Origin: Membranipora membranacea
Taxonomy: Eukaryota > Bryozoa > Gymnolaemata > Cheilostomatida > Membraniporidae
Reading direction: 5' to 3'
DNA length: 64,000 nt
NCBI GenBank assembly: GCA_914767715.1
Contig: OU612067.1
Span: 26,820,162-26,884,161 of the forward strand
Part shown: in pieces, positions 1-64,000 of the stretch
Numbering within the stretch: position 1 is the first letter of the stretch
Layout: each line of letters begins with the position of its first letter
Translations under genes and position numbers: made by a program
The notes under the pieces: generated by a model
Seen by the model: the letters and a program-made list of their open reading frames with translations, nothing else
Told to the model about the DNA's origin: nothing
Databases searched by the model: none

Positions 1-2107
1 GAACATTATATGGTGAGATTTTGTGTAATATAGCGTGAGCAGAACAATAACTTGTTATAAACCAACAGTATTTCAATAGCCATTTTTATCTTTCATGTGT
101 ACCATACACTGTAACATATCACACCATTCTGGTCTAAGTCAAATATTTTCCTAACAAATGCTAATTCAGTTATGTATGTGGACTTCAATGCACTACTCTG
201 CTGATTTGTGTACACAAACAAACTCACCTTTGCTTACTGAATGCTCTGTCCAATACAAGAAATGTTGTAATCATTGTGTCTATCGATCCATATTTATATA
301 CCAAGTTGTGGATCACAGCTTCGTTGTTAAAGATGCAACTAAATTGCCAAATGTTATTACGATCACTTCCTAATGATAGTTCACATACAAATCAATGAAC
401 TGAATTGCACTCACTAACATCTGATATTGTACCAGCAGGAACTTAATGTTGGTACAGAGATTGAATGTAATCGGGTTTTGAAATTCCCATGTTGATAGCT
501 TTTCCCTGAGTTCGTCAAATTTATTAAATTGCCAAAATCAAAACGGAGATTGAACCCAATGACAATCAGTACAAGGCATTTCCCTTTCCAATTCCTTGTC
601 ATGTTGGTGTTGTTATCGAGTAAGTTAACCACTCCAACACTCACAAATTAGGTGTATATCAATCTTAGTTTCCGTAGATTTTGCACCTGTTAACTTCATA
701 AATGATTGTTCACGCTGCTTGAATTTATTATTTACATTTAGACTTAGGTGGAAAATGAAATGTCAATATCAATTTCCCCTTCACAATACTGCACTTTTTT
801 GTTGCTCAATACAGTGTCATGCAGCGGCTGGTCTGACAAAAAGGGAAATGCATTAACAAATACAAATACATTGTACTAAAGTTATAACCAGCTTATATTG
901 CGCATTATGAAATATTAATTCAATGCTATTAACACCGGACAAAGGACAAAGGACAAAACTTAAGTCTATGTGGTTTGTTCCTGCTGAGATTTTCTAAAAA
1001 GGAGGCAATATCACTAGCAATAAAATGATGATTTACAATATAATGTGGAAAAAAACAGGCAAACTCATGATGTATAATATTGATAGTTGATTTCCTTTTT
1101 CTGCTTCCATGCATGAGCAAGTTGACACTATGATATTACTATATATTGATACGTGCAAATCTCAGATCAATAAGTTCAGTTATTAAGTTATTGTTGGCAA
1201 TAGGAAGGTTCTCATAGAAAATATGGCTTTGAAGAGTATATTTCCCAGCCCATACAAGTATTACCAACATACAGAACATGATGTGTAGTTTGTACTATTT
1301 GTACCATTTTACAATGGCTAGAGATTTGGTGTCATAATGCCAAACCTAAGCAATGGCAAATGATGCTGTATGTCATATAGGTAGCACCGGCCAAAAGTTT
1401 GAAGCTACCTGTGTTTCTGGGACAATATGACATCAGATGTTGCTGAGATCATATATAAAATCAGTCCATGAATATTAGATATTTTACTGATAGAGAGAAG
1501 GCATCAATAGATAATTTGTAGGTTGAGAATTAATTCTAGAGAGCCCACCTCAAATGCGTTCATATCGAAAGATTGAGACATAGGTACTAAGAATTACTGA
1601 TTAATTATCTTATAATTTACTTTATGGCCTGCCTCTCACACAATGATTAATATTCATCAAGTGTTTTGCTCAGCACGCTTCTAAATCCAGTAGTCTACAC
1701 AGCATATTATCCGTTTGGAGTTTGGTTGGAGGCAAAATTATCAACAGACATCCATATATATTATTAAAGAAGGTCTAGTTGAACAGTCCCCTCTCTAAAG
1801 CTAACAAATCTATGAGGATTGAGAAAGTGTTCCTTATGTATCAACATTTCATAGTAGCTTTGTTAGAGGCTAAATTTACCACCAATTTGTGGAAAATCAA
1901 AGCATGTGACTTTGTGACTCTAAGGCATAGACATACATAAACATACATAGTGATCTTGTGCACTTAAGCAGAAATTCACTTTTATTTCGAAAATATCTTA
2001 TCAACTGATATCTAAAGATCACTTTTTGTGGTTGATATTGTCATCCAGATGACTTAATCCAACAACATTGTATTGCGACAGTTGTCTTGTGCTTCTCATA
2101 ATATAGT
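1..2107. other. no gene recognised
   Basis: This is AT-rich sequence upstream of receptor unit A. The short open frames have no motif, no splice-site support and no paralog elsewhere in the window. I looked for the CUB-like and CCP exons that precede the membrane exon in units B and D and did not find them, so unit A either lost its extracellular half or joins to exons outside the window. Confidence 0.5.
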
Positions 2108-2171
2108 TTGAGTGCCAAGTTTCGAAATCTAATTCCATTCAAATTTTATTCTCTCAATTTTTCATCTGAAG

Positions 2172-5100
2172 TTTATAACCTCAACTTCACAAAAATTTTA
2201 GAACACAATGATGAAAGAGAACTACAAACAATATCAAACAAAACCCACAGGGGAGATGATACAAACCAATCAGAGATGAGCTTGAAATCCTACTATTACA
2301 TTGTGATTGGAGGATCCATATCCCTTGTATTGGGTGTCTTGGCTGCTTGCATATATCGTTTAAGTCTAAGGTTAGTCCAGTCAATTGTAATTAATTAATT
2401 TATGGATGAGCATATCACCGAGTAAGGATATACAGAGGGGGAACTTTAGTGATAGCTATAGTGCCTGCGGTTTTTGATTCACTGGGAAAAATCATCAATA
2501 AGGATACCTGCCAGTTTTACTAATTATGTAAGTTAAAATGGCAAATGGACACGCAGACATACCTACCTACTGTGATGGGCCATAATTCATTCTGTATTTA
2601 AATTAAAGACTGATTTCCAGCTTTTTGAAATGCCCACTATTCAAGCTATACATCATATCGTTGTCGTTTTTTGCTAGGATGCTAGGATGCTAAGTTAGCC
2701 GGGATTATAAAATGAGTTACATAATATAGATTTACTGTGACTTGGGTCAGTACACGGACATTTCCTAATTTTGATGACCAGAAGTCAATCAATCGTCACA
2801 CGTAAATCTATATGAGTAAATCATCTCAAAAACCTGGATAAATTGAAGCCTATGTATCCTAGCAAAATGTGACAACAAGGATATTTTTAAAAAAATAGGA
2901 CATTTCAGAAAAGTTGGAAATCAGTCTTTAAGTTAAATACAGAATGAATTATGACCTATTATAGGTAGGTATGTCTGCATGACAAATTGCCATTCAAACT
3001 TACGTAATGAGTAAAATTGGCAGGTATCCAGATTGATGATATTCCCCCAGTGAATCTAAAACAGCAGGCACTATAGCTATCATTAAAACTTCCTCTCTGT
3101 TTACCTCTGTTAGCATATTATTTAAATTACTGGATTTTACTCAATTTATGCACATGAAGTATAGATGATGTATCCAGTTTCAATTGCTTTCTTAGCATAC
3201 TTTCATGATGTATTTAATATTAAAAGAACGAAGCTGCTGCTGTTGTTGTTGACAAGGGAAGGCAAGCACAAGTTTGTTATCATTGTCAATCATTATTAGA
3301 GCTAGATTTTTTTGTTATAGATATACAAGGTGCAAAGTCCAACATGTAAAAAGTTCCCGTCCTTTGCCTGCCAGGCCTGTCGTACATGGTAAGTAGTAAT
3401 AACCTAACTCAACTACATAAAAGTGTGATCATTAATGCCAATAGGTGGGGATAAACGAGGAAATATATATATATATATATTGTGCTGAGTCTTGTAACCA
3501 AAATCAACTTCAAATGCAATAAACCAAAATTAACAGTTTAGATAAATCTCAGTCCCCTCAGTAAAAGGTTTGAGATGTGTGAAGTAGATGAATAAAAAAA
3601 TTATGCTGTATGGCTAATGTCTCATAAAATAACGTACATGAACAATATTTTATCAGTGTGAAAATCAATTTTAAAATAAAACCTGTAATTCAGAAAGGAT
3701 AAAAAATTATAAGAAGTTGGCCTTTACAAAAATACACAAATGTCCCGAGGGTCCTTAGGGAATAAATGTCTTCGCAACCCATGTATTTTAAAAAGAGTTC
3801 CCGTTTCCTTTTTGAAGTTAACAGCAATTGATACAAATCTTTGGTGCAAAAGTTACATCGGCATCTTTTGTCACCTGTAAAGTCGATATATTGAGGCATG
3901 ATATCCTGGCACACTTGTTCACACCTTTTTTCTGATCCTTTAAAGTTTTTAACGAGATTCTGATCTAAAAAATTGTGAGATTTGTTAAGTGATAATTGTT
4001 ATTTTCCTATACACTGCAGCATGCATAAAAATATGCCTTGACAACGATTTGAGCTGTATGAACATAAATTGCCGATTTAGAATATAGATTCCCTGTGGAA
4101 ATGCATGAAAGATATATCATTCATCGAAAGTCCCATCCTCACCTAGTTTAAATGCTCAAGACTTTGTGACATTTTATTATCAAATATTCTTCTCTTTGAT
4201 GAGTGAATGCAACAAACTGTAACATACAGATGTTTGAGCGTGTGAACTTAGCTGTCTATAGCCCTAGGATAACATGTGTTATAACACAAATGCAGAACAA
4301 CACCGCATATATTTTAGCGGCTTTGCTGAATTTACCTACTGCTCAAAAATACACCATACCATTTTATAACAGCTACGTCAAATTCTAACTACTCTATGCG
4401 TATGCTGCTAATTGATAAAAAAACAACTTACTAACTTGGTTTGTTCCATCCTCACAATATAGTTTCCGTTGCGCTGATAAGCTATGAATTTGCAGAGCTA
4501 TGGTTATGCCGATCAAACTCAAAGTGTTTCTGTTCATATCTAATTCTAACAATCCTTTGAATTTGAGATTTATGGTCAGACGTCACCAACAACTAATGCC
4601 CATCTGAACTTTGAGGCACTTTTATACCAGTTTCAAATAACTTAATCCCTATCCCAACCAATCAGAGATTTCATGGCTATAATTACAAGCTTTGTAAAAT
4701 CACGGTGAAAAATGTGAACGGTTTACACTTGTAATCATAAATAATTTTTTGTTGTTATTGGGCCTGAATGGTCACAAACCAAAGTGGAAATACTGTCAAC
4801 TATCTACATATATTTTTTGAAGATATAGACATAGAAGCTCAAACTAATACGGATAATGACTTGGCATCAGATTATGAAGTTATCTCTCCGACAGATTCGA
4901 ATCTGGACTACTCAATTATCAACGAGTCTGATATGATTAGCAACTTCCAGCAAAATATTTGTACATCGCCTCTCAACATGTTGTGGGAACTGACCACGGC
5001 AAATGAAAGGTCGATAAAAAGACCTGCCTGTTTATCTCCTAACTTGTTAGAATCTTTTTATCGCGAGATGAACAGAAGGGGAATACACTTCAATGACAGG

Positions 5101-5544
5101 GAAAAAAGGTCCCATAATCCAAAACACCAAATACCTGAACAATTGACTCGAAAGCCACAACTGCACAGCTCTCCTCCAGAACCTTGTCCGGGGAGTCATA
5201 CTTCTCAAAAACATTCTGAAACGCCCTGCCAATCTGGCAATCAGACATCTAATGAGCTGGCAGCTACCTCACATATAGTCCATAAAGTCTATCTTCGACC
5301 AAAGACCGATATATTGATACATCAACCTCAAGAACAGCCTGCTACAAGTGACAGACCAAATGAAACCCATGATGATGGACATCAGGTTGCCTCAACATCT
5401 AATCTGTCATTAGAGACCAGTGACAGTTTGTGCAATAATGCCACAGCAACTCCAATAGAATATGAAGACGCAGAGAGTGTGTATGATGTATACTTTCTCT
5501 TACTTTTTGCCCCCAGTTTTTTGCTCCTTTTACGTCAATTATAA
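2172..5544 (+). CDS. ITAM receptor unit A, 3' half
   Basis: Three exons are visible: 2172-2370 (stalk and membrane helix), 3321-3388 (68 nt, basic juxtamembrane segment rich in R, P and H) and 4823-5544 (cytoplasmic tail). The membrane segment is a glycine-rich IVIGG...LVLGVLAAC helix near residues 45-62 of the first exon. Donors are AAG|GTTAGT and ATG|GTAAGT. The tail starts acidic (DIDIEAQTNTDND), then has YEVI, eight residues and YSII, which fits ITAM spacing, then a long polar region and an EYEDAESVYDVYFL end. The stop used by C and D (TAA after YFL) is TTA here, so A reads 14 residues further into a hydrophobic end. The extracellular exons are not in view. A secreted cysteine-rich gene lies antisense in the last intron. 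The role as a signalling receptor is inferred from architecture. Confidence 0.7.
2433..3105. mobile_element. foldback MITE-like element in unit A intron
   Basis: Arms at about 2433-2690 and 2840-3105 are inverted copies of each other. Both contain the tract ATAGCTATAGTGCCTG or its complement, GGCAGGTATCC, and the tract around TTGGAAATCAGTCTTTAA. Single arms or shorter forms recur near 19,640-19,850, 21,360-21,560, 27,840-28,070 and 48,000-48,520, always inside the receptor array. This suggests a foldback element that predates or travelled with the duplications. I saw no coding capacity. Confidence 0.65.
3690..4537 (-). CDS. secreted eight-cysteine protein, nested antisense in unit A
   Basis: There are two exons on the minus strand: 4537-4432 (start codon and signal peptide) and 3964-3690. 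The intron is GTAAGT...TTTTTTAG in phase 1, and the joined frame is 381 nt, 126 residues. The signal peptide has the hydrophobic core LSLIGITIALQI, with likely cleavage after HSLSA. The mature part has eight cysteines: LYC, KRCEQVC, the cluster RCRCNFC, MGC, and one near the end. A conserved TKDLYQ stretch and a dibasic KRKRE lie between. The whole gene lies in the intron between the juxtamembrane and tail exons of receptor A. The C terminus runs about 10 residues past that of B and D. I do not recognise the family; a secreted ligand or effector is inference. Confidence 0.75.
4873..4920 (+). other. ITAM motif, unit A
   Basis: The codons read YEVI, eight residues, YSII. This matches the canonical YxxL/I-x6-12-YxxL/I immunoreceptor tyrosine activation motif. 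Each half also has an S or L at the -2 position, so each half alone would match a loose ITIM. Units B and D keep the same spacing with substitutions. Confidence 0.75.
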
Positions 5545-6930
5545 CACTAAAGACGCTGGAAAGTATCATCCAGGTTTGACAGTAACAAAGAATGCAATGG
5601 TAATGACTTTGAGTGGCTTTGTGTTGATATCAAGTTGGTGCATTGGTAAAAAGCGTCATACGTTTCCTACTTTGAAGCATTATGGGCTTAGTGGTTTATA
5701 AGAAAGGTTTAGATGATGCGGTAATCTTGCATCTCTCAAGAGGCAATCTACAGTAGGCCAATGGGTCAGAGCATGACAGGGATAACTAAACACAGGTGAT
5801 CATAGTCACAGAATGTAGATTCTCTTTGCTCTGGATTTATTATTTCATAATAAAAGTATTAACCAACCAACCTGCGTGCATAAATCGCAGTCAAACCATA
5901 ACATCCTCATTGAATTATTCAGATGACTATTGTCTTGTGAGGTTGATTAGATGGTAGTTAATCCTTAGTGCCCACATTCGTCACGCTAGGGTACCAACTA
6001 ATGACCGGATCAGATGTTCCTCTTTATCTATGGTGATTAACTCATGGTTCTTGTTCTACTGGGTACATTCACTACCAACTCTCAAGTTGCCTTGTTTATG
6101 TATCCCCATACATGCAGTTCTGAATATGTACCAGCTAATAATAATTAGCAAGATTGTTACACCTCACCCTTTCCAGCACATATATTTTACTGGCATTACT
6201 GGACATCAATTGACAAACAAGACATGTCCACCACTTTTGTTAGTACGCTATAATTTTCCACGCGATTTTATTCTGATAAATTTTGACACTACATTAAACT
6301 TATAAAAAATTTCCGATTATATTATGGCGTCTACTTATAATGACATACCATTGAATTTACGTTCAATTGTCAATATATAGATAAACTGGAAAGTTTTCTG
6401 AGCGTGTGCAGAATTATCTGACCTCTTATATACTATGATGAAAGGCTGTCCTTATCAATGAGGAACTCAGCGTCCATCTAGATGTATTGTGTCTAATATA
6501 TGTATCAAAAGTCCAATCCTACGATAATCATGTGTACAGTGATTTACTTCAGCTGTCTCAGAAAGTTGGTCAGTCAGCATTCTATGATATCTATCTGGGT
6601 TAAATCTGAAAAGGGAAAAATATCTGTCTTTTGTACCGCTGTTTGGCTGCTAGCCTTTGGGAGCTTGGTGTTCAGTGATCGGTGGCAGTTGGGCTGGCTG
6701 CTGTGTGTCTCCGCTCATTGAACTAATGAACGGTTTGATGGGGCTGTCACAACTCTAGCTTCGAACTACCTGCCTAGCTCCTTGTTGTACTTTTAGTAAC
6801 TATTATCATATTATATGCACTCGTAAATAATGATGACATAAAAAGATAAATTTAAAAATAAACTGCTTTTTATAATATTCCGTTCCTTCTTTTTTCACAC
6901 GTCCTCATTTGTTGTGATACATTTGTTGGT
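5545..6930. other. 3' flank of unit A
   Basis: The sequence matches, in order, the flanks after the tail exons of B, C and D, so it is part of the duplicated unit and probably 3' UTR and beyond; an AATAAA lies near 5849. Around 5950-6130, minus strand, is a degraded copy of the exon-like frame best kept at 49,710-50,042. The tract GTTACACCTCACCCTTTCC near 6160 is the uninterrupted version of the site occupied by the P-like element in unit C. Confidence 0.6.
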
Positions 6931-7139
6931 GAATATCATAAAGTATATATTAAAAAAAATAAATAAATAAATGGTAATTTTTTCTGATTACTTTTTTCTT
7001 CATCTGGTGTTTTTCAAATTGATTCTCCATTGGGTTTCAGAGAGTAATTCGCAGACAGACTTAGCTAGATAGACAGACGCTGGTTTAGTTTGGTAATTTT
7101 TATCATACAGGCCTGAATCATTGCCGAGACATGTTTTTT

Positions 7140-7345
7140 GCGCTTTGTACAGGTGGCCTTTGAAATATCCACGTTACGGGTGACAATCGATGCAAATGTA
7201 ACTTTTGCACCAAAGATTTATATCTAACGCTGATAGCTTTAAAAGCAAACGTGAACTCTTTTTAAAACATATAGGCTGCAAAGACATATTCTCCCTAAGG
7301 AGCATCAGGAGAACCTCATTTCCGAATTATTGTAGAGGCTAACTA
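7140..7345 (+). pseudogene. inverted relic of the eight-cysteine gene, exon 2
   Basis: The plus strand reads GDNRCKCNFCTKDLY, then a frameshift, then a segment matching KRELFLKHIGCKDIFSLR and a final YCRG stop. This is clearly the second exon of the gene that is nested on the minus strand in units A, B and D. It lies opposite a minus-strand juxtamembrane exon relic at 7766-7699, so the whole unit is present here upside down and decayed. No signal-peptide exon was found. Confidence 0.75.
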
Positions 7346-7698
7346 TGTTTTTGTTATTTTTTGACTGGGTATTTATTAAGTGTTGTTTATGTATTTTCTT
7401 TTGTGGGACATTGGTCGTATTTTATTTTACTATCTTTTATCTTTCCGTCTGCTTTATACTTCTCAAACCTATTATTATAATCAAATAAACTATGGGTTAC
7501 AGTTTTTTGCCTTTCAAGTTTGATTTCTAAGACTGAAATATAGCAGGCAGATCATAACTAAAAATTATTCAATTGAATGGAGTTTCCTAAATATACAAAT
7601 GACTTAATTGTAAAACTGAACTTAGAGTTACTCAGGCAATGGTAATATAATTTTCAATCGCCTCTACCATGTAGTTGTGGTAGGTTATTGTCACTTAC

Positions 7699-7766
7699 CA
7701 TGTATGATAGGCCTGGCAGGCAAAGGACGAGAACGTATTACATGTTGAGCTCTGTTGCTTGTATAT
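7699..7766 (-). pseudogene. inverted receptor juxtamembrane exon, still open
   Basis: This 68-nt segment on the minus strand keeps an AG before it and ATG|GTAAGT after it. It encodes the basic RYT...RPLPARP juxtamembrane sequence in the same phase as in units A, B and D. It belongs to an inverted partial copy of the receptor unit. With no intact neighbours it is best treated as a relic, although its frame and donor survive. Confidence 0.65.
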
Positions 7767-8149
7767 CTTTAACAAAAATATTTAGCTTCCAGAGCGATTG
7801 ACAAAATGGAACATTATTTTTTTAGTCCAGTGGCAGCCTACCAAAAATGTGGCTAGAAACGTAACTTCATTTACAAAATTGGATGGATGAATTTTAAGAG
7901 TTGATTCTAGGGTAGTTTTTTGAGACCGTTGCAATGGTGATGATATACCTTAAACAGATTTGCGCAATAGGCACCAAATTGCCAAAAACGCTGCCGGAAA
8001 TTTTTTTCGATTTCGAAGGTTTGTCCTGTGCTTGCCTTGTGAGTTTCGCTACTCAAACTCAGCAATCAGATTCGTACATCAGTTGTTGGTATAATATCAG
8101 CATGATATCTCAAATATCGAGTGAATGACCAACCTTATAAAACGTGATA

Positions 8150-8940
8150 CGCTAAAGTGAAAAACGCTGCCATCAAAAGGGAAAGTGATGAAAAATGATG
8201 ATATGGTTTCAAATATCCAAAATCTGAAAGAGCATGTCATAATTAGTGGATCTACAAGTTATGACGGATCTGCTACCATAAATAGCCGAAATGTGGCCAA
8301 CAAGGGTTGCAATACTCCCTTATCACCTGTATATAACTAGCATCGAAACGACACTACTTTTTCAATTTTGCAGACGCCTCGAAAACTGACTTTGAATGTT
8401 CGAACGTTTTGTATTGACTCCATGAATAACCAAAACATCTTCTTTTTTTCAGCACTACGCACCTTTTGATGATACTTGAAGGAGTTTAATTTTGCTTTAC
8501 AAGCTATATAACCTTATAAAGACGATTTTTATGATACTATAAAAGAAACCTAAAAATACGTGCTATCTGAAAAGCGACACACGCAGAGCATTAAAAACTG
8601 GTGTTATGCTATGGGAGTGTCACTACACAGTCACCATAAAAAAATCAGATCAATACGAGCATTCAAAGCCTGTTTTTAGGCAGCAGTATAATTGAAAAAG
8701 CAGTTTCGCTTTAATGATAGTTATATACAGGTGATATAAGGGGTATTGCAACTGTTGTTGGCCGCATCTCGGCATGATAGCAGACCCATGTAAAGTTGTA
8801 GATCCACTAATTATTACATGCTTCTTCAGATTTTGGATGTTTTTAAACCATATCATAATTTTTTGATCCCTTCCCTTCAACCGGCAGTGTTTTTTGCAAT
8901 TAGCGGCCTATTGTTTGACTTAGTGTAAGGTACAATATTA
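8150..8940. repeat. long inverted repeat (foldback)
   Basis: The left arm, about 8160-8400, contains AATATCCAAAATCTGAAAGAG and TTATCACCTGTATATAACTA. The right arm, about 8690-8940, contains the reverse complements of both. The spacer is about 250 bp. The same structure recurs near 33,800-34,560 in the duplicated block. No long open frame lies inside. It probably is a foldback or MITE-type element that was duplicated with the block. Confidence 0.65.
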
Positions 8941-9149
8941 CCATTGCGATCAGCATGAAAACTGTACCAAAAATACTGACAACCCTTATCCACCCAAAGG
9001 TGCAAATGGAAGTGATAAGATAGGAGGGGGCTGCCATTGGATTATTTTGAATAGGCCGAGAAAAAAATATAACCCTTATGCATTATCTCTACCTACACAT
9101 GCATGAGTCATTTCAATAATATGTTCATACCATAGTACTATAATAACAA

Positions 9150-9591
9150 TTGTCTGGACTGGCCTCGGACATAAATGATATAAGTAAGCAGCCATCTAAC
9201 AAAGTCAATATAAGGGATATGTATCCTCCAGTCTCAATACAACAGTAGGGTTTGAAGCTTTTCTTTAATATCATCTCCCTTGTGAGTCACAGCCCCGAAT
9301 ATTTCCTCCTGTATTTGTTATTGCTGGAAATTGTTGATTAGTTGCTAGGCTGTAGTCAGGCATGGTAAGAGAACAATTATTGTCTGATCCAGTTTCATAA
9401 AAGCAAGTTTCCACATCAGAACAAAGTCCATGTACATAAAAAAGACACCTTTCATATAATTGTCGCATATTCGACCCACTTGGGGCCGAATACCCGAACA
9501 GAACAGATACCACTATTTCATTCCTTTTGCTCATGTTTATTTTGTATGGAGTTAACTTCTTCCCGTTGAGAAAGAAGGCAACTCCATACAA
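9150..9591 (-). pseudogene. inverted receptor membrane exon relic and unassigned open frame
   Basis: Reading the minus strand, 9310-9150 aligns with the stalk and membrane exon of unit D (CAAGGGAGATGATA, GGAGGATACATATCCCTTATATTG, CCAGTCCAGACAATT) but has stops and frame changes. Upstream of it, 9591-9271 is a 106-codon open frame with six cysteines that I do not recognise. A degenerate version lies at 41,470-41,690. This may be the extracellular part of a more divergent inverted paralog, or chance. Confidence 0.4.
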
Positions 9592-10129
9592 AAAGTGTTT
9601 TGTTTACCTAATCAAATGTATCCACAACATTGTTCTTTAGAATTTTGTTACAAGTAGGTATTAATTCAATTTACTAATGACTCATAGTTGAGATGCCTTT
9701 TCGACATTAAAATCAATTTTTATTCTTGAATAATAAACTAAGTTAGATACCAGAAAAGCAATCTATACTTTACCAGAAAAACATGCTCCAAGGGCTCTCC
9801 AGCCAGAACTGACCCGCCTTGATGTTCCCCCGGTTTTTATATGCACAGGGGTTCACCACGGCGGGCGCGCATGGCCAAAAAACCGGAGATCGCATTTGCC
9901 CATCCTCTTGACAAAAGCGGAGATTTGATCCAGATTTTGTTTCTGATAAAAAGTCTTTAATTATCTATATCATTTAAATGTCAGCGCCTAATCCCCTCCA
10001 AAAAGGCGGAGGTTGGACTTTAATTATATACATTATTCTGAAGTGGTTGACGTCAACTGGTATCACCTGGCTCCATTCTCTTTATCTGAAATCTCCTGAG
10101 CTGTGAGAACTTGAGATCTCACAGCTTCT

Positions 10130-10645
10130 GCCCTCCCTTTTTATTGACTCTCCTGAGTCATCCGAGAAAGCTGTGAGGTTATCTCACAGCTTCTGCCGCT
10201 CCTTCTCCTGACCCTCCTGGGTCCTCCAAAGGAAGCTGTGAAGTTATCTCACAGCTTCTGCCGCTCCTTCTCCTGACCCTCCTGGGTCCTCCAAAGGAAG
10301 CTGTGAAGTTATCTCACAGCTTCTGCCGCTCCTTCTCCTGACCCTCCTGGGTCCTCCAAAGGAAGCTGTGAAGTTATCTCACAGCTTCTGCCGCTCCTTC
10401 TCCTGACCCTCCTGGGTCCTCCAAAGGAAGCTGTGAAGTTATCTCACAGCCTCTGCCGCTCCTTCTCCTGACCCTCCTGGGTCCACCAAAGGAAGCTGTG
10501 AAGTTATCTCACAGCTTCTTCTCCTTGTTTCTCCTGTGCTCTGAAGTAAGCTGTGAAGTTATCTCACAGCTTCTGCCGCTCCTTCTCCGGACCCTCCTGG
10601 GTCCTCCAAAGAAAGCTGTGAAGTTATCTCACAGCCTCCGGCTCA
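10130..10645. repeat. 65-bp minisatellite with built-in hairpin
   Basis: About eight units of 65 bp lie head to tail, with several near-identical units between 10,201 and 10,450. Each unit contains the perfect palindrome GAAGCTGTGA / TCACAGCTTC around a 7-nt spacer, followed by a pyrimidine-rich stretch with CTCCTGGGTCCTCC. The edge units are shorter or diverged. The open frame across it has no protein-like character. Confidence 0.9.
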
Positions 10646-10897
10646 TGCTGAACCCCGCTGCCCGAGTTGAGGTCTCACTTCCTCTGCCACTCCTCTGATC
10701 ATCTCCTCCTGATCCACTTGGGTAGCTAAGCTGCCATAGTTCACCCTGGGTCTCCATAGTAATTTTCAATTAGTGACATCTCCTTTCTATTGAGTCTCCC
10801 TGTCCATCAGGATAGCCAGCCCACCATAATGAATGATTATACATCCTAGATCGCCATTATATAAGCAGCATTGAAAGCAGCCATTCACTCCCTTCTG

Positions 10898-10985
10898 CAA
10901 ACAAATCGGTTAATCCGGAATGCCAGACATTCCACGGAGAACCAAAGGAAATAGCATAGAATGGTTATCAGGTGACCTAATCTAA
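10898..10985. repeat. dispersed repeat, copy 1
   Basis: This tract of about 85 bp runs from AAACAAATCGGTTAATCC through GGAATGCCAGACATTCC to the CAGGTGACCTAA region. It is about 80% identical to 11,318-11,402 in the same orientation. GGAATG...CATTCC forms a small palindrome in each. Confidence 0.7.
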
Positions 10986-11317
10986 AGACTATGACACTAA
11001 AGGCAAAATGACAGGTCACTTCCCACTCCCAACAATTCTAAGCAAATTCAGGAACATTGTTTAATTTACACAATAGACAATTTTAGCATTCAATTCGGAG
11101 TTGTATCCTCCTTCCTCGCGACAAAAAATAAAACTCATAATATTATCGCATTTATTTCCCTTCGCACTTGTGAGAGAAATGTCTAAATCTTCACAAGCTT
11201 TATTTACATTATATTCCTGGCTCATCAGGATAGTTGGCTCGACATTGTCCATTATGTCGTCTGAACCATAGCTCTTAGTACTGGCACTCCCTCATTACCC
11301 CTCGGCCATCTACACTG

Positions 11318-11402
11318 CATCACTGAAAACAAATCAGTTGACCCGGAATGCAAGGCATTCCATGGAAAACCACAGAAAATAGCATGGAATGGTAACCAGA
11401 TG
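11318..11402. repeat. dispersed repeat, copy 2
   Basis: This is the second copy of the tract at 10,898, with the same GGAATGCAAGGCATTCC palindrome and flanking AAACAAATCAGTTGACCC. The pair is 420 bp apart inside the unassigned 9.8-15 kb region. Confidence 0.7.
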
Positions 11403-14400
11403 AACTAACCCAGTGATGAATGAAATAAAGTTATGGATAGATCCGTTCAATCAAATTTTTGTTTACAAATACAGTATTGAGCCAAAGCGCTTTGAATAAA
11501 CTACCTGGTTAGACTAGTAACTATTTATTTACTTTTTCCTAGCTTTTAGTTGTCAACTGACCGACACTGGCAACCAGACAACTTTTATAATTTGTGAAGG
11601 ATAGAGTATAATTATTTCCCATCTAATAACTTAAACCTAAATTACAAATTTAACCATGGTAACTATAACTTAAACCTACTGCTACAGAAAACACTCAATT
11701 ACTACTGGTAAGGTACTCTCAATATTGGATAATGGATAGGTACCATTGGAAATTACTGATTCATCAATCAAATTTAAACTGATGACTCTTTTAACCCAAA
11801 CGCTAATCCTTATTTTTCGCCCTACACCCTTTTTGGTGAATTAAATTTTTCAACTAACAAACAACTAACAGACAAATGACACTGACCAATGACCTTAACC
11901 ACCGAGAATTCTGCCGTGGGTCCTGTATAATTCAAACAGCAGTCATACTCCCCACCGCTCTCGGCATAACAACATCCACTGTTGCCCAAATCAGCAGTCT
12001 CTGGGAGTGGCCCTGTAAGAAGAACTCAATTCAAATTGAATATACCATCAATATTTTGCCGATTCAAAGTTTGGAATGCCTGTGATCATGAAGCTCACCC
12101 TACCAACATAGGCTCGAAAGCCCAGTTTGCCTCCCTGATTGCTTTATATTGGAAGGCTCACAGTAATTGCACTACAACTGAATCATAGTCGCGAGTGACT
12201 TAGGCCCTACCATCAGGCGGAAGGGAAACCCAAACCCTACATGAAAGATTATTCCCGCATGTGACAGTCAGGGAGCGGCAGGACGCTGTGAACGGCAATT
12301 CTAAAGAAATGTTTACTGACACTGAATACTGAGTATAGTGAGACAAAAATGAACAGTTCTTCTGGGCCCCCTCCCCAAAAACCTGCACATCACTCAACAG
12401 TAGGATACAATGCTTCGATCATCGGAGTAATCCTACAACTAAAGCTCCCAGGTCCCCACGATCCAAATTTGCCAGACAAGGTCATCGGCATGTGCCTACA
12501 TTTAGAATTAGCTTTAAATGCTTGTTTGAATCCATACACTCTTATTTACCTAATACAAAAAGTATTAATTGCATAATTTATCCTGATTTATTCAATTACT
12601 TCAAACACCTTATCCTAATTTAATCTTAGTTCATTGAATATCCAATGTGTATGAAACTAATGCTAATAGAGAGTTATCCCCTCCTACATCAATAGATGGA
12701 GTGCTAATAAAAACTCCATCCCATATTCCACTAATGCTATTTAGGCTATTGAGGCTAGTAGTGTTGTCAGAACTAGTGGTCAGTTGATAAAACCAGTTTT
12801 ACTGACATACAGAGATATCTGCATTTACAATTACTTTGAACTTCAAAAAACAACTATCTAAAGTTTCGTCCGGATTTTTAACGGCGCAATAAGAGTAACC
12901 ATTATAGATAAACAACACAAACGTCCAATACCAAGACCTCCCTTAAATAGTTACCTAAATAAATGATAAATCACAAACTTTGACTCCCAAATGACCGTGA
13001 AAACTCTAATGCGCATCTAAAATCTTATATTATCTAATTACAGGTGATGCACCATCCGACATGCCTTTCTAAATTAGTTCCTGTATTTCTTATGCGTGGT
13101 TGCGGTTGATACGCCTGCAAGCCCACTTACAGCCAACCATGAAATAATTTACTTGAAATAAGTTTGTTAACATCAGAGTGGAAGTCAAGCGAAACTATGC
13201 CGTAAGCAGGTTTAGTAGCATTTAACCCCCTAATACATTAGACATCTTTTTAATTAGATAGTACTCATCAATCATACCTATTGCTATGGAAACTAACTAC
13301 TTGTATTAGTTGTGCTGTGCAGTAGACTTCAACACTCAGCTAACCTCAGCACTTAGTCAACTAGCTTAGTAATAAATGAGGCCTTACCTATAATAGCGGA
13401 GATTCCCAATTTGGTAATCAACTACATATCTTAGTCATTATTAGACCTACAACTGAAAAGATTATCCCCCAACTGGGCGACAAGGTATGTACATTGAGTT
13501 ATTTACAACAAGTACATGTGAATTCTATGTTTTGCCGGTACAGGGTTATTTGTGTTGAGAGGTTCGCAGCAATATAACTGCAATACTTTTAAGTTTCAAA
13601 ATGACCATTGAACCATCCCGAGCCGACAAATAACCATCCTTTTAAAAACAACCTGACAAATCACCTACACAAATCTCCAACGGTTTACCTTGTCTTGTAA
13701 ATACATTGGTATAAGTCAACACGCAATTATCCATAGAAAAATGATCATGAAACCAGCAATATTTATATTCATATCACAATTTGTATTTGGTAGTTTAACC
13801 CCATGATAGCCTGTAAGCTGACCAACTGGCAGGTATGGCGATGAGATATCTCAAGGCATCCGCCACTTGTGACAGGTATGTTGTTGGGTAACTTTTTAAC
13901 ATAATTTGGATGTCTGAATACACATAGCATTGTACATCAATGTCCATTATTACGCAATTTTCTTATAGTCACTTCCTATTACTAGCATGACTTACCGTCC
14001 CCGTGGTTAAATGATCCCATTCTACCGAAGGGGTTTGTATAAAATGTCATTGCGTGTTAACTTTTGAGACCAGTTATAATTGTTTATATTCCGTTTGTAA
14101 AGATCAAAACCACAGACAACGTTGGTGAAAAACTTGCAAGAACATGGGAGTATAAATGTTTCACTAGTTTAAACTATTTACCTCCAAATCTAAAAAGATA
14201 CTGGTGACAACAAAAATAAAACTTTTCAAGTTGTATAGAAAATTAGTGAACTTAACTCTAAACACAGGCAAAACAACTAAATGAAAGGAAAATTGCTAGT
14301 AGTTTTGAAGCTTCATCCTGTAATCAGAAGTTGAAAGCGCCTGGTTTTTGACAAAAGACTTGAAAAAAAAAAATTAAATAAATCCTATAAAATAAATATC

Positions 14401-15124
14401 CTCCTTATATCCTCCTTTATATCCTCTTTGTATAACATATGGACAATCAATCCCCCCAAGTGTACAGAGTCAGACCAGTTGTCAGATAAAGCCAGATTCA
14501 GACAATCTTTAATGAAGGAATGATATTAACTCAACTAAGTACGCGTATTTATTTGATTAGTCTGCAGCCTCTGACAACTAGCCCCATAGGCCTATTCCAT
14601 ACAAATGGAGTGATTAGTTGCCGCTGGAGCTCCCCGGTTGCAATTTTCCATAATTTTCCTCCTATTTTCCTTTCAATTTGTCCACCAATTTTTTCCTCCA
14701 TAGTAATAATAATATTTTTCCAGTATCCATATAAATATTTTGTTTATCCGTCCCAGCATTTTCCTGGACCAGAATTTCCTTACTTTTGTTGTCCATGGTT
14801 GTAATTTTGTCGTCTCAAAAGAATTTTCAAACCCTATAATTTTCTCAAGGTTTAACCTGGTGATTTGTGAGGTAAAGGCTGTTTTGTCAACTTACGTTGT
14901 AATGGGTGATTAATCTCTCTTCAGTTAAATATGTCGTCGGCTGGCTCGGGAAGTTCGGTTTGAATACAATCCTATCCAGCATTAATTATATCTAGAGAAT
15001 AGAATAATAATGTTAATGTCCTATGAAGTTATCTCACATAATCGACAAAGATTGCTTCTAGGCCTATTAGCTAAACGCCAGAGTTACAGTACTGAGAGTT
15101 TACTTTTGTGTACCTAAAAGTACT

Positions 15125-15640
15125 CGGAATTCAGTATTCAGTCTTTTTGGTTCCAAAACATTGATATGCTTGATCACTGATTGTTTGCAACCCAAGAATT
15201 TTTTTGCTGGTTAACATAGAATGGATCATTGATTCCAGGCTGGATAAATATAGCCCTGGCTTACGAGACACCAATAGGGAAGCTGAGAATCTATAACTGA
15301 ATGTACTAATAGAAGAACAAACCAGACTGGGGAGGCAAAGCAAAAAACTGTGTGTCAGTCTGTGAACTAATCCAAATGTTAATAACCTTTGTTTCAGTAC
15401 TGGATTATTGCTAAATAATTGTAAAAACTGTAATAGATATATTACAGGTGGGATTATACTTATTAATCCCTAGTGAAGCAGAACATGTTTTACAATAAAC
15501 GTTGTGGAAAGTTGATTGTTATACAATAAAAAAAGCATGTTATTTAGTAACCAATTCAAAGCAACGCAAGCAAAGCATTGTTTGAAACAGAATTGCACAC
15601 AGCAGCTAATAATTAAAAATTAAGCTAACCATCCGCAGTT
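15125..15640 (+). repeat. upstream block of the receptor unit (copy B)
   Basis: This block starting GGAATTCAGTATTCAGTC lies upstream of receptor B and is repeated upstream of D (42,400-42,900). It also recurs as a truncated orphan at 35,145-35,575 and partly upstream of C (24,170-24,420). It has no conserved coding frame. It probably holds the promoter region of the receptor gene, because it is the part kept before the start codon in B and D. Confidence 0.6.
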
Positions 15641-15755
15641 TGAACATTTCTGTTGAGTTAGATGGTTGAGAGTTTTCTGGCGGTGGAGACTGCTATCTTT
15701 GGACATACATATTCATTTACATTCTTTTCCTTCATCCATACAGGTGTTGAGAACC

Positions 15756-18700
15756 ATGGACAAGTAAGTAACTGAACCATAACACTCAAATGAATATAAG
15801 CTTCTCGGCCTATTGGCTAAGATCAAAGTGTCACTGCCAATGGCCGATAAGTGCCAGTTCAGTTTTGGCAGCTCGCTGCACACCCAAGATTAGGAGGTCA
15901 ACCATGGCCTCACCTCTAGGATGCATTCTAGTTTTCTAGGATGTATCACATTCTCAGTATGAGGATTAAGGGCACCTTGCGTCCCTCTTTAGGGGCAGCC
16001 CAATCTTCTGTTTCTTTGCAAACAGCAAATGAATATAAGTTGTTGCGGGAAGTATAGCTGCCAACATTATTTATGTTATATCAGCATTATAGTGAGAGTT
16101 TTTAAAGTGCGTAAACTGTAGGGATAGCTGGTAGTGGCATTTCATTATCAACCACTTTCCCAACCACTGCATGTTGGGAAAGTGGTTCATAATGAAACTA
16201 TAGTTACAGCAATATTTTAGTCAATACAGATTTAAAATTTGATGTTTCAGATTGATTACTGATATCAAGAGAGAGAACAGGAGAGTTGTTTTTATCTTCT
16301 TGCTGAGTTGTCTACACCTATCTTCAGTAGCTGGTGAGATTAATGATAAGTTATTTATTTATTTATCTATTTATTGAGGTTTTCTAAAAGTTATACCATT
16401 ATGTACTTAGTTTTCATAAAATAGTAGCGTTAAATACTTTGGGATCGGACAGGTTTACGAATAAGATTGATTGTTATCGTAAATTGTTCAGGTTTTGCCT
16501 GACTATTGCTTTCAAAAGATCTGTACTTCATGATAATATACAAGATGGCTGCCCTGTTAACTGCGGATCAAGTTTCTGTATGGCGTAACAGCCACAGAGT
16601 CTTTTATCATGGTGTATAGATATCAGATTACATTCAATTCCAATGGGTAGATGGGATTCACATTAAAATGACAATTTGGTTATATTTTGAGAATAAAACA
16701 ATTTGCTATTGTTTTTTCAAGAATATCAATCAATCGAATACACTTGGCAGTTGTCTTCTCCTGTAAGGTCTTTGTTTCTGGAGACTCACAGTTGGATATT
16801 TCTTACAGGTGGTGATCTAGCAGATAACAAATACGCTGCTCTTTTCTGCGGATCTTCTAACGACAATAGTGAGATTAATCTGAGAGATATGACTACGACA
16901 AGTGAAGGAGTTGTCCGCATGCCTACTAAATATGGCAATCAAGGTTTTTCTTATGGATGTACTGTGACCATAAGAGGCCTCGGAAATGCCATTATCATCT
17001 TCCAACAAAAAAGGCTGAATGCATCAAATGGACCTTGTTTGAAAAATAACATCATCAACAACAAAATCCAGGATGGACCATGCCATGATCAGAGGGTATA
17101 CTTTAATGGCCTGATGCACCTAAAATTAGAAGTTGGGGAGCCAGTACAGCCAGGTTTTGTCATTAATTTTAAAGGTGAGTCTGTATGTATAGCATATAAA
17201 AGGAGCCTTATTGAACATCTGAGGCTAATTTTAAACCATATATGAATCATGGGTAATATTCAATACTCCTAATTCACTATGATAATATCCCACATTTGTT
17301 TTTTGTAACTTGTAAGTTTATCAGAGGCCTACTACCAATGATGTCTTATGTTCCGTGATATTTATACTTTCAGTTTACCCAGCATTCACCATGAGCAGAT
17401 CTCCTTCACCTTATGATGCCCAGACACATAAGGAAGGTTATATTACTGACTACTCCTTTTTGCCTATTCCTCATGGAACAAGAAAAGAAGTGACCGATAT
17501 ATTTATGATAATAGAAGGTCTACCTTCGTCTGCAACAGTGCTCTTCAGTCTTGAAGTGATCAATATGACAGCTTCAAATGAATCTGAGTTCACCATTAAA
17601 TCAAAAAAATGGTATGACAACAATAGCGTGATGCGTGAAATCTTTCATACAAGTTCATTGGTCAAAAGTCAAATACAGAGAGTTTCAGGCATCAACTCCG
17701 TAACAATCAAATACGCAACGAAAGATTCTTCTAAAGGAGGCGAATATGTACGTCTGAAATATAAAGGTATGTGGTTCGGTTCTCAGCTATGAATATGTGT
17801 CCCATAGTTTGACAGAGATGTGATGGTATGGAGTCCTAGGGGCGTATTTATGATAAGCGATCTGGAGGTACACCAGAATAAAATCCTCTTTTCTTTCTTA
17901 TAATGTAACATTACGGGGAAAAATATGGGGCGCTTCACGCATTTGTAACCGAAAGTGTCAATCAACGCCACTGTATATGTTATTTGGCAGACAGGGTACT
18001 TGCCATAGTATTAAATGTTGTTAATCTGGTGCAGAATTGACGAACAAATGAACACCATTACCAGGACATTGTTAGAATTTCAACAATGTCAACATAGGTT
18101 AGTGAATGCAAGGAGTACTCCTTGGTGAAAGGGAGGTGGGAGGGGAATTTGAGCAGACTTTTTTCTTTCAAACTGGCATGCTGGTAGGATATCAGATTGA
18201 AGGAAAGAAGATGTGACTAGCATAAAAGCCTATCATTGGCTGTGAACTGTAGTTCTAAGTTTTCCTTAGCAATAAGTTTTCCTTAGCTGGTTGAGGGAGG
18301 GCAACTTCTTATTCAGTTGACCTTGATTATTTGTCATGTCTTGGGACTGATTGCCAAGACAAGGAGAGTGTTATAAGGGCAGAAAAAAATCATTTTCGTA
18401 CCAAAAACTTTATTTCTTTATTTGCAAATGAATGATAATTCCTCCTTAGTTCAACTTAGTTACTTATTTTAACGAACCTTTCCTGTGTGGATCCTATCAT
18501 TATGCTTCATCAGTGGCCTGTTACTGTTATTCTCATTGCTAGTTAGACATATGTTTTATGGTGATCTACCCTCCTGGAATGGAGTGAAAGTCAATTTAAT
18601 ATTTGGTTTTCTTACGAGACTTACCGGCGACATGTACCAAATTAGCGGAATTGATGTTTTTTTTTACTTCTGTAGTGGAGTCATGTGTAGATGAAGGCAT

Positions 18701-21700
18701 CCCATATTTGGCCACATTGAAGCAGACTCATTTCAACTCATCACAGTATAAAGCATCGTGCATGTCAGGACATGCTTTGGAAAACAAGGCTGAAACATTC
18801 ACATGTAAAAATCAGCAATGGACACCAGCTCTGAAATTCTCTAGAACAAAGACTACAAGCCTACCACTCTCACCTACCACATCAGAAGGTAACACAAACC
18901 CAAGGTTTCAGACAAATATTGTCTCCCCCACACAAAATTGTTTCTTTAAATCTATGAAATAAGAGAGTTTATAGTTTGAGCGAGTTTTAAAATCTAATTC
19001 TGCTCTATTTATAATCTATCATGTTTTCACTTGCAGGCACTGATATATAAATATATATATATTCATGGATAAGGGGACATATTCTGCCCTGAACAAGCAT
19101 ATTATTGGCAATTTATGTATCGATGCTGGAAACAGTTTCTCATCTTTGATTCGTCTAAAAGTTCAGTAATGCTACAGCCGACCCCTCGTAAACATTTGTC
19201 AGGTAGCTTGCCTGAGTCTTTAAAGCTCATTACTGGGATGTCGGTCAATGCATAACAATAAAGCTACTGTGATTCTAGCTAGATCCAATTACTGACACAA
19301 AGTTATACACTAATATAATTTCTTCAAAAATAGCCATAGGTATTATGTATTTTAACACTAATCCATGAATTCATATCAATGCTTGCGGGTTATAACCTCA
19401 ACTTTTCAATAAATTTACAACCCAATGGTGATGAAGGACTACGGACATTGTCCCACAAAAACCATATTGGAGATGATACTAAACTATCGGAGATCAGCTT
19501 CAAATCCTACTATAACTTTGTGATTGGAGGAAGCATATTCCTTATATTGGCTTGCTTGGGTGCTTGCATAATATATCGTTTAAGTCTAAGGTTAGTCCAG
19601 GCAATTTTATTAGTTAATACATGCTATGCAATATGCATATCACAAACTTAGTGCCTGCGGTTTTGAGTCTTTAAGTTAAATGCAAAATAAATTATGGACC
19701 ATCATAGGTAGGTATGTCTGCATAACAAATTGCCTTTGTAACTTACATTAGTAAAATTGGCAGGTATCCAGATTGACGATTTTCCTCCAGCAAATCAAAA
19801 ACAGCAGGCACTATAAATAGCTATCATTAAAGTTTCCTCTCTGTATACCTTAGTGAGCATATTATTGAAATTACTCAATTATACTCAATTCATGCATATG
19901 TTGGTATAGATGATATACGTGATTCAATTGCTTTGTTAGTTTCTTTTGGTGATGTATTTGTTTTTAAGAGAAGCCTAAGTCACATACAAGTTTTCTATTT
20001 TTGTCAATCACAATTCTTTGTTATAGATATCCAAGTAACAGAATCCGAGATGTAAGAAGTTCTCGTCCATTGCCTGCCAGGCCTGTCATACATGGTAAGT
20101 GATAATAACCTACCTCAACTACATAGTAGGTGCGATTATAAATGCCATTGTCTCACTCACACACATGAATTCAGATTGTACCGTTGAGTTATTATGGAGT
20201 TCAAAACCAAACTTCAAGGCAATAAACCAAAATCAACAGTTTAGATAAATCTCAGTGAAAGGTTTGATATGTGCGTAGTGGATGAATAAAAAAAACTATC
20301 AAATCATATCTCACAAAACAATGTACTTGATCAATGTGATAATCAATTTAAAAACAACTTGTAATTCAAAAAGATCATACCTCATCAAGCATAACAGGTT
20401 AACCTCTACAATAATACACAAATGAGATCGTCCCGAGGCTCCTTAGGGAATAAATGTCTTTGCAGCCCATATAATTTAAAAAGAGTTCCCGTTTTCTTTT
20501 TGAAGTTAGCAGCATTTGATACAAATCCTTGGTGCAAAAGTTACATCGGCATCTATCGTCACCAGTAAAGTCAATATGTTGAGGCATGATATCCTGGCAC
20601 ACTTCTTTACACCTTTTTCCTGATCCTTTAAAGTTTATGATAATATACTTATCTAAAAAATTAATAAATGTGTACAGTGATAACAGTTCTGTTCCTACAC
20701 GGTACTGGATGAAAATTATTGCGAATAGAAGTTTCCTGTGGAATGGATGAGAGAAATATCATCATTCAAAACTCCCATCCTTTTCCAGTTTAAAGGTTCA
20801 AGAGTTTGTGGCATTTTAATATTAAACATTCCTCTTTGATAAATGAATGCTGCAAACTGGAACTTAGCCAAAATTGAAACACAATCCTCAGCATGTTTTA
20901 CATCAACTATTCCCTCAACCCCACAAAGACTCACATGGACGCCTACTCAATAATGTTACAGGATCATCGCTACACTTTAGGGTCTTTGCTGAATTTTCTT
21001 TGAATTTTCCTACTTTTCATTTAGGACACCATACCATTATATAACAACTATGTCAAAGTATATAACTCTAATGAGTATCCTGCTTGACAAAGCTCACTTA
21101 CCAACGTCTGATGATCCATTGTCACAATATAGTTTCCGCTGTGCTGATAAGTTATGAATTTGCAGAGCTATGGTTAAGGTTATCAAACTCAAAGTGTAAC
21201 TGCTCATATCTAATTCTACTTATACAAACCTCTCGTAATTAATTGAGATTTATGGTCTGTCGCCAACATCAACTAACTACAATCTGAACTTAGGAGGCCT
21301 TTTATATAGCTTTTACATAACTTAATCCTCACACCAACCAATCAGAAACTTTGTGGCTATATTAACAACACAGAGTAAGGATATATCCAGAATGTATTAT
21401 GGACCATCATAGCTAGGGATGTCTGCAAACCAAATTGCCAAAATTTTTTTGATTAGTAAAATTGGCAGGTATCCAGAATGACGATTTTCCTCAGCGAATT
21501 AAAAACCGCAGGCACTATAACTATCATTGAAGTGTACCCTCTATATCCTTACTCTGTGTTTACAAGCTAGTATGTAAAACCAAGGGGTAAACTGTCGATT
21601 ACTAGTTTTGCATAGAGTATTAATATTATATTATATTAATAATATTATCTTTTGGATTGTGACTTGAATTATATTTCTGTTGAAGATATCGACATCGAAG

Positions 21701-22401
21701 CCCAAACTAATACAGATAATGACTTGGCATCAGATTATGAAGTTATCTCCTCGACAGATCCGTATCTTGACTACTCAACTATCAACGAGTCTGATATGAT
21801 TAGAATTTTCCAGCAAAATATTTGTACATCGCCTCTCAACATGATGCGGGAACCGACCACGGCAAATGAAAGGTCGATAAAAAGACCTGGCTGTTTATCC
21901 CCTAACTTGTTAGAATCTTGTTATCGCGAGATGAACAGGAGGGGAATACACTTTAATGACAGGGAAAAAAGGTCCCAGAATCCAAAACACCAAATACCTG
22001 AACAATCGACCCAAAACCCACAACTGAACAGCTCAACTCCAGAACCTTGTCCAGGGAGTCATACTTCTCAAGAACATTCTGAGACGCCCTGCCAATCTGG
22101 CAACCAGACATCTAACGAGCTGGCAGCTACCTCACATACAGAACACAAAATATATCTTCGACCAAAGAACAATATATTGATTCATCAACCTCATGAACAG
22201 CCTGCTACAAGTGACAGACCAAATGAAACCAATGGTGATGAACATCAGGTTGCCTCAACATCAAATATGCCATCAGAGACCAGTGATAGTTTGTGCATTA
22301 ATGCCACAGCAACTCTGATAGAATATGAAGACGCAGAGAGTGTGTATAACTTTTCGCCTCAGTTTTTTTGCATTTTACGTCAATTATTGTTGAAACATTA
22401 A
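15756..22401 (+). CDS. CUB-CUB-CCP receptor with ITAM tail, unit B
   Basis: Exons: 15756-15763, 16251-16333, 16809-17174, 17374-17766, 18676-18888, then a membrane exon ending at 19590, 20027-20094 and 21686-22401. ATG GAC AA splices to an exon coding a basic N terminus and a hydrophobic signal core (VVFIFLLSCLHL). Exon 3 is CUB-like with four cysteines and a GFVINFKG end. Exon 4 is a second CUB-like domain without cysteines. Exon 5 is a sushi domain whose fourth cysteine is phenylalanine. All extracellular introns are phase 1, the mark of shuffled domains. The membrane exon has lost the acceptor seen in C (GCAG became GCGG). The nearest in-phase AG is before 19437, which would give 667 codons in frame. 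Skipping to 19037 gives a soluble form instead. The tail carries the ITAM. I find no named family. Confidence 0.7.
15801..16025 (+). mobile_element. SINE headed by U2 snRNA 5' sequence
   Basis: The element begins CTTCTCGGCCTATTGGC, followed by TAAGATCAAAGTGT. This is the first about 30 nt of U2 snRNA with one substitution and one inserted A, after which similarity ends. It is flanked by perfect 14-bp direct repeats CAAATGAATATAAG (15787-15800 and 16026-16039). Unit D keeps the single, uninserted site near 43,070. The 3' part, with GGCACCTTGCGTCCCTCTTTAGGGGCAGCCC, also occurs alone at 34,603-34,672. The duplication fits LINE-driven retroposition. It lies in the first intron of receptor B. Confidence 0.85.
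16130..16200. repeat. small hairpin MITE
   Basis: A tract of TTTCATTATCAACCACTTTC followed by CCAAC is followed after about 9 nt by its near-perfect reverse complement. The arm sequence CATTTCATTATCAACCAC is shared with the hairpin at 40,964-41,082 and, as one arm only, with 43,178-43,210. It lies in the first intron of receptor B. Confidence 0.7.
17767..18675. other. long intron of receptor B
   Basis: This intron joins the second CUB-like exon to the CCP exon. It is longer than its counterparts in C (389 nt) and D (257 nt) because of extra AT-rich sequence at about 17,860-18,400. I see no gene, terminal repeats or clear target duplication in the extra part. Confidence 0.6.
19037..19265 (+). 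other. possible alternative 3' exon giving a soluble form of B
   Basis: A good acceptor (TTTTCACTTGCAG) precedes 19037. Joined in phase to the CCP exon it adds GTDI and then a stop at 19048-19050, giving 358 residues with no membrane helix. AATAAA follows at 19257. The segment from here to about 19,385 is absent from D. It is present in C, where the same frame runs 42 codons before its stop. It therefore looks like inserted sequence that brought an acceptor, stop and polyadenylation signal. Confidence 0.45.
20399..21207 (-). CDS. secreted eight-cysteine protein, nested antisense in unit B
   Basis: Exons are 21207-21102 and 20652-20399. The donor TTG|GTAAGT and acceptor TTTTTTAG are in phase 1, and the joined frame closes at 119 residues. 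The signal core is LSLITLTIALQI. The mature chain keeps all eight cysteines (LYC, KRCKEVC, RCRCNFC, MGC, YYC) and ends at the CRG stop. It lies wholly in the intron between the juxtamembrane exon (ends 20094) and tail exon (starts 21686) of receptor B. A minus-strand frame at 20,716-20,934 in its own intron shares an MPQTLE core with unit D and could be an optional exon. The intact reading frame despite divergence from A and D argues that it is functional. Family not recognised. Confidence 0.78.
21736..21783 (+). other. ITAM motif, unit B
   Basis: The codons read YEVI, eight residues, YSTI, with an extra tyrosine (PYLD) between the two halves. This is the same spacing as in A and D. Confidence 0.75.
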
Positions 22402-23690
22402 AGACACCCGGAAAAAATCTGGGATTTTCAACGAACAAAGAAAGCATTGGTAATAAAGTTGAGAGGCTTTGAGTTGATTTCAAGTAGGTACATTTGTTAA
22501 AAGCGTCATACATTTCCTACTTTGAAGCATTATCAGCTTAGTGGTTTATAAGAAAGGTATTAGATGATGCAGTAATCTTGCATCTCTCAAGAGGCAATCT
22601 ACAGTAGGCCAGAGGGTAAGAGTTCGACAAGGTTAAATTGGCACAGGTGATCATAACCACAGAATGTAGATCTTCTTTGCTTTGGATTAAGTTTTTCCAA
22701 ATCAAAGTATTAGCCGACCAACCTCTGTGCATAACTCACACCATAACATCCTCACTTGAATCCTTCGAGTGACTGTTGTCTTGTTGTTGATTAAGTCATA
22801 GGGTCCACATTTGTCACGCTTTGGTACCAATCAACGGAGTCGACACATTCTTTCTCCCTTGGAGTTTTACTCATAGTTTTTGGCTACTGGGTCCATTCCC
22901 TGCAAACTTTCACATTGCCTGAGTTATTGTATCTGCATGCGTACAGTTTTGAATATGCACACAAATTGTTGAGATGTAGCCGGATCTTGGAATCGGTAGA
23001 TTTATCAACCTGGATAGTGTTGGGAGAAAATTTATCTGACATATAAGTTTCTATTTGTGCTGTTCACATTCATGTGCTTGGCAGCCTTCCAGCATTTCAA
23101 TAAAAGTTTACCGACCAACATGTCCCTACCTCTGGATGTGGTTGATAATGGCATGCCAAAGCTACCGGCAGAGGTTGAGCACTCAATTATCATTGTAACA
23201 TTAAGGACGCTGGAAAGTTTTATCCGGGGTGGACCGTAACAAAGAATGCATTGGTAATGGATTTGAGTGGCTTTGTGTTGATATCAAGTTGGCGCATTGG
23301 TAAAAACCGTCATATGTTTCCTACTTTGAAGCATTATGGGCTTAGTGGTTTATAAGAAAGGTTTAGATGATGCAGTAATCTTGCATCTCTCTAGAGGCAA
23401 TCTACAGTAGGCCAATGGGTTAGAGCATGACAGGGATAACTAAACACAAGTGATCGTAGTCACAGAATGTAGATCCTCTTTGCTCTGGATTAATTATTTC
23501 ATAATAAAAGTATTAACCAACCAACCTGCGTGCATAAATCTCAGTCAAACCATAACATCCTCATTGATTTATTCTGATGACTATTGTCTTGTGAGGTTGA
23601 TTAGTTGGTAGTTAATCACTTGGTCTTAGTGCCCACATTCGTCACGCTAGGGTACCAACTAATGACTAATTCAGACTTGGAGAAGCAAAC
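22402..23690. other. 3' flank of unit B, itself duplicated
   Basis: The flank first follows the D type (22,402-23,190). It then repeats the A-type flank (23,190-23,680), including a second copy of the stretch around GGCTTAGTGGTTTATAAG, which occurs near 22,540 and again near 23,340. This is a junction between two unit types and a likely unequal-exchange breakpoint near 23,190. A minus-strand exon-like frame at about 23,020-22,800 matches the one at 49,710-50,042 but has a stop in the tract GAATGGACCCAGTAG. Confidence 0.55.
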
Positions 23691-24125
23691 ACAAGGCTAC
23701 ATAAACCATAAACGCCACTGTAACTGTGAATCATACTTGTTTTCTATTGAGTGGGGGATTTGGTCAACCAAAACCGCCAATCAAGAATTCTTATTTCAGA
23801 CAGGTGAGCACAACTCCCACCATATATAGACTGATCATGTGACATACACTATTCGCAATTTCCTCAAAACTGGAAACCTTGCCAGTGCTAGGTACTAGTG
23901 ACTACCAAGGATGACCAAAACCGCCACTCAAAAGAAAACAAGTATGATTTGTAGCTACAGTGGTTGTTTTGGTTGACCAAAACCGCCACTCGAAAGAAAA
24001 CATGTATGATTTGCAGTTACAGCGGCGGTTTTGGTCAACAAAAACCGCCACAAAAAAAAAAAACAAGTATGATTTGTTTCTACAGTTGCGGTTTTGGTAG
24101 ACCAAAACCTCCATAATTACAGGCA
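23690..24125. repeat. approximately 68-bp repeats in both orientations
   Basis: Three tandem units carry AAAACCGCCACTC, GAAAACAAGTATGATTTG and CTACAGTGG. An inverted unit sits at about 23,705-23,790 (CAATCATACTTG-like, then TTGGTCAACCAAAACCGCC). Each unit also contains the short palindrome TTTTGGTCAACCAAAA. No coding function is apparent. Confidence 0.75.
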
Positions 24126-24819
24126 CCTGGGTTACTATGTGGGAAAAATTGGCCGTCAACCGCACAAGGCGTACCAGTCTGTGAACTAATCCAAATGTTA
24201 ATCAACTTTGTTTCGGTATAAGATTATTGTTAAAAATGTAAAAACTTTAATAATATAGTTATATCACTGGTGGGGTTACAAATATTAATCCCTAGAGAAG
24301 CGGAACATTTATTACAATAAACATTGTCGAATGTTGATTGTTGTAAAATAAAAAAGCATGTTAGTTAGTTACCAATTCAAAGTTAATTATGCATACAGCA
24401 GTAAATAATTAAAGACGGTATTAATAGGGAAAAAATTAAGCTAAATATGCACAGTGAATACTCAAATGAAAATAAGTTCTGCTGCGGGAAGTACAGCTGC
24501 CAACATAATTAATGTTATCAGTATTATAGTTATAGTGTTTAGGAAAGCAAAAAAACAACCATTGTCCATATCAAAGAAAACCAAAAAAACAATTTTCAAC
24601 CGTATATGAATTTTGGGTAGTATTCAATACACGAAACACACTATGATGATTTCTGCATAATTGACCCAAATTTGCTTTTTTTGTAATTTCACAAAGTTCA
24701 CATCAAAAATAACAGAGGCTTACTACCAACGCTGTTTTATGTTCTGTCATATTATTACTTCCAGTTTACCCGGCATTCACCATGAGCAGATCTCCCTCAG
24801 CTATTGATGCAAGGACATA

Positions 24820-25175
24820 ACTTTGCGTTTCGAATATTTGTATCTGCTGACGTTTTATAAAATTGTTAATAGTTTAGTCCGAATAATTGATACCAATCTG
24901 CTCCCCGAGAAATTAACTAGTGAAACTCGGCTTGCTAAAAGTTCTGGGTTTAGACTATCTGCTACATTGTTCTAACTTTTCTTTTCCTAGCTATTGTGTA
25001 TTAACTTGTGTAATGTTTTACTGCTAATTAATGCCTGTGTGTACTTTGTAATTTTACCTGTCATTGTTCTTGATTTTTAGTTACATGTCTTTTTAATTCT
25101 ACACCATATTTTTATCAATTTTTCTGTTTTCTGGGTACAAGTCCTAAGGACTTATTCTTCTCCAGAATAAACATG
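24820..25175 (+). mobile_element. retroelement-like insertion in exon 4 of unit C
   Basis: Relative to B and D, about 350 bp interrupt the exon between AAGGACATA and TAAGGAAGG. The insert ends with AATAAACATGG and a run of TA repeats. A single AATAAA near a simple-repeat tail suggests a LINE-type 3' end. I could not find a clean target duplication because the flank is itself TA-rich. Confidence 0.5.
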
Positions 25176-26591
25176 GAATATATATATAAGGAAGGTTATA
25201 CAATTGACTACTCCTTTTTGCCTATTCCTCATGGGGCAAGAAATGAAGTGACCGATATATTTATGAAAATAGATCGTCTACCTATGTCTGCAACAGTGCT
25301 CTTCAATCTTGAAGTGATCAATATGACAGCTTCATTTGAATCTGAGTTCACCACTAAATCAAAAAAATGGTATGACAACAATAGCATGATGCGTGAAATC
25401 TTTCATACCAGTACATTCATCGAAAATTAGATACAGAGAGTTTTAGGCGACCACTCCATAACAATCAAATACGTAATGAAAGATTTTTCTAAAGCCGGCA
25501 GATATGTACGTCTGAAATATAAAGGTACGTGGATCGTTATCCGCTATGTCTGTGTATCTCATTGTTTGACAGAAATTTGGTGGTATGCAGTCCTAGGACC
25601 GTATTGATGATGGAGCGATCTGGATCTAAACCAGAATAATATCTTTTTTTTATTTGCAAATAAGTGATAATTACTCCTTAGTTTCATTTAGTTACTTATT
25701 TGAACGAACCTTTGCTGTGTGGATTCTATTATGACGCTTCATCAGTGGCGTGTTACTGTAATTCTCATTGCTAGTTAGACATATGTTTTATGGTTATCTA
25801 CTCTTCTGAAATGGAATGAAAATCACATTAATATTTGGTTTTCTTACGAGACTTACTGGCGACACTTACCAAAATTAGTGGAATTCATACATTCAATTTC
25901 AATACTTCTGTAGTGGAGTCATGTGTAGATGAAGGCATCCCATATTTGGCCACATTGAGGCAGACTCATTTCAACTCATCACAGTATAAAGCATCGTGCA
26001 TGTCAGGACATGCTTTGGAAAACAAGGCTGAAACATTCACATGTAAAAATCAGCAATGGACACCAGCTCTGAAATTCTCTAGAACAAAGACTACAAGCCT
26101 ACCACTCTCACCTACCACATCAGAAGGTAACACAAACCCATAGTTTGGGCGGCCAAGCTTCAGACAAATATTGTCTCCCCCACACAAAATTGTTTCTTTC
26201 AATCTATGAAATAAGAGAGTTTATAGTTTGAGCGAGTTTTAAAATCTAATTCTGCTCTATTTATAATCTATCATGTTTTCACTTGCAGGCACAGATATAT
26301 ATATATGTTCATGGATAAGGGGAACATATTCGGCCCTGAACAAGCACATTGGCAATTTATGTATCAATGCTGGAAACAGTTTCTCATCTTTGATTCGTAC
26401 AAAAGTTCAGTAATGCTACAGCCGACCCCTCGTGAACATTTGTCAGGTAGCTTGCCTGAGTTTTTAAAGCTCATTACTGGGATGTCAGTCAATGCATAAC
26501 GATAAAGCTACCATAATTCTAGCTAGATCCAATTACTGACACAAAGTTATACACTAATGTAATTTCTCCAAAAATAGCCATAGGAACTGTG

Positions 26592-27552
26592 CATACTTGC
26601 CAAGTCTCCCAATTTAGGCGTGACCCTCCGGATTTTTACACCCACCTCCCACTTTTTGTAAATCTCACTATTTCCTCCAGATTTTAGAGAAAACAGGCCA
26701 ATCGCAATTTTTTGATAGTTATCCAAGCACATGTTGTTGTTGACTATTTACTGTTAAGGTCTTTGCACACAAAATTGAAACGAATTATCAAATTAATCAA
26801 TCCTAACAAAATTACCTGTTTGTTAAGATTCAGCCTATTATTGTAAATGACCAATAGCATCCTCTCATAACTCACAAAACTGACTGCCATTGGTCATAGG
26901 CCTAATAGAAAGTAGCTAGTCAAGTGCATACATTTAGTTTTCATTTCCTTTCAGATCACACATTCTTTGGTATTTATTTTGTACTGTCTCCTCTAGTTGA
27001 ATTTAAGTGCAGGGAAATAGAAACCTAACAATTCCAAAGGTAGGTCCACTACAATTTAACAAAGCTCGGACCAAAGACTTTGAAACATATTTAATGTTAG
27101 TCAAACAGGAATATAGTACCTCTTCTGGATTCTCACTGTCTGTGACTGAGCACATTTTCAGATCTTAATGATGCATGGACACTTGTAGCCTGTCTTGACA
27201 GGCAAGCGCCCCTGGGACTAACATGCCTCTACTTTGCCAATGGTGTGTTTGATACTGGACATTGACAATGTAAAGGCATGTATGTAAGAGTCCCAGGGGC
27301 CCATGGATTGATTGTTTAAAGTGTATTTCACCTCAGTTTGATATTTTAGTACTAGTACAAACATGAAATTATTTGAGGTCAAATATACCTTTTTAGCCCT
27401 TCCTAGTGGCTGGAAATGCTTTCAGAGCTTCTTCAAACCCCCAGGTGGGTGACTCGGGTGCTTCGCACCCTCGAAGCACCACGTTGTGGTGCAGTATCGC
27501 CGTAAAATGGAATCTCCCTATTTTGTATTGTATAGATTACTTGGCAAGTATG
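26592..27552. mobile_element. 0.96-kb DNA element with 8-bp target duplication
   Basis: The element is flanked by GAACTGTG on both sides (26584-26591 and 27553-27560). It has perfect 14-bp terminal inverted repeats, CATACTTGCCAAGT and its complement. The related site in unit B (near 19,330) has no insertion. An 8-bp duplication fits the hAT or P superfamilies. No transposase frame is visible, so it is non-autonomous. It contains a 17-bp inverted pair around 27,200 and 27,290 (CCCTGGGACTAACATGC and a related complement). Confidence 0.85.
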
Positions 27553-28682
27553 GAACTGTGTATTTTACCACTAATCCATGAATTCATATCAATGCTTGCA
27601 GGGTATAACCTCAACTTTGCAAAAATTTTAGAACCCAATGATGATGAAGGACTACGGACAACGTCCCGCAAAAAACCATATTGGAGATGATACTAAACCA
27701 TCGGAGATCAGCTTCAAATCCTACTATTACGTTGTGATTGGAGGAAGCATATTCTTTATATTGGCTTGCTTGGGTGCTTGCATAATATATCGTTTAGTCC
27801 AGGCGATTGTAATTAGTTAATAAATGCTATTGATGATGCATATCACATACTTTAGTGATAGCTATAGTGCCTGCAGATTTTGAGTCTTTAAGTTAAATAC
27901 AGAATAAATTATGGCCAATCATAGGTAGGTATGTCTGCATGACAAATTGCTTTTGTAACTTACATAATTAGTAAAATTGGCAGGTATTCAGATTGACGAT
28001 TTTCCTCCAGTAAATCAAAAACTCCAGGCACTATAAATAGCTATCATTAAAGTTTCCTCTCTGTATACCTTTCTGAGCATTTAATTGAAATTACTCAATT
28101 AAACTCAATTTATGCATATGTTGGTATAGATGATGTATCCAGTTTCAATTGCTTTCTTAGCATACTTTCATGATGTATTTGTTATTAAAAGAACGAAGCT
28201 GCTGCTGTTGTTGTTGACAGGGGAAGGCAAGCACAAGTTTGTTATCATTGTCAATCATTATTAAAGCTAGATTTTTTGTTATAGATATACAAGGTGTAGA
28301 GTCCAACATGTAAAAAGTTCCCCGTCCTTTGCCTGCCAGGCCTGTCATACATGGTAAGTAATAATAACCTACCACAACTACATAAAAGTGTGGTCATAAA
28401 TGCCAATAGGTGGGGATAAAAGAAGAAATATGTATATATTGTGCTGAGTCTTGTAACCAAAACCAAACATCAAATGCAATAAACCAAAATTGACAGTTTA
28501 GATAAATCTCAGTGGCCTCAGTAAAAGGTTTGAGATGTGTGAAGTAGATGAATAAAAAAATATTAAATTATGCTGTGTGGCTAATGTCTCACAAAACAAC
28601 GTACATGAACAATCCTTTAGCAGTGTGAAAATTAATTTTAAAAAAAACCTGTAATTCACAAAGGATCAAAAATTATAAGAAG

Positions 28683-28934
28683 TTAGCCTCTACAAAAATA
28701 CACAAATGTCCCGAGGGTCCTTAGGGAATAAATGTCTTTGCAACCCATGTATTTTAAAAAGAGTTCCCGCTTGCTTTTTGAAGTTAACAGCAATTGATGC
28801 AAATCTTTGATGCAAAAGTTACATCGGCATCTTTTGTCACCTGTAAAGTCGATATATTGAGGCATGATATCCTGGCACACTTGTTCACACCTTTTTTTTT
28901 TCTGATCCTTTAAAGTTTTTAACGAGATACTGAT
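28683..28934 (-). pseudogene. eight-cysteine nested gene, unit C, exon 2 only
   Basis: The exon from 28934 to 28683 keeps its acceptor and most of its sequence (RCRCNFC, MGC, the YFCRG end). A poly-T run on the plus strand near 28,891 is four bases longer than in unit A, which shifts the frame before the first mature cysteine pair. The signal-peptide exon is gone because of the deletion at about 29,230. The gene is dead, like its host receptor copy. Confidence 0.8.
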
Positions 28935-30050
28935 CTAAAAAATTGTGAGATTTGTTAAGTGATAATTGTTATTTTCCTATACACTGCAGCATGCATAAAA
29001 ATATGCCTTGACAACGATTTGAGCTGTATGAACATAAATTGTTGATATAAGATATAGTTTCCCTGTAGAAATGCATGAAGGAAATATCATTCATCGAAAT
29101 TCCCATCCTCATCTAGTTTGAATGCTCAAGACTTTGTGGCATTTTATTATCAAATATTCTTCTCTTTGATGAGTGAATGCAGCTAACTGTAACACGCAGA
29201 TGTTTGAGCGTGTGAACTTAGCTGTCTATAAGACGAACAGAGACTATGAGATGAACAGAAGGGGAATACACTTTAATGACAGGGAAAAATGGTCCCAGAA
29301 TCAAAAAAACCAAATACCTGAACAATCGACCCAAAACCCACAACTGAACAGCTCTCCTCCAGAACCTTATCCGGGAAGTCTAAGAACTTCTCAAGAACAT
29401 TCTGAAACGCCCTGCCAATCTGGCAACCAGACCTCTAACAAGCTGGCAGCTACCTCACATACATACAGACCACAATGTCTATCTTCGACCAAAGACCAAT
29501 ATATTGATACATCAAGAACAGCCTGCCACCAGTGACGGACCAAATGAAACCCATGATGATGTACATCAGGTAGCCTCAAAATCGAATTTGTTATTAGAGA
29601 CCAGTGACAGTTTGTGCAATAATGATACACCAACTCCGTTAGAATATGAAGATGCTGAGAGTGTGTATGATGTATACTTTCTCTAACTTTTTGCCCCCAG
29701 TTTTTTGTTATTGTTACGTCAATTCTCATTATAACACTAAAGACGCTGGAAAGTATCATCCAGGTTTGACAGTAACAAAGAACGCATTGGTAATGACTTT
29801 GTGTGGCTTTATGTTGATATCAAGTTGGTGTTGGTAAAAGGCGTCATATGTTTCCTACTTTGGAGCATTATCAGCTTAGTGGTTTATAAGAAAGGTATTA
29901 GATGAGGCAGTAATCTTGCATCTCTCAAGAGGCAATCTACTCATGGATCTTGGGCTACTGGGTACATTCACTATCCCATTCATGTATCCCCAAACATGCA
30001 GTTCCGAATATGGTACCAACTAATAAATTATTAAGATTGTTACACCTCAC

Positions 30051-32311
30051 CATAGACTTAATATACTACCTAGACAGGACAATGCTTATGCTTCACTGAT
30101 CATAATGAGTCCCACTTAAATAGCACGACATGACGTAATTAGTTTGTGCTGTGAGGCATAGTTTACTATATACCATTCAATGAAATAATGTGAAAAATCA
30201 AGGGACGCCGCGCATGATATCAGCTCTTGTCCGGCCCCTAATTATTTAAACACAGAGAAAATTTGTGAGTTTGTGTAAAAGACCGTTCCGCACGAGATGG
30301 TATAAAAATTGACTCCTTAGGCGAATCTAGAGCGAGAACAGACCTGATAAGTTACAATCATTAGCCAATAAATACTGAAACAAATACAGCCATCTACCAC
30401 TACTATTCAAATGCACAGAATACCCACAACACAGTATCACAAATATTTTGTTGGATGAGCCAGATCAAAGCACCACCACCATCATCATAGATTTTTGCAT
30501 AAATATTCCTAGTCATGACTGAGCACAACCTGGAGGGAAACTATTTGAGATGACAATTCTGATTTACTCCCGAAATATCTAACTCAGAACTGGCACAGCA
30601 GTCAAAAAGTGTGAGTAGACTTAATCGGTGATCTCGCAAATCTTTCTTGGCCATGCTGATGCTCCTATGAAATTGATTTTACAATTTCTGTTTATCATAT
30701 CAAAAGCTGTAGTTTAATGATAATTATTTGTATATGTTATCATTTGTGATGCTTTTAAAAAAGTTATCTAGAAACTGGTGTGCTGCCTACGGCTGTGGAA
30801 ATACCCCGGCAGGAAATCCTAATTTAAGCTTCCACGCCTTCCCCAGAAATAACGAGGAGAGACTAAAGGTATGGGTTTTGGCCGTTAAACGCAAGAACTG
30901 GACACCATCCAAATATGCTGTTCTATGTAGCGAACATTTGAAACGAGATACATTTAGAAGGCCTCCTGGTGTGGGTGGGAGAGCTTTGCTCAAAAAGGAT
31001 GCTATCCCAACAATTTTCCAATCCTTCCAACACTATCTACAAACCCCTAAAAGTGAAGAGATATACGCTGGTCAGAATACACCATGAAACAACCAAACTC
31101 GCAGCAAACACTGACAATAAGCGCTCCAAACTGAGCAGGCTTATTGTGTTCAGTGACTCAGTCATATCTAATTTTCAGCGATCGCTGATAGTGATAGTGT
31201 CTCGTTTGGAAATTTTGCAGCAATCACCGATAGTGGTAGTTTTCTAGTCTTTGACCCATCCGCAAAATTCAGTATAATCCCACAGTATATATTTTTTTTG
31301 ATAAGTAGGTGTAAGAAGTGGTTAGCTTACATTGCTCTACTAATTTGATTAATTTTAACGTATACTGCAACCAGTCATATCTAACTTTGCAATGCTCGCT
31401 GATAGTGGTAGTATTTTTAATTTTTGTCGTGCCCACAACAGCAATAGTGGTAGCCGTTAGCCTTGGTCGTGCCCTCATAAATTAGTATAATCCCGCAGTA
31501 ACAGCCCTCTGTTTTGTCATGTAGTGATAAAAGTGGTTAAGTACAGGGCTGTATTTGTTTTGATAATTTTTATCTCATAAATTAAAACAGATCTAATGTA
31601 ATTTGGCTGGTATTATACCCTGCGTGTCTTGATTTACTATATTATTTCATGGATGAGAGATTACCAAAGACTTTATATATATGTATATATATGTCACTTA
31701 CCCTAGCTTCATCATACATACATATCTGGAGTTGGCATACTCAATTTACAGCACAGATCTATTCTTCCTCATGAAGCGACAATAAAATTTGCAGTAAAAT
31801 CTTTTAACAAGGAATCCAAGCTGAGCAGGTTGTGCTCAGTCATGACTAGGAATATTTATGCAAAAATCTATGATGATGGTGGTGGTGCTTTGATCTGGCT
31901 CATCCAACAAAATATTTGTGATACTGTGTTGTGGGTATTCTGTGCATTTGAATAGTAGTGGTAGAAGTGTTAAGGGTAGATGGCTGTATTTGTTTCAATA
32001 TTTATTGGCTAATGATTGTAACTTATCAGGTCTGTTCTCGCTTTGGATTCGCCTAAGGAGTCAATTTTTTATACCATCTCGTGCGGAAAGGTCTTTTACA
32101 TAAACTCACAAATTTTCTCTGTGTTTAAATAATTAGGGGCCGGACAAGAGCTGATATCATGCGCGGCGTCCCTTGATTCTTCACATTATTTCATTGAATG
32201 GTATATAGTAAACTATGGCTCACAGCACAAACTAATTACGTCATGTCGTGCTATTTAAGTGGGACAGTATTGAATGCTATTGGCCTGTCTAGGTAGTATA
32301 TTAAGTCTATG
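30051..32311 (+). mobile_element. P-element-like transposon, internally deleted
   Basis: The element starts CATAGACTTAATATACTACC and ends with the complement. Terminal inverted repeats run about 480 bp (30051-30533 and 31832-32311). It is flanked by an exact 8-bp duplication CACCTCAC (30043-30050, 32312-32319). The empty site is seen in the paralogous flank of unit A near 6155. Inside is a THAP-finger ORF at 30728-31087. The 8-bp duplication together with a THAP domain places it in the P superfamily. No RNase H-like catalytic part is present, so it cannot move by itself. The interior right of the ORF has short diverged repeats with GATAGTGGTAG. Confidence 0.9.
30728..31087 (+). CDS. THAP zinc-finger protein from P-like element
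   Basis: This is a 119-codon frame with one complete THAP domain from about residue 17 to 97. The C2CH zinc ligands are present (CAAYGC, then LCSEH), as are the FHAFP proline, the KVW and NWTPS tryptophans, the TF phenylalanine and the DAIPTIF box. In P transposases this domain is the N-terminal DNA-binding part. Everything after it (leucine zipper, GTP-binding and catalytic regions) is missing. The first methionine is uncertain: the frame could start at 30749 or be joined by the acceptor TATCTAG just before AAACTGG. A DNA-binding-only product could act as a repressor of its own family, as truncated P products do in flies; that role is inference. Confidence 0.85.
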   Translation: MYMLSFVMLLKKLSRNWCAAYGCGNTPAGNPNLSFHAFPRNNEERLKVWVLAVKRKNWTPSKYAVLCSEHLKRDTFRRPPGVGGRALLKKDAIPTIFQSFQHYLQTPKSEEIYAGQNTP

Positions 32312-33332
32312 CACCTCACCCTTTCCAGTAACTATATTTTACTGGCATTACTGGACATCAATTGACAAACAAGACATGTCCACCACTTTTGTTAATACGC
32401 TTTAATTTTCCACGCGATTTTATTCTGATAAATTTTGACACTACATTCAACTTATAAAAACTTTTCCGATAATATCATAGCATCTACTTATAATGACATA
32501 CCATTGAATTTACGTTCAATTGTCAATATATAGATAAACTGAAAAGTTTTCTGAGCATGTGCAGAATTATTTGACCTCTTATAGACTATGATGAAAGGCT
32601 GTCCCAACTTAACAATGAGGAACACAGCATCCATCTAGATGTATTGTGTCTATTATATGTATCAAAAGTCCAATCCTACGATAATCATGTGTTCAGTGAT
32701 TTACTTCAGCTGTCTCTGAAAGTTGATCAGACAGCATTCTATGATATCAATCTGGGTTAAATCTGAAAAGGGAGAAATATTTGTTTTTTGTACCGCTGTT
32801 TGGCTGGCTGCCTTTGGTAGCTTGGTGTTCAGTGATCGGTGGCAGTCGGGCTGGCTACTGTGTGTCTCCGCTCTCTGAACTAATGAACAGTTTGATGGGG
32901 CTGTCACAACTCTAGTTTCGAACTACCTGACTAGCCCCTTGCTGTATTTTTAGTAACTAGTATCATATTATATGCACTTGTAAATAATGATGACATAAAC
33001 TGATAAATTTAAAAATAAACCGCTTTTTATAAAATTCCATATTTCCGTTCCTTCTTTCTCACACGGTCACATTTGTTGTGATACATTTGTTGGTGAATAT
33101 CATAAAGTGTATACTTAAAAAAATAAATAAATAAATTGTATCTTTTTTGATTACTTTTTTCTTCATCTGGTGGTTTTAAATTGACTCTCCACTGGGTTCC
33201 AGATAGTAATTCGCAGACTAAATATACAAATGACTTAATTGTAAAACTGAACTTAGATGCTGCAATGCTGCAATGGTAAAAGAATTTTCAATCGCCCCTA
33301 TCATGTAGTTGTGGTAGGTTACTGTCACTTAC

Positions 33333-33400
33333 CATGTATGACAGGCCTGGCATGCAAAGGACAAGAACTTCTTACATTTTGGACTCTGTACCTTGTATAT
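33333..33400 (-). pseudogene. inverted receptor juxtamembrane exon relic, second copy
   Basis: This 68-nt minus-strand segment has AG before and ATG|GTAAGT after. Its open frame matches the juxtamembrane exons except for cysteine and histidine replacements in the basic core. It is the counterpart of 7766-7699 in the duplicated block. Confidence 0.6.
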
Positions 33401-33799
33401 CTTTAACAAAAATATTTAGCTTCCAGAGTGATGACAAAATGGAACATTATTTTTTTAGTCCAGTGACAGCCTACCAAATATGTGGCTAGAAACGCAACTT
33501 CATTTACAAATTTGGATGGATTAATTTTAAGAGTGGATTCTAGGGTAGTTTTTTGAGACCGTCGCAATGGTGATGATATACCTTAAACAAAGTTCCACAA
33601 TAGGCAGTAAATTGCCAAAAATGCTGCCGGAAATGGCCAAAATGGCGTTTTTTTTTTAGAATTCAAAGTCTGTCCTGTGCTCGCCTTGTGAGTTTGGCTA
33701 TTCTAACTCAGCAATCAGATTCGTACATATCAGTTGTTGGTATAATATCAGCATGATATCTCAAATATTGAGTGAATGACCAACCTTATAAAAAGTCAT

Positions 33800-34560
33800 A
33801 GGCTAAAGTGAAAGGGAAAGTGATGAAAAATGATGATCTGGTTTCAAATATCCAAAATCTGAAAGAGCATGTCATAATAGTGGATCTACAAGTTATGATG
33901 GATCTGCTACAAAAAATAGCCGAAATGTGGCCAACAAGGGTTGCAATACTCCCTTATCACCTGTATATAACTATCATTGAAACGTCACTACTTTTTCAAT
34001 TTTGCAGACGCATTGAAAACCGACTTTAAATGTTCGAATGAACGTTTTGTATTGACTCCATTAATAGCCAAAACAAATTTTTTTTGCAGCACTACGCACC
34101 TTTTGATGATACTTGAAGGAGTTTAATTTTGCTTTACACGCTATATTACCTTATAAGGACGATTTTTTATGATACTATCAAGGAAACCTAAAAATACGCA
34201 CTATTTGAAAAGCGACACACGCAGAGGATTAAAAACTAGTGTTATGCGATGAGAGGGTCAATACACAGTCACATTAAAAAATCAGATCAATACGAGCATT
34301 CGCAGCCGGTTTTTTAGGTAGCAGCATAATTGAAAAAGCAGTTTCTCGTTAATGATAGTTATATACAGGTGATATAAGGGGAATTGCAATTGTTGCTGGC
34401 CGCATTTCAACAATATATGATAGCAGACCCATGTAAATTTGTAGATCCACTAATTATGACATGCTCCTTCAGATTTCGGAAGTTTTGAAACCATGTCATA
34501 ATTTTTTTATCCCTCTCCCTTTAACCGGCGGTGTTTTTGGCGATTAGCAGCCTAATTGTG
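33800..34560. repeat. long inverted repeat, second copy
   Basis: The arms at about 33,815-34,010 and 34,350-34,530 repeat the organisation at 8,150-8,940, with some substitutions and small gaps. No long coding frame lies inside. Confidence 0.6.
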
Positions 34561-34602
34561 CAACTTAGTGTAAGGCACAATATTACCATTACCAATATCA
34601 TA

Positions 34603-34672
34603 TTCTCAGTATGAGGATTTAGGGCACCTTGCGTCCCTCTTTAGGGGCAGCCCAATCTTCTGATTCCTACTA
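34603..34672 (+). mobile_element. 3' fragment of the U2-headed SINE
   Basis: The tract from CATATTCTCAGTATGAGG through GGGGCAGCCCAATCTTCTG matches the 3' third of the element at 15801-16025. The U2 head is absent, as expected of a 5'-truncated retroposed copy. Confidence 0.7.
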
Positions 34673-35144
34673 AACAGCATAATCGACAAAGATGTGAATT
34701 TGAGGAATGGATGATTGAACAGGTACAGAATTCCAGCCAAGTTATGATCCTGACAATGCGAGCTTATTCCAATTTAGAGATATATGTTCAGTTTCCTGTT
34801 ATATAAAGCGATGTAATAAAAAAAAAGTATAAATGAGCTTCAAAAGTGCTTTGGCGGTTATGCAGAAATTACAGAAAACATAAAACCAAGTAATATGGGC
34901 TACATTGAAGAAAGTTTGTGTGTGTGTATAATTAAAAAGAGTACATACAAAAATGCAATAAGCTTCAACACCCACGATCTGTTCCAACAAACCATAGTTA
35001 AGAGAGTGGCATTATCCTGTCAAATCACAAGAACCAATGCATTGTAACAACTCATTTGAAAATAATTTTAATTATCAAATATCATTTCATTCAAACCATG
35101 AATGAAATGTATTTTGCTGTTTTGGGATTCTAAAAGTAGTTGGA

Positions 35145-35615
35145 ATTCAGTATTCAGTCTCTTTGGTTCCAACACATTGATATGCTTGATCACTGATTAT
35201 TTGCAACCAAAGAATTTTTTTGCGTTTAACATAGAATGGTTCATTGATTCAACGCTGGATAAATAAAGCCCTGGCTTACGAGATACCGTATAAGGATGCT
35301 GAGCATCGATAACTGAATGTACTAATAGAAGAACAAACCAGCGTCGGGAGGCAAAGCAAAAAACTGTGTGTCAGTCTGTGAACTGATCCAAATGTTAATA
35401 ACCTTTGTTACAGTACTGGATTATTGCTAAATAATTGTAAAAACTCTAATAGTTATATTACAGGTGGGATTATACACATCAATCCCTCGAGAAGCAGAAC
35501 ATTTTTTTACAATTAAAATTGTCGAAAGTTGATTGTTATACAATAAAAAAGCAGATATTTAGTAACCAATTCAGACAAATATTGTCTCCCCCACACAAAA
35601 TTGTTTGGGCGGTAA
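35145..35615 (+). repeat. orphan upstream block plus CCP-intron scrap
   Basis: This matches the block upstream of receptors B and D, but no signal-peptide exon follows. At about 35,570 it joins abruptly to a scrap of the sequence that follows the CCP exon in B and C (CAGACAAATATTGTCTCCCC). It looks like the remains of a further receptor unit with its coding part deleted. Confidence 0.65.
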
Positions 35616-35884
35616 AGCTAAATCACACTAAATTTTACGTTCCAATCCCAGTTGGCTAATTCTAGTTATAGCCAGGTTGCTACAACATATCCCACAGTGT
35701 GATACCAAATGGTGTACTGAGTCATTTTTATCACGGATGATATCACCTGTAGAACACTTAACTACCGTGTAGTAACCCAAATGTAGCAGCGTTGTGACCC
35801 TTTGGTAGTCACAGGATCAGTCCCAATTTTTGATGTAACAAACATGGCACTTTAAGTAGACAGCTACTACGGCAGACGAGCTGC

Positions 35885-35990
35885 GCCAGGGGAGAAACTA
35901 ATTTCAGATGGCGCAGCTCGGCTAGAGGCAATTTACATGTGGCGCAGCTCGGCCAGAGGCGATTTATGTGTGGCGCAGCTCGGCTAGTTT
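35885..35990. repeat. GC-rich repeat of about 30 bp
   Basis: Nearly three units of GGCGCAGCTCGG(C/T)TAGAGGC... lie in tandem. It is notable only for being GC-rich in an AT-rich window. Confidence 0.7.
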
Positions 35991-36151
35991 CAAAAATTGT
36001 TACCAAGAGGACATGATTCCCAATATTGATAGACTTGTAAAAACTTGCTCATCTGTCGGAACTGATAAACGAGCGGGAATTTATCACAGCTCTATTGTTC
36101 AACATCTAGCTGAAAAAGCAAGAGGACTATTTTACATAAGTTGAACTAGGA

Positions 36152-36766
36152 GTGGCAGTCACAGCAGGGAGTCACAGTCAGTGTTTGAGAAGTTGCTTGA
36201 CTTTCCCTATCGATGATATGGCTGTAAGTGTCAGGGTGACAATTTTTAAAGCATGCACCAGTACTATAAACAAATTGATATATTATGTCAGGGTGACAAT
36301 TTTTAAAGCATGCACCAGTACTATAAACAAATTGATATATTATGTCAGAGTGACAATTTTTAAAGCATGCACCAGTACTATAAACAAATTGATATATTAT
36401 GTCAGAGTGACAATTTTTAAAGCATGCACCAGTACTATAAACAAATTGATATATTATGTTAGGGTGACAATTTTTAAAGCATGCACCAGTACTATAAACA
36501 AATTGATATATTTCTTGAGATTCTTTATCAGACAGGATAAATACCAGACCAAACCAACAATAGCAACTTTCTGCGGTGATAGCTCAACCAGAGAGAATGT
36601 TTTCAACACAATCTCTGAGGGTAGTCGCTACCATGATAAACCGACAATAACAATTTTCTGCGGTGATAGCTTAACCAGAGAAAATGTTTGCATCACCATC
36701 TTTGAGGGTAGTCGCTACCATGATAAAAGCATATGCAGAGATCTTAGTACTAAAGTGTTTTTTTGA
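36152..36766 (+). CDS. repeat-encoded ORF, doubtful gene
   Basis: This 204-codon frame is built mostly from repeats. Five nearly identical 57-bp units (19 codons, VRVTIFKACTSTINKLIYY) run from about 36,230 to 36,514. Two 87-bp units (29 codons, with FCGDS, TREN and GSRYHD) follow. Both periods are multiples of three, so any open frame in one unit stays open in all. That explains the ORF length without selection. No signal peptide, membrane helix, family motif or splice support is seen. I would treat it as a satellite-derived frame unless transcripts prove otherwise. Confidence 0.25.
   Translation: MAVTAGSHSQCLRSCLTFPIDDMAVSVRVTIFKACTSTINKLIYYVRVTIFKACTSTINKLIYYVRVTIFKACTSTINKLIYYVRVTIFKACTSTINKLIYYVRVTIFKACTSTINKLIYFLRFFIRQDKYQTKPTIATFCGDSSTRENVFNTISEGSRYHDKPTITIFCGDSLTRENVCITIFEGSRYHDKSICRDLSTKVFF
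36230..36514. repeat. 57-bp tandem repeat, five units
   Basis: The units begin GTCAGGGTGACAATTTTTAA and end at GATATATTAT. They differ by only one or two bases, so the expansion is recent. Confidence 0.9.
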
Positions 36767-36899
36767 GAGATCTAAGCGAACGCTTCCAACTGCATGCAAG
36801 TTACTGGGCTTGATCCATGGAAAAGAAGCTAGGGTGGTGAAAGTTGCTGACGTTTTTTTAAACGTGACAAATAATGAGACACACAACATCATCTTCCTT

Positions 36900-38800
36900 C
36901 AAACCTCATTTTGAACAAGAGGTGATGGTACAGTCCATAAATCCATATCCGTATCTAAATCCATAATCTTATAAATATTAATGATTTTACATTATAGTTG
37001 AATTTTAAGGTGTTGGGATTTTATTGTGAAACTAACGTTGAGTTTAAAAGTAAAGAGAATTATTAACCGCCTATCAGTAGATAGGATTTTATTTGAAAAA
37101 AAAAAAAAAACGACACTTAATGATGTTTTATTACAACTGTAAATTAACCCTGGTTTGCGGAGATTTCTATTTTAGCATCAGCTTAGTATGACATCCCTAC
37201 CTTCTGACATATATATATGAGGACCCGAATGCCAGAGTAATACACAAGAATAGAAATAACGTCGAGTCCAGTACAGCACCTAACTTCCACCATCACTCCT
37301 AAAGAAAAATGAGAATACAATTACCAGTTACCATCAACCTCAGCAATACTTGCACCAGCTGCACCTGAATGTACAACACTATATTATATCATCAAAGTGA
37401 AACTGCCTACCAAAAGACCGTGTCACATATACATCAGTGGCATAACAATACGTATAGAGAGCAGTTAGTATTAAGACAGCAAAGCAACAGGACCCAGTTG
37501 AAGAGGTCAGCCGCAGCACTACTGCATATCCCAAATAGTCACACTATCGATATGTGATTAGTGGGAAGTCAAGAGTTTGATGCAGTTGGCACAAGTCAAG
37601 ACTATTGTACTGGGTTCTACATTGTAGATGTTTTATCATTGCATGAGATGGTTGATGAGAGACAGCGCTACCGCATATCCCCATATCATGTCATTAGCAT
37701 GTTAGGAAAGTATGCGAAGCTGGCATATCTAAGTTTTTCAGACTCTGACAGTTTGGTTTCTTTCTGAAAAGTGAGGCACTCATTGAGCTCTTTGCTCATG
37801 TGTTATGCAAAAGATATCCAGCCAAAAAATTACATAAGAGGCGATTGAAACGTCATAAATGTTGTTTGTAATTGCCCCAAGACAGTGGTCTTAAGACCTT
37901 ACAATCTCATACTAGCATCAAGTATCCTGCCATCAAGTATTTATAATCTTTGATTCTAGTCCCATAAGAAGTTTGACATAATTCAATTGAAATTTTTCAA
38001 TTTGTGCTGGTCTGATACGAGCAGCCTTCTCTCCAAGTTTACTTGGTGAATTAATTGCCATGTCAACAAAATCCCACAATGCAATCTCAACCTGGAATTC
38101 CCTGATGATTAGATTACTTAGATTACGCAGAATAGGAGTTATTTCCCCACACATATAATGCCAAAACAAAACACCTTTTAATTTCTAAATATGACCACTA
38201 CAACTGGGTACACGCGATGAATTTTACAGAACATACACCAATGAAGTATAAAACATGATCAGTATCCTGCCATCAAATATTGTCCGTGTCATAACAACTT
38301 ATGCTATGACTGCTTCTGTGGCCTAATATGCTTTGGATGGAATTGGTGTGTGATAGGTCTAAATTTATTCATTAAAGCATGTCACAATAATATATCGGTT
38401 ATTGTGATTTGATGTAATAATGTGAGCCTCTATACAAAGATTCGGAACAAATTGTTGGTGTTGAAACAAAAACATTTAAAATTTGTAATTTTCCTATGCA
38501 TTCATTAAATTATACACACTCAGTAGGGTTTTTTAATTAGCTCTGTTTCATTAGAGAAGGAAAATATTCACAAATCTATAATATAAGCCAGCTGTAAATT
38601 ATTATAACAATATGTTTTCCTCCAAAGTAATATTATCCCCTTTAATTTCCCATTTTTTGAGATAAAACGTGATTTATAACACATTCACATGCAAAGATCA
38701 GTGATGGACACCAAGAATGTTCTGAAACAAATATGGCTGCTCCTGCATGTCAACCAATCTCACCTACCACATCACACATTTGGGGTTAGGCTAGTCTAAG
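36900..38800. other. no gene established
   Basis: Short plus-strand frames at 37,369-37,557 and 37,561-37,767 are adjacent and fairly polar and could be remains of a coding sequence. I recognise no domain and see no convincing splice sites. A 14-bp A-run lies near 37,097. The minus-strand frame at 37,933-38,169 also has no recognisable motif. Confidence 0.4.
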
Positions 38801-38821
38801 TGCTCAGACTCTAAGGCGGAG

Positions 38822-38876
38822 GGAGTTACCTGCGCCAGCTATCAAACGCAGTTTGATAGCTGGCGCAGGTAACTCC
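38822..38876. repeat. perfect 25-bp hairpin
   Basis: The arm GGAGTTACCTGCGCCAGCTA plus TCAAA is followed by a 5-nt loop (CGCAG) and its exact reverse complement. No mismatch exists over 25 bp. No U-tract, promoter or homologous copy was found nearby, so its role is unknown. It may be the core of a tiny MITE. Confidence 0.9.
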
Positions 38877-39800
38877 ACATATAGAATCACCCGTTGATAT
38901 AGTGTTTAACAACATGTGACATCTCTAACTCGCTCCATCTCAAACAAAAACAAGCCTTATTATCAATAAATCATCCTACTTCGCATCAAGATGGTAAACA
39001 ATTTTCAAGTCTTCAAACTATTAGATTTTTGCGATTTACTTAAGGAATCGACAATCGGTATACATCATTTAAGCCAGCCTCCTTTAAATTAATAAAAAAT
39101 TCCACTACAGCCCAACAAGGTAACCATAGACTACAAACTACTAGATTCTAAGATCCAACAACTACAGAATCAACAACAAGCCTTCATCATTAAGGCCGAC
39201 CACATTTTGTTGTCAACTATACACCTACAACCTACAGCAATTTGTTTACGACATTCAACATACATTTTTATTCAGACCAAAGTATTGAAAAACAAAGGCC
39301 AGGCTCCAATTATTGAAAGAAAATCATTCTCACTTCAAATCACAAAGGTGACACTTGTTTATTGCAAGCTCTACAAAGCTATGTTGTATATCTACATTTT
39401 TTCTACCAGCCTTGTTTTATAAAAACTTTACCTTAACCCAGCATCTCCGACTTCAACTCTCAACCTGCATACCAAATCTACAACAAATCTCTACGATTTA
39501 AATTACTCATAAAAAAAATTAAAAATCAAAAGGATTTGATCTTTGACTCGACGATATCTGACTTGACTACAGGATACCATATTGACTGTGCAAATGATAA
39601 AGCTGGTGAATTTAAAACTATTATGGTTTGAAATGGCTGCGTCATTGCATTTAAATCTTTTTTTTATTCAAAATTGTTTTTTTTATCCAGTTAAATCCTT
39701 TATTTCATTCAAAACTTCTTTTCTCCTTGTTTCCCATTCATCTCTCTCCTCAATTATCCACTTTTTCGTATAAACAATCACCTGTAAATAAAATTTTAAT
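38877..39800. other. no gene recognised
   Basis: AT-rich sequence with CA-rich strand bias (many ACTAC, CAACAA and ACCTACAA words). The open frames near 39,207 and 39,582 are short and lack motifs. It may be old repeat sequence. Confidence 0.4.
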
Positions 39801-40030
39801 TGGGTTAATAGACGTCCACTTCTTGATGTGAACGGTCATGGATTCGAGTCCCGCCGTTGACTAAGAGTAAGTGGCCTTCTCTTTCTAGAATGTATACCGG
39901 TTGTATAGGGTTGCGCCGCACAGACTAATCCAATGCCATGAAAGCAGAACCAGAGGTATGATGAGTGATAGTCTAAGGGACTCTGCTTGCAGAGTTAGGA
40001 AGTAGCTAAAAACTACGACACCGTCCCACT
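39800..40030 (+). mobile_element. tRNA-like SINE
   Basis: The tract CATGGATTCGAGTCCCGCCG contains a good RNA polymerase III B box (GATTCGAGTCC) and sits about 40 bp after a weaker A-box-like stretch. The following GC-richer body (GGTTGCGCCGCACAG, GGGACTCTGCTTGCAGAG) is unlike the surrounding AT-rich DNA. The ends and target duplication are not resolved. Confidence 0.5.
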
Positions 40031-40439
40031 CACTTAAATCTTTCATTTGACGTTAACAAGGTTATGTCCTAGATAACCTGCAGGAAACCAGCAAAACAAG
40101 AAAATCCTACATATAGCAATATATGTGCATCTTCGAAACTGTGTGTTTTGAGATACAATGATGGAGGCCATGTGAAAGTTGGCGGGAATTAACCCAGTAG
40201 CCCAAGAACTATGAGTTACCCTAGCATGAAAAATGTGGACATTGAGACATAAAGGTCGGCCCAAAACAACAAAACAGTAACAGTAACTTGAATAATTCAA
40301 ATGAGGACGTTTTGGTGTGAGTTATGAACGCAGGATGGTTAAAACTCTTTATATGAAATAATGAATCGAGATCTAATTAATGTGCCAATGATAATTGATA
40401 TAAAAAGTAAAAAAAACTCATGCAGAAAGGTAGAGAAAG

Positions 40440-40560
40440 GATAAATCATATATATCATGTATATGGGTTGCAAAGAAATTTTTTCCCTTAGGAGCATTAG
40501 GAGGACCTCATTTTTGTATTATTGTAGAGGCTAGCTATGTTTTTTGTTATCTTATAACTG
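40440..40560 (+). pseudogene. second inverted relic of the eight-cysteine gene
   Basis: The plus strand reads MGCKEIFSLRSIRRTSF, then LYYCRG and a stop, matching the C-terminal third of the nested secreted protein. The cysteine cluster exon part and signal peptide are missing. It lies beside an inverted, MITE-interrupted juxtamembrane exon relic on the minus strand. Confidence 0.75.
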
Positions 40561-40879
40561 CAGGTAATTTTTAAGTCGGTTATCACAAAAATTAAGTATC
40601 TTTTATGTACGTTGTTTTTTGGAACATTGGTCGCATTTTATTTTATTATTTTTTTCCATTAATCCACTTTATACTTCTCAAACCCTTATCTTAGATTTAA
40701 ATAAATTGTAGATTATGGTTTATTGCGCTTGAAGCTTTAGTTCTAAGACAGAAATAGGAGACCAATCCTTACTTTAAAGCTTCCTAAATATAAGAATGAC
40801 AAAATGGTACAAATTGAAACTCTAGTATTACTCAAGCAATGGTATTTTTAATCACACTTATTATGTAGTTGAGGTAGGT

Positions 40880-41100
40880 TGTTATCAATTACGATGTATG
40901 ACAGGCCTTGCAGGAAATGGACGAGAACTTTTTACATGTTGGATTCTATACCTTGTAGAGTTTAAGCGCTCAGAAGGTGCAAGATGCTGTTAGAGGCATT
41001 TCATTATCAACCACAGAAAAAAAAGTGGTTGATAATGAAATGCCTCTACCAGCATCTTTCACCGGTTGAGCGCTTAAACTATACCTTGTATATCTATAAC
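40880..41100 (-). pseudogene. inverted juxtamembrane exon relic split by a hairpin MITE
   Basis: On the minus strand the sequence matches the receptor juxtamembrane exon, but it is interrupted by the hairpin at about 40,964-41,082. TACCTTGTA is repeated on both sides of the hairpin. Its donor is also mutated (ATTACG for the complement of CGTAAGT-type donors). Confidence 0.65.
40964..41082. mobile_element. hairpin MITE with 9-bp flanking repeat
   Basis: Arms starting GTTTAAGCGCTCA and ending GAGCGCTTAAAC form an almost perfect stem of about 50 bp around an A-rich loop. They include GCATTTCATTATCAACCAC, shared with hairpins at 16,130 and 43,178. TACCTTGTA flanks both sides, while the uninterrupted tract is seen near 33,388. 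Confidence 0.8.
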
Positions 41101-41249
41101 AAAAATATCTAGCTTCAATGTGATTGACAAAATGGAAAATTTTTGAGTAAGTGTTAATTTTGTAAATTAATAGCAGTAGCAGCGCATTGCTAAATAGAAT
41201 TGAAAATTTTCGTTAAAATTTTGTCAACTAACGCAGATACTGCGCAAAA

Positions 41250-41690
41250 GCCTGAATAGGCCGAGAAAAAAACTGAATCCTTATGCATTATTTTTACCTA
41301 CACATGCATACATTAATTATAGTGAGTCATTTCAACAATACTGTCATGCCATTATCGATTGCCTGGAGTTACCTTAAACCTAAACAATCTCAGGAACCAG
41401 CCAAGAAAGCCAATATAACAGGCCAATCACAATGTAATAGTAGGATTTGAAGATTTTCTCTGATGGTTTATTATCGTTTCCTGTGTGAGTCACAGCTCTG
41501 ACTATTTTCCTCTTGTATTTGTTATTGTTGGAAATTGTTGATCAGTTGCTAGGCTGTAGTTAGGCTTGGTTAAAGAACAATTAATTTCTAATTCAGTTTC
41601 TTGAAGACCAGTTTCCATGTCAGAACAAAATCCATATACATGAATTTTGAAAAACTCCATACAATGTCCACATTATTGATTTTGGTTTAG
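41250..41690 (-). pseudogene. third inverted receptor block, decayed
   Basis: This stretch parallels 9,050-9,600 in order: the AATAGGCCGAGAAAAAAA tract, then the CCTACACATGCAT tract, then the minus-strand open-frame region with the GTTGCTAGGCTGTAG tract. The open frame of 9271-9591 is broken here, so both are probably relics of an older inverted paralog. Confidence 0.5.
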
Positions 41691-42399
41691 TGTTCAGCAA
41701 CAAAAAAACCTTTCCTATAATCAACGAGAATTTGAGGACCTGATGATTGATCAGGTACAAAATCCCAGCCAAGTATTGATCCTTACAATGCAAGCTTATT
41801 TCACTTTAGAGATTTATGTTTCAGTTTCCAGTTTTATAACGGTATAATAAAAAAAAGAATAATTGAGTTTCGAACCTGCTTTTACGGTTATGCAAAAATA
41901 CAGAAAACATGAAACAGAATGAATGAATGAAGGTTTGTGTGTGTATAATTAAAAAGAGTACATAGCAAAATTAAAAAAACTTAAACGCCCTCGATCTGTT
42001 CCGCTAAACCATTGTTTTGAGGCTGACATTATTTTGTCACATCACAAGAACCATATTATGTACTCTGACAACTGCTTTGAAAATCATTTTAGACAATATC
42101 ATTATCATATATCAAATATCATTTTATCCGAACCATATGATGTAGTCAATCTCTAAAAAATGAATTTCACTGCTTGGGGACTTTTGAATGGTGTCCAGAA
42201 ATGTTTGCTGAGCCTCTTATCATTGTCGATACTATATTATACTTTTTATGCAAAGGCTGGAGTTTTACTAGGTAAAAGTCTGAGTTACAAGTATAATATT
42301 GGAGTGATAGTCCGAGACAGAAGTATACAGGTCATGATGGATTATTCCCTACCAAGCACTTTCTAATCTAAAAGTTAATAGTGTATCTCAATGTAACCG

Positions 42400-42900
42400 G
42401 AATTCAGTATTCAATCTCTTTGGTTCCAAAGCATTGATATGCTTGATTACTGATTGTCTGCAACCCAAGCATTTTTTTACGGTTAACATAGAATGGGTCA
42501 TTGATTCAACGCTGGATAAATATAGCCTTGGCTTACGAGATACCATATAGGGAAGCTGAGAATCTTTAACTGAATGTACTAATAGAAGAACAAACCAGAC
42601 TCGGGATGCAAAGCAAAAAACAGCGTGTCAGTCTGTGGACTAAACCAAATGTTAATACCCCTTGTTTTGGTACTGGATTATCGCTAAATATTGCTATATA
42701 ATTGTAAAAACTCTTATAGTTATATTACAGGTGGGATTATACATATTAATCCCTAGAGAAGCAGAACATTTTTTACAATAAACATTGTCGAATGTTGATT
42801 GTTATACAATAAAAAAAGCAATGATGTTTAGTAACCAATTCAAAGCTAATAATGCATTGTCTGAAACAGAATTGCACACAGCAGCTAATAATTAAATATG
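42400..42900 (+). repeat. upstream block of the receptor unit (copy D)
   Basis: This is the same block as 15,125-15,640, ending just before the start codon region of receptor D. It is conserved among B, D and an orphan at 35,145, but without a conserved frame, consistent with a promoter or 5' flank. Confidence 0.6.
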
Positions 42901-43036
42901 ATATTAATAGGGAGAAAATTTAGCTAACCATGCACAGTTTGAACATTTCTGTTGAGTTAGATGGTTCAGAGTTTTCTGGCGGTGGAGGTTGCTATCTTTA
43001 CATTCTTTTCCTTCATCCATACAGGTGATGACAACC

Positions 43037-46000
43037 ATGGACAAGTAAGTAACTGAACCATAACACTTCAATGATAATATAAGTTCTGTTGCGGGAAGTA
43101 TAGCTGCCAACATTATGTATGTTACCAGCATCAAAGTTAAAATAGTTTAAGTGATCTAACTGTGTCTGGATAGCTGGTAGTGGCATTTCTTTATCAACCA
43201 CTTTCACAACAACTGTTTAAGAGCTTATAATCTAATTACAGCAATATTGTAGCCAATACAGATCTAAAATTTGATGTTTCAGATTGATTACTGATATCAA
43301 GAGAGAGAACAGGAAGGTTGTCGTTATCTTCTTGCTGAGTTCTCTACACCTATCTTCAGTAGCTAGTGAGTTTAATGATAAGTTTTACCATTGTGTACTA
43401 AGTTTTCATAAAATGCATACGTTGGATACTTTAGTCTCGGACAGGTTAACGAATCGGATTGTTTATAATCGTAAATGGCTCAGGTTTTGCCTGACTATTG
43501 CTTTCAAAGGTTCCGTACTCAATGATAATATACAAGATGGCTGCCCCGTAAACTGCGGATTCAGTTTCTGTACGGCGTCACGGCCACAGAGTCTTTTATC
43601 ATGGCGGTTTGATATCAGAATACATTCAATTGCAAAGAGTAGATGGGACCCACGTTGAAAACACAACTTAGTTATATTTTGAGAATAAAACAATATATGC
43701 TTTTATTTTTTCAAGAATATCAATCGATCGAATACACCTGGCAGTTGTCTTATCCTGTAAGATCTTTGTTTTTGAGACTCACAGTTGGATATTCCTTACA
43801 GGTGGTGATATGGCAGATAGCAAATACGCTGCTCTGTTCTGCGGATCTAATGAAAACAGCGAGATTAATTTGAGAGATATGACTACAACAAATGAAGGTG
43901 TTGTCCGCATGCCTACCCCATATGGCAATAAGCGCTTTTCTTATGGATGTACTGTGACCATAAGAGGCCTCGGAAATGCCATTATCATCTTCAAACATAA
44001 AAGGCTGAATGCATCAAGTGGACCTTGTTTGACGAATAACGTCATCAACAACCAAATCCAGGAGGGACCATGCCATGATCAGAAGGTATACTTTAATGGC
44101 CTGATGCACCTAAAATTAGAAGTTGGGGAACTATTCCAGCCAGCTTTTGTCATAGATTTTAAAGGTGCGTTGTATAGCATTCAAATGAGTCTGTTTGAAC
44201 ATCCCATGTAAATTTTCAACCATCTAGGTAGTTTGGGTAATATTCAATACACCAAATACCCTTTGATGATATCTGCATTGATAACCCAAGTTTTTTTTAG
44301 CAACTCAAGTCATTGAAACAACAAAGGCCTACCTGCCAAAGCTGTCTTATTATATGTTCCATGATATTTTTTCTTTCAGTTTACACGGCCTTCACCATGA
44401 GTAGATCTCCTTCACCTATTGATGCAAGGACATATAAGGAAGGTTATATAACTGACTACTCCTTTTTGCCTATTCCTCATGGAGAAAGAAATGAAGCGGC
44501 GGTCAAAATTATAACAACAAGAGGTCTCCCCTTGTCTGCAACAGTGCTCTTCAATCTGGAAGTGATCAATATGACAGCTTCAAATGGTTCTGTGTTCATA
44601 ATTGAATGGCAATGGCAATGGCCTGGCAACAAACCTGTTTTTCATGACATCTTCCGTACCAGTACATTTGTCAATAATTGAATACAGAGAGTTTCAGGCA
44701 ACCACTCCATAACAATCAAATACGTAATGGAAGATTCTTCTAAAGCAGGCGAATATGTACGTCTGAAATATAAAGGTATGTGTAAGAGTTTCAATTTTAC
44801 CCCAAATTTTTTAGTGCTAATAACACTTTCAGAATTTTTGAATTTTTCAAATCTAAAATTGGAAAACGTCTTCAATTCTTTTAACCAACCTCCTTTGTGT
44901 GGATTTGATAGGATTCTACCAGGCCTTATAAGTTAGAACCTTGCTATAACTGTGTGTGTGTATTACTAGTCCTATGGTGATCTTCCCTTCAGAAATGTGA
45001 TAGTGGAACTCTTGTCTTTTCTTTTTCTGCAGTGGAGTCATGTGTAGACGCGGAAATCCCATATTTGGCCACATTGGAACAGACTCATTCCAACTCATCG
45101 CAGTACACAGCATCGTGCATGTCAGGACATGTTTTGGAAAATAAAGCTGAAACATTCACATGCAAAAATCAGCAATGGACACCAGATTTGAAATGCTCTA
45201 GAACAGAGAATACAAGTCTCCCATTCTCACCTACCGCATCAGAAGGTAAAGTGAACCGATAGTTTGGACCACAAAGCTGCAAACGGATATGGTCTCCCCA
45301 CATTAAACAGCTTCTAGAGTCTTGAGATAAGAAAGATTACATTATTGAGCGCCAAATTTCAAAATCTAATATTTTTCAATTTATATTCTATCATGTTTCC
45401 ATCTGCATGCTGTTTATAACCTCAACTTCACAACAATAGAACCCAAGAATGAAAGACTATGGGCAACGTCAAGCAAAACCCACCAGGGAGATGATACAAA
45501 ACCGTCAGAGAAAAGCTTCAAATCCTTTTATTACATTGTGATTGGAGGATGTGTATCCCTTATATTGGGTGTCATGGCTGGCTGCTCATATCGTTTAGGT
45601 CTAAGGTCAGTCCAGACAATATTTTGAATTATTTAATTAATGATTAATGCTATGGTATGAGCGCGTCTTGGCTCCCATTCTGTGAGGAGCCTGGCCTGAT
45701 AGAATAAGCAGTTATACTAGAAATGCTGGATAATAAATGCCGCAAAACTTCAGGAATGTGAATGATATACACTCAGGTTGTGGATTTGGTTTCTGATGGA
45801 TGGCCAATTGGCGATGTCATTATAAGTGCAAATTAGAATTGCTGTCCTTTCCATGCCACCCATGAGGTAGACCCTCCCCATGCTCCCTCCTTGCTATTTT
45901 TAATCTGGCCCCACCGGAATTTGAACTCAGGCTGAGATCAAACACTCCCACCGCTCAGCCACGCTGGGCTGCTGAAGTTTGCAAAGCTCAGTGCGAAATA

Positions 46001-49000
46001 ATCCAGATGTTTAAATTTAATGATGTATAATAATATCTGTCTTCACCAGGAATTGAACTCGAACCTCTCGCGCAACAAGCATGTTATAATTGTGGTATAT
46101 TTTATAAAAATAATGGGATATACACATACACACTTGCTTCTATTTTGGTCTCAACTTGGATTTGTACTTTGGCCGCTTGTGCTGTGATGAGTACACTAGC
46201 CACTCGGCCTCGCCAACCCGCTGAAGCTTACAGATTTTAATTTATATGTTGGAAATAAATATGGGTAAAGTAAGCTGTTTTTAAATTTTTAATTGATTAT
46301 AAGCTTTCATGGCACATGTCAGACAAAAAAATATAATTAGCACACCCTCAACTTGTTTTACTACACATATGTGGTTCTACACAGTACTGTGATTCAGCAG
46401 TTTCTTCTATTTATTTCCAAAACACTTTTTGTAAAAGCGATATGAGGTACTAGATACGGGTTTTCATATACACATTTATCATAAACACAAAACAGAAGTT
46501 TTGTGGATTATTTAATTAATGCTATGGTATGAGCATATTATTGAAATTAATCAACTATTTTTAATTTTAACATAATTGTTGTTATAGATGATGTATCCGG
46601 ATTCATTTGTTTTTTTTTAACATATTTAAAAGAAGAAAGCTGCTACAAGTTTTCTTTCATTATCAATCACTATTAAAGTATTTTTGTTGTAGATATACAA
46701 GATACATAGTTCAACATGTAAGAAGTTCTCGTCCATTGCCTGCCAAACCTGTCATACACGGTAAGTGATAATAACCTACCACAACTACATAGTAAGTGTG
46801 ATTAAAATTGCCATTGTCTCACATACGCACATAATTTCAGGTTGTACCCAATATGTGATATTTATATTTAGGAAATATGTAGTGCTATTCCTGTCTTGAC
46901 TTTAAAATCAAATCCATAACCACAGTTTAGATAAATCTTGAGGCATATAAAGTGGATGGACGGATAAACATAATAAAATTTAATCATCCTATGTGGCCAA
47001 TGTCTCACAAAACAATACACATGAACATAAATGTGATCATCCAAATTTAAAAGTTATATTCAGGTTTAAAAGGAAAAAAAAAACAGACTAGCCAGTACAA
47101 TAAAACACATTAGTAGGGGATGTCCCAAAGCTCTTTAGGGTATAAATGTCTTTGCAGCCCATGTATTCTAAAAAGCGTTCTCGTTTGCGATCTGAAGTTA
47201 ACAACATTTGATACAAATCTTTGGTGCAAAAGTTACATCGGCATCTAACGCCGCTTATAAAGTAGATGTTTCGAGGCATGATATCATGACACACTTCTCT
47301 GCACCTCGTTCCTGTTCCTTTATAGTTTATAACGATATACTGATCTAAAAAAAGATTGGATGTGTAAAGTGATAACGGTTATGTTCATACGGAATTCGAC
47401 ATGAAAAAATATGTTCTAGATGAAAACATTGCAAACAGTATCTTGTAGAAATGGCAGAGAGAAATATCACTCTGCTCAAGTTTAAATACTCAAGAGTTTG
47501 CGGCATTTCCATATCCAAACATTCCTCTTGGTTAAATAAATGCCACAAAAATCTGGAACGTACAGCTGTTTGAGCACTTGAACTTAGATGTCAACATTAG
47601 TCATAAAACAAGTGCAGAGTCTAAATTTTCTGAATTTTCCTTACTTTTCAGATATAAGACACCATGCCATTTTATAACAAATATACATCAAAGTCTAAAA
47701 ACTCAAGAGTATGCTGTTTGACAAAGTTCACTTACCAATTTGTGATGTTTTATCATCACAGTGTAGTTTCCGCTGCGCTGATAAATTATCAATTTGCAGA
47801 GCTATGGTTAAGGTGATCAAACTCAAAGTGTAACCGTTCATATCTAATTTTACTTATACAAACCTCTCGTAATTAATTGAGATTTATGGTCAGACGCCAA
47901 CATCAACTAACTACAATCTGACCTTAGGAGGCCTTTTATATAGCTTTTACATAACTTAATCCTCACACCAACCAATCAGAAACTTTGTGGCTATACTTAC
48001 AACACATCGTAAGGATATATAATGATGTATAATCAATGATAACAATTGTGCCTGTGGTTTTTGATTCACTGAGAGAAAATCGTAAACAGTTTGATGTCAA
48101 AACTCATTAACTCTAAATGTTACAGTGGGACAGTGTTACAGTGATTTATGTTATACTTGGGTCATTACACGATCATTTCCTTATTTTGATGTCGTATGTA
48201 AAACTATGATATAACTTATTTCAAAAACTCAGATAATTCATAGCCTATGTACCCTATAGCAAAAAATGACAACAATATGGTGTATGGCTTGTAGATTGGA
48301 AATTTTAAAACAGTTGGAAATCAGTCTATTGTAGGTTAAATGCAGGATGTATTATGGCCCATCATAGTTAGTTATGTCTGCATACCAAATTGCAATTGTT
48401 ATTTATATAAATTGTAAGAGTGGCAGGTATCCAGATTGACGATTTTACCCAAGGGAATCACAAACCGCAGGCACTATAACTATCATTGAAGTGTACCCTC
48501 TATATCCTTACTCTGTGTTTACAAGCTAGTATGTAAAACCAAGGGGTAAACTGTCGATTATAAATTTTGCATATAGTATTAATATTATATTATATTAATA
48601 ATACTATATTATCTTCTGGATTGTGACTTGAATTATCACCAACTCTAGGGGAAAATATTCATATATTTCTGTTGAAGATATCGACATAGAAGCCCAAACT
48701 AATACAGATAATGACTTGGAATCAGATTATGAAAATATCTCATCAACAGATCCATATCTGGACTACTCAACTATAAACGAGTATGATATGATTAGCAACT
48801 TCCAACAAAACATCTGTACATCCTCTCTCAACAGTATGCGGGAACGGACCACAGAGAATGAAAGGTCGATAAAAAGACCTGCTTGTTTATCCCCTAACTT
48901 GTTAGAATCTTGTTATCGGGAGATGAACAGAAGGGGAATACACTTTAATGACAGGGAAAAATGGTCCAAGAATCCAAAACACCTAATGCCTGAACAATCG

Positions 49001-49357
49001 ACCCAAAACCCACAACTGAACAGCTCAACTCCAGAACCTTGTCCAGGGAGGCATACTTCTCAAGAACATTCTGAGACGCCCTGCCAATCTGGCAACCAGA
49101 CTTTTAACGAGCTGGCAGCTACCTCACATACAGAACACAAAATATATCTTCGACCAAAGGACAATTTATTGATTCATCAACCTCAAGAACAGCCTGCTAC
49201 AAGTGATGGACCAAATGAACCCAATGGTGATGGACATCAGGTTGCCTCAACATCTATTTTGCCATCAGAGACCAGTGATAGTTTGTGCAATAATGCCACA
49301 GCAGCTCCAATAGAATATGAAGACGCAGAGAGTGTGTATGATGTGTACTTTCTCTAA
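43037..49357 (+). CDS. CUB-CUB-CCP receptor with ITAM tail, unit D (one in-frame stop)
   Basis: Exons: 43037-43044, 43283-43365, 43802-44164, 44380-44775, 45033-45245, 45440-45605, 46693-46760, 48678-49357. Together they make 1977 nt, 659 codons in frame, with consensus donors throughout. The order is signal peptide, CUB-like (four cysteines), cysteine-free CUB-like, a complete sushi domain with four cysteines and the QQWTPDLKC end, stalk, membrane helix (IVIGGCVSLILGVMAG), basic juxtamembrane exon and ITAM tail ending VYDVYFL. The acceptor used in A for the membrane exon is mutated here; the TAG before 45440 keeps phase. One defect remains: TGA at 44679-44681 in exon 4. It may be a pseudogene, a polymorphic null or a truncated secreted form. 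Confidence 0.7.
45663..46515 (-). mobile_element. composite tRNA-headed SINE insertion
   Basis: About 850 bp are inserted between direct repeats TTAATGCTATGGTATGAGC (45644-45662 and 46516-46534). On the minus strand there are two tRNA-like heads. One, near 45,975-45,907, has A box TGGCTGAGCGG and B box GAGTTCAAATTCC. One near 46,230-46,050 has GGCCGAGTGGCTAG and GGTTCGAGTTC with a longer spacer. Long target repeats fit LINE-mediated insertion. It lies in the intron between the membrane and juxtamembrane exons of receptor D and is absent from the other units. Confidence 0.7.
47088..47841 (-). CDS. secreted eight-cysteine protein, nested antisense in unit D
   Basis: Exons are 47841-47736 and 47344-47088, with donor TTG|GTAAGT and acceptor TTTTTTTAG, phase 1, joined frame 120 residues. 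The signal core is LSLITLTIALQI. Mature cysteines are in LHC, TRCREVC, RCRCNFC, MGC and FYC. The region between the second and fourth cysteines is the most changed among copies, while the cysteines and the CNFCTKDLYQ core are fixed. It lies inside the last intron of receptor D, on the other strand. A minus-strand frame at 47,345-47,548 shares MPQTLE with unit B and could be an optional extra exon. Function is unknown; a secreted partner of the host receptor is a hypothesis. Confidence 0.78.
48728..48775 (+). other. ITAM motif, unit D
   Basis: The codons read YENI, eight residues, YSTI. Both tyrosines and the +3 isoleucines are kept although the residue between them has changed relative to A and B. 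Confidence 0.75.
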
Positions 49358-49709
49358 CTTTTCACCTCAGTTTTTTTGCGTTTTACGTCAATTATTATTG
49401 TAACATTAAAGACACCCAGAAAAAATCTGGGATTTTCAACGAACAAAGAAAGCATTGGTAATGAAGATGAGAGGCTTTGTGTTGATTTCAAGTTGGTACA
49501 TTTGTTAAAAGCGTCATTCATTTCCTACTTTGAAGCATTATCAGCTTAGTGGTTTATAAGAAAGGTATTAGATGATGCAGTAATCTTTCATCGCTCAAGA
49601 GGCAATCTACAGTAGGCCAGAGGGTAAGAGTTCGACAAGGTTAAATTGGCACAGGTGATCATAACCACAGAATGTAGATCCTCTTTGCTTTGGATTAAGT
49701 ATTTCCAAA

Positions 49710-50042
49710 TCAAAGTATTAGCCGACCAACCTCTGTGCATAACTCACACCATAACATCCTCATTTGAATCCTTCGAGTGACTGTTGTCTTGTTGTTGATT
49801 AAGTCCACATTTGTCACGCTTGGGTACCAATCAACAAGGTCGACGCATTCTTTCTCCCTTGGTGTTTTACTCATATTTTTTGGCAACCGGGTCCATTCCC
49901 TGCAAACTTTCACATTGCCTCCGTTATTGTATCTGAATACGTACATTTTTGAATATGCACACAAATTGTTGAGATGTAGCCGGATCTTGGAATCGGTAGA
50001 TTTTTCAACCTGGATAGTGTTGGGAGAAAAATTATCTGACAT
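49710..50042 (-). CDS. possible third gene of the unit, unrecognised
   Basis: This 110-codon minus-strand frame includes LHLNNLCAYSK, VCREWTR and KECVDLVDWYPS. It has five cysteines and looks like part of an extracellular domain. A possible upstream frame at 50,152-49,910 overlaps it in another register. The copy in unit B (about 23,020-22,800) has a stop, and the copy in A is decayed. It lies just past the 3' end of the receptor gene and faces it. It could be an exon of a further antisense gene or a chance frame in a repeated flank. I see no certain splice sites. Confidence 0.35.
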   Translation of the reverse strand: MSDNFSPNTIQVEKSTDSKIRLHLNNLCAYSKMYVFRYNNGGNVKVCREWTRLPKNMSKTPREKECVDLVDWYPSVTNVDLINNKTTVTRRIQMRMLWCELCTEVGRLIL

Positions 50043-50159
50043 AAGTTTCTATTTGAGCTGTTCACATTCATGTGCTTGACAGCCTTCCAGCAGTTCAATA
50101 AAAGTTTACCGACCAGCATGTCCCTACCTCTGGATGTGGTTGATAATGGCATGCCAAAG

Positions 50160-50999
50160 CTACCGGCAGAGTTTGAGCACTAAAATTATATTTATGCACA
50201 TGTCGGTAGAGATAATTGGTTCCAGTTTGATCACTTTCTTGATTTAAAGCTTCTGTGATGTATTTGCAATAATTTCTAAAATTTTAATGGGTGTTCTCAA
50301 CGGTATTAAAAGCTAGAACCTGTCGCTTCTGTTGCTTACAAATATGACTCACACAAGCTATCAAGTCTTTCATTAAAGTGGCTTTAACATTGAGCAGTTT
50401 TTTTATAAAGAAAATAACCACTTGATATTGGGATGACGCTAACAGAACTTTGAAAAGAACTTAACTTGCATCTGACTGAGTTGACTTAGCTGAAACTAAA
50501 GAATATAAGAACCTGGAACAAAATAATTTCTCATTATTGAGGGATCAGATAGTAGATGCCTGTAAAGGCGGGCAATGGTATAGGATCACTACCCCACACA
50601 AGCCACTTGCGCCTAAGGTTGCCCATTAAAAAAAAACTTGTGATAGACGCAAGTTGTAAGCTAGCATAATCCTGCTATGACAAATCAAAAATACTATACT
50701 GTACCATTTTCACAGTTTTCACAATGTGCATACATACAAAACACAAACTGTCCTCATCTTTGGGACATATATGTCCTCAGTTCAGCTCATATATCTTTTT
50801 ATATTTACACAAAAATGATTAGTGAGCAGTTTAAGAAATCAATGAGACTGACCCAAATATGCACGAGTAGGAATATTTATAGTTTCAGTTATATTGGTAT
50901 ATGTATACACAATCCTGACAAAGGCTTTATACATACATTTAAAGCCTGCGTCAGAATTAGGGATACATCTGAAAAGTTTTGACATCAATAGGTCATATG
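50160..50999. other. end of the receptor array, no gene
   Basis: This sequence separates the last array unit from GTF3C4. It has no counterpart elsewhere in the window except short AT-rich words. The ORF at 50,677-50,982 has no recognisable motif. It should hold the 3' UTR of GTF3C4, but I did not pick a single polyadenylation signal. Confidence 0.5.
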
Positions 51000-53900
51000 T
51001 TAGAGAAGAGTATCATTGTTCTGTAATGTACCTCCACAGTAGGAGCACCTAGCATTGACTAGTAGGGGGTCAGCTATATCTGATATATCACATACAGGGC
51101 TGGTACACAGCGCACAACGAAGACCACCTACACATAGTACAGGCTTAGCTGTCGTACTGCATATCTCAAAACTATGTCCATTACTACAACGGTATATACC
51201 CGTAGAATGTAGGCTGAGAACCTCATCACATATGGGACACTGAGGCACAGCTGAGACGACCCTTACTTCACCATCATTACTAAGCATTTTCATACATTTA
51301 GACACATAGTCTAATAATTGTGAGCAGTTTTGAAGCTGTGATAATCTTTGAGAGGTGAGCATGAGTTTCAGATGAGTGAACCTTTTCTGCCTGTAAAACA
51401 TATAAAAAATACTAAATATATTTCGATTGCATCACCATCAGATTGTTGTACCTAAAAAAAGACTCACACTCTCCCATCATGATTCTCTGATGAAAATACG
51501 AATCTGGCCGTAAGCCATTTGGTGGATTAGAGACTTGAGTTAGAGAAATATGCCTCCAATCTTTCTTGTTCGGATTAGGAGACGCAGAGCTCATATATAG
51601 TTACCTCTGGTTTGTTTGCTCATTGGCTTCCTCTAGAGAGCGCAGCAGAACAAGCAGGCAGTGAAAGGTAACATACATTATCCTCAGCTGTGTGTGAGAT
51701 AGTGAAGGCCACGAGTCTGTGTCATCTATATATCTAATCAACCAATCAGGTGAAGCCGCAATCTGCTTAGCTAAAATTACACAAGAACGCAAGCACACAT
51801 GTAGTTTTGTGAACGATTGATCGAATCAGAGCGATTAGAACTGCATCACTTGTGTAATCATTTTCTTGAGGCAATTGCATTGCGGTATACAATAGGTTTT
51901 CAAAATGTTATTCCTTGATCAAATTGACAAACTGATTAAATATTATCAATGACGCAGCAGGTGAGGACCAACCAGTCACTTACATACCTATGATTATAAA
52001 ATGATCCCAGTTTATGTCTGCGGACGACTCCCACATATTCTCTAGCGCTGTGTTAACTGGTTGTAATCTGATCAACTTCAGCTACAACAAAAAACATTCC
52101 AATATAGAAATTACAGATTAAATAAATAAAATTGTCAACGGAATAATACCTTGCCTAACATGAAAAGGAAATCAACACATTACAATTTAAGAGTTGCCTG
52201 CTCAACATCAAAGAGGGCATAGCTCCTATATCTGAATTGAATAAGATTTTACAAAAAAATCACTCTGTTTAATAAGTGTTAGAGAAATTATAAAAGTGAA
52301 AAAGGTAAATTGATGCCATCAAGGAGATGGCTGATACTTTGACACAGTGATTTTTTTTTGGAATCCATTCTTGCGGCTCATTACGACGAATCGGAGCCCA
52401 TCTGAATATTAGCTCTCAGTGATAAAATTTTCCTCCCCGCCCAATATGATTCTATTTTTACTCTCTGCATATCTGTTATAGAGATAATCTTCAAAAAACT
52501 GTCTTGTTTCCAAGGTGTGGACAATTTTTGATTCTGACTTACAGAGAGAGGTTTCTGATATTGATACATATCAAACAGAGGAGTCTTAGATACAGTGAGT
52601 AGTAAGAGTCCGCTAGGGCTGAGGGTCAGAGCACATGAATCTGAGAACAGATGATCAGTAAGACTCTGTACTAAACTACCATCATGTCGACTCTAAAACA
52701 AGAAATGTGAGACGCGTTCACAGACAGCTGCTAGAATTCAAAGATTCAAATCCAAATCATTGAGAGGATGACAAAAGTTGATTGCATCTAGCTTTCATTA
52801 TTAATGACAAACATGGTAGATTTTAGTCTTAGCAACTTAAAGTGACAGTCCTACTAGGCCATGTTTGGTATGGTTTTAAAGGTCTCAGGCTGAAAAGTCA
52901 TTAGGGCATATGAAATAAAATGGGATGTGAACCTAGTTGCAGTAAAACTGCTGCAAAGTCTGAAAATTGGGATCATAGTGGATCATAGTGATTTATTGCC
53001 TCCCCCTGACCACTATGATCCTTGCTAAAATATTTAAAAAAACTAAAATGCTATTTTCCACAATTTTCATTATTTTTATTTGCCCTATGAACTCACAATA
53101 CTTGAGTTACTGGGGTGACTTATCCACTTTTCTAATAGAACTGTCACTTTAAGCTAAATACTAAATAACATTGCAAAACCGGAGGCCTCTAATTTGATGC
53201 AAAAAGAGTTTACAAACATAATATGGAATATTGGGATATATTCAAGTTATCATTCAAAAAAAGTGTACTGGATTGGTGTAAATGTGTGTATGATACATAC
53301 TTTGATGAGGAAGCCCATGTCTGTAGTTGCGATGTAGATATGAGTTTTATCTGCTGCTACGTTTATAAGGCTGTATTTAGTCTCACTTATAGCATGTGAC
53401 TGAGTCTGACCGGTCTTAGTGTTATATATAAACAGCTGATTGTGCTTCACAAACATCATCTCATCATCCTGTAGTTCAAGAGAAAATACTAAAAGAGGAT
53501 TATAAGACAGTAATAATAAGTAAAATTAATCAACCTGATATTGTAAATGAATGAGTTATATGTACATTGTTTCGCACCTTCCTAGGGGAGTCACTACTAT
53601 TCTCTTCACAGTCTCAAACAATTCACAAAAACGGTGGAATGCATAACCACTCTTAGAGGTGACTACTATAAGATTCTATATAGAGGGTGTATGAGGCTGC
53701 ACTATGCTCAACGGACAATGTGATATGTTTGATGATTTAAGTAACTAGTCACCCCAATACTGCTGATCTGTTCGACCATCCTGTAGTCCTTGTCTAGCTC
53801 TAGTTCTTTGTGAGATTGAAGTTGAAGTTCACTGCTATATGTTAGTAGCAGACAGCTACCATCACGTTGTCCTATCACAAGTATACCTGAGTTGACTGTA

Positions 53901-55980
53901 GTTTTAACCCACTGTAGAGCAGAGATTCCAGTAATATCTAAGTCACTTGCAAAGTCGAGCCTTTGTACAGTCGACTCCTCTTTTCTTGATGATGGTATTC
54001 TTACGGCAAACAGATGGTTGTATTTATTTGTCACTATTATATATGAGAATTCGGAGACATCAGATCGCTCAAACATCTGCGTCCAGCACATAAACATCAC
54101 ATGCTGACAGTGTACATCAAACTTAGCCTTGAAAACTTCAGTGTTGTTTTTGATTGGATGAAGTTGTAGGTGCTTATAGAGCAGTTTGGTGATGTACAGT
54201 GTCGGTTCCCAAACTCCATCTTTCAGATCATACAGTTGCAGTCCCTGAGTTAAAATGGCCAGCCTAGTATTATTACCTCTTATAAAAGGTTCCCAATACG
54301 CCTGTCAATAAGAAAAGTGAGCATAACTGTTATCTCTAATATTTTACAATATAGCACTGTGTTATTGATCTCCTATGTTCTTAATGTGGGGAAATGATAA
54401 TAATATGTGTCAATGAACAACGGAAACTGTACCTATGTGAACTAACTTTCACCCATCTTCCCACAGAATACCCTTATGACACATGTCGAATGAGAGAGCT
54501 TCAGTTTCTTCCTTTTGGTACAGGTACACGTATATAACAGTGGTAGGGTACTAAACGGGAATTATGTCTATGAAATGATTCATGTAGACAAACTCTCCAT
54601 AATATCTATCATTATCCCAACTAATCAAACCTATCCCTTCAGGGGAAGGCATTTTATTGCTGATGTTACTGAATTTGACATGGAAAATAAAGGACCTAAA
54701 ACATAGAGGCCAGTGATAAATTAGAGCTGCAACTGACAGACTGATGGAAATCAGCTCAAAGAGGCACAGAATGAATATCTGACATGACTCACCTGCCGTA
54801 TAGCAAGGATATCTCCCATTGATCTGATAGCTGGACACAGGACCCGATCTAGCTTTGTCTGTTGTGCCTACATGGTAGAAGAGCCAAACACATATTTCAA
54901 TGGACATTGAACATAAAAACAATAACTATCTCATGTAAAATGGTCAGGGACAGTAGCTAAGTATACGCAAAGATCTCTCACTTTACAGACCAGCAGGCGA
55001 TCAGCTAAACAATCTCAGAATGAGTTGTCATAAATGTCACTTGATAAGCAGGTGACTAGTTGGTTTGTATCGTTTGATACCTACCCTTATTTTCAGCTAT
55101 CAACCCTCAAAGCTGCAGGTTTGACGTATTTGACACATCTGCGAGCTATGATAAGTTGATATTGGTTTTATGCCAGAGATTTACACCTGATTAAATGTTA
55201 GAAAGTGTATTGATATCTCAATAGCACATTTTACTAATAGATAAACATTGATTTTTGGAGTTTTTCTCACTACTAAATTTCAATGCATAGCTTAACATAA
55301 ATAAAGAAATGAAACCAGTTTGCCAAGCTGTTCAAATATAATATATATATTGTGCATGTCACCCACAAACAGTGCTATAAAATGAGAGTATAACCTCGTA
55401 CCAAATCTGTATGATCTGTAACTCTAGCATTGAGACGCTGACGATTGAGTCCCAGCGGTTCTCTCGCCTCTGAGTTATCTGTGAGTCTAGCATTGAGACG
55501 CTGACGATTGAGTCCCAGCGGTTCTCTCGCCTCTGAGTTCAGACTGATGTTAATACACGGCATACCAACATTGAGCTTCTCCTGGTCCGATGTCCGTCTT
55601 ATAGTGAGTTCGAATATCATCATTCCTTAAGAAGGTAAACAGAACAAATATTAGTTAAAGTTAGAAGTAGTCAAGACAATTCCCTCTGGCGAGCACCTGA
55701 AATGGGGTTTGAAACCACTGTGAGTTATGTTTAATGGCATTATATGTTGGGGAAGCAGACAAGATGATATTAAGTATTTTCAGTCGCTAGACTTTTTCAT
55801 TCAAATTTAGATCATCAGCCACCTAAGTGTGATCCAAGCTGATCACATCACACAAAGGCAATATGACTATGACGTACCATCTGACATCGCCAGGAGACAT
55901 CTGTTCTGCTGATTCCATCGCAAGCATCCTCGTATCCTGAGGTTTCTGCTAAGATCGATTTGTGATATAACTTCTGCCAT
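51000..55980 (-). CDS. GTF3C4: general transcription factor 3C subunit 4 (TFIIIC90)
   Basis: Ten exons on the minus strand: 55980-55878, 55625-55402, 54867-54793, 54301-53753, 53468-53301, 52692-52462, 52081-51988, 51770-51605, 51553-51452 and 51390-51000. They total 2103 nt, 700 residues, in phase at every junction. The N-terminal two thirds is a WD40-type propeller; the early NRCLLAMSDG recalls the RCLLA of animal homologs. The C terminus is the zf-TFIIIC domain: CPICDE, RCSNGH, then CALC and CSYC zinc pairs. TFIIIC binds the B box of tRNA genes and recruits TFIIIB for RNA polymerase III; this subunit bridges the two and human GTF3C4 has acetyltransferase activity. The protein is shorter than the human one of just over 800 residues. 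The exon 6 end and the 51-nt eighth intron are my least certain choices. Exon 2 carries a 21-codon duplication. Confidence 0.9.
55414..55539 (-). repeat. in-frame 63-bp coding duplication in GTF3C4
   Basis: Two adjacent 63-bp units in exon 2 differ at only three or four bases and each adds 21 codons (NSEAREPLGLNRQRLNAR...TD). The frame is kept. Near-identity implies a very recent event or local gene conversion. Confidence 0.9.
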
Positions 55981-56143
55981 TAGTAGTTACATTTAAACCT
56001 ATCCTGCTGGTTAGAAATAAAAAAAACAGTTGGTTTGAGCATGTATGATGACATTATACCACTTTGTCACAGGCAATGCTTTGTGTCAGAAATTGCAACG
56101 GAAACTCAATAAAACTAAATTAAATTGAACTAAACTAATAGGA

Positions 56144-56404
56144 ATGTCGAGAGGTGGTGTTGTGGTGGTTGGTCCTCCGTTCATTTGTCAACGCCGGTTT
56201 TGCAGTGATAGTCAATTGAAACTTGGACATGAAGGCAGAATTCTCATCCGCCGCACACCTCCACAATTTAGATCACTCTCAGTACTTTTTGACAGGCACT
56301 CAGTCAACCTAATACTTGATCACTTTTTATCCTGTTACAAGTTAATCGAAATTCGAGCTCACTGTAACCCATCTCTACAACTGGCTGAGGCGATAAGCTG
56401 GTGA
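56144..56404 (+). CDS. candidate first exon of an unknown gene
   Basis: The 86-codon frame ends at AAGCTG|GTGAGT, a strong donor near 56,401. It starts 164 bp from the GTF3C4 start codon on the other strand, so the two could share a bidirectional promoter. The residues are arginine- and histidine-rich with no recognised motif. I could not find a following exon in phase, so this may be chance. Confidence 0.25.
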   Translation: MSRGGVVVVGPPFICQRRFCSDSQLKLGHEGRILIRRTPPQFRSLSVLFDRHSVNLILDHFLSCYKLIEIRAHCNPSLQLAEAISW

Positions 56405-57623
56405 GTACTAAGCAGGGAAATCCTGACTTCATGGTAAAATCAGTATAGGACTGCCGCAGCTTTGAGATTGGCAGCAGTGTATGAAAACCCCATGAGGGCC
56501 TTACACTCTTTTAGGACAAGTTGTCCCGTCAATGATAAGTTTAAAAAAGAAAGGAAACCTGGCATGTGTATATTAATTAATTAAAATGATATTTGGTTAA
56601 CATCATCCATAGAGTGAGTCCTCTAACGTCTTTGTGAGCTTCTATCTTATCAACCAAGTCCTAACTAAACATTACAAAATAAAGTACAGCTGTAAAATAC
56701 CCTTTACCAGTGGTTCCTACATATTGTAGCAGCGGGTGGATTGTGTGTACCCACAAATGAGTGTAGCAAATATGGAGAACTGAGGCTAGCGTACACGCTC
56801 CCCAACCATCGATCACACACACCAAACATGTATTCAGACGAGCAAACATTGCCTGCCATTGTACTCCTTTGTTCATCAAACAAAAGGCCTTTTGTTATAC
56901 AACTCTCATAGGTGTCTGCTAAAAATTTAATATATGTGACAAACCTATGGTCTGAAAAGCAATTAATGACTTTCAGCAGTATTTCAATTTGACTGAAGAC
57001 ATTTGGCCCTGATTGTTGAAAGGCCGTCTGATCACATAATGAGCATGTTAAGAATGTTATTTTATGCCATTAAATGGTCGATAACATGCTTTCAACATGC
57101 TTTTGGCATTGCAAACAGTTTTGTCATACAAGCTTCGACAGTAAGTAAAGTAAGTGAGCCAAGACAGTGTGCTGGTGGAACATATGCAAAGCCTAGACAC
57201 ATTTGATCATACATATTTCGGTTTGTAGTGATCCGCTTGAAAGCTTGAAACATGAGGTTCACCACTGAACCACCTTACACCACACGATGGTGGTTTGAGG
57301 AATTGATAAGTCACTCATCCGGTGGTTGCCAAATAGGCGTCCGGATGGCACTCGGGAATTTGGCAATCAACGGTTGCCAAATAACACTGACAAAGAGTAA
57401 TCTGGATTGGTTTTTGACAACCACACGTTGAATTGAATTGATACGAATTCTTCCAAACTACAATTGCTAGAGCTCCCAAATCTCACACTCATATTCACTG
57501 ATAGTAGTGGTTTGTGGGTTGATTTTGGACACAAGCAAGAACAGGTTGGCAATCCCCAGAAGCCCAATTGGTATCATCTAACGGCATGATCCTCTGGGAC
57601 TCCTATAATTATTAAATTAATAA

Positions 57624-57776
57624 TTAGACTAATAGTAATACTAACTACTACATGTCTAATATACTCTCCACTAATATATCAACTTCTCTACTGGCCCATT
57701 CAATGGGCCAGTGGAGAAGTGATTGACTCTGTACACTGGGAGAGTATATTAAGCATGTAGTAATTAGTATTAGTCT
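57624..57776. mobile_element. hairpin MITE, about 150 bp
   Basis: AGACTAATAGTAATACTAAC on the left pairs with TTAGTATTAGTCT on the right. ACTTCTCTACTGGCCCATT pairs with the AATGGGCCAGTGGAGAAGT that follows it at once. The middle part has bulges around CATGTCTAATATACTCTCC. The symmetry and size fit a palindromic MITE. Confidence 0.8.
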
Positions 57777-58675
57777 ATCTATGCCATGCATATTATTATT
57801 TATGATTTATGATGAAGCCTGACTTGACTTGTTTGGTCCCCCAAAAACACTTGTCAACACATAGAAAGGCTAGTTAAAGTAAGTAGGTATTATCATTATA
57901 CAGTAAGTAATGCCATGTATCTGTTGCATGTGATCATATCATGTGTTTGTTTTGTATGTAGCCCTCTTGCTTGAACTTTTTTCCTCTCCACCCATCGAAA
58001 CGGAATGACCTTGACTTTGAAATCACAAGTACCATACACTCTAAGGTATTGATACTCAAAGATCGACCTCATAACATCATACCTAAAAGAATAAAATAGA
58101 TCGATCTAAGTAACACCAGTGAGTCGTTTTAGTATTGAAGATTTAGACAGGAGTTGTGGTACCACTGAGAAGGAAAATGCAACTCCGAATAAAAATCAAA
58201 GATTGCTCGGATCAGGCATCCCTCCCTGCTTGGATAGTAATGGACATTTCACCAAGGAGGGTGGGAGAGCGTCCCACCCTCCCTGATCACACCACACCAT
58301 TGATATGAATAAATTTAAATATACCTCAGCGCGCCAAACCAATTTCAATAAAACACATCATTTTGGCAAGTCAAATTGGTTTGAAACAAATATCTGGGGT
58401 TGACTTCGACATGTGCAACAAACTTTTTAGGGCGCTATGCCGCCCCTTTCATACCCTCTTTGGCGCAGACCTACAGTCCCAACATTGAAAAAAATCTACT
58501 TAGACGACTGGGTTCCATACGACTTATCACCCTTAAGAAATCTTATGTTCACAACTTTATCCACTGCTTTGTCATTTCAGTTTTCTGGAATAAAATCATT
58601 GTTGCCATCAGGTCAGCAAGGTTAGTAGTTATAGTAAAGCGTCCCATGTCGACTACTTATGTACTGTCTAATCAC

Positions 58676-58745
58676 GCTGACACAACCTAAGCATCAGATG
58701 TTTTGTCCCACACTGATAACTCTAATGCTTGGTTATATCAATACC
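58676..58745 (+). repeat. repeat shared with 63,890-63,960
   Basis: The tract ACAACCTAAGCATCAGATGT...TGGTTATATCAATAC recurs near the end of the window with about 90% identity in the same orientation. It is short, with no coding frame kept, and probably a dispersed element fragment. Confidence 0.7.
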
Positions 58746-58828
58746 TAACTTTATCTTTATGTTCAGTTCAACACTCTGTTTGATGGACATTATATTAGCT
58801 GATCAATCCAACAAAATCACTATCATTC

Positions 58829-61197
58829 GTGAATGCTATACAAATGTTGCTGAGAGAATGCTGGAAGATTGTAACATTAATCTGCTGCCTGGTCCTGATG
58901 ATGAGTAGAGCTTCAGGGAAGGCAGTCGATAGGAAGGTAAGTTTGTACAGAAAGTCAAGCCTAGCTAACTTTTTCGCTCCTCTACATTTACAAATCATAT
59001 CTTTAGCAGCTCTTAATCTATTTTTGACAAGAGCTGTCTGAGTCCTGGACTCGTCATTTCAGCATCACACGGCTGCAATTGCTTGACAATGAGTTATGTA
59101 TGGTCATAGTAATGGTCATTTTGACAGCCTGTTTGGTGTTATAGAAAAATGACGCAAAGTCATCCAATCACATTTTTGATGAGCTGTTAGCGATCAGTAG
59201 CTCGGCAGCTTTCCAATTGTGTAGAAAGTTGGTATTTGCTGACATCCGTGTCTCTAGCACCTAATTTCCACAACCTATGGTGGGAGCCAATAAAAACTAA
59301 AGAGGGTGTTGCTGAAATGTCAGGTAGCCATTAATTTCACTATTTCAACCTGTGCAAAATATCAAACTTTTTCTCCTGCAAATACTCAACTCTTCTAGAG
59401 TATGTATGGTTTAGTGCACCAATCATCCAGTATCACTGTTAAGATAATTTGGCAGATAGGGTGGCAGGTCAGTCGGTGTATATGAGCTGATATTCACTGA
59501 TCGTGGATCAATACTGTGAGATTGCTAGTAATTTATTGATCCTAATGCGAATGCGAATAATATCAAACAACCAATCGGTGGTGATTTGAATTGGAACGCC
59601 CATTGAAAATAAAACAAAATTCTAAGTCTCTGCGGACATAATTTATTGCTGTAAAAACAGACATATTACAGCAGTGCTCATGTCCAACGTGCCATCAAGG
59701 AGCCATAGAGCAATTTCATTGAGAGTGTCAATTCATGGGTGTGGCAGATGAAGAGGTTAAAAAACTTTAAACTTTGTTTCTTTCGCAGGGAATTACAGAA
59801 GCACAACAGATTAAGAATATGGCACAAAGAGGCTTCGATTTTACAAACATCGATACTCAAACTCAAAACTCAATGCGCAGCCTCTTGACCATGGTGCGTT
59901 CTGAAAGAGGGTAAGTAGTCTAAGCCCCTCAATGCTATCACAAATACGAGAGCTCGAAAAGCTTCTGTTTTAAGTTTTGGGTAGTCCAGATGTCAAGGCA
60001 AAGAGTGATCTCAACCTTTGATCCACATAGTGACCTCTGTTTCTAAGTTTGAAGAGATAGGGCTCAGACTTTAGCCTTGTCACGTGGCCACGGATTGTTT
60101 TTTTTGTTGCTCAAAGTGGTGAAGATTAGAGCTAAAGATCCAGCATACAACTTCGCATACTATAGCGAGAAATACAAGGCCACCGAACAAACCGAAAAAC
60201 CAAAACCCGTGGTTGCGTGACAAGGTTACCCAGACTTGCTTTGGTGTCAAGGCCTTCCTGAAACACATACTCTGCTCATTTCTATCTTTGTGCATATTAG
60301 ACATCTGTATAGATTATCTTCATCTTCTCTTATGCCATGTCAACTGGTCTTATATAATTGTCACATCATCTACACTCTACATAATGTCTTTGGGCCAGGT
60401 CTGATTTATGGTATCGAATCCGAATTTAGAATTGTCAGTGCTGCTCGGAATTCATTTGGTGCAAATAGGACTGCCATCATAACAGTTAATATTGCAGTCT
60501 GTGTTGATTTGAGAAGCTAGTCATCTCAGCCTGTTGGCTCTACGATTGTATTCAATGCTTATAACAGGTTATTGAGTCGAGCAGTATGATATGTGTATAT
60601 GTAAGGCATAAGCTTGATTTGGTGCTGAGTCTACCTGGAACACATGCGTCCAGCCCAATTCCGTTAATGAACCTTGCAAATCATATAAATATTCCTCTAA
60701 AGCGCATCAAGTGATGTACAACCTCATTTGTGCTTTTGTCGATTTTATTTACAGGAGAATCTGTAAAAATGGAGGGAATGATTGTAACTATGATCTCGAG
60801 GATTCCGTGTGTAATCAGGGATGGGTGTTCACATTTCAGGGTTATTGTGTAAGTATGTTCACATTGTGTAGCAATGTGACAGACAGCATACTTGTTTTTA
60901 TCTGGGTTTTTTCCCAAAGTTGTTGGTCTTCTCACCTGCAGTGTGTTTGATTCTTGCATTTTTTTCACCCTACCCTCTAAACATTCACAATAATATGGCT
61001 ACTCATACTTGAAAATAAATTGCAATAATTGTGTGTATATGAATAAATATCAAGGATAAGTCTTAACTATTTTGTTTAACAAGGAAGATATAACTTTTTC
61101 CTTTTGTTCTTTTCAGCTTAAGCTCCACTCAACAAGTGGGTCCGACAGTAAACCACACATCAATACTTGGGAAAATGGAAACGCAGTTGTGGGATAA
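58829..61197 (+). CDS. secreted 134-residue cysteine-containing protein, unrecognised
   Basis: Four exons: 58829-58936, 59789-59910, 60755-60848 and 61117-61197, 405 nt in all, with consensus junctions (AAG|GTAAGT, TTCGCAG, GG|GTAAGT, TTTACAG, TGT|GTAAGT, TTTTCAG) and an AATAAA at 61,398. Exon 1 is a signal peptide: basic start, IVTLICCLVLMM core, small residues SRASG. Exon 2 codes a polar, helix-like region with no cysteine (FDFTNIDTQTQN). Exon 3 has four cysteines (ICKNGGNDC, VCNQGW, FQGYC). The GW...F.G.C pattern recalls the first turn of a C-type lectin domain, but the rest of such a domain is absent. Exon 4 is a short tail ending NGNAVVG. The start was chosen because a stop codon directly precedes it. 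Possibly a secreted peptide or factor; family unknown. Confidence 0.75.
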
Positions 61198-61392
61198 AAT
61201 AATACCAGAAGAGACAGAAGTCATCTCCTCTTGCTCTCCGAATGCCTGAGCCACCAAAACTGTAAAACAAAACGAACAAACACTACATTCACATCATAAT
61301 CAGGCTATTGTCAAGCATTGCCAAGCTTGCAAACTCTTTCTAGCCTATCCTTGTTTCTGATACATTATAAGAATGATCATTGTCGCTTTTTG

Positions 61393-61403
61393 TGTTCAAT
61401 AAA
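61393..61403 (+). terminator. polyadenylation signal
   Basis: TTCAATAAAAATCC lies about 200 bp past the stop codon of the secreted-protein gene and is the only canonical AATAAA in that interval. Confidence 0.6.
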
Positions 61404-61915
61404 AATCCTGACATAGATGCATCTGCCTTATCAGTTACTATTTTGTTATTTCCCATGATAACAATGTTGTTTTGGGGTGAAGAGACGGCACATTCGCTTG
61501 CTGGTCCCTGCCAAGCAATTGCGCCTTAGGAGTCTTGGTTTGCGTCATCATGGAAGAGCTTCCATCAGTCTTCCGAGAGACCAAAAGCAAAGGATTTATA
61601 ACAACTATTTTAAAAAGCTTTACATACAGTGGAGACTTAATAGTCTGCACTGCATTTCTCGCTAACTCCAAGCATATTTGTATTGGTGATGCAGAACAGC
61701 ATTAGTTTTGTACTGATCTGAGTTGACTGAACAGTCTGGGACATGTGTGGTATCTATCCACACTTTCTGTCCTCTAAAATCTTCTCATTAAGGAGTTGTC
61801 TATTTAACATCCTAACTATTATAACATTTTGTGCCACATCGGTATTGTAGGCACCTATTTGTATCGATACAGGAGGTATGTTCAGTGTGCCTAAACTTCC
61901 CACTACGAAAAATAG

Positions 61916-62130
61916 AGCTTCATCATCATCAAATCAAAGTTCATTTATGGTTCTGATCCAGCACCTGGTTATACTGGTTGGATTGATTTCGTCTTGCCAG
62001 AGGAGCATCATGCTGAAATGAATCAGGATAACTGGAGTTTTCTATTCATTGTGCAAGTGGGGACAACATCCTTCCCCACTGTTAGAGTAACTTGTTGTTC
62101 AATTCCAGCTATTATAAAAAACTGCTAATA
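61916..62130 (+). CDS. candidate exon, extracellular-looking
   Basis: After an AAAATAG acceptor-like site the frame SFIIIKSKFIYGSDPAPGY runs on to a TAA at about 62,126. It has the aromatic and hydrophobic alternation of a beta-sandwich, with VRVTCCS near the end. A further open stretch at 62,317-62,495 (serine-rich, two cysteines) and one at 62,507-62,716 (many cysteines, sushi-like spacing FCHIGFHF...VRFC) follow on the same strand. I could not join them with certain splice sites. They could be exons of one gene that continues or has decayed. Confidence 0.3.
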
Positions 62131-63330
62131 CCTAAGTGAGAGCGAGATGAGTATTTGACATTTGAAATTTTGTGTTCTTAAATATGTAGGCATATTCAAT
62201 CGACAGACAATGGAAACTACCCACTGCCACTGGTTTGCTTGCAAATAAAGTTTCCTGCCTACAATCTACATAATTATATTCTCTCTGATAATTTGACTAT
62301 TACAACAAAAAGAATGTTACTCACTTGGAAATCGTGCTAACTTCTTCTGGTGAAGGTTCCAGTGATGTATCAGGCTCATCTATCGGTAGTCAGTGTCAGA
62401 AATCATATAACCAGATTCTCACCACTTGCTCGAACCTTAACCTGTCACAGTATATAGGATATACAAGTTTCGAACAAACACAAAAAGTTATTCTGTAATT
62501 TTAGCAGTGGCAATAAAAGGTCTCTTGAAGGGGTCAGTGTTGCAGAGAGGAATTATATATTGTAGAGTTGTGCCTTCTTGTACTGGTAAGATACGGAAGG
62601 CTGACGTATTCTGTCATATTGGTTTCCACTTCATTAAAGCATATGGCTCGGAAGTTAGATTTTGCCATTCTGGGTCTACTTTTAGCTGCGTTGTGCTAGT
62701 CACATGGTCTGACTAGCTTTTTTTGACACTAAAGATGCATAATCTAGGATGGGACAAGTATATTTGCTCCGCACTGTTAATTCTAGTTGTAGTGATACAG
62801 GATGTTTCTTTTGTGTAATTAAATACAATCTCACTCTGCAGTGAGTAGCGCTGGTACGTAGGCTTTTCACTTTTTCCAAAGGTTTTCCATGAGCTTTGAT
62901 GACCTTGATAATGATTTAAAACAAATATGCTGTCAGGGTAGTGGGATTAAAGAATATATTATAAAAAAATCCATTTACCCATGGTAAATCGAGTTCAACA
63001 ACATTGGCAATGAGTTGTGTCCCCACAAACACAAAATGAGCTACTCCTAATAAAAATTAAATAACCACCAGGAGAAGATGAGAATTGAGTTTCAGCATGC
63101 AATCTATCAATTGAGAGCGAGGTACTTCTATTCAACATTTTCAGACTCTGTGTACAAAGGAGACTATGATAAGGAGCATCTTCTTCACACTGCTTGTGAT
63201 CTCCTAACATCTACTCTTATATTGGTGCTGCTAATACTACGGTTTGGGTTAGGCAGAGTGGGCTGAATTGTTCTGAGGCGAGTGGGCCTGTTTTTTCTAT
63301 TGTTTACTAGTCATTTCTAGCAATTTATAT

Positions 63331-63495
63331 GATGGAGACATCAAGTCAATCCGTAAAGTATACAAAACTGCAAGCAGCTATGGCCTAGAGAACTGTGGTT
63401 TTGACTGCATTGTCAAAGATAGAATGAACTCCTTTATTAGCCACATACAGAAGGATGAACACCATCCTTTCCACTCATTCTTGACTAAACTCTGA
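63331..63495 (+). pseudogene. LINE-type ORF2 C-terminal fragment
   Basis: The frame DGDIKSIRKVYKTASSYGLE...FISHIQKDEHHPFHSFLTKL ends with the pattern 'HP-hydrophobic-H-x-hydrophobic-L' found at the C terminus of many non-LTR retrotransposon reverse-transcriptase proteins. It is followed by a T-rich stretch and a TATGTA-rich tail ending GACGAATTAAACC-like sequence at about 63,740, typical of LINE 3' ends. The upstream reverse-transcriptase domain is absent, so it is a 5'-truncated copy. Confidence 0.5.
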
Positions 63496-63889
63496 TCTGG
63501 AAGGCTGCAATCATACAAACATTGAGCAGCAATCGGTAGTGACTGCTTTATACGGCATTTTATAAATGTCTGCAACAATTCTAGTAAAGGCTAATACAAT
63601 GTTCTATTTTAGTTTGTATCTGTGCTATTTTTTTATTTTCAATTACTTTTTATCATTTGAACCTTTTAGTTTTTTAGTCATCAGCGGCAAATCAATATAT
63701 CTTTTCACTATAATATGTATGTACATGTATATATGTGACAACGAATTAAACCAAAACCAAAGCCAAAGTGTTGCATGTTCTTATTCAGCGGTCTGTCATG
63801 TTTAACTGGATGTCACATCAGGTTTAGCGCTTACCATTTTACCGTATGCCAATTACTGTAACAACTTATTGCGTCCTGTTTTGTTGTGC

Positions 63890-63960
63890 AGGGCACAACC
63901 TAAGCACCAGATGTTTTGTCCCACACTGATACATCTCAATGCCTGGTTATATCAATACAT
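63890..63960 (+). repeat. repeat shared with 58,676-58,745
   Basis: Second copy of the dispersed tract; the first 20 bases differ at one position only (CACC for CATC). Confidence 0.7.
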
Positions 63961-64000
63961 GTCAAATTTGCATCTTAACATTTTCTTTAAGGGACACAAT

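Follow-up and report, generated by a model that had tools for sequence, protein, structure and literature searches.

A predicted secreted eight-cysteine gene nested antisense in an ITAM receptor gene, duplicated as a two-gene cassette in the bryozoan Membranipora membranacea

In the colonial bryozoan Membranipora membranacea, a small gene for a predicted secreted protein lies antisense in an intron of a gene for a sushi/ITAM receptor, and the two genes form a cassette of about 100 copies on ten chromosomes that has been duplicating as a unit. The window, by which we mean the whole stretch of 64,000 nucleotides analysed here (chromosome 3, 26,820,162-26,884,161), holds four copies of this locus, A to D, the features of which are collected in Table 1. 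To the window we added 110 kb fetched around it, so that 174 kb were searched in total for the surrounding cluster, and the genome searched comprised 339,339,785 bases in 18 contigs (tzMemMemb1.1, PMC10290214).

The nested gene in the window and its cluster

In A, B and D, as the first-pass annotation had proposed, an antisense two-exon gene occupies the intron before the ITAM exon and encodes a signal peptide with eight cysteines after it. Its exons join at GT-AG sites across phase-1 introns of 467 bp (A), 449 bp (B) and 391 bp (D), and the joined frames are open over 127, 120 and 121 codons, stop included, exactly as had been read; the encoded product is predicted to be secreted, with about 95 mature residues and the eight cysteines. 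The same annotation held that one deletion in C had taken both the signal exon and the start of the ITAM exon, and the alignment of A with C bears this out: the two match over A 2923-4260 (C 27883-29230) and again over A 5065-5751 (C 29248-29940), leaving about 800 bp gone from C, promoter included. C is also frameshifted by one base near the start of exon 2, a lesion absent from the earlier description.

Table 1. Features of the receptor loci A to D and of exon-2 copies lying outside a receptor (positions in the window)
Feature	Position	Strand	Remarks
A receptor, transmembrane exon	2273..2371	+	matched part
A nested gene, exon 2	3690..3964	-	seven cysteines; stop about 9 codons later than in other copies
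A nested gene, exon 1	4432..4537	-	signal peptide and first cysteine; donor GTAAGT
A nested gene, TATA box	4620..4626	-	TATAAAA, 89 bp before ATG
A nested gene, CCAAT box	about 4658-4662	-	ATTGG
A receptor, ITAM tail exon	4816..5544	+	YEVI-x8-YSII
Orphan exon-2 copy	7167..7396	+	frameshifted; without exon 1 or receptor; orientation opposite to the window's nested genes
B receptor, N1	16809..17174	+	distal ectodomain exon; ends by eye; no Pfam match
B receptor, N2	17374..17766	+	ectodomain exon; ends by eye; no Pfam match
B receptor, sushi exon	18676..18888	+	PF00084; 20.8 bits, cut-off 20.7
B receptor, transmembrane exon	19490..19591	+	matched part
B nested gene, exon 2	20399..20652	-	
B nested gene, exon 1	21102..21207	-	
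B nested gene, TATA box	21300..21308	-	TATATAAAA
B receptor, ITAM tail exon	21679..22401	+	YEVI-x8-YSTI
C receptor, N2 and sushi exons	25194..26140	+	in-frame stop in N2
C remnant of nested exon 2	28683..28937	-	ends approximate; one-base frameshift; signal exon deleted
C receptor, remaining ITAM tail exon	29248..29683	+	start deleted
Orphan exon-2 fragment	40448..40531	+	decayed; without receptor; orientation opposite to the window's nested genes
D receptor, N1, N2, sushi and transmembrane exons	43771..45606	+	in-frame stop in N2
D nested gene, exon 2	47088..47344	-	
D nested gene, exon 1	47736..47841	-	
D nested gene, TATA box	47934..47942	-	TATATAAAA
D receptor, ITAM tail exon	48671..49357	+	YENI-x8-YSTI

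Five more complete two-exon copies (L1 to L5) lie in the cluster, all of them antisense between the transmembrane and ITAM exons, and the frame is open in 8/8 two-exon cluster copies. The description of the eight cysteines as fixed applies to seven of the eight complete cluster copies, which retain all eight; L5, outside the window, has lost the last one. The cluster further contains six exon-2 copies that have neither exon 1 nor a receptor; five of them are frameshifted or partial. One frameshift is common to four of these orphans and is probably a single event that was copied, so that the copies are not independent.

Beyond the eight cluster copies, the two-exon structure was rebuilt at nine loci on C3, C9, C10 and C11, and all 17 complete copies are alike in having a signal peptide and one cysteine in exon 1, a phase-1 intron, and seven cysteines in exon 2. 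A comparison of dN/dS among the copies had been suggested at first pass, and codon models gave values below one rather than near it: omega was 0.54 for the eight cluster copies (p 0.004 against 1), 0.24 for five copies on C9, which form another cluster (p 3e-16), 0.34 for all 17 copies (p 9e-28), and 0.50, as a point estimate only, for a four-locus subset. The extra C-terminal residues of A were excluded from the alignments and the codon model. The nested gene is under purifying selection, and the only residues invariant in ten diverged members are the seven exon-2 cysteines and one glycine. The refuting outcome named at first pass, a dN/dS near one together with loss of cysteines, is therefore not what these copies show.

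A TATA box stands 76-105 bp before the ATG in 12 of the 17 copies (chance expectation 3.8% per 30-bp window), the five copies without one at that position being the C9 18.7-Mb group, and a CCAAT box stands 125-135 bp before the ATG in 10/17; together these boxes point to a separate antisense transcription unit. No Pfam family rose above the cut-off for 12 nested proteins, and no solved structure matched the nested protein. At the level of sequence, the nested gene is real and the observation more than chance, given the 8/8 open frames, the omega values and the recurrence across the genome.

Co-duplication of receptor and nested gene across the genome

The co-duplication of receptor and nested gene that was first proposed for the window extends well beyond it. 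Genome-wide, the first exon-2 query returned 56 matches, the N1 query 86 and the tail query 113. Twenty-two of the 56 exon-2 matches lie antisense and at most 6 kb downstream of an N1 match (controls: opposite strand upstream 2, same strand downstream 0, same strand upstream 6), and 27 of the 56 lie antisense and at most 5 kb upstream of a tail match (controls 1, 0 and 7). Adding a second exon-2 query (70 matches) gave 49 paired places among 110 merged tail places, and with a third query (70 matches) the pairing reached 88/110 ITAM-tail places on ten chromosomes, each with the nested match on the opposite strand and 479-2283 bp upstream. The corresponding controls were 0 for opposite-downstream, 0 for same-strand-upstream and 2 for same-strand-downstream placement, and when the nested places were shifted by 80 offsets, on average 2.5 and at most 16 were paired, the maximum reflecting dense clusters. 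Over 17 loci, the distances among nested genes follow those among tails closely (Mantel r 0.95, p 0.0002); within single clusters the two sets of distances correlate weakly (r 0.40, p 0.03; r 0.33, p 0.21; r 0.55, p 0.29).

The 44 nested places (of 132) that remained unpaired comprise a 14-copy array on C2, the cluster orphans, ten places on C9 at 13.2-13.5 Mb, and others. The array is tandem (C2:24.098-24.287 Mb), with its 14 exon-2-like copies on one strand and flanks that are similar too, and the four copies read have neither a recognisable exon 1 nor a recognisable ITAM tail in the 1.5 kb or so around them. Among the 22 unmatched tail places, five introns were read, of which one held the full cysteine pattern antisense, two an altered recognisable copy, and two none in 1.5 kb; Markov controls yielded the full pattern in 0/300. 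Two of the three diverged intron copies so found also have an exon 1 that encodes a signal peptide and a cysteine and has the donor GTAAGT. On C6, one more pair keeps exon 2 of the nested gene open, with exon 1 and ITAM tail unmatched within 20 kb. When P0004 (public assembly) was compared with L059, the nested exon at C2:34.88 Mb, 87 of 90 positions were equal, with a two-residue gap, and the relation looks like that of alleles.

The surrounding receptor and its state in the window

The receptor has the layout of a type I membrane protein, with a signal peptide, N1, N2, a sushi domain, a transmembrane helix, and a long tail with an ITAM. Sushi is the sole receptor domain recognised by Pfam, barely over the cut-off in B, and it was found repeatedly at other loci by tblastn; N1 and N2 matched nothing in Pfam, and the N2 profile matched antibody light chains weakly (E 0.08). 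A CUB label initially given to N1 and N2 was dropped, no CUB match having been found in Pfam or PDB profile searches. Among 18 tails read for the ITAM (YxxI/L-x(6-9)-YxxI/L), the motif is strict in 11, near in three and absent in four. The tail exon of A had no Pfam match, hence no kinase domain was recognised in it, and it carries the ITAM instead.

Within the cluster, N2 is the fastest part by pN/pS (0.90, as against 0.37 for N1, 0.39 for sushi, 0.35 for the tail and 0.59 for the nested gene), a value that may be inflated since the receptor estimates mix intact and damaged copies. Six copies were used for N1 and seven for the other sets, stop codons were skipped, and L4 (N2), L2 (sushi), and L5 and C (tail) were left out as split matches. 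In-frame stops interrupt N2 (C, D, L3), the sushi exon (L2) and the tail (L2, L3), and the L5 tail is frameshifted; by eye, the acceptor of the B transmembrane exon reads AC, and that of A reads AG. Some N1 matches open with TGA codons; these precede the probable acceptor and were taken as intronic. That the nested gene is intact at several loci with a damaged receptor suggests that it may not need its host receptor.

For A, N1, N2 and sushi exons were unmatched upstream of the transmembrane exon within the window, an absence that may be due to a palindrome or an assembly error. An assembly gap (C3:26810306-26810805) lies to the left of the window, flanked by direct and inverted copies that are 99.85-99.98% identical and extend to window positions 1-3032. 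The COX1 gene on the last contig reads with TGA = Trp, AGR = Ser and AAA = Lys, on which grounds a tunicate, a sponge or cnidarian, and an echinoderm origin were rejected. Elsewhere in the window we observed a frame with a THAP domain (30713-31087, +; E 9e-16), possibly of transposon origin; a match to zf-TFIIIC, a TFIIIC zinc finger family (51000-51431, -; 23.2 bits against a cut-off of 23), which is probably the end of a conserved neighbour gene; and a short tandem repeat (36140-36766) in which frames are open on both strands.

What the pair may be, and comparison with known systems

The best explanation that we can offer for the cassette, and one we hold to be about evenly poised between right and wrong, is that the nested secreted protein would act outside the cell as the soluble ligand, or an obligate partner, of the receptor whose gene encloses its own. 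A pair kept through about 100 duplications, a secreted part that has diverged down to its cysteines, a signalling motif and a fast ectodomain together make this a parsimonious reading. It supposes transcription, secretion, binding, signalling and a role in recognition, steps that we infer: the secreted protein would bind, the receptor would cluster, and the ITAM tyrosines would be phosphorylated, a step that in ITAM-bearing receptors goes with the recruitment of a Syk-type kinase. Nesting would hold the pair in near-complete linkage and leave each copy free to diverge as a private specificity. Transcribing both strands of one locus at once would be awkward, and the arrangement would rather suit partners made in separate cells or at separate moments, the former as with the sperm and egg coat of Ciona. 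Counting against a ligand and its receptor are the intact nested genes beside damaged receptors, the weak correlation of nested and tail distances within clusters, the five C9 18.7-Mb copies without a TATA box at the usual position, and the four of 18 tails without an ITAM.

Several other accounts have to be weighed against this. One that we think rather unlikely, yet worth keeping seriously in mind, is that the nested gene encodes an independent secreted effector, such as an antimicrobial or cuticle protein, which came by chance to lie in an ancestral receptor intron and was carried along by duplication. Nested genes can persist through duplication without interacting with their hosts (PMC3933685), the gene has promoter motifs of its own, and it is still open in several damaged receptors here; against this stand its retention at 88/110 places over deep divergence and the fact that few complete copies occur outside a receptor among the unpaired places read, the copies read in the C2 array having no recognisable exon 1 or ITAM tail. 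A secreted decoy or blocker, binding the receptor or its external target and tuning the signal, would also be predicted to be secreted, co-inherited and under purifying selection. One would look for a domain common to such a protein and the receptor; tblastn runs designed for other ends returned no nested-receptor similarity. Nothing here tells a decoy from the ligand model, and we regard it as unlikely. Tight linkage and co-duplication would equally suit a cis partner, that is, a subunit or chaperone of the receptor in the same cell, although a separate opposite-strand promoter would fit separate rather than joint expression, and we find this improbable.

The antisense position in the intron raises the thought of an RNA that represses the receptor, the protein being incidental, but codon-level purifying selection and invariant cysteines leave very little room for it. 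As to chance frames or assembly duplication, near-identical copies around the assembly gap do reach into the window (1-3032), but the nested genes lie outside that stretch, and duplication in assembly cannot account for diverged copies spread over ten chromosomes; to such an artefact, refuted as it is by omega below 1 and by the genome-wide pairing, we assign scarcely any probability.

Bryozoans fuse with or reject their neighbours. If the nested protein is indeed the partner of its receptor, the likeliest use of the pair in a colonial hermaphrodite would be self/non-self recognition between colonies or gametes; the same pair could alternatively serve innate immune recognition. Bryozoan fusion may be limited to close relatives, and kin recognition has been described in Bugula larvae (PMC11686985). 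Our literature search for the genes behind bryozoan recognition found none, most subscription papers lying outside that search. We raise tentatively, as a conjecture more doubtful than the partner role itself, that about 100 private ligand-receptor pairs, antisense-locked and spread through the genome, could supply the molecular basis, long looked for, on which bryozoan colonies or gametes recognise one another. The cassettes supply a finite list of candidate receptors together with a putative secreted partner for each, which makes ligand-receptor matching directly testable.

As far as the accounts drawn on here go, Ciona Themis is the closest known system in arrangement, Brassica SP11/SRK in logic, and Botryllus fester/FcoR in receptor style and colonial setting; the proteins are unrelated. 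The likeness to the s-Themis/v-Themis pairs noted at first pass stands for the antisense nesting in a receptor intron and fails for family membership, since neither protein matches a Themis domain: no Themis-type Pfam family appeared up to E = 1 in the 12 nested proteins or the receptor exons scanned. Of the Ciona proteins, v-Themis is fibrinogen-like; the Themis pairs are multi-allelic, their partners being expressed in egg coat and sperm. In Ciona, one partner is an extracellular recognition protein whose gene is read antisense from within intron 1 of the membrane receptor gene, the two being paired as a linked haplotype; s-Themis carries REJ, GPS and LH2 domains, with a PKD channel as well in the B type (PMC7018956). 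Both systems nest a gene, for a recognition protein in Ciona and for a candidate one in Membranipora, antisense in a membrane receptor intron, but the Themis genes, as described, are three pairs of polycystin-like and egg-coat proteins with the nesting in the first intron, whereas Membranipora has about 100 pairs of sushi/ITAM receptors and an eight-cysteine protein, with the nesting in the intron before the ITAM exon. If the ligand-receptor reading is true, an antisense-nested pair of the kind known from three Ciona loci can multiply into a genome-wide repertoire.

In Brassica, SP11(SCR) is small and secreted with four disulfides, its haplotypes are alike mainly in the signal sequence and the cysteines, and it shares one locus with the receptor SRK (PMC7530648). 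The nested product is similarly a small, predicted secreted, eight-cysteine protein that is otherwise variable and is encoded together with a receptor. However, SP11 and SRK are a plant defensin-like ligand and a receptor kinase at one S-locus with allelic haplotypes, whereas Membranipora combines an ITAM receptor, paralogous loci and antisense nesting. Should the ligand-receptor reading hold, the logic of plant self-incompatibility, a small cysteine-rich ligand with a linked receptor, may have re-arisen in animals.

Botryllus, another colonial animal, has in fester/FcoR a large polygenic family of sushi receptors arranged in pairs, with ITIM, hemITAM or related tyrosine motifs in the tails (PMC12065747). 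The Membranipora receptor resembles them in its sushi domain before a transmembrane helix, its tyrosine-motif tail and its colonial host. The fester/FcoR genes encode two adjacent membrane proteins with Ig domains, with no nested secreted partner in the parts of the description drawn on here; in Membranipora no Ig domain was recognised by Pfam in N1 or N2, and the N2 profile gave the weak hit to antibody light chains. Co-duplication of nested genes with their hosts is known from the LRRTM genes in alpha-catenin introns (PMC3933685); these are few pairs in which a membrane adhesion protein lies in a cytoskeletal gene, unlike the situation in Membranipora, where about 90 co-inherited nested pairs would, even without a ligand role, be an extreme case of nested-gene evolution.
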